Part shown: one piece after another, positions 1-39,542 of the stretch | How positions within the stretch are numbered: position 1 is the first letter of the stretch | Layout of the letters: every line of letters begins with the position of its first letter | From: Acidimicrobiaceae bacterium | GTDB taxonomy: Bacteria; Actinomycetota; Acidimicrobiia; Acidimicrobiales; RAAP-2 | NCBI GenBank assembly: GCA_003133545.1 | Contig: PKYA01000080.1 | Coordinates: 8,265-47,806 of the forward strand | Direction of reading: 5' to 3' | DNA length: 39,542 bases | Notes under the pieces: model-generated | What the model was told of the DNA's origin: nothing | The model's database searches: none | The model's input: the letters and a program-made list of their open reading frames with translations, nothing else | Translations under genes and position numbers: made by a program

Positions 1-1
1 C

Positions 2-37
2 CCGGACGGGGACCACGCCATGACCACCGGCACATGA
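2..37 (+). CDS. possible C-terminal tail of an upstream gene (partial)
   Basis: The frame is open from the left edge and closes with TGA at 35-37. That stop overlaps the ATG at 34-36 of the next gene in the ATGA arrangement common in this window. Only about eleven residues are visible (ending M-T-T-G-T), so no family can be assigned. The overlap is the only reason to suspect coding. Confidence 0.25.
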   Translation, partial: PDGDHAMTTGT

Positions 38-976
38 CCATCGGCAAGCTCTTCCACGTGGCCCACATCACGGAGGATCTGGCTCCGCTCGATGCCTGGT
101 ACGACCGTGTCTTCGCGCCCGTGCGCGGCGTCATGGACGGCCACTACGCGGCCCGCGTGCAGCGCCTGGGGTCGCTCCTGGTCATCGGCGACGCCATTGT
201 TGAGGCCATCGCCGAGCGCCGACCCCGAGGCGGCCACCCTTCCGATCGGCCGGTTCCAGGCCAAGTTCGGCCGGCACTGGCACTCGGTGGCCTGGTACTG
301 CGATGACGTCGCCAGCATGTGGGAGCAGCTGCGCGCCATGGGCATCCGCGTCCTCACGCCGTCCGGTGCCACCGGGGACACCCCGCCCGGGCACGGCGAC
401 ATCTACACGCACCCGAAGGACACGTTCACCCAGGCCGAGTTCTTCCAGCCGTCGGAGGCGCACGGCGGGCCCGGCGGGCCAGGGCCGTTCAAAGACCCGC
501 GGTTCGCAGCGGGGTGGGCGGAGCGCTGGAAGGCGAGCCCGAATCCGCTGGGGATAGAGCGCCTGGCCTACGTCAGCGTCGTCGTCCCCGAACTCGAACG
601 GGCCAAGGCGGTCTGGTGCCGTGGCTTCGGCGCGACGTTGCTCGGCGAGGAGGAATCGGCGCTCACCGGGACCCGCTGCGCCTATGTCAGCGTGGGCCCC
701 GAGACGGTGGTGGAGCTGGCCTTCCCGACGCGGGCAGACGGACTGGCCGGCGAGGAGTTGGCAGCCCACGGCGGCATGTGCCACGCCGTGGCGTTCACCG
801 TGGCCGACCTGGACCGGACGGCAGCGCATCTCGACCGCTGTGGAGTGTCCGTGTACCAGCGGGACGACACGATGATCCTGACCGATCCGGCCGACACCTT
901 CGGCGCCCCCTTCCGCTTCACTACGTGGAGGGCTCCCGGCGACCCGCGCGATGGCGCGGGCCGACCTGCCGATTAG
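34..976 (+). pseudogene. VOC (glyoxalase/extradiol dioxygenase fold) protein, frameshifted
   Basis: The reading starts at ATG 34 (M-T-I-G-K-L-F-H-V-A-H-I-T-E-D-L) with a first VOC domain. It runs in frame to about base 215 (G-D-A-I-V-E-A-I-A), where the family-like sequence moves to the next frame (P-S-A-D-P-E-A-A-T-L-P-I-G-R-F) and continues to TAG 974-976. This equals loss of two bases or gain of one, plausibly in a C run around 212-217. The second part holds the rest of domain one (H-W-H-S-V-A-W-Y-C-D-D-V) and a complete second VOC domain (R-L-A-Y-V-S-V-V-V-P-E-L). Total length is about 313 residues, normal for a two-domain VOC protein. The substrate is unknown. The last four bases overlap the convergent thiolase. 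It may be a real pseudogene or an assembly or sequencing error. Confidence 0.8.
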
Positions 977-2151
977 CCGGCCGGCACCTCTATGACCAGG
1001 GCGGCGCCCATGCCGCCGCCGGCGCACATCGAGGCGACTCCGATGCCACCGCCCCGCCGCTGGAGGTCGTAGATGAGCGTGGTGACCATGCGGGCGCCGG
1101 TGGCCGCGATCGGGTGGCCCAGGCTGCAACCGCTCCCCGAGATGTTCACCAGTTCCTCGTCGATGCCGAGCATTTTGCAGGCGGCGATCGGGACAGAGGC
1201 GAATGCCTCGTTGATCTCCCAAAGATGGACGTCGCCCACGTCGAGACCGGCCCGGTCGAGCGCCTTGGGGATGGCCACGGTGGGTGCGACCCCGTTGCGG
1301 TAGGGGTCGACCCCTATGGTCGCCCAGGCGCGCACGGTGGCCAGCGCGGTGAGATCGTGCGCGGCGGCAAAACCGTCCGAGGTAAGGACCAGAGCCGACG
1401 CGGCGTCGTTGATGCCTGATGCATTGCCGGCCGTGATGGAGAAGCCGGGGATCTCGGGGTGGAGGGGCTTGAGGCCGGCCAACTTCTCCGTCGTACTCCC
1501 CCGGCGGGGGTGCTCATCGACCTCGAAGACCACGGCGGCACCATCGGTCGTGGTCACCTTGATCGGGACGATCTCGTGCGCGAAGCGCCCTTCATCGATC
1601 GCCGCGATGGCGCGCTCGTGGGACCGGAGGGCCCACGCGTCCATTTCCTCCCGACTGATGTCGGCGATGTTGGCCGTGTTCCAGCCGACCGTGATCGACA
1701 TGTCCATGGCCGGGGCCTCGGGAGAGTCGGGATGCGACGGGGACATCCAATCCACCCAGTCGTTCGTGCCGGGGATCCTCTTCTTCGAAACCGGGGCGGT
1801 GGACGAGGACTGCACGCCGCCGGCGATGAACGCGCTGTCCATCCCGGCCATGATCGATGCCGCCGCGGTCTCGACGGCGGACAGGCCCGACGAGCAGTGC
1901 TGGTTCTGCGCCAGGCCAGCCACGTTCTCCAAACCGGCCTCGAGGGCGATGTAGCGGGCGAGCACCCCGCCTCCGGCGAGGGTCTCGGCGAGGATCAGGC
2001 CGTCGAGGTCCTTGGGCGCGATCCCGGTGCGCGCCAGCGACTCGTCGACGACGGCCCTGCCGAGCACCAGGGCATCGGTTTCGGCCAACGTCCCCTTGCG
2101 GGCGGTGCCGATGGCGGTCCGGCAGGCCGAGACAATGACGGCGTCAGGCAT
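973..2151 (-). CDS. thiolase (acetyl-CoA C-acyltransferase family)
   Basis: This 392-residue protein has the full set of classical degradative or biosynthetic thiolase residues. The nucleophilic cysteine is in N-Q-H-C-S-S-G (about Cys86), with N-E-A-F later. The catalytic histidine is in G-H-P-I-A-A-T-G (about His346) and the second cysteine in C-A-G-G-G-M-G (about Cys376). It should cleave 3-ketoacyl-CoA with CoA in the cytoplasm, the last beta-oxidation step. ATG at 2151 is chosen over an in-frame start ten codons upstream because an AGAGGAG ribosome site lies about 8 bases before it and M-P-D-A-V-I-V-S is the usual thiolase N-terminus. It is divergent from the ferredoxin gene, and its leader contains the large inverted repeat at 2161-2207. 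This is the only thiolase in the window with an intact active site. Confidence 0.93.
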   Translation of the reverse strand: MPDAVIVSACRTAIGTARKGTLAETDALVLGRAVVDESLARTGIAPKDLDGLILAETLAGGGVLARYIALEAGLENVAGLAQNQHCSSGLSAVETAAASIMAGMDSAFIAGGVQSSSTAPVSKKRIPGTNDWVDWMSPSHPDSPEAPAMDMSITVGWNTANIADISREEMDAWALRSHERAIAAIDEGRFAHEIVPIKVTTTDGAAVVFEVDEHPRRGSTTEKLAGLKPLHPEIPGFSITAGNASGINDAASALVLTSDGFAAAHDLTALATVRAWATIGVDPYRNGVAPTVAIPKALDRAGLDVGDVHLWEINEAFASVPIAACKMLGIDEELVNISGSGCSLGHPIAATGARMVTTLIYDLQRRGGGIGVASMCAGGGMGAALVIEVPAG

Positions 2152-2160
2152 GGGTGCTCC

Positions 2161-2207
2161 TCTCTGGGCGGCTCCTGGCACAGTACCAGGAGCCGCCGGG
2201 CCAGAGA
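2161..2207. promoter_or_regulatory. two-tier inverted repeat between thiolase and ferredoxin genes
   Basis: The inner arms GCGGCTCCTGG (2168-2178) and CCAGGAGCCGC (2186-2196) are perfect over 11 bp with a 7-base spacer. The outer arms TCTCTGG (2161-2167) and CCAGAGA (2201-2207) add 7 more pairs, leaving a 4-base bulge (2197-2200). The left outer arm overlaps the thiolase ribosome binding site. It could be a repressor operator serving both divergent genes, or an RNA hairpin in the thiolase leader that hides the ribosome site. Confidence 0.6.
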
Positions 2208-2235
2208 ACGGCCGTGCTCCCCCTCGGGCCGGGGA

Positions 2236-2241
2236 TACACT
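2236..2241 (+). promoter_or_regulatory. putative -10 element (TACACT) for the ferredoxin gene
   Basis: TACACT ends 8 bases before the GTG start at 2250, so transcription would begin at or next to the start codon. No ribosome binding site precedes that GTG, which fits a leaderless message as is common in actinobacteria. No convincing -35 hexamer is seen. Confidence 0.35.
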
Positions 2242-2249
2242 CCCGCTTC

Positions 2250-2441
2250 GTGAAGATCGTCTTGGATTCCGAGCGCTGCACCGGCCATGGGCGCTGCTAC
2301 TCGCTGGCCCCCGAGCTCTTCGACAGCGACGACGAGGGCCACAGCGTTGTGCTCACCCCCGAGGTGCCCGACGGACTGGAGGCCCAGGCCCGACTGGCTG
2401 TCGAGAATTGCCCCGAGACCTGCATCAGCCTCGTCGATTGA
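2250..2441 (+). CDS. small [3Fe-4S] ferredoxin, P450-redox-partner type
   Basis: This 63-residue cytoplasmic electron carrier begins V-K-I-V-L-D-S-E-R-C. The cluster ligands are in C-T-G-H-G-R-C (second cysteine of the usual motif replaced by His) and the distal N-C-P near the C-terminus, the signature of single-cluster 3Fe-4S ferredoxins that serve actinobacterial P450s. The GTG at 2250 is chosen because upstream in-frame codons add a non-homologous tail running through the divergent promoter. The stop codon is shared with the TTG start of the next gene (TTGA overlap), so the two are translationally coupled. The only P450 in the window lies 23 kb away. The direct partner could be that P450 or the adjacent flavoprotein dehydrogenase. 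Confidence 0.88.
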   Translation: MKIVLDSERCTGHGRCYSLAPELFDSDDEGHSVVLTPEVPDGLEAQARLAVENCPETCISLVD

Positions 2442-3583
2442 GCGGCGACACCGAGGACGCGGCCGCAGCCTTCCGGGCGGAATTCACGTCCTGGCTGAAC
2501 GCTCACCTGACACCCGAACTCGTCAAGGCCCACGGGGAGGGTCGCGGTCTCGAGGAGGGCAACATCGAGATCCTGCGCGGCTGGAACCGGACGCTGGCCG
2601 ACGCCGGGTGGGCCGCTCCGGCGTGGCCCCGCGCCCACGGTGGACGGGACGCCACCATCCCCGAGCAATTGGCGTGGCTCGAGGAGATGTCGGCGGCCGG
2701 CGCCCCCGGGGCCATCAACGTCATCGGCGTCTCGAACATTGCCCCCGCCATCATGGCGGTCGGCACCGACGAGCAGCGCGCGCGCTACCTGCGGCCCATG
2801 CTGCGGGGGGACGAGATCTGGAGCCAAGGCATGTCCGAGCCCGATGCCGGATCGGACCTGGCGTCGCTACGGACCGCGGCCCGCCTCGACGGTGACTCCT
2901 TCGTGGTCAACGGGCAGAAGACCTGGAACAGCCTGGGCCGCCACGCGGACTGGTGCCAGCTCTACGTGCGGACCGATCCGGACGCGCCCAAGCACAAGGG
3001 CATCAGTTGCCTGCTCGTCGACATGAAGACACCGGGCGTCGAGGTCCGGCCCTTGCGCACCATGACGGGGGACCTGACGTTCTCCGAGCTCTTCTTCACC
3101 GACGTCGCCGTGCCGAGGGCCAACCTGCTCGGCAACCTCAACGAAGGCTGGCGGGTGGCCATGACCACACTCAGCTACGAGCGCGCCGGCGTGGCCCGCC
3201 TGCACCTGAGCCTCAACGAGCGGCTCAACCGCTTGATGGCCGACGCCAAGGGACGCCCAGCGATGGAGGACCCGGTCATCCGCGACCGCCTGATGGGGGT
3301 CTACGCCCGGATCGCCACCATGGGCTGGACGACGACCCGCGAGCTGCAGGCCATCGGCGCCGGGCGCCAGCCGTCCGCCGCCATGGGGTCCATCGCCAAG
3401 CTCATGTGGTCCCTCACCGAGCAGTCCTTGGCCGAGCTGGCGGTCGACCTCCTCGGGCTCGATGCCCTCGTCGGCCGCTGGGGCAAGAATCTGGCGGGGT
3501 CGCGCTCGACCACGATCGCGGGCGGCACGACGGAGATCAACCGGAACATCCTGGCCGAGCACGGTCTGGGGCTGCCCCGTTGA
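2438..3583 (+). CDS. acyl-CoA dehydrogenase
   Basis: This 381-residue FAD-dependent acyl-CoA dehydrogenase should introduce the alpha-beta double bond into an acyl-CoA. Family signatures seen are the flavin/substrate loop S-E-P-D-A-G-S-D-L-A-S-L, N-G-Q-K-T-W-N-S near residue 150, and the C-terminal S-R-S-T-T-I-A-G-G-T-T-E-I-N-R-N-I. The Glu found in medium-chain enzymes just before the C-terminal G-T is Gly here. The Glu in L-S-Y-E-R-A-G, at the helix-G position used by isovaleryl- and long-chain enzymes, is the likely base. The TTG start at 2438 overlaps the ferredoxin stop, and no better start exists downstream near the conserved N-terminus. Confidence 0.9.
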   Translation: MSGDTEDAAAAFRAEFTSWLNAHLTPELVKAHGEGRGLEEGNIEILRGWNRTLADAGWAAPAWPRAHGGRDATIPEQLAWLEEMSAAGAPGAINVIGVSNIAPAIMAVGTDEQRARYLRPMLRGDEIWSQGMSEPDAGSDLASLRTAARLDGDSFVVNGQKTWNSLGRHADWCQLYVRTDPDAPKHKGISCLLVDMKTPGVEVRPLRTMTGDLTFSELFFTDVAVPRANLLGNLNEGWRVAMTTLSYERAGVARLHLSLNERLNRLMADAKGRPAMEDPVIRDRLMGVYARIATMGWTTTRELQAIGAGRQPSAAMGSIAKLMWSLTEQSLAELAVDLLGLDALVGRWGKNLAGSRSTTIAGGTTEINRNILAEHGLGLPR

Positions 3584-3629
3584 GGTCCCGATCACGGGCG
3601 CGCCACGTGGGTGCACCGAGCCCGCTGCC

Positions 3630-3659
3630 TTGACGCGCCCCGCCGGGGATGGGTAAGCA
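3630..3659 (+). promoter_or_regulatory. possible promoter before the CoA-transferase gene
   Basis: TTGACG (3630-3635) and TAAGCA (3654-3659) are separated by 18 bases, 32 bases upstream of the ATG at 3692. The -35 is close to consensus and the -10 is poor. A short CCCG-ATCA-CGGG hairpin lies just after the preceding stop. Confidence 0.25.
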
Positions 3660-3691
3660 CACCAGCAACGACGGAGAAAAGAGAAGCAGCT

Positions 3692-4909
3692 ATGGGAATC
3701 ATGGACGGCATCCGAGTGGTCGAGGTCGCCTCGTGGACGTACGTGCCGGTGGCGGGGGCCGTGCTGGCGGAGTGGGGCGCGGACGTCATCAAGATCGAGC
3801 ACCCCGAGAGCGGGGATCCCCAGCGGGGGCTGGCCGCCATGGGCCTCGTCCCGACCGGTCCCGGGGGCGTGGCCCACATGATGGAGCTGCCCAACCGGGG
3901 CAAGCGCAGCGTGGGCATCGACATGGGCACCGAGGAGGGGCGCGAACTGCTCTTGAAGCTCTGCGCCACCGCCGACGTGTTCCTCACCAACTTTCGCCCG
4001 CAGGCCCGGCGCAAGCTGCGCATTGACGTCGAGGACATCCGTGCGGTCAATCCCACCATCATTTACGTGCGGGGCTCGGGGCAGGGCCAGCTCGGCCCCG
4101 ACGCCGAGCGTGGCGGGTACGACGGCTGCACGTTCTGGGGCCGTGGTGGCCCTGCGGACATCATCTCGGACCCCGACGAGGGCTACCCGGTCAACCAGCC
4201 GGGGCCCGCCTTCGGCGACGTCATCGGCGGCCTGACCATCGCCGGGGGGATCTCCGCCGCGCTCTTCCACCGCGAGCGCACCGGCGAGGGCTCCATCGTC
4301 GACAACTCCCTCCTCGGTACCGCCATGTGGGCCACCGCCGCCTCCTCAATGGCCGCCGGCCTCTTCGGCATGACCCACATGCCCAAGCGTGATCGCACGC
4401 AGACCCCGAACCCCATCGTCGGCATGTACCGGACGAAGGATGGCCGCTTCCTCTCCCTCGTCATGCTCGAATCCGACCGCTACTGGGGGGACCTGGTCGC
4501 CCTGCTCGGTCGCCCTGACCTCGAGAAGGACCCCCGCTTCACTGATGCCAAGGCCCGGGCCGAGAACGCCGCCGCGTGCGTGGGCGTCCTCGACGAGCTC
4601 TTCGCCCAGAAGACACTGGCCGAATGGAAGCCCATCCTCCAAAACGCCAAGGGCGTGTGGGCCCCGGTGCAGAACGCGGCCGAGCTCCTCGTCGATCCTC
4701 AAGCCATCGCCAACGGCTACGTCCGCGACGTGGAGGCGAAGTCAGGGACCATGTTCCAGATGATTGCCTCGCCCCTGCAATTCGACGAGACGGCTCCGGA
4801 CCTCACCCGGGCGCCCGACCACGGCGAGCATACGGACGAGGTCCTCGGCGAACTCGGCTACGACATGGACGCGCTCTTGGAACTGAAGATCAAGGGCGCC
4901 ATTCTCTGA
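3692..4909 (+). CDS. class III (CaiB/BaiF-type) CoA-transferase
   Basis: This 405-residue protein has the family N-terminus (I-R-V-V-E-V-A-S-W-T-Y-V-P), the A-D-V-I-K-I-E-H-P segment and the N-R-G-K-R-S loop. The catalytic Asp is in F-G-D-V-I-G-G, placed correctly before the R-E-R-T-G-E-G turn. It should move CoA between a donor thioester and a free acid without ATP. The start is ATG 3692, preceded by a purine-rich GGAG/GAGAAG stretch. It ends 10 bases before the convergent aldehyde dehydrogenase stop. The specific acid is unknown; it probably activates an intermediate for the neighbouring acyl-CoA dehydrogenase. Confidence 0.92.
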   Translation: MGIMDGIRVVEVASWTYVPVAGAVLAEWGADVIKIEHPESGDPQRGLAAMGLVPTGPGGVAHMMELPNRGKRSVGIDMGTEEGRELLLKLCATADVFLTNFRPQARRKLRIDVEDIRAVNPTIIYVRGSGQGQLGPDAERGGYDGCTFWGRGGPADIISDPDEGYPVNQPGPAFGDVIGGLTIAGGISAALFHRERTGEGSIVDNSLLGTAMWATAASSMAAGLFGMTHMPKRDRTQTPNPIVGMYRTKDGRFLSLVMLESDRYWGDLVALLGRPDLEKDPRFTDAKARAENAAACVGVLDELFAQKTLAEWKPILQNAKGVWAPVQNAAELLVDPQAIANGYVRDVEAKSGTMFQMIASPLQFDETAPDLTRAPDHGEHTDEVLGELGYDMDALLELKIKGAIL

Positions 4910-4919
4910 GCGGCGCGGG

Positions 4920-6416
4920 TCAGCTCCCCTTGGGGGGCAACCCGCCGGCGTAGGTCTTGGTCTCGGTGTACTGCTCGAAACCCTCGATGCCGTTCTGGCG
5001 GCCGATACCGCTGGCCTTGTAGCCGCCGAACGGCGAATCCGGCCCGTACCACACGCCACCGTTGATGCCCACCGTGCCGGCACGGATACGACGCGCCACC
5101 GCCATGGCGCGTTCCTCGGAGGCCGAGGTGACCCCGACTCCGAGGCCGTACTGGTTCTGGTTGGCCAGCCGGACGGCATCGTCGTCGTCCTCGTAGGGCA
5201 CGACGACCAGAACCGGACCGAAGATCTCCTCCTGGGCGATCGTCATGGAGTTCTCCACGTCGGCAAACAGGGTGGGCTCGACATAGAAGCCCTTCTCGAG
5301 ATGAGCCGGCCGGCCGCCACCGACGACGACGCGGGCCCCTTCGGCCTTCCCCTTCTCGATGTAGCCGAGGACGCGCTCGCGCTGCACCGCACTGATCTGC
5401 GGGCCTTGGAGGTTGCCCGGGTCGGTGGGGTCGCCATAGGGGACATTGCGGAAGCCCGGCTCCATGATCGCGATGCCCTCGTCGTAACGCGAGCGCGGCA
5501 ACAGCATCCGGGTCAGCATCACGCAGCCCTGCCCGCCGTGGGAGCAGACGGTCCAGGCCGACCCAAGTTTCACCTCGAAGTCGGCGTCGTCGAGGATGAT
5601 GTCAGCCGACTTGCCTCCCAGCTCGAGGAAGAGCCGCTTCAAGGAGGGCGCACCCTTCTCCATGATCCGGCGACCGACCGCCGTCGACCCCGTGAAGGAG
5701 ATCAGGTCCACCCGGGGATCGATGACGAGGTCCTCGGCCACGGCGTTGTCCGAGGTCGTGACGACCTGGAGGACGCCGGGTGGGAAGTCGGTGCGCTCGG
5801 CCACCAGGCGGCCGATGCGGGTGGCGTTCCAGGGCGTGTTGGGGGCGGCCTTCAGAATCACGGTGTTGCCGGTGGCCAGGGCCTGGCCGAGCTTGGCCGC
5901 GGCCACCTCGAAGGGGTAGTTCCACGGGACGATGGCCCCGACCACTCCCACGGGCTCCTTGGCGACCTTGCGCCAACTGCGGGTCCCGAAGGCCGTGCCC
6001 TCGGGCAGGTCGCGCTCCCAGGCGAACTCGTCAATGAACTTGGCCGGCCACGTCAGGCTTTCGGCCAGGGGCGCATCGAGCTGTGGGCCGTAGGTGAGGA
6101 GAATCGGGGTGCCGACTTCTGCCACCAGCTCCGCGCGCAGCAGCTCACGCTCCTCTTCGAGCGCCGCCTGCAGTTGCAGGATGCAGCGCTTCCGGAATTC
6201 CTTGTCGGTGGACCAGGTGGTCTCATCAAAGGCGCGGCGGGCGGCCCCGATGGCCTCGTCCATGTCGTCATGCCCGGCGTCGGCGACCTGGCCCAGCACC
6301 TCTTCGGTGGCCGGGTTGATGTTGTCGAATACCTTGCCCGACTTTGCCTCGACGAGCTTGCCATCGATCAACATGCGCAGCTCACCCTGGAGAGCCGTCG
6401 CTTCACTCGTGGTCAT
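4920..6416 (-). CDS. NAD(P)-dependent aldehyde dehydrogenase
   Basis: This 498-residue protein has normal family length. The P-W-N-Y-P-F segment (N-anchoring) is in the cofactor domain, F-T-G-S-T-A-V-G-R is the Rossmann turn, and L-E-L-G-G-K-S carries the general-base Glu. The nucleophilic cysteine is in G-Q-G-C-V-M, and the C-terminal P-F-G-G-Y-K-A-S-G-I-G-R is present. It oxidises an aldehyde to the acid, for example one arising after alcohol oxidation in this degradation cluster. A GGAAGG-type ribosome site precedes ATG 6416. It follows the crotonase at 6588-7442 on the same strand after a 171-base gap with a possible terminator, so it may have its own promoter. Confidence 0.93.
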   Translation of the reverse strand: MTTSEATALQGELRMLIDGKLVEAKSGKVFDNINPATEEVLGQVADAGHDDMDEAIGAARRAFDETTWSTDKEFRKRCILQLQAALEEERELLRAELVAEVGTPILLTYGPQLDAPLAESLTWPAKFIDEFAWERDLPEGTAFGTRSWRKVAKEPVGVVGAIVPWNYPFEVAAAKLGQALATGNTVILKAAPNTPWNATRIGRLVAERTDFPPGVLQVVTTSDNAVAEDLVIDPRVDLISFTGSTAVGRRIMEKGAPSLKRLFLELGGKSADIILDDADFEVKLGSAWTVCSHGGQGCVMLTRMLLPRSRYDEGIAIMEPGFRNVPYGDPTDPGNLQGPQISAVQRERVLGYIEKGKAEGARVVVGGGRPAHLEKGFYVEPTLFADVENSMTIAQEEIFGPVLVVVPYEDDDDAVRLANQNQYGLGVGVTSASEERAMAVARRIRAGTVGINGGVWYGPDSPFGGYKASGIGRQNGIEGFEQYTETKTYAGGLPPKGS

Positions 6417-6530
6417 TGTTGACTTCCTTCCCCTCCCTCGCCGGTGTGGCGACGGTATGTGAGCCGTAACCGGTGGCAGCGCAAAGCAGCGAGGTCACCT
6501 CTCCCGCACGCTACAGCGGCCGCCGGACCG

Positions 6531-6550
6531 GGCGCCATCGGGCGCCATCG
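6531..6550. repeat. 10-bp perfect tandem duplication
   Basis: GGCGCCATCG occurs twice head to tail in the gap between the crotonase and aldehyde dehydrogenase genes. Each unit contains the palindrome GGCGCC. It may be slippage or a pair of protein-binding half-sites for the downstream aldehyde dehydrogenase gene. Confidence 0.6.
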
Positions 6551-6554
6551 GCCG

Positions 6555-6571
6555 CCCGCGGATTCCGCGGG
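6555..6571 (-). terminator. hairpin just after the crotonase gene
   Basis: CCCGCGG (6555-6561) and CCGCGGG (6565-6571) form a perfect 7-bp stem with an ATT loop, 16 bases beyond the crotonase stop on the minus strand. There is no run of U, so intrinsic termination is uncertain. Confidence 0.4.
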
Positions 6572-6587
6572 ACTACCGACTCCGCGC

Positions 6588-7442
6588 TCAGGACTCTTCG
6601 GACCGCGCCGCCTGGGCCGAATCCTCGGCCACCTGGCGGGGCAGGCGTCCGGCCCGTTTGGCCATGAACGCGTGGACGTCCGAGGCGCCGCTGGCGATGG
6701 AACAGAAGTCCGCCGTGTTCTGCAGGTGGACCCGCATGCCCATTGTCTCCCAGGCCCGCTTGACGGACTGCTTCACGGTCATGATGGTGGTGAGGGGCAT
6801 CTGCGCGATGGTGGCCGCCATCTCCTCGACCGTGGACTCGAGATCGTCACGCTTGACAACCTTGTTGATCAGTCCCCACTCCTTGGCCTCCTCGGCCGAC
6901 AGGGTAGGTCCGAGGTAGAGGTACTCGTAAGCCCGCTTGAAGTTCATGAGCACCCACGGCTCAATGATTGTTTGGGCTCCCGGCAGGCCGAAACCCTGGG
7001 GTAACGGCATCTGGAAGTAGGCGTCGTCGGCCGCAACGGTGAGGTCGCAGAGGTAGCCGTAGATGGTCCCGCCGCCCACGCAGTACCCATGGACCTGGGC
7101 GATGGTGGCCTTGGAGAATTCCCACAAGTTCAGCGGAGGCCACAAGAACAGGTCGTAGTTGTGCTTCTTCCAAGTCCGCTCGGGCGTCGGCCCCGTCGTC
7201 GGATAGACCTTCGCCATCTCCTCGGGCTCGACGATCGCGTGCCCGGCGCAGAATCCCTTGCCGTTGGCCTTGACGATCAGGACCTTGACCTCTTCGTCCC
7301 GGTCGGCCCATTTCAAAACATCCTCGAAGTCATATACCTGCTGGGCGGTCTGGATGTTGGCCTTCTCGGGCATGTTGAGGATCAGGCGCGCGATGGGCCC
7401 ATCCTTCTCGTAGATGATGGTCTCCAGTTCGGTGCGATCCAT
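6588..7442 (-). CDS. crotonase-family protein lacking both canonical glutamates
   Basis: This 284-residue enoyl-CoA hydratase/isomerase superfamily protein has the oxyanion-hole regions G-F-C-A-G-H-A-I and H-G-Y-C-V-G-G-G. At the two positions occupied by catalytic Glu in classical hydratases it has Ile (G-G-G-T-I-Y-G) and Leu (F-Q-M-P-L-P-Q). It therefore probably does not act as a simple enoyl-CoA hydratase; hydrolase, isomerase, lyase or decarboxylase roles are open. ATG 7442 has a GGGAGGG ribosome site 7-8 bases upstream, and an upstream in-frame extension lacks homology. It is divergent from the small gene at 7640. Confidence 0.85.
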   Translation of the reverse strand: MDRTELETIIYEKDGPIARLILNMPEKANIQTAQQVYDFEDVLKWADRDEEVKVLIVKANGKGFCAGHAIVEPEEMAKVYPTTGPTPERTWKKHNYDLFLWPPLNLWEFSKATIAQVHGYCVGGGTIYGYLCDLTVAADDAYFQMPLPQGFGLPGAQTIIEPWVLMNFKRAYEYLYLGPTLSAEEAKEWGLINKVVKRDDLESTVEEMAATIAQMPLTTIMTVKQSVKRAWETMGMRVHLQNTADFCSIASGASDVHAFMAKRAGRLPRQVAEDSAQAARSEES

Positions 7443-7639
7443 GTGCTGACCCTCCCACTCGGGCGAGGGGGACCTGTCCCGTCTCTCGCCCTGCTCTATT
7501 GCGACGACGCACCCTATGCGACGGCGCCGAGGCCCGGTGGCGGCCTCGTGGCGATCCCGTCCATCTCCAGGCCGTTCAGTTGGGCAGATATGCTCCACCT
7601 CCGGCCGCGGGGGCGGCCAGCGGGGAGGATGCGCGCGCG

Positions 7640-7948
7640 GTGATCATCACGGCAGGGTTGCGACTGGCCAGTGTCGTCTGCGACACGGAGATCATCGCCA
7701 TCAAGGCACCCAAAGAGGACGTGGACCTGCGGTGCGGCGGGCATCCGATGGTCGCGCTGGCAGAGAGGGTGGCCCGCACCGGCGCACCGGCCGCGCCGCA
7801 CGACAAGGGCACCCTCATCGGGAAGCGCTATGCGCTGGCCGATCCGGCGGTCGAAGTGCTCTGCACCAAGGCCGGCGACGGTTCGCTGTCCATCGGCGAC
7901 GTGGCGCTGCCCGCCAAGGAGGCGACCCCCCTCCCTTCGTCGGATTAG
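7640..7948 (+). CDS. small conserved actinobacterial protein with CGG motif, unknown function
   Basis: This 102-residue protein starts at GTG 7640 and is preceded by a strong GGGGAGG site about 10 bases upstream. No transmembrane segment or signal peptide is seen. Conserved-looking elements are V-V-C-D-T-E near residue 14, D-L-R-C-G-G-H-P-M near 32, G-K-R-Y in the middle, V-L-C-T-K-A-G-D-G-S-L, and the C-terminal A-T-P-L-P-S-S-D. I recall similar short proteins with this T-K-A-G-x-G-S-L and L-P-S-S-D pattern as uncharacterised actinobacterial proteins near acyl-CoA ligase genes. The three spaced cysteines could bind metal, but this is inference. It sits alone between two minus-strand genes. 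Confidence 0.75.
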   Translation: MIITAGLRLASVVCDTEIIAIKAPKEDVDLRCGGHPMVALAERVARTGAPAAPHDKGTLIGKRYALADPAVEVLCTKAGDGSLSIGDVALPAKEATPLPSSD

Positions 7949-7960
7949 GGCAGGCGCTCC

Positions 7961-8956
7961 TCAGAGGTCACGCAGGCCGGGGGCGACTTCCCGGGCAAAA
8001 TATTCGATCCCCTGGCGCCGCTCCTCGTGGGACATGCCGGCCACGACCAGCTCGACAACCAGGTGATGACAGGGCACCAACGGATTGGCCGCCAACATGG
8101 CGCCGATGCCATCGACCCAGCGCTGGGGATTGCCGATGATGAAGTCCTGACGGGCACCGTTGGAGAACAGATCGGCTTCACCAGAGGCCAGCAGCCAGGA
8201 GCGGTAGTGCTCCCAGATCCAGGTGGCGTGGGGACCCACGGACTCCCAGGCCGCATCGTCGGTGGGTCCGGCGTAGCCGAGGACGACTGTGGCGTAGCGC
8301 TGACGTGCCGGGTCGCGCCCGTGGCGCCCGAGGGTCTCCACGTAGCGCTCGTACGCCTCTTTGGGAGGGTGGATCGCCAATCCCTCGCAGCCCAACCGCA
8401 CGGAGCGCTCGAGAGCGCGCTGGCCCAGGCCCGCGGTCAGGATCGGGGGGCGGGGTCGCTGCACCGGGCGCGGCGTCATGACCACGTCTTCGAGGTGGTA
8501 CCAACGCCCGTCGAAGTCCACCCGCTCCTCTTGTAGACACCGGACCAGCACCTCGAGCCCCTCTTCCATGCGCGCGCCGCGAGTCGAGGGCGACAAGCCG
8601 ACCGGCGTCTCCTCGTCCCCTCGATAGCCGATGCCGACGCCGAGGGTCAGGCGGCCGCCGGAGAGGATGTCGACGGCCGTCGCCGCCTCGGCCACCCGGA
8701 GCGGATCGTGCTGGGGAAGGAGCAGCACGAACGTGCCGATCCGCGCCCGTTCGGTCCGCATGGCCACGGCGGCAGCCATGGTGAGCGGCGAGGGCGTCCA
8801 CCCGTCATCGGTGAAGTGATGCTCCGCCAGCCAGATTCCGTCGAAGCCCAGTGAATCGGCCAGGGCGATCTCGTCCATGGTGTCGCGGTAGAGATCGGCG
8901 ACCGGGCGGGCCCATTGCGGCGGGTTGCGGAACGTGAACAACAGCCCGATGTCCAT
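7961..8956 (-). CDS. LLM-class (luciferase-like) flavin-dependent oxidoreductase
   Basis: This 331-residue TIM-barrel protein has the N-terminal M-D-I-G-L-L-F-T-F-R segment, the helix E-I-A-L-A-D-S-L-G-F-D-G-I-W-L-A-E-H-H-F, the T-F-V-L-L-L-P-Q-H-D-P strand and the G-V-G-I-G-Y-R loop. These fit the bacterial luciferase-like monooxygenase superfamily using FMN or F420. It could oxidise or reduce an intermediate such as a ketone or an enoyl compound. ATG 8956 directly follows the stop of the SnoaL-like gene (TAGATG), with a GGAGG-rich ribosome site inside that gene's end. It is therefore translationally linked and last in the minus-strand operon starting at 11812. Confidence 0.88.
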   Translation of the reverse strand: MDIGLLFTFRNPPQWARPVADLYRDTMDEIALADSLGFDGIWLAEHHFTDDGWTPSPLTMAAAVAMRTERARIGTFVLLLPQHDPLRVAEAATAVDILSGGRLTLGVGIGYRGDEETPVGLSPSTRGARMEEGLEVLVRCLQEERVDFDGRWYHLEDVVMTPRPVQRPRPPILTAGLGQRALERSVRLGCEGLAIHPPKEAYERYVETLGRHGRDPARQRYATVVLGYAGPTDDAAWESVGPHATWIWEHYRSWLLASGEADLFSNGARQDFIIGNPQRWVDGIGAMLAANPLVPCHHLVVELVVAGMSHEERRQGIEYFAREVAPGLRDL

Positions 8957-9451
8957 CTATCCCTCGCCTCCCTGTGCCGGAAGTACGGCCGACCAGACCA
9001 TCTGGTTCATCTCGACGTCGACGCGGAGCCGGGTCAGGCTGGTCGACTGGATCCGCCACCCCGCGTCGGTCTTCACATACGTGTCGTGGTAGTGGCCGAA
9101 GCCGCGCAAACTGCGTACGGGACCGGCCGGCCAGCGCAGCAAGTCCTCCATGGCCCAGACGCCCCGGGCCGTCGTCGGTGAGAGGATCTCGATCTCGGGC
9201 ATGTGGCCGTGGTGGACGGTCTGCACCCCTTCCATTCCGGCCTCGGCCATGGCGGCGATATCCGCCGCCCCGCGGGTGACGTGCGCGACGTCGCCGGGGG
9301 AAGCTCCGGCCTCTTCCGACATGTCCATAACGGCATCGGGGGCGAAGACATGGGCGAAGCCGTCCCAATCCTTCGTATCCATGCAGCGGAAGTAACGCGC
9401 CTTCAACTGCTTGATCTCCTCGGCCGCCAGGAGCTGCTCCGCTGGGTCCAT
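8957..9451 (-). CDS. SnoaL/NTF2-like protein
   Basis: This 164-residue protein of the nuclear-transport-factor-2 fold begins with a family-typical helix (E-E-I-K-Q-L-K-A-R-Y-F-R-C-M-D-T-K-D-W-D). Next come F-A-P-D-A-V-M-D-M-S, a central H-H-G-H-M-P-E-I-E-I, and the strand G-F-G-H-Y-H-D-T-Y-V-K-T-D-A-G-W-R-I. Members include cyclases, dehydratases, isomerases and non-catalytic binding proteins. The His and Asp lining the likely pocket allow catalysis but do not specify a reaction. ATG 9451 is preceded by GGGAGGG. It is encoded between the acyl-CoA ligase and the LLM oxidoreductase. Confidence 0.88.
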   Translation of the reverse strand: MDPAEQLLAAEEIKQLKARYFRCMDTKDWDGFAHVFAPDAVMDMSEEAGASPGDVAHVTRGAADIAAMAEAGMEGVQTVHHGHMPEIEILSPTTARGVWAMEDLLRWPAGPVRSLRGFGHYHDTYVKTDAGWRIQSTSLTRLRVDVEMNQMVWSAVLPAQGGEG

Positions 9452-9515
9452 GACCAACTTCCCTCCCCGCCGGACGCCCTGGTGGAGCTGACCATCCCGT
9501 CGTATCCCATTCGAA

Positions 9516-9560
9516 ATGCGCACGCCCATATTGCTCCGGATGCGCAACGCATGCTCCGGA
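9516..9560. repeat. imperfect tandem direct repeat
   Basis: Two copies each contain ATGCGCA followed by TGCTCCGGA: 9516-9522 with 9532-9540, and 9540-9546 with 9552-9560. The inner spacers are 9 and 5 bases. They fill the 112-base gap between the ligase stop and the SnoaL-like start. They may be a regulatory binding array or the remains of a duplication. Confidence 0.55.
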
Positions 9561-9563
9561 CAC

Positions 9564-11048
9564 TCAGCCTTCTGCGGCGCGCTCCTCCTGGAGCCTGCGC
9601 TTGAGCACCTTGCCGTTGGGCTCGCGTGGAAGACGCGCGACGAACTCGAACGTTCGTGGTCGCTTGAAGTCCGCCAGGTGCGCCGACAGGCGCTCGAGGA
9701 GCGCGGTCTCGTCCGGTGTCGCCCCGGACCGCAGCTCCACCACCGCGTGCACCCGTTGTCCCATCCGCGCGTCGGGCAAGCCGAACACCGCCGCATCGAC
9801 GACGTCGGGGTCTTCCGCCAGGGCGTTCTCCACCTCGGCCGGGTAGATGTTCACCCCGCCGCTCACGATCAGGTCGGTTCGCCGGTCGGCGATAAAGAGG
9901 TAGCCCTGTTCGTCGAGATGCCCCAGATCCCCCACCGTGACGAAGTCGTCGTGGTAAGCCGCCTCGGTCTTGGCGGCGTCACCCCGATAGCTGAAATGCG
10001 CCCCGGGGAATTGGCTCACGTAGATGGTGCCGATCTCGCCCGGAGGGGTGGGCCGGCCCCGGTCGTCAAGCACCCGCACGGTGAGCCCGGGGAACGGCCG
10101 CCCCACGCTGCCCGGCTTGAGGATCCATTCGCCAGGCGAAATCACCGTGCCCATCGCCTCGGTGGCGCCGTAGAGCTCCCACACCGTCCCGCGGGGGAAG
10201 ACCTCCAGGATGCGCCATTTGAGGGCGACCGGGCACGTGGCCGCCGCGTGGAGGACCAAACGAATGCTCGCGGTGTCGTGCTTCGTCCAGTCCGACTCGA
10301 GGATGCGGACGAAATGGGCGGGAACCATCTGGGTGCGGGTGACCCGGTGCTCGGCGATAAGGGCCAAGCAACCCTCACCCGTGAAGCGGTCCTGGACCAC
10401 GACGCGGCCGCCCTCCCACAGGGCGTACTCGGCGTACGCGCTCGGCGCCGTGTGGTACAGCGGGCCGTTGATCAACTGGACGGCGTCGGGCCCGTAGCCC
10501 CAGAACGCGGCGACGGCCGAACTGGTGGCCTCGGCCGCGGGCATCGGGGGCGGGCGGTCGACGGCCTTGGGTCGACCGGTGGTGCCCGAGGTGTACCCCA
10601 ACATGGCGGGTGGGGTGTTGAGGAAGTCACGCCGGGGCGGGGCGGTGGAGGGCGGGGCGAATCCAGGCGCATCGACGTCGAGCCCGGCGACACCTTCGGT
10701 GCTGAAGCGAACCGCCCCCTCGGTGCAGCAGATCTTCATCTTCGAATCGGCGACGATGTACTCCACCTCGTCGGAGGTAAGGCGCGGTGAGATCGGCACG
10801 AACAGCGCGCCGAGACGGGCGACGGCGTGGCTGACGATGAACCACTCGGCCCGGTTGTGCAGCAGGAGGCCGACGGCGTCGCCCGCTTCGACGCCCCGCT
10901 CGGCCAGCACGAGCGCCAACCCGTTGGCCCGCTCCTCGAGCTCGCCGAACGTCAGCCGGCGCTCACCGTCTAGAAGGGCAATGCGGTCCGGATCGATCGA
11001 GGCCGTTACCGAAACGCCGCGCGGATACGAGCCGATCTGCCCGCTCAT
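9564..11048 (-). CDS. acyl-CoA synthetase (AMP-forming)
   Basis: This 494-residue member of the adenylate-forming superfamily ligates a carboxylic acid to CoA with ATP. The phosphate-binding loop is Y-T-S-G-T-T-G-R-P-K, with L-Y-G-A-T-E at the A5 position and V-G-D-L-G-H-L-D-E-Q-G-Y at A7. The hinge region is R-R-T-D-L-I-V-S-G-G-V-N-I-Y-P-A-E-V-E, and the A10 lysine is present (P-N-G-K-V-L-K-R). ATG 11048 overlaps the upstream crotonase stop by 4 bp, so both are in one operon with the SnoaL-like and LLM genes. The acid activated is unknown. Confidence 0.93.
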   Translation of the reverse strand: MSGQIGSYPRGVSVTASIDPDRIALLDGERRLTFGELEERANGLALVLAERGVEAGDAVGLLLHNRAEWFIVSHAVARLGALFVPISPRLTSDEVEYIVADSKMKICCTEGAVRFSTEGVAGLDVDAPGFAPPSTAPPRRDFLNTPPAMLGYTSGTTGRPKAVDRPPPMPAAEATSSAVAAFWGYGPDAVQLINGPLYHTAPSAYAEYALWEGGRVVVQDRFTGEGCLALIAEHRVTRTQMVPAHFVRILESDWTKHDTASIRLVLHAAATCPVALKWRILEVFPRGTVWELYGATEAMGTVISPGEWILKPGSVGRPFPGLTVRVLDDRGRPTPPGEIGTIYVSQFPGAHFSYRGDAAKTEAAYHDDFVTVGDLGHLDEQGYLFIADRRTDLIVSGGVNIYPAEVENALAEDPDVVDAAVFGLPDARMGQRVHAVVELRSGATPDETALLERLSAHLADFKRPRTFEFVARLPREPNGKVLKRRLQEERAAEG

Positions 11049-11812
11049 CGACCCTTCGCGGGGCCAGGCGTGCGCCCGATGGGGCCGAGCTCCTCGGCGA
11101 TCTGCTTCATGGCCGCGGTCTCGCGGTCCCAGACGGAGACGATCTGTTCGGCCCAGCCCTCGCGCAGGAGCGCCTTATTGGCCACCAGGGCGGCGATCTC
11201 GTGCGCGGCGAGTTGCTGCGCCAGCTGCAGCGCTTGGGCAAGGGCCTGCCCGGCCGGCGCCCGGGCCAGGGCGAAGCCGTTGGCCACCATCTCGTCGGCG
11301 CTGAACACGCCGCCCGAGAGGACCATCCACATGGCCTGCTGGGGACCGACCCGCTTGGGCAGGAGCCAGCTGCTGGCGGCCTCGGCACAGGTTCCCAGGG
11401 CGACGAAGGGCATGCGCACGGTGGCCGCCGCGTCCATGACCACCAGATCGCAGTGGAGCAGGAGTGTGGCCCCGAGGCCAACGGCGAGACCGTTGACGGC
11501 GCCGATGAGTGGTTTGGGGAAGGTGGCCAGCCGCTGGATCATTGCGTTGAAGTAGACGCCCAGCTCCGCGCTGCCCTCGGGGGTGCCGACGGCATCGAGG
11601 TCCACCCCGGCGGAGAACGCCCGGCCGTTCCCGGTGATCACGCACACCGCCACACCGGGATCCTCCGCCGCGGCGGTGAGCTGCGCCGTCAGCGCGTCGT
11701 ACCCCGGTGCCGTGAAGGCATTGAGCTTGTACGGCCGATTGAGCACCAGGGTCCGGACCCGGCCCTCGTCCTGCGCCCGCACCTCGAATGCGAAGCGTTC
11801 GTCATCACCCAT
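11045..11812 (-). CDS. crotonase-family protein, probable enoyl-CoA isomerase type
   Basis: This 255-residue protein has the oxyanion segments A-F-S-A-G-V-D-L and V-N-G-L-A-V-G-L-G. The first hydratase Glu is Thr (A-T-L-L-L-H-C-D) and the second is Phe (M-P-F-V-A-L-G). A Glu lies in T-C-A-E-A-A-S-S-W-L-L-P, the position of the catalytic Glu in peroxisomal-type delta3,delta2-enoyl-CoA isomerases (P-E-G-x-S-S). Isomerisation of a double bond is therefore more likely than hydration. ATG 11812 follows a GGGGGA stretch. It is first in the minus-strand operon and divergent from a second crotonase. Confidence 0.87.
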   Translation of the reverse strand: MGDDERFAFEVRAQDEGRVRTLVLNRPYKLNAFTAPGYDALTAQLTAAAEDPGVAVCVITGNGRAFSAGVDLDAVGTPEGSAELGVYFNAMIQRLATFPKPLIGAVNGLAVGLGATLLLHCDLVVMDAAATVRMPFVALGTCAEAASSWLLPKRVGPQQAMWMVLSGGVFSADEMVANGFALARAPAGQALAQALQLAQQLAAHEIAALVANKALLREGWAEQIVSVWDRETAAMKQIAEELGPIGRTPGPAKGR

Positions 11813-11844
11813 ACGCACGTCCCCCGGCTCGAACCCCTCAAGAT

Positions 11845-11877
11845 AGCGGCACCGCCGGGACCGGCGGCGGTGCCGCT
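11845..11877. promoter_or_regulatory. 12-bp perfect inverted repeat between divergent crotonase genes
   Basis: AGCGGCACCGCC (11845-11856) and GGCGGTGCCGCT (11866-11877) pair perfectly around a 9-base spacer. It lies 33 bases upstream of the minus-strand ATG and about 100 bases upstream of the plus-strand one. It may be an operator for the divergent pair or a leader hairpin. Confidence 0.5.
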
Positions 11878-11892
11878 GACAGCACGCGCACT

Positions 11893-11921
11893 TTGGCACA
11901 TTGCCCCGCTCCCATTAGCGT
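11893..11921 (+). promoter_or_regulatory. possible promoter for the plus-strand crotonase gene
   Basis: TTGGCA (11893-11898) and TAGCGT (11916-11921) are 17 bases apart, with the start codon 55 bases further on. The -35 matches the consensus in four of six positions; the -10 is weak. Confidence 0.35.
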
Positions 11922-11975
11922 GACCTGGCCGCGCCGTGTTCGGCGATCGGCCGTCGGCGATCGGGAGGGCACACC

Positions 11976-12800
11976 ATGGCGCAGGACACCGAAAGTGGCG
12001 ACGTACTCATCGACCGCTCCCACGCCGGCGTGGCCCTGGTGACGCTCAACCGGCCCCATCACCTCAACGCGCTCACCTCGGAGATGCTGACCGAGATGTA
12101 CGACACCTTCGAACAGCTCGGGCGGGATTCCCATTGCCGGGTGATCGTGGTAACCGGGGCCGGCAGAGGATTCTGCGCCGGAGACGACCTGCAGGACTAT
12201 CGTCCGCCCTCCTTCCTCCCGACCGACGTGGGCCCCTCCCAGTCCTTCATGTACCAGCAGAAGTACGTCGCCCAGCTCGTGCCCCGGCTGCGCGCCCTCC
12301 CCCAGCCGGTGATCGCCGCGGTCAACGGGGCGACCGCCGGGGCTGGGTACGCCCTGGCTCTCGGTTGCGACCTCCGTCTGGCCGCCACCTCCGCCGCGTT
12401 CGTCAATTCCTTCGTCAAGATCGGCGCGTCCGGGGCGGAGATGGGCCTGAGCTGGCTGCTGCAGCGCATCGTGGGCGCCACCCGGGCCGCCGAGCTCGTG
12501 CTCACCGGGCGCCGGGTGGGCGGCGAGGAGGCCGCCCGCATCGGGCTGGTCCTCGAGACCGTGCCGGACGGCCAGGTCGTCGACGCTGCCATGACGCTGG
12601 CCGACCAGATCATCGCCAATACACCGTTCGGCACCTGGATGGGGAAGGCCACGTTGTGGTCGAACCTGGAGATCTCGAGCCTGGCCGCCGCCATCGATCT
12701 CGAGGCGCGCACGCAGGTGCTGACGCTGGGCACCGAGGACGGCAAGGAGCAACTGGCCGCCTTCCGCGACCGGCGGCCCCCCGTCTACAAAAACCACTGA
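11976..12800 (+). CDS. enoyl-CoA hydratase/isomerase family protein
   Basis: This 274-residue crotonase has an N-terminal strand pair (G-V-A-L-V-T-L-N-R-P-H-H-L-N-A-L-T) and oxyanion segments G-F-C-A-G-D-D-L and V-N-G-A-T-A-G-A-G. The first hydratase Glu is Ala (G-Y-A-L-A-L-G-C-D) and the second position is also changed. An acidic residue sits in S-G-A-E-M-G-L-S-W-L-L, the isomerase-type position. The substrate is probably an unsaturated acyl-CoA and the reaction is uncertain. GGGAGG precedes ATG 11976. It is convergent with the thioesterase gene, from which it is separated by 61 bases. Confidence 0.88.
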   Translation: MAQDTESGDVLIDRSHAGVALVTLNRPHHLNALTSEMLTEMYDTFEQLGRDSHCRVIVVTGAGRGFCAGDDLQDYRPPSFLPTDVGPSQSFMYQQKYVAQLVPRLRALPQPVIAAVNGATAGAGYALALGCDLRLAATSAAFVNSFVKIGASGAEMGLSWLLQRIVGATRAAELVLTGRRVGGEEAARIGLVLETVPDGQVVDAAMTLADQIIANTPFGTWMGKATLWSNLEISSLAAAIDLEARTQVLTLGTEDGKEQLAAFRDRRPPVYKNH

Positions 12801-12861
12801 GGCACAAGAGCAACAGACGCAGCAGCACCACAGAGGCGGCGCTGAACGCGGCCGGGGCCGT

Positions 12862-13272
12862 TCAGGTGTCGAGGCGCACGTAGGACAGGGTTGCCGTGGC
12901 GACGAGCTTGCGGTTGTCGCCCACATCGATGACATCGCACTGGACGACGATGTTGCGCCGCCCCTTGCGCAAGAGCGTCGAGACGGCGCGCGCTGGCCCC
13001 ACCGTCACCGCAGAGAGGAAGCGGATCAACATGTCGGAGGCCACGATGTTCTCGGAGCCGCCGGCGCTCACCGCGCACCCGGCCGCCCCGCACTCGATGA
13101 GGGCGCCCATGATCCCGCCCTGCACGCTTCCGTGCGGATTGACCACCTCGTCACGCAGGTCCATCTCGAGGGCAGGACCCCGCTCGGCGTCGACCACCCG
13201 GCGCATCTGCATGGCGGTCAACACATGGGAGGGCCCGAGATCGATCGGCCGCGGGCTCTGGTCTTCTGCCAC
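12862..13272 (-). CDS. PaaI-type hotdog-fold thioesterase
   Basis: This 136-residue single hotdog domain has the motif N-P-H-G-S-V-Q-G-G-I-M-G-A-L-I-E-C, where H-G-G of typical PaaI is Q-G-G and the acidic residue is Glu. The later D-M-L-I-R-F-L-S-A-V-T-V-G-P-A strand is typical. It would hydrolyse acyl-CoA thioesters and so release CoA from dead-end intermediates. GTG 13272 is chosen because GGGGAGAAG lies just upstream; an earlier in-frame ATG at 13320 would add a 16-residue tail without homology and without a ribosome site. Confidence 0.85.
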   Translation of the reverse strand: MAEDQSPRPIDLGPSHVLTAMQMRRVVDAERGPALEMDLRDEVVNPHGSVQGGIMGALIECGAAGCAVSAGGSENIVASDMLIRFLSAVTVGPARAVSTLLRKGRRNIVVQCDVIDVGDNRKLVATATLSYVRLDT

Positions 13273-13320
13273 TTCTTCTCCCCTCGTCGAAACCCTACCG
13301 GCGGCCGGGCCGGGCCACAC

Positions 13321-13367
13321 CGTAGCGAGTGGCGCCCCGGTACCGCCCCCGACGCGGCATCGCTACG
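13321..13367. promoter_or_regulatory. spaced inverted repeat in divergent thioesterase/hydrolase promoter region
   Basis: CGTAGCGA (13321-13328) and TCGCTACG (13360-13367) are perfect 8-bp arms separated by 31 bases. The wide spacing makes a single operator unlikely; they could be two half-sites or chance. Confidence 0.25.
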
Positions 13368-13415
13368 CTCGTCCCCGCCCGGCCGCGGCCCGGCGGGGCG
13401 GCGAGGAGGGCCACG

Positions 13416-14183
13416 ATGGCGGAGTGGGAACAAAGGGCGGCGGACGCGGCAGTCACGGTCGCGACCATCTCGCTCGAGGTGGGAGGGGAGGCAGTCCCGA
13501 CCGTCGTGTGCCGGCCGGACAGGACCCCGCCGCGTGCGGCGGTGGTGCTCGCCACCGAGGCCCAGGGCGTCAACAACTTCATCAAGGGCGTGGGGGTGGA
13601 GCTGGCCGCCCATGGCTATGTCGCCGTGATTCCCGACTACTACCACGGCGCCGGCCCGCCTGATCCCGAGATCCTGGTCGACATCGCCCATATGGGCCCG
13701 CTGCTCGACGCCATCGCCTCCCTCGACTTCCGCCGGGGCGCCGAGGACATGCTCGTCGGCGTGGCCCACGCGCGGGAGCACGAGCAGGTCTCCCGGGTGG
13801 CCGTCTGGGGCTACTGCACCGGCGGCACGCTTTCATGGTTGGCGGCCGCGCTGGGTCGGGAGGTCGACGCCGCCGTGCTCTTCTACCCGAGCCAGCCCAC
13901 CTTCCACGAGCTCTCCGCCACCCAGCCCCAGAACCCGATCGACATGATCTGGCAGATCCGCTGCCCCGTCCTCCTGCTCGTCGGGGACGAGGACATGGTC
14001 TGGCCGCCCGAGCTTCTCACCGAGGTGACCCAGCGCTTCGCGACGTGGGAGATCCCGCTCGAGACCGCCGTCTACGCCGGCGCCGGCCATACCTTCGCCG
14101 GCCATTTCGAGGACTGGCACCGGCCCGACGCAGCGGCACAGGCCATGGAACGGGCCCTCGCCTTCGTGGACCGGCACCTCTGA
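13416..14183 (+). CDS. dienelactone hydrolase family protein
   Basis: This 255-residue alpha/beta hydrolase has the catalytic triad of the dienelactone hydrolase family. The nucleophilic cysteine is in G-Y-C-T-G-G, the Asp in V-G-D-E-D and the His in G-A-G-H-T-F. The early A-V-V-L-A-T-E-A-Q-G-V-N strand is also typical. It hydrolyses lactone or ester bonds; the natural substrate here is unknown, but it could open a lactone made by the BVMO downstream. ATG 13416 has GAGGAGGG 7-10 bases upstream. A UUCG-type hairpin follows the stop. Confidence 0.9.
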   Translation: MAEWEQRAADAAVTVATISLEVGGEAVPTVVCRPDRTPPRAAVVLATEAQGVNNFIKGVGVELAAHGYVAVIPDYYHGAGPPDPEILVDIAHMGPLLDAIASLDFRRGAEDMLVGVAHAREHEQVSRVAVWGYCTGGTLSWLAAALGREVDAAVLFYPSQPTFHELSATQPQNPIDMIWQIRCPVLLLVGDEDMVWPPELLTEVTQRFATWEIPLETAVYAGAGHTFAGHFEDWHRPDAAAQAMERALAFVDRHL

Positions 14184-14191
14184 TCCCCTGC

Positions 14192-14206
14192 CCCGCCTTC
14201 GGCGGG
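14192..14206 (+). terminator. hairpin after the dienelactone hydrolase gene
   Basis: CCCGCC (14192-14197) and GGCGGG (14201-14206) form a stem closing on TTC, giving the stable C-UUCG-G type turn, 8 bases after the stop. There is no U tract. Confidence 0.45.
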
Positions 14207-14364
14207 CGACCGGCCTCGGCACGCCGGCCTCCGGATCTCGTCCCGGTAGGCTGGCGTAGAGTGAGCGGGCGACGACAACGGTCGTTCTCGTCTCGCCCCG
14301 GACCCAGCCCGGTTCCGCCGGGAGCGCGTGACGGCGGGGAGGGCGACATGGGGAGGCACTGGCA

Positions 14365-15534
14365 ATGACGACGACAGAGGCGGCCCCGTTCCGCGTGATC
14401 GACGCCGACACGCACATGACCGAGGTCCACGACCTGTGGACCTCGCGCGCGCCGGCCACGCTCAAGGACCGGGTCCCCCATGTCGAAGATGTCGACGGGA
14501 TCGCCATGTGGGTCATCGAGGGCAAGGTCATGGGCCGGGCGGGCGGTGGCGGGGTCATCGGGCGCGACGGTGAGAAGGTCAACGCCCAACAGGGCCTCTA
14601 CGAGTTCACCATCGACGACATCCACCAGGGGGCCTGGGACCCCAAGGTCCGACTGGCCATGATGGACTCGGTCGGCATCCACGCCGAAGTGCTCTACCCG
14701 AACGTCATAGGTCTGGGCGGCCAGGCGATCTCGGCCGCGGTGCCCGATCCCTCGTTCCGCCTCAGCCTGCTGCAGATCTACAACGACCACATGGCCGACA
14801 TCCAAGCCGAGTCGGGCGACCGCCTGCTGCCCATGGGGGTGCTGCCCTCGTGGGACGTCGCCGCATGCGTGGCGGAGGCCGAGCGCGTGGCGGCCCTCGG
14901 GACGCGGGGCGTCAACATCACCTCGGACCCCCAGGACCAGGGCGCGCCGGACCTGGCCAGCCCCGAGTGGGACGCGCTGTGGGACGTCTGCAGCGCGCTC
15001 AGCCTTCCGGTGCACTTCCACATCGGGGCCAGCCTGACCACCATGAGCTACTTCGGGACGTACCCGTGGCCATCACAGCAGCAGGACTCCAAGCTCGCCA
15101 TCGGCGGCACGCTGCTGTTCATCGGCAATGCCCGGGTCGTGGTCAACATCATCACCTCAGGCATGCTGGACCGTTACCCGCACCTCAAGATCGTCTCGGT
15201 CGAGAGCGGCTCCGGTTGGATCCCCTTCATTCTGGAGGCACTCGACTTCGAGATGTTCGAGAACGCCCCGGCGCAGGCCGCCAAACTCGAGCTCCGCCCG
15301 TCGGAGTACTTCCGGCGCCAGATGTACGCCACCACCTGGTTCGAGCGCACCCACCTGCCCCACATCGTCGCCGCCGTGGGCGAGGACAACATCATGTTCG
15401 AGACCGACTTCCCGCACCCCACCAGCCTGTGGCCGGATCCCTTGGCGGTCGCCAGGGAGAACATGGTCGGGATCAGTGAAGAGGTGCAGCGCAAGATCAT
15501 GGGCGACAACGCCGCCGCGCTCTACCGCTTGTAA
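14365..15534 (+). CDS. amidohydrolase-2 family metal-dependent hydrolase or decarboxylase
   Basis: This 389-residue TIM-barrel protein belongs to the PF04909 group, which includes aminocarboxymuconate-semialdehyde and resorcylate decarboxylases as well as hydrolases. The N-terminal metal motif is I-D-A-D-T-H-M, with a second His in V-H-F-H-I-G-A-S. S-V-E-S-G-S-G-W-I-P-F follows, and the C-terminal F-E-T-D-F-P-H-P-T-S-L-W carries the conserved Asp. The reaction is unknown; decarboxylation or C-C hydrolysis of a ring-derived acid is plausible. It is related in architecture to the protein at 26565-27836. The gap before it (181 bases) has a hairpin near its left end and a possible TAGAGT -10 element near 14260. 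No strong ribosome site precedes ATG 14365. Confidence 0.88.
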   Translation: MTTTEAAPFRVIDADTHMTEVHDLWTSRAPATLKDRVPHVEDVDGIAMWVIEGKVMGRAGGGGVIGRDGEKVNAQQGLYEFTIDDIHQGAWDPKVRLAMMDSVGIHAEVLYPNVIGLGGQAISAAVPDPSFRLSLLQIYNDHMADIQAESGDRLLPMGVLPSWDVAACVAEAERVAALGTRGVNITSDPQDQGAPDLASPEWDALWDVCSALSLPVHFHIGASLTTMSYFGTYPWPSQQQDSKLAIGGTLLFIGNARVVVNIITSGMLDRYPHLKIVSVESGSGWIPFILEALDFEMFENAPAQAAKLELRPSEYFRRQMYATTWFERTHLPHIVAAVGEDNIMFETDFPHPTSLWPDPLAVARENMVGISEEVQRKIMGDNAAALYRL

Positions 15535-15585
15535 GTTCTGGCGTCCGGTGGGCAGAAAAGATCCCGGCAATGAAGAGGGGGCACG

Positions 15586-16038
15586 TTGAGCACGACTGAA
15601 CAAAAAGCGGGTGCGCCGTTCCGCATGGTGGTCGAAATGGGGAAGATCCGCGAGTTCGCCCGGGCCACCAAATCGGGCAATCCGGAATACCTGGAGGTCG
15701 AGAACCCGGTGGCACCTGCCACGTTCCTCGTGACCTCGGCGTTCTGGCAGAACACGCGCGGGGGGAATCAGGCCGGCTCCGGCTTCACCAGCTACGAGCG
15801 CGTCCTGCACGGTGCCCAGGAATTCATCTTCCACGGCGAGCCGCCGCGGGCAGGGACCGCCCTCACGGTGCAGGCCCGACCGGGGCCTTCCTACGAGAAG
15901 ACCGGCCGACGCGGCGGCGTGATGAAGTTCCACGAGACGGTGACCGAGTACCGCGACGAGACCGGAAGGCTGGTGGCCGAGGCGCACGGGACCATCATTG
16001 AGACGAGCCAGGCACCGACGGGGGGAACGGACAAGTGA
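15586..16038 (+). CDS. FAS1-like/MaoC-type dehydratase subunit (non-catalytic HadA-like half)
   Basis: This 150-residue hotdog domain resembles the N-terminal half of double-hotdog enoyl hydratases (FAS1-like dehydratase domain), for example V-E-M-G-K-I-R-E-F-A-R-A-T and a G-F-T-S-Y-E-R-V-L-H-G-A-Q-E-F segment. It lacks the S-G-D-x-N-P-x-H catalytic motif of its neighbour. It should pair with the next protein to form a heteromeric 2-enoyl-CoA hydratase, as in mycobacterial HadAB or steroid-side-chain ChsH-type enzymes. The start is TTG 15586, with GAGGGGG upstream. The last four bases are shared with the next gene's GTG. Confidence 0.87.
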   Translation: MSTTEQKAGAPFRMVVEMGKIREFARATKSGNPEYLEVENPVAPATFLVTSAFWQNTRGGNQAGSGFTSYERVLHGAQEFIFHGEPPRAGTALTVQARPGPSYEKTGRRGGVMKFHETVTEYRDETGRLVAEAHGTIIETSQAPTGGTDK

Positions 16039-16457
16039 GCGCGCCCCGTGCCGCCGAGTTGGCCGAGGGCACCGAACTCGAGCCTTTCACCGACAAACCT
16101 TTGACCGTCACCGACTTCGTGCGCTACCAGGGAGCCTCGGGCGACATGAACCCGGCCCACCACGACACCGAGTTCGCACAGCGCGCCGGCTTCCCCACCC
16201 CTTTCGCCGTCGGCATGCTCCAGGCGGGCGTGCTGGCCACCTACCTCACCGACCAGTTCGGGGCGTCGGCCATCCGCCGCATCAAGGTGCAGTGGAAGGA
16301 GCAGGCCTGGCCGGGCGATGTCCTCACCTACCGGGCCACGGTCGTCGGCACGCGCCACGAAGACGGCCAACATTACGTCGACCTGGAGGCCACGGTGACC
16401 CGCCAGACCGGCGGCGTCCACCTGATCGGGTGGGCCACGTTCGTCGTCGAGCCATGA
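16035..16457 (+). CDS. MaoC-like (R)-specific enoyl-CoA hydratase, catalytic subunit
   Basis: This 140-residue hotdog protein carries the hydratase-2 motif R-Y-Q-G-A-S-G-D-M-N-P-A-H-H-D, with catalytic Asp and His, followed by G-F-P-T-P-F-A-V-G-M-L. It hydrates an enoyl-CoA and is probably active only together with the preceding subunit, since the two overlap by GTGA (16035-16038). The GTG start is fixed by this coupling. Confidence 0.91.
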   Translation: MSAPRAAELAEGTELEPFTDKPLTVTDFVRYQGASGDMNPAHHDTEFAQRAGFPTPFAVGMLQAGVLATYLTDQFGASAIRRIKVQWKEQAWPGDVLTYRATVVGTRHEDGQHYVDLEATVTRQTGGVHLIGWATFVVEP

Positions 16458-16470
16458 ACAGCGCGCCCGG

Positions 16471-17289
16471 GTGGCGGCGCGCGTGAGCCTCGAGTTCGAC
16501 GGGGCGTGCGTCGTCGTCACCGGCGGAGGCCATGGCATCGGCAGGGCGCTAGCCGAGCGCTTCGCGGCCGAGGGGGCGAAGGTGGTCGTCGCTGATATTC
16601 ACGCTCCCCGTGCCGAGAAGGTGGCCCAGCGGATCGGCGGATTGGCGGTGCCCGGTGACGTCGCCAGCCCGGAGGCGATGATCTCTTTGGTCGCGCGCGC
16701 CGTCGACGCGTTCGGACCCGTGCGCGTCTTCTGCTCCAACGCCGGCATCACCGGAGGGTTCGGGCTCGAGTCGACGCCGGCGCAGATCGACGAGGTGACG
16801 CGCGTCAACCTGCTCAGCCACGTGTGGGCAGCCCAGGCCGTCGTGCCGGCCATGGTCGCCCACGGCGGCGGCCATCTGGTCCAGACGCTTTCGTCGGCCG
16901 CACTGATCACAGGGCCGGCCCCGATGGGCTACACGTTCACCAAGCACGGGGCGCTCGGCTTCGCCGAATGGATCCAGCTCGCCTACGGCGACCGCGGTAT
17001 CAAGGTGACGTGCCTGTGCCCCAACCTGGTCAACACCGGGATGATCGGGCGCAACGAGGACGACGAGGAGGCCGGTACCATTTCTGCGCTTCCGGAGGGA
17101 CTCGGCGACGTCGTCGAGCCCGAGGACTGTGCCGAGCAGACCCTGGCCGCCATGCGCGCGGGCAGATTCCTGGTGCTCCCCCACCCCCAGGTCGGAAAAT
17201 CGTTCCGGCGCAAGGGCGAGAACTACGACCTCTGGATCGATCACACAGCCCAGCGTCTGCGCGCCCTGCGGCCGGGAGACAACCCGTAA
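16471..17289 (+). CDS. short-chain dehydrogenase/reductase
   Basis: This 272-residue classical SDR has the cofactor motif T-G-G-G-H-G-I-G near residue 17, S-N-A-G for N-N-A-G, and a catalytic Ser in L-S-S-A-A. The active-site pair is Y-T-F-T-K. It oxidises a hydroxyl, most simply the 3-hydroxyacyl-CoA made by the hydratase encoded just before it, or a ring alcohol. GTG 16471 is used; GTG 16483 is an alternative. It is the last gene of the 14365-17289 group. Confidence 0.9.
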   Translation: MAARVSLEFDGACVVVTGGGHGIGRALAERFAAEGAKVVVADIHAPRAEKVAQRIGGLAVPGDVASPEAMISLVARAVDAFGPVRVFCSNAGITGGFGLESTPAQIDEVTRVNLLSHVWAAQAVVPAMVAHGGGHLVQTLSSAALITGPAPMGYTFTKHGALGFAEWIQLAYGDRGIKVTCLCPNLVNTGMIGRNEDDEEAGTISALPEGLGDVVEPEDCAEQTLAAMRAGRFLVLPHPQVGKSFRRKGENYDLWIDHTAQRLRALRPGDNP

Positions 17290-17409
17290 GGAGCGGTTCC
17301 CTTGAGATTACGTTTCGCCCAAATCTGGTCGACCATCCCGAGTGGGCAGTACCGGGCCCCTCGTCACAATGGCGTGCTCGCCTGATTCGCTGCCCGTGCG
17401 ACGTTCGTA

Positions 17410-17415
17410 GATACT
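17410..17415 (+). promoter_or_regulatory. possible -10 element (GATACT) for the BVMO operon
   Basis: GATACT ends 12 bases before ATG 17428, implying a very short leader. The preceding 138-base gap is slightly more AT-rich than its surroundings. No clear -35 is visible. Confidence 0.3.
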
Positions 17416-17427
17416 GTGGAACACGCT

Positions 17428-19272
17428 ATGACCACATTTAGCTCCGAAGACGGAGCACCACATTTCGATCCGGACGCAGTCCACGCCAAGTACCTCGAAG
17501 AGCGAGACAAGCGCCTCGTCGAAGGGCGAGCGGCCATCAGGGACCTGTCCGGCGACACGCTGTTCGGCAAGTACCGGGAGGACCCGTTCACGCCCTACGT
17601 CCACCGCGAGCCGGTCACGGACGACGTGGACGTGGCCATCGTCGGGGCCGGCATCGGTGGCCTCGTGGCCGGTGCCGAGCTGCGTAAGGCCGGAATCGGG
17701 AAGATCCGGCTGATCGACGAGGCGGGCGGTGTCGGCGGTACCTGGTACTGGAACCGCTACCCGGGAATCATGTGCGACGTCGAGTCCTACTCGTACATCC
17801 CGATGCTCGAAGAGCTCGACTACGTGCCGAAGACCCGGTATGCCTACGGCGCCGAGATCCGTGAGTGCCTCGAGATGCTGGCCGAGAAGTTCGACCTCGT
17901 CGCCGACGGTCTCTTCCACACCCGGGTCACCTCGACCGTGTGGAACGAGGAGCTCGCCCGCTGGGTCATTGAGACCGACCACGGAGACATGATCCGCGCC
18001 CGCTACGTAGTCGAGGCGGTCGGCATCCTCAATCTCATGAAGCTCCCCGACATTCCGGGCATGGAGCTCTTCAAGGGGAAATCGTTCCACACGGCGCGCT
18101 GGGACTACGAGTACACGGGTGGGGACGCCTCCGGGCACCTCGACAAGCTCGCCGACAAGGTGGTCGCCGTCATGGGAACCGGGGCGAGCGCCGTCCAGTG
18201 CATTCCCCACCTGGCCGAGTCAGCCAAGCATCTCTACGTCTTCCAGCGCACGCCGGCACCCGTCGGGTACAGAGGCAATCGACCGACGACGCCCGAGTTC
18301 GCCGAAGAGCTCCGCGGCCATCCCGGCTGGCAGCGCGAGCGGATGTACAACTTCCACGACGTCCTGCGGGGCGCCGCCGAGAAGGACCTCGTCGACGACG
18401 CATGGACCAATTACTGGCCCAGGACGAGGGCCCGGCGACGCCCGCCCGACATGAGCATGGAACAGTACATGTACGAGATGGAGCGCGAGGACTTCGCCGT
18501 CATGGAAGAACACCGGGCGTGGATCGACGAGTTTGTCACCGACCCGGAGGTGGCAGAAATCCTGAAGCCGTACTACCGCTACGTGTGCAAGCGGCCCTGC
18601 TTTCTCGACGAGTACTACCCCACCTTCAGCCGGCCGAACGTCACCGTCGTCAACTGTCCGGCCGGAATTGAGCGGATCACCGAGACCGGGGCCATCTGCA
18701 ATGGCCAGGAGTACGAGTTCGACCTTCTCGTCTACGCGACGGGATTCGAGGCCGAGGTGACGCCGTTTCCCCGTCGGGCGGCACACGACATCATCGGTCG
18801 TGGGGGCCTCTCCGTAGCCGAGGCATGGGCCGAGGGGCCCGCCACCCTCCACGGCATAATGACGAGGGGCTTCCCGAACATGTTCATCATGCCCTCACCA
18901 GGCCAGCAATCCGTCATCACCGTGAACTTCACCCTGGTGAATTCGGAGGCGGCCGAACACATCGGCCACACCGTCAAGCTTCTTGACGAGCGGGGGGTCC
19001 GGATCTTCGACGTCTCGCAGGAGGCTCAGGACGCCTACGTCGACTTCATCCTGAGCAGGTACGTGGCTGCGTTCGAAATGATGGAAGCGTGCACCCCCTC
19101 CAGGGTGAACTTCGAGGGGAATCCCCGAGCGGCGAACCCCCGAAGCGGTTCGTGGGGGGGCGGTATGGGCGATCTGCACGGATGGATACGGATGCTCGCG
19201 GCATGGCGCGAACAAGGTGAGTTCGAAGGACTGGAGCTCGACCAACCAGCAGTGACGCGCGAAAGGGTGTGA
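17428..19272 (+). CDS. Baeyer-Villiger monooxygenase
   Basis: This 614-residue flavoprotein has the FAD Rossmann motif G-A-G-I-G-G (73-78) and G-G-T-W-Y-W-N-R-Y-P-G (103-113). The type I BVMO fingerprint F-K-G-K-S-F-H-T-A-R-W-D (215-226) matches FxGxxxHxxxW(P/D), and the NADPH Rossmann motif is G-T-G-A-S-A (250-255). It inserts oxygen next to a ketone to give an ester or lactone. Length exceeds the 540 of cyclohexanone monooxygenase because of an about 65-residue N-terminal extension, as in larger BVMO subfamilies. ATG 17428 is preferred; a GTG at 17416 is possible. The SDR and lactonase-like genes follow in the same direction. Confidence 0.93.
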   Translation: MTTFSSEDGAPHFDPDAVHAKYLEERDKRLVEGRAAIRDLSGDTLFGKYREDPFTPYVHREPVTDDVDVAIVGAGIGGLVAGAELRKAGIGKIRLIDEAGGVGGTWYWNRYPGIMCDVESYSYIPMLEELDYVPKTRYAYGAEIRECLEMLAEKFDLVADGLFHTRVTSTVWNEELARWVIETDHGDMIRARYVVEAVGILNLMKLPDIPGMELFKGKSFHTARWDYEYTGGDASGHLDKLADKVVAVMGTGASAVQCIPHLAESAKHLYVFQRTPAPVGYRGNRPTTPEFAEELRGHPGWQRERMYNFHDVLRGAAEKDLVDDAWTNYWPRTRARRRPPDMSMEQYMYEMEREDFAVMEEHRAWIDEFVTDPEVAEILKPYYRYVCKRPCFLDEYYPTFSRPNVTVVNCPAGIERITETGAICNGQEYEFDLLVYATGFEAEVTPFPRRAAHDIIGRGGLSVAEAWAEGPATLHGIMTRGFPNMFIMPSPGQQSVITVNFTLVNSEAAEHIGHTVKLLDERGVRIFDVSQEAQDAYVDFILSRYVAAFEMMEACTPSRVNFEGNPRAANPRSGSWGGGMGDLHGWIRMLAAWREQGEFEGLELDQPAVTRERV

Positions 19273-19397
19273 GTGGTACGCCATCGAACAGTTGGCGACC
19301 GATACCTTGCTCGCCATGGATCAGAAGGGGGAGTCAGCGGTGAGGCAGTCACAAAAGACACCGGCGGCGCGCAGGCGCGGAGTTCGCAGGAGGAACC

Positions 19398-21089
19398 TTG
19401 TCCTCCGATAAGGCGCGCCGTCAGCGTATTGTTGTCGTAACAGGCGGCGCGGCGGGAATCGGCGCGGCGATTGCCCAGGCATTCGGTCACAGCGGCGCCT
19501 TCGTGGTCACAGTGGATCCGGTCCTTTCGCTGGACGGTTCGAGCCGGATCGCCGACGAGGGGCCCACGACGGCTCAGCAGATCATCGATGCCGGGGGGAC
19601 TGCGCGGGCCTCCAACCTCTCGGTCACCGACCGAGAGGGGGTTCAGACGCTCTTCGCCGACTTGGTTGAGGAGTTCGGGGCCCTCGACACGGTTGTCAAT
19701 GTCGCCGGAATCTCGCGCCCCACCGACTTCGCCGCCGGAAGCGAGGAGGACTGGGCCGCTGTCATCGGCGTGCACCTCGACGGGTATCTCAACGTCCTCG
19801 GCGCGGCGCTGCCCATCATGGTCGAGGCCGGGCACGGCCGGATACTGGGAGTCACCTCAGGTTCAGGATGGCGACCGGCCAACACCGGAGCGTACGGGTG
19901 CGCCAAGCGCGCCGTGGCTGCGCTGACCTGGCAGATCGGGCAGGCGACACCGGCCGGCGTGACCGTCAACGCCCTTTCTCCGATCGCCTTGACCAGGATG
20001 ATCACCGGTGCGCGGTCAAGTGCAGCGGGAGGTCAGTCGGCGGCGGACGCGAGGACCGGGGGGCTGTCCCTCGGTGCAGCTCCGCCCCCGGAGAATCTCG
20101 GACCGGTCGGCGCCTACCTCGGGAGCGAGGAGTTCTCCTGGTGCCGGGGGCAGGTGATCTTCTCGAATGGCGCGGAGGTGGCGTTGGTCACCCCCCCACG
20201 TCTGCTCGAAGTCTGCCGGACCGCGGACGTCAGTGCGCTGCCGCACGCCCTTGCAGCCGTCTTCCCGATCGCCATCGTTCCAGCCGAGGCCGGGCAGTCC
20301 ACTAACGGCGGGAGCACCCCGCGCTTCGGTCCGGTGTTCGACGAACCGGCGCCCGACTCTGGAGCCACGCCGTCTTCAGCCCTCACGTGCCTGGTCGTGA
20401 CCGACGACCCTGCATGGGGGAATGCGATCAGTGCTGGCCTGACTTCGCAGGGCGTCAGCTGTGTGGGCTTAGGAGCAGGAGATGCGGCTCAGCCCGTTTC
20501 GACCGAAATGGCAGAGGGATTCGCAGCGTCCCAGCAGCTGGCACAGGCGGCCCGCGACGCGGGTCCGTTCGATGCGGTGGTCGTGGTGGCCCGTCAGGGG
20601 GCGGGCGCCGAGGCACCCGACGACAGTTGGCAACAGATTCTCGACGAGCACGCCGGGTTGGCCCAGAAGCTGCTCAACGACGCCGGGTGGGCACGAGCCG
20701 TTGCGGACCACTCGGCCCAGGCCGACCGGCCCGTCAGCCTGGTCATGGTCACCGACGCCACGTCCGCGGGCGGCCGCAGCAGGGCACAAGCTGTTGCGCA
20801 GCATGCCCGGTCGTCCCACACGGCGACCTCGGACCGGGTCGACGCTTTTGCCATCAGCGTTGAGACCGTCGACGAAAATGAACGACGGACTGTGGCCGAT
20901 CTTGTGACGCACCTCGTGCGCAGTCCCGATGTCGCCGCCCTCTCGGGCGCCGAGCTGGTCGTGGCGTCCGGTTGGTTCGGGCTGCGCAGCCACCCGAGAC
21001 CTGCCGCAACCATCTCATTCGGCGGCCCGGCCATTCCCGGATGGCTCGATGCCGCCTTGCGCAGCGTCGTCAACGAAAGCGCCGGCTGA
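19398..21089 (+). CDS. double-domain SDR with a degenerate second domain
   Basis: This 563-residue protein has an intact classical SDR in its N-terminal half. The cofactor loop is T-G-G-A-A-G-I-G (15-22), with N-V-A-G for N-N-A-G, Ser about 154 and Tyr166/Lys170 in Y-G-C-A-K. After a Pro/Gly-rich segment (about 296-327), a second Rossmann-like half begins L-T-C-L-V-V-T-D-D-P-A-W-G and continues with F-D-A-V-V-V-V-A-R-Q-G. It lacks the glycine loop and the Y-x-x-x-K pair, so it looks like a pseudo-SDR. The TTG start has a strong GGAGGA site 3-9 bases upstream. Between a BVMO and a lactonase gene, it probably oxidises the alcohol precursor to the ketone. Confidence 0.88.
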   Translation: MSSDKARRQRIVVVTGGAAGIGAAIAQAFGHSGAFVVTVDPVLSLDGSSRIADEGPTTAQQIIDAGGTARASNLSVTDREGVQTLFADLVEEFGALDTVVNVAGISRPTDFAAGSEEDWAAVIGVHLDGYLNVLGAALPIMVEAGHGRILGVTSGSGWRPANTGAYGCAKRAVAALTWQIGQATPAGVTVNALSPIALTRMITGARSSAAGGQSAADARTGGLSLGAAPPPENLGPVGAYLGSEEFSWCRGQVIFSNGAEVALVTPPRLLEVCRTADVSALPHALAAVFPIAIVPAEAGQSTNGGSTPRFGPVFDEPAPDSGATPSSALTCLVVTDDPAWGNAISAGLTSQGVSCVGLGAGDAAQPVSTEMAEGFAASQQLAQAARDAGPFDAVVVVARQGAGAEAPDDSWQQILDEHAGLAQKLLNDAGWARAVADHSAQADRPVSLVMVTDATSAGGRSRAQAVAQHARSSHTATSDRVDAFAISVETVDENERRTVADLVTHLVRSPDVAALSGAELVVASGWFGLRSHPRPAATISFGGPAIPGWLDAALRSVVNESAG

Positions 21090-21141
21090 AAGTGCCCAGG
21101 CAGATTCGCCGGCTCGCCGGCCTTCACGAGGAGAAAACGCG

Positions 21142-21996
21142 ATGGCACCGACGATCGACCGAATAGTCGACGCCCACGTGCACCTGTGGGACCCGGCCCG
21201 CACCGATTGGTACCCGTACCTTTCAGGACTCCGGGACCTCAACATGGGCGACATCTCGGGGTGGGCCCGCTACTACGACCAGAAGATTTACTTCGCCGAA
21301 TCGGCAAAGTGGAACGTGCGAAAGTTCGTCCACGTCGCTGCGGCGACACAATTCGTCGCTGAGACTTTGGAGAAGGATGAGGAGGCCCGGGAGACGGGAC
21401 ACCCCGATGCGATCATCGGGGGCGTTGCCCTGAACCAGTCCGTGGCCACAGCGATCGACCAGCTCGACGCGCAGATGGCCGCGCCGCGTTTCCGGGGGGT
21501 CCGCCCGATGGGAGGCAGCACCGACGTGGTGCCGAATGTCGACATCCTGAGAGCGCTCCAGGAGCGTGGCCTCGTATTCGAGATGATCGCCCACCCCGAA
21601 GACCTGCAGGATGCGGCGACCTCGCTGGCGGGCTGGAGCGACCTGACGGTCGTCATCGAGCACACTGGATGGCCGCATTCGAAGGAAGAGTTCACAGTAT
21701 GGAAGGCGGGAATGTCCGTCTTGGCGTCGCTTGGCGCCAATATTCACTGCAAGCTCTCCGGTCTGTCCTTGGGGCTCGGGGCCATGAGCGCAGACGCCTT
21801 TCGGCCCTGGATTGAGCACTGTCTCGAGGAGTTCGGCGTCGATCGCTGCTTCTTCGCAAGCAATCTCCCGCCCGATGGCGCCGTGGGCACATTCGACGAT
21901 CTCTACTCCGCCTATGCCACTCTGACCGCTGGCCTCGAGGCTGAAAGCCGGGACAAACTTTTCGCCGCGAACGCAGAGCGCGTGTATCGCTGTTAG
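21142..21996 (+). CDS. COG3618-type amidohydrolase, likely lactonase
   Basis: This 284-residue TIM-barrel hydrolase belongs to the family with 2-pyrone-4,6-dicarboxylate lactonase and sugar lactonases. The N-terminus V-D-A-H-V-H-L-W-D-P (9-18) is diagnostic, followed by F-R-G-V-R-P-M-G and V-I-E-H-T-G-W-P. The C-terminal F-A-S-N-L-P-P-D-G replaces the G-S-D-W-P of better-known members. It probably opens a lactone, the expected product of the BVMO two genes upstream, though the substrate is inferred. AGGAG lies just ahead of ATG 21142. It converges on the crotonase gene at 22015. Confidence 0.87.
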   Translation: MAPTIDRIVDAHVHLWDPARTDWYPYLSGLRDLNMGDISGWARYYDQKIYFAESAKWNVRKFVHVAAATQFVAETLEKDEEARETGHPDAIIGGVALNQSVATAIDQLDAQMAAPRFRGVRPMGGSTDVVPNVDILRALQERGLVFEMIAHPEDLQDAATSLAGWSDLTVVIEHTGWPHSKEEFTVWKAGMSVLASLGANIHCKLSGLSLGLGAMSADAFRPWIEHCLEEFGVDRCFFASNLPPDGAVGTFDDLYSAYATLTAGLEAESRDKLFAANAERVYRC

Positions 21997-22014
21997 TCGG
22001 CAGCCCGGCGCCGC

Positions 22015-22833
22015 TCAGAGCCGCCCTTCGGGGCGGATCTCTTCGGGGATCCACGACGGTGCCCGCCGCTCCTTGAACGCCTGCCAACCCTCGACGCGTT
22101 CGGGGCCGATCAGGCTGTGCTCCATGGCGCGGCGGTCGAACGTGCCGTAGAACGCGTCGATGGACTTCTTCACCGCCGCCCGTGCTTCGGGTGCCATGTA
22201 GCAGCACTCGGTGAGCGCCTCGGTCGCCGCCCGCAGAAGGTCCTCGTGGGGGACAGAGCGCGCCACCAGCCCCCAGTCGAGGGCCTCCGCGGCGTCGACC
22301 CGCCGGCCGGTGAGCAGCATGTCGCGCGCCCGGGCGGGACCTATCTGTCGGGGCAGGATCTGGCCGTAATAGGTATCGGCGATGCCGCGCAGCAACTCCG
22401 GGGCGCGGAAGGTGGCGCGCTCGCTCGCCACCGCCACGTCGGCCAGCAGCGAGATCATGAGACCACCGCCCTGGCACAGCCCGTTCACCGCGACGACGAC
22501 CGGCTTGTCGGATCGGCGCACGGCATCGAAGGGCACCACGTCCATGCCCAAGAGACCGAGTCCCTCCCAGTTGTCGTCGGTGGCATTGCCGAGGTCGCCG
22601 CCGGTGATGAACGTCTCGCCCTCGGCCCGGATGAGCAACCCGGCAATGTGGTCGCTGCGGTTCACCTGCTCGATCGCATGACGGATGCCGAAGTACATCG
22701 CCGGGGTCAGCGTGTTCTTGAATTGGGGCCGATCGACCACCAGCACTGCAAAGGGCGGCTGGCGCTCGAAGCGCAGATAGTGGGTTCCGCACCAGTCACC
22801 CAGCGGAGCGCGGGGGCCCTCAGGCGGAACCAC
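22015..22833 (-). CDS. enoyl-CoA hydratase/isomerase family protein
   Basis: This 272-residue crotonase has A-V-L-V-V-D-R-P near the N-terminus and oxyanion segments T-F-I-T-G-G-D-L and V-N-G-L-C-Q-G-G-G. The first catalytic Glu is replaced by Met (G-L-M-I-S-L-L-A-D), but the second is kept (R-A-P-E-L-L-R-G-I). One Glu may support isomerase or hydrolase chemistry. GTG 22833 lies 8 bases after the stop of the upstream acyl-CoA dehydrogenase gene, so it is the distal gene of the 27836-22015 operon. Confidence 0.87.
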   Translation of the reverse strand: MVPPEGPRAPLGDWCGTHYLRFERQPPFAVLVVDRPQFKNTLTPAMYFGIRHAIEQVNRSDHIAGLLIRAEGETFITGGDLGNATDDNWEGLGLLGMDVVPFDAVRRSDKPVVVAVNGLCQGGGLMISLLADVAVASERATFRAPELLRGIADTYYGQILPRQIGPARARDMLLTGRRVDAAEALDWGLVARSVPHEDLLRAATEALTECCYMAPEARAAVKKSIDAFYGTFDRRAMEHSLIGPERVEGWQAFKERRAPSWIPEEIRPEGRL

Positions 22834-22841
22834 GGCGTGCC

Positions 22842-24143
22842 CTACCGCGGCCGCGACGGGGACGCATTATGGCGCACCTCGTCGAAGGGCTTGTCCTTGT
22901 CCGCGGCGTACTCGCGTGGCATCCCGAGGATCCGTTCGCTGATGATGTTGCGCTGCATCTCGTTGCTGCCGCCCCCGAGGCTCCCGCTCTGGCGCGACAG
23001 GAACTCGATGCCCTTCTCCCCGGCCAGATCGCCCTCCGCCCAGGCGCCGGCGCCGGCGCCGGCAAGCTCGAGGGCGATATCTTGGTGGCGCTCGGCATTC
23101 GTGGCGGCGTAGAGACGGTGCAGTGAGCCCGCCGGACCCGGGAATTTTCCGGTGCTGATGCCCTTGGTGACCCGGCTGATGAGCTGCGCGCCGACCAGGT
23201 CATTTGCCCGCGACTCGGCCACCAGCTGGCGTACGTGCGAATCGCCGGTGCGCCCGGTCGCCCGGGCCAGATCGATCAGGTCTGTGCGTCCGGAGCCATG
23301 CTCCCCGCGCCCGCCGAAGACCCCACTCGTGTAGGGAGAGCCCCCGCCGACGGCGTCGCGCTCGTGATAGAGCAGCCGAGTCGCCACCGTCCACCCGTCG
23401 TTCACCTCGCCGACCACGTTCTCGGCGGGAATCGCCACGTCGTCGAAGAACTCTTGGCAGAACTCGCTGGAGCCGTTCACCATCTTGATCTGCTGGACCT
23501 CGATCCCGGGCTGGTGGATCTTCACGATGAAGCAGGTGAGTCCCCGGTGCTTGGGGACGTGCCACTCCGTACGCGCCAGGCACAGCGCGTAGTCGGCACG
23601 GAAGGCGCCCGAGCTCCAGATCTTCGAACCGTTCAGAATGAAGACGTCGCCGTCCCGGGTGGCCCGGGTGACGAGGCTGGCCAGATCGGATCCGCCCGAA
23701 GGCTCGGAGAGGAACTGCACCCACATCTCCTCCCCCGAGATGATCTTGGGGATGTGCGCGCGCTTTTGCTCCTCGGTCCCGAAGTCGAGCAGCGTGGGGG
23801 CGAGAATGGAGAAGGTCGGGACGTTCAAGACCAGCGGCATCTCGTAGGGCGCGGACTCGTGGGTGAAGGCTGCCTGGTGCGCCCGGGTCAGGCCCTGGCC
23901 CCCGTACTCCTTGGGGAAGCACAGGCCGGCGAAGCCCCCGTCGAACAGGATCCGCTGCAACTCCCGGGCGCGGGTGCCCATCTCGTCCTGGAGCATGAGC
24001 TGGTGCGGTGTCAGGGTCTCCTGCAACGGCGGCATGTTGTCCGCCAGCCAGGCCCGCGCCCGCATACGGAACGCCTCGAGGTCCTCCGTCCCCTCGGCCG
24101 GGGCGGCGTCCACGCGGTCGGTGTCCAAACGGTCAGTGGCCAT
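22842..24143 (-). CDS. acyl-CoA dehydrogenase, subunit with C-terminal S-L-G-G-G-S-N-E-M motif
   Basis: This 433-residue FadE-type protein has F-P-K-E-Y-G-G-Q-G, the flavin loop S-E-P-S-G-G-S-D-L-A-S-L and N-G-S-K-I-W-S-S-G. A candidate catalytic Glu is in L-L-Y-H-E-R-D-A-V-G-G-G. Near the end it has G-S-L-G-G-G-S-N-E-M-Q-R-N-I-I-S-E-R-I-L-G. Together with the gene overlapping it by 11 bp it resembles the alpha2beta2 dehydrogenases of actinobacterial steroid side-chain degradation (FadE26/27 and FadE28/29 type). It probably oxidises a bulky acyl-CoA. GGAGGAG precedes ATG 24143. Confidence 0.9.
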   Translation of the reverse strand: MATDRLDTDRVDAAPAEGTEDLEAFRMRARAWLADNMPPLQETLTPHQLMLQDEMGTRARELQRILFDGGFAGLCFPKEYGGQGLTRAHQAAFTHESAPYEMPLVLNVPTFSILAPTLLDFGTEEQKRAHIPKIISGEEMWVQFLSEPSGGSDLASLVTRATRDGDVFILNGSKIWSSGAFRADYALCLARTEWHVPKHRGLTCFIVKIHQPGIEVQQIKMVNGSSEFCQEFFDDVAIPAENVVGEVNDGWTVATRLLYHERDAVGGGSPYTSGVFGGRGEHGSGRTDLIDLARATGRTGDSHVRQLVAESRANDLVGAQLISRVTKGISTGKFPGPAGSLHRLYAATNAERHQDIALELAGAGAGAWAEGDLAGEKGIEFLSRQSGSLGGGSNEMQRNIISERILGMPREYAADKDKPFDEVRHNASPSRPR

Positions 24144-25281
24144 GCGACTCCTCCAATCGGAGCGCCTGGGCGATGCGCTCCCGATGGTCGTAGGGGGTAC
24201 CGAACAGGGCGCGATCCTGCACCACCCGGCGGATGTAGAGGTGCAGATCGTGGTCCCACGTGACCCCGATGCCCCCGTGAAGCTGGACGCAATCCTGCAG
24301 GATCAGCGGAGCGCGGTCCCCGATGTAGGACTTGGCCACACTCACAAACTCGAAGGCGCGCTCGGACTTGGCGTCGACGGATCGTGCGGCGGCGAGTGCG
24401 GTGGCCAGCGATGCCTCGGTCCACAGCTTCATGTCGGCGAAGCGGTGCTTCAGAGCCTGGTACGAGGCGAGAGGCCGGCCGAAGGAGTACCGGTCGAACG
24501 AGTACTCCATGGTGAAGGAGAGGACGCGGTCGATCACTCCCGCCATGGAGGCACACTCCAGTGCGACGGCCAGCTCGAACAGACGCTCGATCTGGGGGGC
24601 GCCCGCCCCGGCTTCGCCCAGCACCGCGGCTGCGGGAAGGACCACATCGTCCAGTTCAACCATGGCGAAGCGCCGCACGAGGTCGAGCCCCTCGGCTCTG
24701 GTCACCGTCACCCCGGGGGCATCGGCATCGACCAGGAATTGGGTGGGCTCACCATCCACGAGGGCGGCCACCACGAAGAACTCGGCTTCGGCCCCCGCTT
24801 CGACCGGCCCCTTGCGGCCAGTCAGCACGAAGTCGGCGCCGCGCCTGGTCGCCTGGAGCCCCACGCCGCTCGGGAGCCCCGGAGCCCCCTTTTCGGTCAG
24901 GCACCAGCTGGCGATGGCCTCGCCGGAGAGGAGGTCAGGAAGGTAGCGGTCGCGCTGGTCCTGCGTGCCGTACTCGGACAGGGCGGCAGCCACCACGTTG
25001 ACCGGAAGCAGGGGCCCGGGGGCCACCCCCCGGCCCATCTCCTCGGCCACGATGACCAGGTCGAGCAGCCCGTGGCCCGAGACGCTGCCCCCGCCGTCGT
25101 CCTCGGAGACGAGGAGCGACGTCCACCCGAGCCCGGCGCCTTGACGCCACCAGTCGGCGGGGAACCCGGCCGGCTCCTTCTCGGCCCATTCCCGCACCGT
25201 CGACAGCGGGCTGGTGCGCTCCAAGAACTTGGCCGTGGTCTCCCGGAACAGCTCCTGATCTTCGGTCAGCTCGAGATCCAC
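24133..25281 (-). CDS. acyl-CoA dehydrogenase, partner subunit
   Basis: This 382-residue protein begins M-D-L-E-L-T-E-D-Q-E-L-F-R. It has the flavin-contacting Arg in D-R-Y-S-F-G-R-P-L-A-S-Y-Q-A-L-K-H and the C-terminal L-H-G-G-I-G-V-T-W-D-H-D-L-H-L-Y-I-R-R, typical of the partner chain in heteromeric FadE enzymes. The middle flavin loop is weak (L-T-E-K-G-A-P-G), suggesting that chains share flavin sites. The GTG start at 25281 has GAGGAAGAG upstream. It is followed with an 11-bp overlap by the second dehydrogenase and preceded by the P450 gene. Confidence 0.89.
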   Translation of the reverse strand: MDLELTEDQELFRETTAKFLERTSPLSTVREWAEKEPAGFPADWWRQGAGLGWTSLLVSEDDGGGSVSGHGLLDLVIVAEEMGRGVAPGPLLPVNVVAAALSEYGTQDQRDRYLPDLLSGEAIASWCLTEKGAPGLPSGVGLQATRRGADFVLTGRKGPVEAGAEAEFFVVAALVDGEPTQFLVDADAPGVTVTRAEGLDLVRRFAMVELDDVVLPAAAVLGEAGAGAPQIERLFELAVALECASMAGVIDRVLSFTMEYSFDRYSFGRPLASYQALKHRFADMKLWTEASLATALAAARSVDAKSERAFEFVSVAKSYIGDRAPLILQDCVQLHGGIGVTWDHDLHLYIRRVVQDRALFGTPYDHRERIAQALRLEESHGH

Positions 25282-25307
25282 CCGATCACTCTTCCTCTCA
25301 CGGCACA

Positions 25308-25319
25308 GGGGCGCGCCCC
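25308..25319. repeat. 12-bp palindrome between P450 and acyl-CoA dehydrogenase genes
   Basis: GGGGCGCGCCCC is self-complementary without a spacer. Nearby, ACCCC and GGGGT arms around 25356-25371 could form a weak hairpin after the P450 stop. At this base composition either may be chance. Confidence 0.3.
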
Positions 25320-25374
25320 GTCCACAACGTGTACTGCGTCCCGGCGACCCCGGGCCAGGGGTGCCGCCCCGGTC

Positions 25375-26565
25375 CTACGCCGACCAGAGCAGGGGCAGAG
25401 TATCGACCTGGCGCAACCCGAACATGAAATTGAGCTCGGTCCCGGGCGCGATCTCGTAGTCGGGGATCCTCCGGTGCCACTCGCGCAGCGTCGTCCGCAG
25501 CTCCAGGCGCGCCAGGTGGGAGCCCAGGCAGCGGTGCACCCCGGCGCCAAAGGCCAGGTGCTTGGAGTTACGGGTGAGGATTACGTCGTCCGCGTCGGGC
25601 AGGGCCCGCTCGTCCGTGTTGGCCGAACCGATGCTGACGCCGACGTGGTCTCCCTTGTGCACCGGGCAGCCGTCGAGCTCGGCGTCCTGCTTGGCCACCC
25701 GAGCCACGCCGGTCACCGGCGTCTCCCAGCGCAACAGCTCTTCGACAGCGGTCGGGATGATGGAGGGGTCGTCGACGAGCAGCCGGCGCTGCTGGGGGTG
25801 CTGGGCCAGGTAGGCGAAGAAACACTCCAAGGTGTCGGTGACGGTATCGAGGCCGGCGATGAGGAACAGGAAGCAGATGCCGAGGATCTCGTCGTCGGTC
25901 AGCCGGTCCCCACCGACCTCCGCCGAGGCGAACATGCTGAGCAGGTCCTCCTGGGGCCGCTTGCGCCGGTCGGCCAGCGTCTCGGCGAAGAACCGCTCGA
26001 CCTCCGCTGCATTGACGCGCTGCGCCGCCTGGACCTGCTCGAGGTCGTCGCCGGCGGGGCGCAGGATCCCGTTCTTCATCTCGAGGAACATGGCGAGCTC
26101 GGACACCGGGAGACCGAGCAGGCGAAGGAAGACGGAGGACGGGAGCGGCTCGGCCAGCGCCGTGGTGAACTCGCACGAGCCATCGTCAATAAAGCCGTCG
26201 ATGAACTCGTTGACCAGCTGGGCGATGTCCGGCTCAATGAGGTTCATCCGCTTGGGGGCGAAGATCGGATCGAGCAGCTTGCGGTACTTGGAGTGCTCCG
26301 GCGGGTCCACCTGCAACGGGATGAGGGGCACCGACTGCCCGAGATCGACCGCCTCCATGGCGGAGGAGAAGATCTCGGGATGCTGGAGGGCGAACTCCAC
26401 CTCGGCCCGCCGCATGATCTCGATCCCACCAAAGGGTCCGGGGACAGCGGCACCGACGGCCCGTGCCTTCTTGTAGAACGCCTGCGGGTTGCGCCCCGTT
26501 TCGGGGTCCAAGAAGAGGTTCGGGTCGAAGGTTCCGGACTCCGCCACCGCCTGCTCTCCTGCCAT
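25375..26565 (-). CDS. cytochrome P450
   Basis: This 396-residue soluble bacterial P450 has the oxygen-binding helix I motif A-G-L-D-T, the K-helix E-E-L-L-R and the heme loop F-G-A-G-V-H-R-C-L-G with the axial ligand at about Cys346. It would hydroxylate a hydrophobic substrate and needs electrons from a ferredoxin such as the one at 2250-2441; no ferredoxin reductase gene is present. ATG 26565 overlaps the preceding amidohydrolase stop in an ATGA arrangement, placing it second in the operon with two acyl-CoA dehydrogenases and a crotonase. Confidence 0.95.
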   Translation of the reverse strand: MAGEQAVAESGTFDPNLFLDPETGRNPQAFYKKARAVGAAVPGPFGGIEIMRRAEVEFALQHPEIFSSAMEAVDLGQSVPLIPLQVDPPEHSKYRKLLDPIFAPKRMNLIEPDIAQLVNEFIDGFIDDGSCEFTTALAEPLPSSVFLRLLGLPVSELAMFLEMKNGILRPAGDDLEQVQAAQRVNAAEVERFFAETLADRRKRPQEDLLSMFASAEVGGDRLTDDEILGICFLFLIAGLDTVTDTLECFFAYLAQHPQQRRLLVDDPSIIPTAVEELLRWETPVTGVARVAKQDAELDGCPVHKGDHVGVSIGSANTDERALPDADDVILTRNSKHLAFGAGVHRCLGSHLARLELRTTLREWHRRIPDYEIAPGTELNFMFGLRQVDTLPLLWSA

Positions 26566-27836
26566 CAGCGCGGTTTCGCCAAGTCGGCAGCCAAGATGGC
26601 ATGGGGCTTGGCCGGGCCCTTGCGGGTCGACCGGATAGACACGTCACGCCCCGCCACCTGCTCACGGAGCGCCCGCACCGTGCACTGCTCCTTGGGGATC
26701 ACCGAGAACGGGTCGTAGCTGAAGTGCTTCATGGCGTTCAGGTGCGTGATCCGGTTGATGTCGTGCTCGGAAAGCTCCCCGATGTACTTCCATAGCTGCT
26801 CGGGCGCAGTGGGCCAGGTGGTGTCGGAGTGCGGGTAGTCGCACTCCCAGGTCACGTTGTCCATGTTGAGGAAGTCACGGCTGGCGACACCGAAGGCATC
26901 GTCGATGAAGCAGGTGATGATGTGCTGGTTGAACACCTCGCTCGGCAGCTGGTGGCCGAAGTCCTGCCCGGTCCAGTAGTGGTGCTTGTCGTAGTTGTAG
27001 TCGATGCGCTCCAAGAAGTAGGGGATCCATCCGATCCCGCCCTCGGACAGGGCCACCTGGAGATCGGGGAACTTGCGCAGGACCGGCGACCAGATGAGAT
27101 CGGCGGCAGCCTTGACGATGTTCATCGGGGTCAGGCTGATGAGGACGTCGATCGGCGCGTCCGGCGAGGTGATCACCATCTCGGAGGACGAGCCGATGTG
27201 CATACACACGACGACGTTCTCCTCGCTGCAGGCCTTCCAGAAGGGGTCCCAGTGGTCGGTGTGCACGCTGGGCCAGCCCAGCTTCGACGGGTTCTCGGAG
27301 AACGTCACGGCGTGGGCCCCCTTGGCCGCCGTCCGCCGGACCTCGGCGGCCAGGGCCTCGGGATCCCAGATGGCCGGGATGGAGCACGGGATGAAGCGCC
27401 CCGGGTAGGTCCCGCACCACTCGTCGATGTGCCAGTCGTTGTAGGCCTGGACCATGGCCAGGGCGACGTCCTTGTCCTCCGTGCGGGCGAACAACTGGCC
27501 GCAGAACCCGGTGAAGGACGGGAAGCAGAGCGAACCCAGCACCCCGTTGGCGTTCATGTCGGCCACCCGCTCGTGGATGTCGTAGCAACCGGGACGGATC
27601 TCGTCGAAGGCTGTCGGCTCCATGCCGTACTCGTCGGGTGGGCGGCCGGCCACCGCGTTCAGCGCGATGTTGCCCATCACGTTGCCCTCGTACGTCCATG
27701 CGCTGGTGCCGTCGGCACGGGTGATGAACTTCGGCGCCAGGTCGGCGTACTTGGCAGGGAGCCTGCCCTCGAAGAGGTTGGGCGGCTCGACGAGGTGGTC
27801 ATCGACGCTTACCAGGATCAGGTCATCAACATCCAT
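26565..27836 (-). CDS. amidohydrolase-2 family metal-dependent hydrolase or decarboxylase
   Basis: This 423-residue protein is distantly similar in layout to the one at 14365. The N-terminus L-V-S-V-D-D-H-L-V-E-P-P-N-L-F carries the Asp-x-His metal motif. C-M-H-I-G-S-S-S-E carries a second His, followed by S-E-G-G-I-G-W-I-P-Y-F-L-E-R-I-D-Y. W-E-C-D-Y-P-H-S-D-T-T-W-P holds the conserved Asp. This V-D-D-H-x-x-E-P-P subgroup is common in actinobacteria and to my knowledge uncharacterised. It is first in a five-gene minus-strand operon. ATG 27836 has GGGGG about 9 bases upstream. Confidence 0.9.
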   Translation of the reverse strand: MDVDDLILVSVDDHLVEPPNLFEGRLPAKYADLAPKFITRADGTSAWTYEGNVMGNIALNAVAGRPPDEYGMEPTAFDEIRPGCYDIHERVADMNANGVLGSLCFPSFTGFCGQLFARTEDKDVALAMVQAYNDWHIDEWCGTYPGRFIPCSIPAIWDPEALAAEVRRTAAKGAHAVTFSENPSKLGWPSVHTDHWDPFWKACSEENVVVCMHIGSSSEMVITSPDAPIDVLISLTPMNIVKAAADLIWSPVLRKFPDLQVALSEGGIGWIPYFLERIDYNYDKHHYWTGQDFGHQLPSEVFNQHIITCFIDDAFGVASRDFLNMDNVTWECDYPHSDTTWPTAPEQLWKYIGELSEHDINRITHLNAMKHFSYDPFSVIPKEQCTVRALREQVAGRDVSIRSTRKGPAKPHAILAADLAKPR

Positions 27837-27910
27837 GGAAGGAACCCCCTTGCTCTGACGCCCGTTCCCGCCCGAACCCGACGGTCCAGGCTGCAGACGG
27901 ACATGATTTC

Positions 27911-27938
27911 AAGGTAGCACGTCTGTTCTCCGGCACAA
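27911..27938 (-). promoter_or_regulatory. possible promoter for the amidohydrolase-P450 operon
   Basis: Read on the minus strand, TTGTGC and TACCTT are 16 bases apart, about 75 bases upstream of ATG 27836. Both are partial matches to housekeeping hexamers. The region is the most AT-rich part of this 198-base divergent gap. Confidence 0.35.
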
Positions 27939-28034
27939 TTCGCAGCGCACCACCCACGCCGACAGGGCAGGGGGCAAGTGGCAGGTCGGCACGGCGCGGT
28001 GCCAGACTGGCGCGGCCCAAGAGGGGGAAGGCCC

Positions 28035-30401
28035 GTGAGCGCACGCGTGAATGAAGACGAACGGAGCCGTCAGGACGGGCACGACGCCCACTCCCCCGAC
28101 GGCGGGGAAGGCCCGCGCATCCTCGACGGCAGGCGGGTCATCGACTGCTCGGAGAACATGGCCGGCGCGGTGGCCGCGCTGCTGCTGGGCGAGGCCGGGG
28201 CCGACGTCATCAAGGTGGAGCCGCCGGGCGGTGATCCCACCCGGGGCTCCCTCGGCTTCGTGACCTGGAACCGATCGAAGCGCAGCGTCGTGCTCGACCT
28301 CGACACCGAGCAGGGGCGTGCCGATCTCCATCGCCTTCTCGACGGGGCCGACATCCTGATCCACACCTTCGGGCCGGCCGCCGCCGCGGCCCGCGGCGTG
28401 AGCGACCCCGAACTGGCGGCCCGTCACCCGCAGTTGATCACCAGCGCCATCTTGGGCTGGCCGGCCGGCCACCCGAGCGCGGAAGGGCCCAGCGACGATC
28501 TCTTGGTCAGCGCCCGCCTCGGCCTCTGCGACGAACAACGCGGGCACCGCGACGGCCCGGTGTTCCTCCGCTTCCCCTTCGGGAGCTGGTGTGCCGTGTA
28601 CCTCTGTGTCATCGGCGTGCTGGCCCGCCTCATTCAGCGCGAGCGGGGTGGCGCCGCCGGGGGCCCGGCCCACACGAGCGTGGCGCAGGGCGCGCTGGTG
28701 CCGACCATGATGCACTGGGCCCGCGCCGAGAACCCCGGTCCCATGTTCGCCTGGGGCCTGCCCAAGGACATGGTGCCGTCGCTGTTCGAGTGCGGCGACG
28801 GTGTGTGGGTCCACCTCATGCGCAACGCGGACACCGACTCCCCGCTGATGGTGGCCGCCTTCGCGGCCATGGGGGACGAGGGAGTGACGGCGGCCAACGC
28901 AGAATTCGCCGGGCTGGCCACACCGGGTTACCCCAACTTCGGCGCCAACCGGGTGGCGTTCCTCACCCGACCCTCGACCGAGTGGCTCGAAGACTTCTGG
29001 ACCCATGACATACCGGCCCAACCGGCCGCCGAATACGGCGCCATCCTGGCCGACGCGCAGGCCCGGGCGAACGGCTACACCACCGAGGTGGTCGACCCTG
29101 TCCACGGCCGTGTGACGCAGGCCGGCACGCCGTTCTCCACCGAACCACCCTCCCGGGTCAGCGGTCCGGCCCCGTCCCTCGGCCAACACACCGAGGAGGT
29201 CCTGGGCCAAGCGCCTGCGCCGGCCGCGCCTGCGGTACCGGCCCCCGCCGCAGCGCCCCGGGTGCGGGCGCCGCTGGAGGGGCTGCGCGTTCTCGACCTC
29301 GGCAATTTCCTGGCGGGGCCTCTCGGGCCCATGCTCATGGCGGACCTCGGTGCCGATGTGATCAAGGTGGAAGCAACCACCGGGGACAAGATGCGCCACG
29401 TCGAGCGGGTCTTCGCCTCGTGCCAGCGGGGCAAGCGGGGCGTCGCCCTCGATCTGAAGGTGGCGGCGGCCCGTCCCGCCCTCGAGGCCCTCGTGGGGTG
29501 GGCCGACGTCGTGCACCACAACCTGCGCATGCCGGCGGCCCGCAAGCTGGGCCTCGACTACGACTCGCTTCGCGCCGTCAACCCCGGGCTCATCTACTGC
29601 CACGCCAGTTCGTACGGGCCGAAGGGCGAGCGGGCTGACTGGCCCGGCTACGACCAGCTCTTCCAGGCCTCGGCCGGGTGGGAGGTGCTCGGCGGCGGCG
29701 AAGGCAACGACCCCATGTGGTTCCGCTTCGGCTTCATGGACCACCTCTGTGCCATGGCCTCGGTGGTCGCCACCTTGCTCGCCGTCTATCACCGGGACCG
29801 CACCGGTACGCCGCAGCTGGTCACGGGCTCCCTCCTCGGCGGGGGCGTACTCACCAACAGCGAGACCTTCCTCAAGGACGGCCGCCTGGTGGCGCAGGCC
29901 GACCCCCTCGACCACGAGCAGATGGGCCTTTCGCCGGGCTACCGCCTCTACGCGTTGACCGACGGCTGGATCGCGCTGTGCGCCCGGGAGGGCGCGCAGC
30001 TGTCCGCCGCCTGCGCGGTGGCCGGGGTGCGCGCGCCGGAGGAGCTGGTCGGGGCTTTCGCCACCATGCCGGCGGCGCCGACGCTCGACGCGCTCCGCGC
30101 CGCGGGGGTGCACTGCGAACCCGTCACCCTCGACCAGGGGGAGACCTTCCTCGACGATCCCCTGCACCGCGCCCTGGGCCTCGTCACGTCTTACCCCCAT
30201 GCCGAGTGGGGCGAGCTGGAGCAGGTGGGCGCGCTGTGGAGCCTCGGGGACCTCGACGTCCGCCTCGACCGTGCGCCGCCGGCCCTGGGCGAGCACACCG
30301 AGGAGGTCCTGGCCGAGGTGGGGCTTGACCGCGCTGCCATCGATGCCCTGCTGGCAGAGTCCGTAGCCGTACAAGCGACACCATCGACGGTCCCGGTATG
30401 A
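28035..30401 (+). CDS. fused double class III CoA-transferase
   Basis: This 788-residue protein has two CaiB/BaiF-like domains joined by an Ala/Pro-rich linker near residues 393-413. Each has the family A-D-V-I-K-V-E segment and an R-S/R-G-V-x-L-D-L strand. By alignment with the usual R-x-x-T-G turn, the catalytic Asp is present in the second domain (F-M-D-H-L-C-A-M) but is Ser in the first (F-G-S-W-C-A-V). It would act as a single-chain pseudo-heterodimer moving CoA onto a carboxylate. The GTG start at 28035 has GAGGGGGAAG upstream. It is the first gene of the 28035-33633 operon. Confidence 0.9.
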   Translation: MSARVNEDERSRQDGHDAHSPDGGEGPRILDGRRVIDCSENMAGAVAALLLGEAGADVIKVEPPGGDPTRGSLGFVTWNRSKRSVVLDLDTEQGRADLHRLLDGADILIHTFGPAAAAARGVSDPELAARHPQLITSAILGWPAGHPSAEGPSDDLLVSARLGLCDEQRGHRDGPVFLRFPFGSWCAVYLCVIGVLARLIQRERGGAAGGPAHTSVAQGALVPTMMHWARAENPGPMFAWGLPKDMVPSLFECGDGVWVHLMRNADTDSPLMVAAFAAMGDEGVTAANAEFAGLATPGYPNFGANRVAFLTRPSTEWLEDFWTHDIPAQPAAEYGAILADAQARANGYTTEVVDPVHGRVTQAGTPFSTEPPSRVSGPAPSLGQHTEEVLGQAPAPAAPAVPAPAAAPRVRAPLEGLRVLDLGNFLAGPLGPMLMADLGADVIKVEATTGDKMRHVERVFASCQRGKRGVALDLKVAAARPALEALVGWADVVHHNLRMPAARKLGLDYDSLRAVNPGLIYCHASSYGPKGERADWPGYDQLFQASAGWEVLGGGEGNDPMWFRFGFMDHLCAMASVVATLLAVYHRDRTGTPQLVTGSLLGGGVLTNSETFLKDGRLVAQADPLDHEQMGLSPGYRLYALTDGWIALCAREGAQLSAACAVAGVRAPEELVGAFATMPAAPTLDALRAAGVHCEPVTLDQGETFLDDPLHRALGLVTSYPHAEWGELEQVGALWSLGDLDVRLDRAPPALGEHTEEVLAEVGLDRAAIDALLAESVAVQATPSTVPV

Positions 30402-30435
30402 GCCGCGACCGGGCGGGTGTGACGAGGAGCAGTTG

Positions 30436-30870
30436 ATGACCGAACCGAGCACGCTGGTCGTGCTGCCCGTGCTCACCGAGCGGAATCGCCACTTCTGGCA
30501 GGGGGGTGCGCAGGGGCACCTGACCTTCCTGCGTTGCCAGACCTGCGGCTATTACCTGCACCCCCCCATCCCGGTGTGCCCCGTCGATCAGTCCAAGGAT
30601 CTCAAGCCCGAGGCCGTGAGCGGCCGGGCGACGCTGGCCAGCTACTCGGTGAACCACCATCCCTGGCTGCCCGGCTTCGAGCTGCCCTACGTCGTCGCCC
30701 TGGTGGAGATCCCCGAGCAGCCGGCCCTGCGCCTGACGACCAACCTGGTGAACTGCCCGCTGGACGAAATCGAGATCGGCATGGCGCTGCGGGTCGTCTT
30801 CCGCCACTTCGAGGATCCGGGCGGCGACGTCTGGCTCCCGCTCTTCGAGCCTGACGGAGACCGGCCATGA
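30436..30870 (+). CDS. DUF35 zinc-ribbon/OB-fold protein
   Basis: This 144-residue protein has an N-terminal helix (F-W-Q-G-G), a zinc ribbon C-Q-T-C-G-Y-Y-L-H-P-P followed by V-C-P-V-D, then an OB-fold (S-G-R-A-T-L-A-S-Y-S, P-Y-V-V-A-L-V-E-I). The fourth zinc ligand, normally Cys in C-P-x-C, is Asp or missing. Such proteins form complexes with thiolase-fold partners, as in the Ltp2 retro-aldolase with the DUF35 domain of ChsH2. Its stop overlaps the start of exactly such a partner (ATGA). ATG 30436 is preferred over an adjacent TTG because GAGGAG lies at normal distance. Confidence 0.92.
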   Translation: MTEPSTLVVLPVLTERNRHFWQGGAQGHLTFLRCQTCGYYLHPPIPVCPVDQSKDLKPEAVSGRATLASYSVNHHPWLPGFELPYVVALVEIPEQPALRLTTNLVNCPLDEIEIGMALRVVFRHFEDPGGDVWLPLFEPDGDRP

Positions 30871-32078
30871 CGACACGTGATGGCCTGGCCGAGAAGCACT
30901 GCGCCGTCTCGGGCATCGGGCAGTCCGACGTGGGACGCCGGCTCGGCCGCGATCCACTCGAGCTCACGCTCGATGCCTGCTACGCCGCCGTCGCCGACGC
31001 CGGCCTCACCCCGGCGGACATCGACGGGCTGTCGACGTACCCGGGCGGCATGGCCGTGCCCAAGGGCTTCACCGGCGCCTCCGCCTACGAGACGCTCGAC
31101 GCCATGCGCCTGGAGGTGAACTGGTTCGACAGCGGCGTGGAGACGTCCGGGCAGCTGGGCTCGGTGATGAAGGCCTGCATGGCCATCGGCGCCGGGATGG
31201 CCGACCACGTCCTGTGCTTCCGCTCGGTGTGGGAGGGCAGCGCGCAGGGCGCGGGAGGCCGCGCCAGCCTCGGGCCCGGCGGCGGCCAAGGCGGCACCAT
31301 CTACGCCGGTGACTTCCAGCAGTGGATGCTGCCTTTCGGCTCGGCCGGGGCGCCCATCTGGGTCGCGCTCTTCGCCCAGGCCCACATGCAGCGCTACGGC
31401 ACCACCCCCGAGCAGTTGGCCCAGATCGCCCTCAATGCCCGACGCAATGCGGGCCTCAACCCCAAGGCGATCTACCGGGACCCCATGACGCTCGAGGACT
31501 ATTTCAATTCCCGGATGATCACCACCCCCTTGCGCCTCTTCGATTGCGATGTCCCCTGCGACGGGGCAACGGCGTTCGTGGTGTCGCGGCGCGCCCTGGC
31601 CGAGGACCTGGCCAAGCCGCCCGTCTACATCGAGGCCATGGGAGCAGCCCTGCACGACCGGCCGAGTTGGGACCAACTCCGGGACCTCACGCGGACCGTC
31701 GGCGCCGACGCCGCCGCCCAGATGTGGAGCCGGACCACCCTCACCCCGGCCGACGTCGACATTGCCGAGATCTACGACGGCTTCAGCTACCTCACCATGC
31801 TCTGGCTCGAAGCGCTCGGGCTGTGCGGCACCGGCGAGAGCGGCCCCTTCGTCGAAGGGGGCACCCGCATCGCCCTCGAAGGGTCCCTCCCCCTCAACAC
31901 GGCGGGCGGCCAGCTCTCCGCGGGCCGGCTGCACGGCTACGGGTTCTTCCACGAGGCCTGCGTCCAGCTCCGGGGCGAAGGTGGCGCGCGCCAGGTGGCG
32001 AGCCGGCCGAAAGTGGCGGCGGTGGCAGCCGGGGGCGGCAACACCTGCGGCTGCTTCCTGCTCAGCACCGAGTCCTGA
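30867..32078 (+). CDS. thiolase-fold (Ltp/SCP-x-like) protein, possible retro-aldolase
   Basis: This 403-residue protein has the thiolase fold but no nucleophilic cysteine: the expected segment reads W-F-D-S-G-V-E-T-S-G-Q-L-G. The C-terminal C-x-G-G-G of thiolases is A-A-G-G-G-N-T-C-G-C. E-I-Y-D-G-F-S-Y supplies Tyr in the region used by Ltp2 aldolases, and H is kept in G-F-F-H-E-A-C. With the DUF35 partner it probably performs retro-aldol cleavage of a 3-hydroxyacyl-CoA with a tertiary carbinol, or another C-C reaction. It overlaps the DUF35 gene by 4 bp. Confidence 0.88.
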   Translation: MTTRDGLAEKHCAVSGIGQSDVGRRLGRDPLELTLDACYAAVADAGLTPADIDGLSTYPGGMAVPKGFTGASAYETLDAMRLEVNWFDSGVETSGQLGSVMKACMAIGAGMADHVLCFRSVWEGSAQGAGGRASLGPGGGQGGTIYAGDFQQWMLPFGSAGAPIWVALFAQAHMQRYGTTPEQLAQIALNARRNAGLNPKAIYRDPMTLEDYFNSRMITTPLRLFDCDVPCDGATAFVVSRRALAEDLAKPPVYIEAMGAALHDRPSWDQLRDLTRTVGADAAAQMWSRTTLTPADVDIAEIYDGFSYLTMLWLEALGLCGTGESGPFVEGGTRIALEGSLPLNTAGGQLSAGRLHGYGFFHEACVQLRGEGGARQVASRPKVAAVAAGGGNTCGCFLLSTES

Positions 32079-32094
32079 TGCCCCGCCGGGGACG

Positions 32095-33633
32095 GTGAGG
32101 CTGCGGCCGACCCATCGCCAGGCCGGGAGCCGCCGCTACCTCCGACCCGGCGGCGCCTGGGATGTGCCGACACTCGGCAGGCCCGAGGGAGGTGACGTCG
32201 CCGGGGTGGCCGACGACCGGGGGCGACTGGACCGCCGGGCCCTGGCCGGCCTGATCAGCGCGGTGGCCGGGGGCCTGCGGGCTGCCGGCGTGGCCCGAGG
32301 CGACACCGTGGCCTGGCAACTCCCCAATTGCACCGAGGCGCTCGTGCTCTTCTCGGCGTGTTGGCGCCTCGGCGCGGTCGCGGTGCCCGTCCATCACCTC
32401 GCCGGCGAGGCCGAGGTCGAGCGCATGCTCGGGGCCGTCGAGGCACCGGTGGTGTTCTCCCGCGCCGGGCTTCCTCTCTTCGAGCGACCCGGTGTGCGCC
32501 CGGCCGACGGCAGCGATCCGACCTGGCAGGAGCTGGCCACCTCGCCGCCCGTGCGCTCGAGCCCGGCGCGTGGATCGGACCTCGCGGTCGCCCTGTTCAC
32601 CTCCGGCTCGAGCGGTGAGCCCAAGGTCGTGCTCCATTCGCACCGGGCGCTGTCGTACAAGGCGCGCACCATGGTGGCCGCGCACGGCTTGACGGCGGCG
32701 GACTCGGTGCTGATGCCGGCGCCCCTGTCGCACATCTCGGGATTGTTGAGCGGGATCCTCCTCCCCGCGGCCGCCCCCATGGCGGTCACCTTGATGGAAC
32801 GCTGGGATCCCGAGCGCGCCGTCGCGCTGGTGCAAGAGGAACGGATCACCTTCATGATCGGGCCGCCGACATTCTTTTCCTCCATGGCCGGCGCGGCGAA
32901 CTTCTCGGCGCGGGCGGTGGAGAGCCTCCGGCTGATCTCGCTCGGGTCCATGACCATCAGCCCCGAGTTCGTCGAGTCGACTGCAGCGGCGTTCGGGGCG
33001 ACGGTGAAGCGCACCTACGGCTCGACCGAAGCACCGACCGTCACCACGGCGTGGCCCGGCGACCCACCCGGGCGCGCCCGCGACACCGACGGCCGGGCTG
33101 CGGGTGCGGTGGAGCTGCGGGTCGTCGATCCCGAGACGAATCGGACGCGGGCGCCCGGACAGCCCGGCGAGCTCGTCCTGCGCGGCCCCGAGCTGTTCTG
33201 TGGCTACGCCGACGCAACCGAGACCGCGACCGCCATGACCCGCGGGTGGTTCCGCACCGGCGACCTGGCCACGCTCGACGCGGCGGGATGGCTGACCATC
33301 ATCGGGCGGCGCAAGGAGCTGATCATCCGTGGCGGGGAGAACATCGTGCCGGCCGAAGTCGAGCGGATTCTCGAAACCCACCCGGCGATCGACCAGGCGG
33401 TCGTCGTCGGCTACCCCGACGAGCGGCTGGGTCAGCGGGTGGCGGCCTGCGTGATCGCCCGCGGCCCGTTCGGGTTGGCCGAGTGCCGAGCCTGGTTCGC
33501 CGCGCAAGGTGTGGCCCGATTCAAGACCCCCGAGCGGATCGAGCGGCTCGACCGGTTCCCGGTGCTCAGCTTGGGCAAGCCGGACCGCAACGCCCTGGCG
33601 GCGTTGGTCAGCCGGCCGGCGCGGGGGACTTGA
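32095..33633 (+). CDS. acyl-CoA synthetase (AMP-forming)
   Basis: This 512-residue adenylate-forming ligase has the P-loop F-T-S-G-S-S-G-E-P-K, T-Y-G-S-T-E, and R-T-G-D-L-A-T-L-D-A-A-G-W. The hinge is R-R-K-E-L-I-I-R-G-G-E-N-I-V-P-A-E-V-E, and the A10 lysine is in L-G-K-P-D-R. The start is assigned to GTG 32095, 17 bases after the previous stop and close behind GGGG; the N-terminal R-L-R-P-T-H-R-Q-A-G fits. Its last 26 bases overlap the convergent oxidoreductase beta gene. It probably activates an acid for the Ltp module. Confidence 0.9.
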   Translation: MRLRPTHRQAGSRRYLRPGGAWDVPTLGRPEGGDVAGVADDRGRLDRRALAGLISAVAGGLRAAGVARGDTVAWQLPNCTEALVLFSACWRLGAVAVPVHHLAGEAEVERMLGAVEAPVVFSRAGLPLFERPGVRPADGSDPTWQELATSPPVRSSPARGSDLAVALFTSGSSGEPKVVLHSHRALSYKARTMVAAHGLTAADSVLMPAPLSHISGLLSGILLPAAAPMAVTLMERWDPERAVALVQEERITFMIGPPTFFSSMAGAANFSARAVESLRLISLGSMTISPEFVESTAAAFGATVKRTYGSTEAPTVTTAWPGDPPGRARDTDGRAAGAVELRVVDPETNRTRAPGQPGELVLRGPELFCGYADATETATAMTRGWFRTGDLATLDAAGWLTIIGRRKELIIRGGENIVPAEVERILETHPAIDQAVVVGYPDERLGQRVAACVIARGPFGLAECRAWFAAQGVARFKTPERIERLDRFPVLSLGKPDRNALAALVSRPARGT

Positions 33634-34396
33634 GCTCGCCGATCCCGAACGTCTCCATCATGGAGTCCTCGAGGTACTCGGGGCCGTCGAGGGTGGGCAC
33701 GAACCATCCCGTCGGGCACATGGTGAGGACCTCTACGAACGTGAAGCCGGCCCCGGCCATCTGCAGCTCGAGGGCCCGGCGGATCATGCGCTTGGTCCGG
33801 GCGATCATGCCCGGCGTGTTGACCGCCCCGCGGGCGACGTACGCCGCCCCCTCGATCTGCGCCAGTAGCCGGGCCACGTCGATGGGGTAGCCGTAGACGC
33901 TCGCGTCGCGCCCCTCGAGGCTTGTCTTGGTACGTTGCCCGAGCACAGTCGTCGCCGTCATGTGCCCTCCGGTGTCGCCGAAGACGCCGTTGTTGAACAG
34001 CAGCGCGGTCACCTTCTCGCCGCGGGATGCGGCATGGAGCACCTCGTGGAGGCCCTCGCTCACCATGTCACCGTCCCCCTGCAACGTGACGACCGTCGCC
34101 TCGGGGACCATGCGCTTCACGCCGGTGGCCACCGCCGGGGCGCGCCCGTGCAGGCACTGGAGCGAGTCGATGTCGCTGATCCGCATCATCTGGGTGTAGC
34201 AGCCGTGCCCGGCGATCAAGATGCTGCGACGGGAGAGCTCGAGCTCGACCAGCGCGTCGAGCACGAGACGCCAGGCGACCGGGTGCCCACACCCGGGGCA
34301 CAGATCGTGCTCGGACGACTGCAGCAGGTCCGGCTTGAAGTCGGCGACCCTGTGGGCCGGGCGCTCCGGCCCCGTGCTGATCTCTACGGTCGTCAT
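33608..34396 (-). CDS. 2-oxoacid:ferredoxin oxidoreductase, beta subunit (TPP-binding)
   Basis: This 262-residue chain has cluster ligands in C-P-G-C-G-H (Cys33, Cys36), G-H-G-C-Y-T-Q, and the thiamine-diphosphate motif G-D-G-D followed by F-N-N-G-V-F-G-D-T-G-G. It decarboxylates a 2-oxoacid oxidatively, passing electrons to ferredoxin and forming acyl-CoA, or runs in reverse. It is the last gene of the ligase-gamma-delta-alpha-beta operon; 10 bases separate it from the alpha gene. Confidence 0.93.
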   Translation of the reverse strand: MTTVEISTGPERPAHRVADFKPDLLQSSEHDLCPGCGHPVAWRLVLDALVELELSRRSILIAGHGCYTQMMRISDIDSLQCLHGRAPAVATGVKRMVPEATVVTLQGDGDMVSEGLHEVLHAASRGEKVTALLFNNGVFGDTGGHMTATTVLGQRTKTSLEGRDASVYGYPIDVARLLAQIEGAAYVARGAVNTPGMIARTKRMIRRALELQMAGAGFTFVEVLTMCPTGWFVPTLDGPEYLEDSMMETFGIGELKSPAPAG

Positions 34397-34406
34397 CAGA
34401 CTCCTC

Positions 34407-35495
34407 TCACTGGCGCGCCGAGGCCGGCGTCGCCACTGCCTGGCGCACCCGCTGGCGTACCTCGTCGGCGTTCAACAGGTCCCCCTGCCGCATGCCCGAG
34501 TCGTCCTGCGACACACCGCCGATCGATCGTATTACCGAGCGGTCCGCGGCATACATGCGGACGTCGTCGACCATCTGGCCCGCGTTCAACTCGTACACCA
34601 GCACGTGGGCGCAACCGTGGGTGGCCTCAGCCAGCCCTTCGGCGGGGAAGGGCCACAGGGTGATCGGCCGGAACGAGCCGACGGCCAGCCCCTCCTCGCG
34701 CAGCTCGTCGACCACCCGGTCGACGAAGACAGACGTCGTGCCGAACGACACCACCAAGATGTCGGCGTCCTCGCTCCGGTAGGTCTCGAAGCGTTGCTCG
34801 CTCCGCTCAATCGCCGCGTACTTCTCGGCGATGGACTCCCAGGCCGCGCTGGGCCCCGGCCCGGGGGTGTTGGGCTTCCCTCGGGCCCAGGTCCAGGTCT
34901 GGCGCGCCCGCCCGGTGCCGCTCATGGTCCCGTCGAGCGCCCAGTCGTCCTTGGGCGGCAGCGGCCCGAAGTCGAGCGCCTCTATCTCTATCCCGACCGA
35001 GGTGTGCGCGATGACGTAGTCGCCATAGAGGATGACCGGCGTGCGGTAGCGGTCGGCCAGGTGGAAGAGCAGCTGGGTGTGGGCGACCGCTTCCGGTATG
35101 TCCTTGGGGGCGAGCGTGATGGTCCGGTAGTCGCCCCATCCGCCGCCCCGGGTCGACTGGAAGTAGTCCTGCTGCCCCCGGGCCATGTTGAACACCACCA
35201 GCGGCAGCTGGTTGAGGGCGAGCTCGGCGATGCCCTCCTGCATGAGGCTTATGCCCTGACCGCACGAGCCGGTGGCCGCCCGCGCGCCGGTGGCCGCGGC
35301 GCCGAGCGCCATGTTCACGGCCTCGATCTCGCTCTGCGCGTTGATGCACACGCCGCCGGCGGCCGGGAGCTTGCGGGCCATCTCCTCGAGGAGCTCGGTG
35401 AACGGCAGCATCGGGTAGCCGGTGAAGAACCGGCAACCGGCCAGGATGGCGGCGTCGGCGATGGCCCCGCTGCCCTGGAGGAGACGCGGCGTCAT
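34407..35495 (-). CDS. 2-oxoacid:ferredoxin oxidoreductase, alpha subunit
   Basis: This 362-residue chain has Q-G-S-G-A-I-A-D-A-A-I-L-A-G-C and the substrate-loop region G-Y-P-M-L-P-F-T. In most homologues this reads Y-P-I-T-P, so the Thr is lost here. S-E-I-E-A-V-N-M-A-L-G-A-A-A-T-G-A-R-A follows, then S-C-G-Q-G-I-S-L-M. A change at the Y-P-I-T-P loop suggests an unusual 2-oxoacid. ATG 35495 has GGGAGG upstream and begins one base after the stop of the ferredoxin-like delta gene. Confidence 0.91.
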   Translation of the reverse strand: MTPRLLQGSGAIADAAILAGCRFFTGYPMLPFTELLEEMARKLPAAGGVCINAQSEIEAVNMALGAAATGARAATGSCGQGISLMQEGIAELALNQLPLVVFNMARGQQDYFQSTRGGGWGDYRTITLAPKDIPEAVAHTQLLFHLADRYRTPVILYGDYVIAHTSVGIEIEALDFGPLPPKDDWALDGTMSGTGRARQTWTWARGKPNTPGPGPSAAWESIAEKYAAIERSEQRFETYRSEDADILVVSFGTTSVFVDRVVDELREEGLAVGSFRPITLWPFPAEGLAEATHGCAHVLVYELNAGQMVDDVRMYAADRSVIRSIGGVSQDDSGMRQGDLLNADEVRQRVRQAVATPASARQ

Positions 35496-35496
35496 C

Positions 35497-35763
35497 TCAC
35501 ACCTCCCGGCCGTCGGCGGCGGAGTCATCGAGGAGCGCCGGCTCCTCGAACTTCCATACCTCGAGCGCGAAGTCGGGGCAGATCTCGGCGCAGGCCATGC
35601 AGCCGGTGCACCCGGGGCGCAGCTCGGGCAGGTTGAACCCGGCGCGGTTCACGATGGCGGACATCGACAGCACCCCGGGCCGGCACGCCGGGATGCACAA
35701 CCCGCAGCCCTTGCAGCGCTCGGCGTCGAGCACCACGGTCCCGCGCGTCAGGCGCGCCGTCAC
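35497..35763 (-). CDS. 2-oxoacid:ferredoxin oxidoreductase, delta subunit (2x[4Fe-4S])
   Basis: This 88-residue ferredoxin-like protein has two complete cluster motifs, C-K-G-C-G-L-C-I-P-A-C-R-P and C-T-G-C-M-A-C-A-E-I-C-P. It carries electrons out of the enzyme. The GTG start at 35763 overlaps the stop of the gamma gene (GTGA). A longer upstream reading exists but lies entirely inside the gamma gene. Confidence 0.92.
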   Translation of the reverse strand: MTARLTRGTVVLDAERCKGCGLCIPACRPGVLSMSAIVNRAGFNLPELRPGCTGCMACAEICPDFALEVWKFEEPALLDDSAADGREV

Positions 35764-36344
35764 GATGCCACCGCCACGTCGCGCTCCCACGCCGGGGCGC
35801 CCCCGGCCGGCAGCAGGAGGGCGCCGGCCCGAATGGCGCGCTCGTTCGCCTCGAGATGCTGCGTGCGGTATGACGGCACCAGCTGGCGCATGGCGTCGAC
35901 CGCACCGTCCACCTGCACCAGCGCGGTCAGGGCCACGAACGCGCCGAGGAGCACGAACCCGGCGCTCATGGGACTGCCGAGTTCGGCCGCCACGTCACTG
36001 GCCGCCACCTCGAAGACCCGGGCGCCGACCACGTCGACCGGCTGGTGGAAGAGCGACGCGTTGACTACGACCACCGCCCCGTCCGCCAGGTTGGGGCTGA
36101 TCGTCGACCAGTAGGAAGGGTCCATCACGTAGGCCGACCAGGCCGAGGTGGCCACCGGCAGCGCCCGCAGCGCCTGGTCGCCGATGGTGATCTCGGCGTT
36201 GGTCATGCCGCCGCGCATGCCCCCGCCGTAGCGGGGCACCAGCATGACCTGGCGACCCTCGTCGATGGCAGCCGTAGCCAGCACCTTCGAGGCGATCTGC
36301 ACGCCCTGGCCCCCGACGCCCGTGAACAGCACTTCTCGCTCCAC
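35760..36344 (-). CDS. 2-oxoacid:ferredoxin oxidoreductase, gamma subunit
   Basis: This 194-residue protein has the gamma-family N-terminus E-V-L-F-T-G-V-G-G-Q-G-V-Q-I-A-S-K and R-Y-G-G-G-M-R-G-G-M-T-N-A-E-I, the CoA-binding domain of these enzymes. The GTG start at 36344 is preceded by GGAGGAG. It follows the acyl-CoA ligase stop after 9 bases, which ties the ligase to the oxidoreductase in one operon. Confidence 0.93.
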   Translation of the reverse strand: MEREVLFTGVGGQGVQIASKVLATAAIDEGRQVMLVPRYGGGMRGGMTNAEITIGDQALRALPVATSAWSAYVMDPSYWSTISPNLADGAVVVVNASLFHQPVDVVGARVFEVAASDVAAELGSPMSAGFVLLGAFVALTALVQVDGAVDAMRQLVPSYRTQHLEANERAIRAGALLLPAGGAPAWERDVAVAS

Positions 36345-36353
36345 TTGCTCCTC

Positions 36354-37841
36354 CTAGACCCCGAGCTGCTCGACCAGTTTGGCCCGTTGGACCTGACCGG
36401 TCGCCGATGTGCGTGGGAGCGCTTCGGCCTGCACCACCCTACGCGGATGCTTGTAGGGCGCCAGACGGTCGCCGATGTGGGCCCGCAGGCCCTCCACAGT
36501 GGGCACCGTTGCGCCCTCGGCCAGCACGAGTACCGCGCAGACCACCTCTCCCCACTGGGGATCCGGGATGCCCACGACAGCCAACTCGCGAACGCCGGGA
36601 TAGCCCGCCAACGCCCCTTCGACCTCGACCGGGGCCACCGTCTCACCGCCGGTGCGGATGACCTCCTTCTTGCGGCCGACGATATAGAGGTACCCCTCGT
36701 CGTCCTGCTCGGCCAGGTCGCCGGTGTGATACCAGCCGTCTTGGAGGGCCTGGGCCGTCTCGTCGGGCAACTCGAAGTACCCACTCATCAGGCGATCGCT
36801 TGTGAGCACGAGCTCGCCGTCTTCGGCCACTTTGGCCCTGACACCGGGAATGGGGTGGCCCACGCTCCCTGGGTGGGAGAAAAGGTCCGGGTCGCGCAAG
36901 GCGACAGCGCGGGCCGTCTCGGTGGAACCGTAGTTGACCGTCGTGCGGGCGGCGGGGAACCGCTCCTTGATCCCCTCCAACAGCTCGGTGCTCACCTGCG
37001 AGGTGCCGGTCAGGGCCCATTGCACGCCGCCGGTGTCGACCGCCATGTCGCTCTCGAGGATCCGGCGCCACACGGCGGGAATGCAATAGAGGACCGAGGG
37101 CGACCAGCGCGCCAACGCGCCCAGGATCTGCGGCGCGTCGGCGCGGCGCACCAGATGGGCCGCATGGCCGGCCGACCACGCCATCATGGCGAAGTTCCAT
37201 CCGGCCATGTGGAAGAGCGGGAACATGACGACCTCGCCCGGGCCACCGGTGGTGGCGTAGGCGGCCGCGCCGGCGTGGGTCCGCAGCCAGGTGGCCCGTT
37301 GCGAGACCATCACTCCCTTGGGCCGGCCCGTGCTCCCGCTGGTGAGGAAGATGGTGCTGACGGCGTCTTCACCCGGCAGGGCCACGCCGGGCGCCCCGGT
37401 CGATGCCCCCGCGGCGTGCGCCAGGAGATCGGTCCCCGGCTGCCGCCCGGCGCCCCCCAAGGTGAGCAAGATGGTGCCCGTGCCCCGGACGAGCGCTTCG
37501 GCCCGCTCGGCCCGGGCTCGGTCGACCACGAGGAGCTGCGGGCGCAGGTAGGCCAGCACCGCGCCCGCCTCGGCGTCGGTGTAGTCCGGGTTGAGAGGGG
37601 CGAACGCCAGCCCGATCCGGTTCGCCGCGAAGTAGAGGCCCACACCATCGAGGGAGATGTCCGACCACCATGCCAGCCGCTCCCCCGGACGCCCCCCGAG
37701 GGCGAGCAGCGAGTTGGCGAACCGGTTGGCCTGGGCCGCCACGTCGCCGAAGGTCATCTTTTCGTCGCCCAGCGTGACCGCCAGGCGCGCCGGGGCCGCG
37801 CCGGCGGCGCAGGCCAGGACGTCGGTGGCAATGAGCGGCAT
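36354..37841 (-). CDS. acyl-CoA synthetase (AMP-forming) with altered A10 lysine
   Basis: This 495-residue ligase has L-T-S-G-S-T-G-R-P-K-G, N-Y-G-S-T-E, H-T-G-D-L-A-E-Q-D-D-E-G-Y and the hinge G-R-K-K-E-V-I-R-T-G-G-E. In the A10 motif the usual G-K reads G-Q (S-A-T-G-Q-V-Q-R), a one-base AAG to CAG change, which should impair adenylate formation unless another Lys compensates. ATG 37841 (M-P-L-I-A-T-D-V-L) is chosen because the longer in-frame reading runs through the divergent promoter. The ribosome site is weak. It is first in an operon with the four oxidoreductase subunits. Confidence 0.9.
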   Translation of the reverse strand: MPLIATDVLACAAGAAPARLAVTLGDEKMTFGDVAAQANRFANSLLALGGRPGERLAWWSDISLDGVGLYFAANRIGLAFAPLNPDYTDAEAGAVLAYLRPQLLVVDRARAERAEALVRGTGTILLTLGGAGRQPGTDLLAHAAGASTGAPGVALPGEDAVSTIFLTSGSTGRPKGVMVSQRATWLRTHAGAAAYATTGGPGEVVMFPLFHMAGWNFAMMAWSAGHAAHLVRRADAPQILGALARWSPSVLYCIPAVWRRILESDMAVDTGGVQWALTGTSQVSTELLEGIKERFPAARTTVNYGSTETARAVALRDPDLFSHPGSVGHPIPGVRAKVAEDGELVLTSDRLMSGYFELPDETAQALQDGWYHTGDLAEQDDEGYLYIVGRKKEVIRTGGETVAPVEVEGALAGYPGVRELAVVGIPDPQWGEVVCAVLVLAEGATVPTVEGLRAHIGDRLAPYKHPRRVVQAEALPRTSATGQVQRAKLVEQLGV

Positions 37842-37935
37842 GGAGTCGGCCCCCCGGGGAATGGTGCGAGGGTCCCTGCCCCTCGTCGCGCCGCGCCAGC
37901 ATGCCACGCCCTCCCGATCCCTCGTTGCCCTGGGA

Positions 37936-37951
37936 TATCGTGCGGCACGAT
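37936..37951 (+). promoter_or_regulatory. -10 element overlapped by a 15-bp palindrome
   Basis: TATCGT (37936-37941) is a plausible -10 for the SDR gene starting at 37988. It overlaps ATCGTGC-G-GCACGAT (37937-37951), a perfect palindrome with a single central base. A repressor bound here would block the promoter. It sits in the 146-base gap between the divergent ligase and SDR genes. Confidence 0.5.
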
Positions 37952-37987
37952 CCGCCGGCACCGGGCCGCGGCGACCGGAGGGGGCGC

Positions 37988-38776
37988 ATGGGCAGGTTGG
38001 GCGACAAGGTCGTGATCATCACCGGGGCCGGGGACGGTCTGGGGGCCACGATGGCCCGGCTCTTCGCCCGCGAGGGCGCCCATCTCACTTTGGCCGGCCG
38101 GCGGACTGAGCTTCTCGAGGAGGTCGCTGCCTCCCTGCGTGCCGGGGGCAACCGGGCGATCGCCGTCACCACGGATGTGACCGACGAGGCGGCAGTGATC
38201 GCCATGGTGGCGGCCACCGTCTCGGAGTACGGGCGCGTCGACGTGATGTGCAACAACGCCGCCCAACCCGGCCGCGACCTGCACGTCTGGGAGCAGACCC
38301 TCGAGAACTGGAACGCCACCCTCGCGGTCGACGTGACGGCGGCCATGCTGTGCAGCCGCGAGGTGCTGACCCAGAGCATGCTCGAACGACAGAGCGGCAG
38401 CATCGTGCACTTCTCGTCGACGGCCGGGCTGGAGGGGATCGCGCGCAAGAGCCACTACGGGGTGGCCAAGGCGGGACTCCGCACCTTGACCAAGGTCATG
38501 GCCAAGGAGGTCGGCCCCCGCGGCATCCGGGTGAACTGCCTGGTGCCCGGCGGGATACAGACCGAGCTCCTGCGCAACTATTGGAACCGCCTGGCCAACG
38601 AGCGGGGGGTCACCTGGGAGGCGATACGCGACGAGGGTGCCCGCTCGACGGCCCTGCGCCGGATCGCGACCCCCGAAGAGATCGCGCAGGTGGCGCTGTT
38701 CTTGGCCTCGGACGAGTCGAGCGCCATCACGGGCCAGTCCATCGTCGCCGATTGCGGCGCGCAGATGCCCGGGTGA
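37988..38776 (+). CDS. short-chain dehydrogenase/reductase
   Basis: This 262-residue classical SDR has T-G-A-G-D-G-L-G near residue 12, N-N-A-A for N-N-A-G, and a catalytic Ser in F-S-S-T-A-G. The Tyr/Lys pair is in Y-G-V-A-K, with P-G-G-I-Q-T-E and the C-terminal G-Q-S-I-V-A-D-C-G. It oxidises or reduces an alcohol/ketone pair with NAD(P). A GGAGGGGG ribosome site lies before ATG 37988. Its stop overlaps the GTG of the next ligase gene. Confidence 0.92.
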   Translation: MGRLGDKVVIITGAGDGLGATMARLFAREGAHLTLAGRRTELLEEVAASLRAGGNRAIAVTTDVTDEAAVIAMVAATVSEYGRVDVMCNNAAQPGRDLHVWEQTLENWNATLAVDVTAAMLCSREVLTQSMLERQSGSIVHFSSTAGLEGIARKSHYGVAKAGLRTLTKVMAKEVGPRGIRVNCLVPGGIQTELLRNYWNRLANERGVTWEAIRDEGARSTALRRIATPEEIAQVALFLASDESSAITGQSIVADCGAQMPG

Positions 38777-39542
38777 GCGCGGCCGCACCGGGGTGGCAGC
38801 TGCGCCAGCCCCCGGACGACCTGGTGGCGCGGTGGCGGACGGCCGGCCTGTGGCACGAGGAGCCCCTCGGCCTCCTGGTCGACGACGCGCTGACGCGTCA
38901 CGCCGGCGTGCCCTTCACGTTCCGCTCCGAGGTGCGGCCCTGGCGGGGCACCTACGGCGAGATCCGCCGGCTCGCCCTGCGCACGGCGGACGGTCTGGCC
39001 CGCCGGGGAATCGGGGAGGGCGACGTCGTCGCCTTCCAGCTGCCGAACTGGGTCGAGGCGGCCGCCACCTTCTACGCCGTCACCTACCTCGGCGCCGTGA
39101 TCGTGCCCATCGTGCACACCTACGGCCCCAAGGAGGTCGCCTACATCCTGCGGCGAAGCGACGTCCGCCTCTTCGTGACCGCCGACCGCTTCGGGAGCAC
39201 CGACTACCTGTCCCAGCTCGACGCCGTCCGGGCCGAGCTGCCGGCGCTCGAATCCCTCGTGGTGGTCGGCGACGGACCCCCACCCGCCGGCACCGAGAGC
39301 TTCACGGCGCTCCTCGAGGGACCCGAGCTGTCCGCGCCGTCGTGGGGCGACCCCCGCGGCCCCGTCGTGATCGCGTACACCTCGGGCACCACGGCCGACC
39401 CCAAGGGGGTGATCCACAGCGACACCACCCTGCGGGCCGAGATCGGTCACCAGACCACCATGCGCGGCTCGGGCGGGCGCAGCGGCCGCGCCTCGCTGGT
39501 CGGCGCGCCGCTGGGCCACGCCGGCGGGATGTACTCCTCCTT
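38773..39542 (+). CDS. acyl-CoA synthetase (AMP-forming), 5' part only
   Basis: The reading frame is open from GTG 38773 to the window edge (256 codons seen, about half of the usual 520-550). The N-terminus W-Q-L-R-Q-P-P-D-D-L-V-A-R-W is followed by W-R-G-T-Y-G-E-I-R-R-L-A, F-Q-L-P-N-W-V-E-A-A-A-T-F and the phosphate loop A-Y-T-S-G-T-T-A-D-P-K-G-V-I-H-S. It resembles cyclohexanecarboxylate- and medium-chain-type CoA ligases. GTGA overlap with the SDR gene shows they are co-translated. The C-terminal lysine motif is outside the window. Confidence 0.9.
   Translation, partial: MSAAAPGWQLRQPPDDLVARWRTAGLWHEEPLGLLVDDALTRHAGVPFTFRSEVRPWRGTYGEIRRLALRTADGLARRGIGEGDVVAFQLPNWVEAAATFYAVTYLGAVIVPIVHTYGPKEVAYILRRSDVRLFVTADRFGSTDYLSQLDAVRAELPALESLVVVGDGPPPAGTESFTALLEGPELSAPSWGDPRGPVVIAYTSGTTADPKGVIHSDTTLRAEIGHQTTMRGSGGRSGRASLVGAPLGHAGGMYSS

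Follow-up and report, generated by a model that had tools for sequence, protein, structure and literature searches.

Results

The window, i.e. the whole stretch of 39,542 nucleotides analysed here, is part of contig C1 in a 4.75-Mb assembly that is 84% complete. At 17428-21996, it contains three ORFs on the + strand that encode, from 5' to 3', a Baeyer-Villiger monooxygenase (BVMO), a fused double SDR (henceforth SDR2) and a COG3618 protein with an amidohydrolase fold (Table 1); we refer to these three genes as the block. The first-pass annotation had reported three consecutive genes on the same strand, as we also find; it had, however, listed an alcohol/ketone SDR first, and while an SDR is encoded, it is the second gene of the block. 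Ribosome sites judged to be good precede the starts of both SDR2 (GGAGGA, before the TTG at 19398) and COG3618 (GAGGAG, before the ATG at 21142). The intergenic gaps of 125 bp (BVMO/SDR2) and 52 bp (SDR2/COG3618) are, alone, no proof of an operon.

Table 1. Features of the block and its surroundings in the window
Feature	Position	Strand	Remarks
Luciferase-like monooxygenase and SnoaL-like protein	7961..9796	-	Near the CoA ligase
AMP-binding acyl-CoA ligase-like protein	9564..11048	-	Family also found around the block in 10 loci
Dienelactone-hydrolase-family (DLH) alpha/beta hydrolase	13407..14183	+	3.2 kb upstream; alternative lactonase candidate
Single-domain SDR	16471..17289	+	Upstream of BVMO; not constant in the block
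BVMO	17428..19272	+	Type I, 614 aa; nearest solved relative 5mq6, nearest NCBIfam model PtlE
Fused double SDR (SDR2)	19398..21089	+	563 aa, TTG start; intact N-terminal domain, degenerate SDR-fold C-terminal domain (~325-563)
COG3618 amidohydrolase-fold protein	21142..21996	+	284 aa; H12, H14, E173-H174, K204, N241 at strand-8 Asp position, D245
Enoyl-CoA hydratase and two acyl-CoA dehydrogenases	22015..25281	-	Beta-oxidation-like context
Cytochrome P450 and long Amidohydro_2 protein	25375..27836	-	Abutting; separate, wider-spread module, close to the block in certain lineages
Protein with two class III CoA-transferase domains	27978..30401	+	807 aa

The BVMO had been annotated as a type I enzyme from a fingerprint, and both type I fingerprints are present, i.e. 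FxGxxxHxxxW(P/D) as FKGKSFHTARWD and (A/G)GxWxxxx(F/Y)P(G/M)xxxD as GGTWYWNRYPGIMCD. The former is kept in 46/49 orthologues, with one of the three exceptions being truncated, and two GxGxxG motifs are found in 40/49; in the window protein, the first of these Rossmann motifs reads GAGIGG and the second region GTGASA. Among solved structures, the BVMO matches 5mq6 best (375 bits), which we take to be the polycyclic ketone monooxygenase PockeMO, followed by phenylacetone monooxygenase (266 bits) and cyclohexanone monooxygenases (~220 bits). The nearest NCBIfam model is PtlE (NF045818), and the score of 651 bits against a curated cut-off of 1100 rules out that the protein is the PtlE (neo)pentalenolactone D synthase itself. 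With 5mq6 and PtlE as its nearest relatives, the BVMO points to bulky ketones rather than cyclohexanone; the substrate is probably a terpenoid-, steroid- or macrocycle-like bulky ketone, and a BVMO of this clade could give an ester instead of a lactone. BVMOs of the wider clade that lie outside the block (44-50% identity) adjoin genes for P450, a TauD-type dioxygenase, an SDR, an acyl-CoA dehydrogenase or other proteins, and COG3618 was not detected among the ten adjacent genes annotated.

The N-terminal domain of SDR2 contains TGGAAGIG at residue 15 and YGCAK at residue 166, which match TGxxxGxG and YxxxK, respectively. Neither a nucleotide-binding motif nor YxxxK was found in the C-terminal domain, which has its own invariant residues, e.g. 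GWxGLRxHP. The earlier description of a double SDR therefore holds for the fusion and for the intact motifs of the first domain but not for a second domain with SDR motifs. The closest match to the predicted model of SDR2 (mean pLDDT 85) is 2et6, a tandem (3R)-hydroxyacyl-CoA dehydrogenase, which aligns over its full length (TM 0.72), followed by the N-terminal half of malonyl-CoA reductase. SDR2 is thus likely to form a pseudo-dimer within one chain, in which a single site is functional.

The third protein was correctly assigned to the COG3618 family, matching PF04909 (Amidohydro_2) at 96.6 bits with a gathering cut-off of 26.4. Altogether, the source assembly contains 55 PF04909 matches per 4.75 Mb, an apparent amidohydrolase expansion. 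The predicted model (pLDDT 94) is a TIM-barrel with L-fuconolactonase 4dlf as the best fold match (TM 0.82), followed by 6uvz and then pyrone-dicarboxylate hydrolases; decarboxylases also match. By contrast, the protein scores 49 bits against the NCBIfam fuconolactonase model NF052480, which has a cut-off of 400.

The HxH motif at strand 1 (H12 and H14) is invariant among COG3618 orthologues, and His174 and Lys204 are kept in the window protein. In LigI, Asp248 is the general base; LigI D248N and D248A, which are present as mutant complexes among the PDB matches, reportedly lose turnover. The strand-8 segment reads FGSDWPV in 4dlf and FASNLPPD in the window protein, and the shared motif and fold, rather than a residue-level structural alignment, suggest that Asn241 corresponds to the D248N change in LigI. 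Asn at this position and Asp at +4 (D245) are both present in 58/58 readable orthologues. An acid at +4 (Asp or Glu) is also found in 17 Asn-type relatives that are more distant, whereas in five Asp-type relatives, which retain the strand-8 Asp, both the Asn and the +4 acid are absent. The solved Asn-type protein 6uvz, which is named only Amidohydrolase 2, is without the +4 acid and, thus, the pairing of Asn with a +4 acid is not universal. Both other Amidohydro_2 proteins beside the block retain the strand-8 Asp (ETDFPH and ECDYPH), and two distant relatives (L139 and L140) have His at this position (GSHxP). Because the defining catalytic Asp is absent, we file the window protein under the PF04909/COG3618 fold and outside the characterised lactonases.

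Conserved adjacency of the BVMO and COG3618 genes had been set beforehand as a check on the first-pass proposal. A scan of species genomes yielded 78 loci, and 50 orthologue loci with >3.6 kb upstream were testable. BVMO, SDR2 and COG3618 are colinear in 46/46 of the non-Frankia loci among them, which are from Acidimicrobiales, Mycolicibacterium and some MAGs, while the four exceptions are all in Frankia. Specifically, an automatic test detects all three genes in 40/50 loci, and six further loci (L108, L109, L110, L112, L114 and L130) have the block with an SDR of 55-59% identity (over the N-domain) and a BVMO of 53-55% identity. Mycolicibacterium septicum, M. sphagni, M. hodleri, M. rhodesiae and Mycolicibacter heraklionensis are among the hosts. 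In L108, L114 and L130 (L068), the block is headed by tandem BVMOs that are ~42% and ~54% identical to the BVMO of the window.

Among 148 genomes of the order, COG3618 orthologues (52-62% identity) are present in 13 other genomes, beyond which identity falls to ≤38%. In a search that scored a limited number of candidates per genome, BVMO orthologues (54-60% identity) were found in the same 13 genomes and in none elsewhere; the next-best BVMOs in the order have ≤49% identity among the matches listed. This co-occurrence has a Fisher p of 7e-19 without correction for kinship, and some loci of the order-wide search and the species scan are from the same genomes. In 11/13 genomes, a single contig carries the whole block as BVMO-SDR2-COG3618; in G062, the BVMO gene is on another contig than the rest of the block, and in G045 it is cut by the contig end. 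The protein distances of BVMO, SDR2 and COG3618 correlate (r 0.85-0.90; 42 loci), and the three proteins are therefore inherited together. Moreover, the genes overlap by 4 bp at both junctions in two loci (L079 and L080), and the BVMO/SDR2 junction is likewise overlapped in several further loci. A phylum-wide sample of 396 genomes, in which the block was detected only in the source genome and one other, added little beyond indicating that the block is rare. In total, these observations confirm that the block is conserved and co-inherited in several actinobacterial lineages and support its being a functional unit; the refuting condition named in the first-pass annotation, i.e. lack of a conserved neighbourhood in relatives, does not apply.

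SDR2 is adjacent to COG3618 in 50/50 testable loci, and the BVMO gene is present in 46/50. In the four Frankia loci (L116, L117, L120 and L125), SDR2 and COG3618 are adjacent and an orthologous BVMO is missing; the best match in a whole-genome BVMO search of these four Frankia has only 38-39% identity and is located elsewhere. Where it was read, the gene upstream of the Frankia pair resembles one for a nuclease/helicase protein; downstream, the opposite strand encodes the alpha subunit of a Rieske ring-hydroxylating oxygenase. Similarly, COG3618 relatives in Nocardia and Williamsia (31-35% identity) have an SDR directly upstream and no adjoining BVMO. In Nocardia L131, the SDR gene overlaps the COG3618 start and follows a series of genes that, judged by their sequence appearance and by weak matches, resemble those for enoyl-CoA hydratase, acyl-CoA dehydrogenase and ligase. 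From the Frankia pair and the SDR overlap in Nocardia, we conclude that this branch of hydrolases is accompanied most constantly by the SDR rather than by the BVMO. The partnership extends to the Asp-type relative L134, in which it lies within an apparent sugar-acid operon. Both L134 and L138, which is also of the Asp-type, adjoin an SDR and apparent sugar transporter and sugar-acid enzyme genes, unlike the context of the Asn-type.

The gene families that recur in the flanks of the block are AMP-ligases, acyl-CoA dehydrogenases, SDRs, thiolase-like proteins, class III CoA-transferases and enoyl-CoA hydratases as well as aldehyde dehydrogenase (in Mycolicibacterium; 5 loci only) and GntR/TetR regulators. 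These neighbours fit catabolism via the release of a carboxylic acid and its loading onto CoA. No alpha/beta hydrolase was found among those recurrent neighbour families that were annotated. The DLH alpha/beta hydrolase of the window was rejected as the lactonase of the block because none of the 78 related loci contains a matching gene. Likewise, the P450 and the long amidohydrolase were rejected as fixed partners because their close homologues form a separate module in G069, where they are adjacent on contig C10, apart from the contig with the block, and because they are present in 31 and 47/148 genomes, respectively. These homologues are nevertheless enriched in block-bearing genomes (11/13 and 12/13, respectively).

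Altogether, the ring-opening operon proposed in the first-pass annotation is upheld in part, as a conserved BVMO/SDR/COG3618 unit with acyl-CoA-catabolic surroundings and no annotated recurrent alpha/beta hydrolase, but its lactonase is only a candidate. Fold and family agree with lactone opening by the COG3618 protein, while the absence of the strand-8 Asp, a defining catalytic residue of the characterised members, the Frankia pair without BVMO and the SDR adjoining the distant relatives weaken this claim.

Discussion

In the chn and cpn pathways, an SDR alcohol dehydrogenase, a type I BVMO and a hydrolase are encoded together, and the acid product enters acyl-CoA metabolism. The block similarly brings together genes for an SDR, a type I BVMO and a hydrolase; however, the chn/cpn lactonase has an alpha/beta fold whereas the block hydrolase has an amidohydrolase fold, and, unlike in chn/cpn, the SDR is a predicted fused pseudo-dimer and the BVMO scores higher against 5mq6 than against cyclohexanone monooxygenases. 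Of the omega-hydroxy-acid and aldehyde dehydrogenases expected in a chn/cpn-type cluster, we saw an aldehyde dehydrogenase family near the block in 5 loci. The SDR and COG3618 pair is also found in L-fucose dehydrogenase and L-fucono-1,5-lactonase (BmulJ_04915, 4dlf), the latter being the closest fold and sequence match; by contrast, the block protein has Asn where 4dlf has Asp on strand 8, there are no sugar genes around the block, and the fuconolactonase model gives the low score described above. The 2-pyrone-4,6-dicarboxylate lactonase LigI shares the COG3618 fold and the HxH motif but retains Asp248, while the window protein naturally has Asn at the apparent equivalent. PtlE, PockeMO and cyclopentadecanone monooxygenase, which have bulky ketone substrates, are BVMOs of the same type with an N-terminal extension; in comparison with PtlE, the context of the block is catabolic and the BVMO score is under the PtlE cut-off. 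In the progesterone degradation (pdc) cluster of Caenibius tardaugens, a type I BVMO functions in polycyclic ketone catabolism (PMC12239570); this cluster has two monooxygenases and two regulators, and an amidohydrolase is not mentioned in the text of that paper (PMC12239570). No pathway with a BVMO and an amidohydrolase-type lactone hydrolase was found in the literature searched.

From the observed gene content, gene order, conservation, co-occurrence, motifs and predicted folds, we infer every reaction, the reaction order and the substrate of a route that we consider the most likely reading and to which we give about even credence, i.e. that the block is a catabolic module that converts an alcohol via a ketone and a lactone or ester to a hydroxy acid using an atypical amidohydrolase-fold hydrolase. 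The N-terminal site of SDR2 would oxidise the alcohol to the ketone, while the C-terminal half would stand in, on the same chain, for an inactive second subunit of the dimer. The BVMO would insert oxygen beside the carbonyl of the bulky ketone to give a lactone or ester, which the COG3618 protein would hydrolyse to the hydroxy acid. The latter would then be taken on by the CoA ligases and beta-oxidation enzymes encoded nearby. If the hydrolase of the route is this Asn-type protein, water would have to be activated by something other than the strand-8 Asp of its relatives, and the invariant acid at +4 may take over this role. A stricter version, in which a COG3618 enzyme of a new mechanistic type, without the strand-8 Asp and with a relocated acid (N-x-P-x-D), opens BVMO lactones or esters and is fed by the pseudo-dimeric SDR, is a tentative proposal that we consider doubtful on present evidence.

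Alternatively, the COG3618 protein might work primarily with the SDR, which would oxidise a lactol or alcohol to a lactone that COG3618 opens, with the BVMO acting earlier or later. The pairing of SDR and COG3618 in all testable loci, in Frankia without the BVMO, in Nocardia and Williamsia and even in the Asp-type locus L134 favours this scenario, and L-fucose dehydrogenase with L-fuconolactonase would, by analogy, be a precedent; however, outside Frankia the BVMO gene is always the first gene of the block, and the BVMO co-evolves equally well with SDR2 and COG3618. We regard this scenario as rather unlikely. It is somewhat less probable still that the COG3618 protein is not a lactonase and instead catalyses C-C bond hydrolysis, decarboxylation, hydration or isomerisation of an SDR or BVMO product. 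Such a role would be consistent with the invariance of Asn241 and Asp245, with the fold matches to decarboxylases and with the Asp in both further Amidohydro_2 proteins close by. On the other hand, the strand-8 Asp is used by superfamily decarboxylases as well, the closest relatives of assigned function, by fold and by sequence, are lactonases, and 6uvz likewise has the Asn. Finally, although single-genome adjacency is weak evidence with 55 PF04909 matches in the assembly, a chance neighbourhood in an amidohydrolase- and oxidoreductase-rich genome is effectively ruled out, since the block is conserved across several actinobacterial lineages, in dozens of genomes, and perfectly co-distributed in the sampled order.

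If the catabolic route proposed here is right, Acidimicrobiales and mycolicibacteria would have a widespread, uncharacterised route for bulky ketones in which a type I BVMO is paired with a hydrolase fold that we did not find described alongside BVMOs in the literature searched, and the block would show, as a natural experiment, if loss of the strand-8 Asp is compatible with activity of a COG3618 enzyme. Because the hosts include cultured strains (Mycolicibacterium septicum, M. sphagni, M. hodleri and Frankia sp. QA3), the proposal is directly testable.
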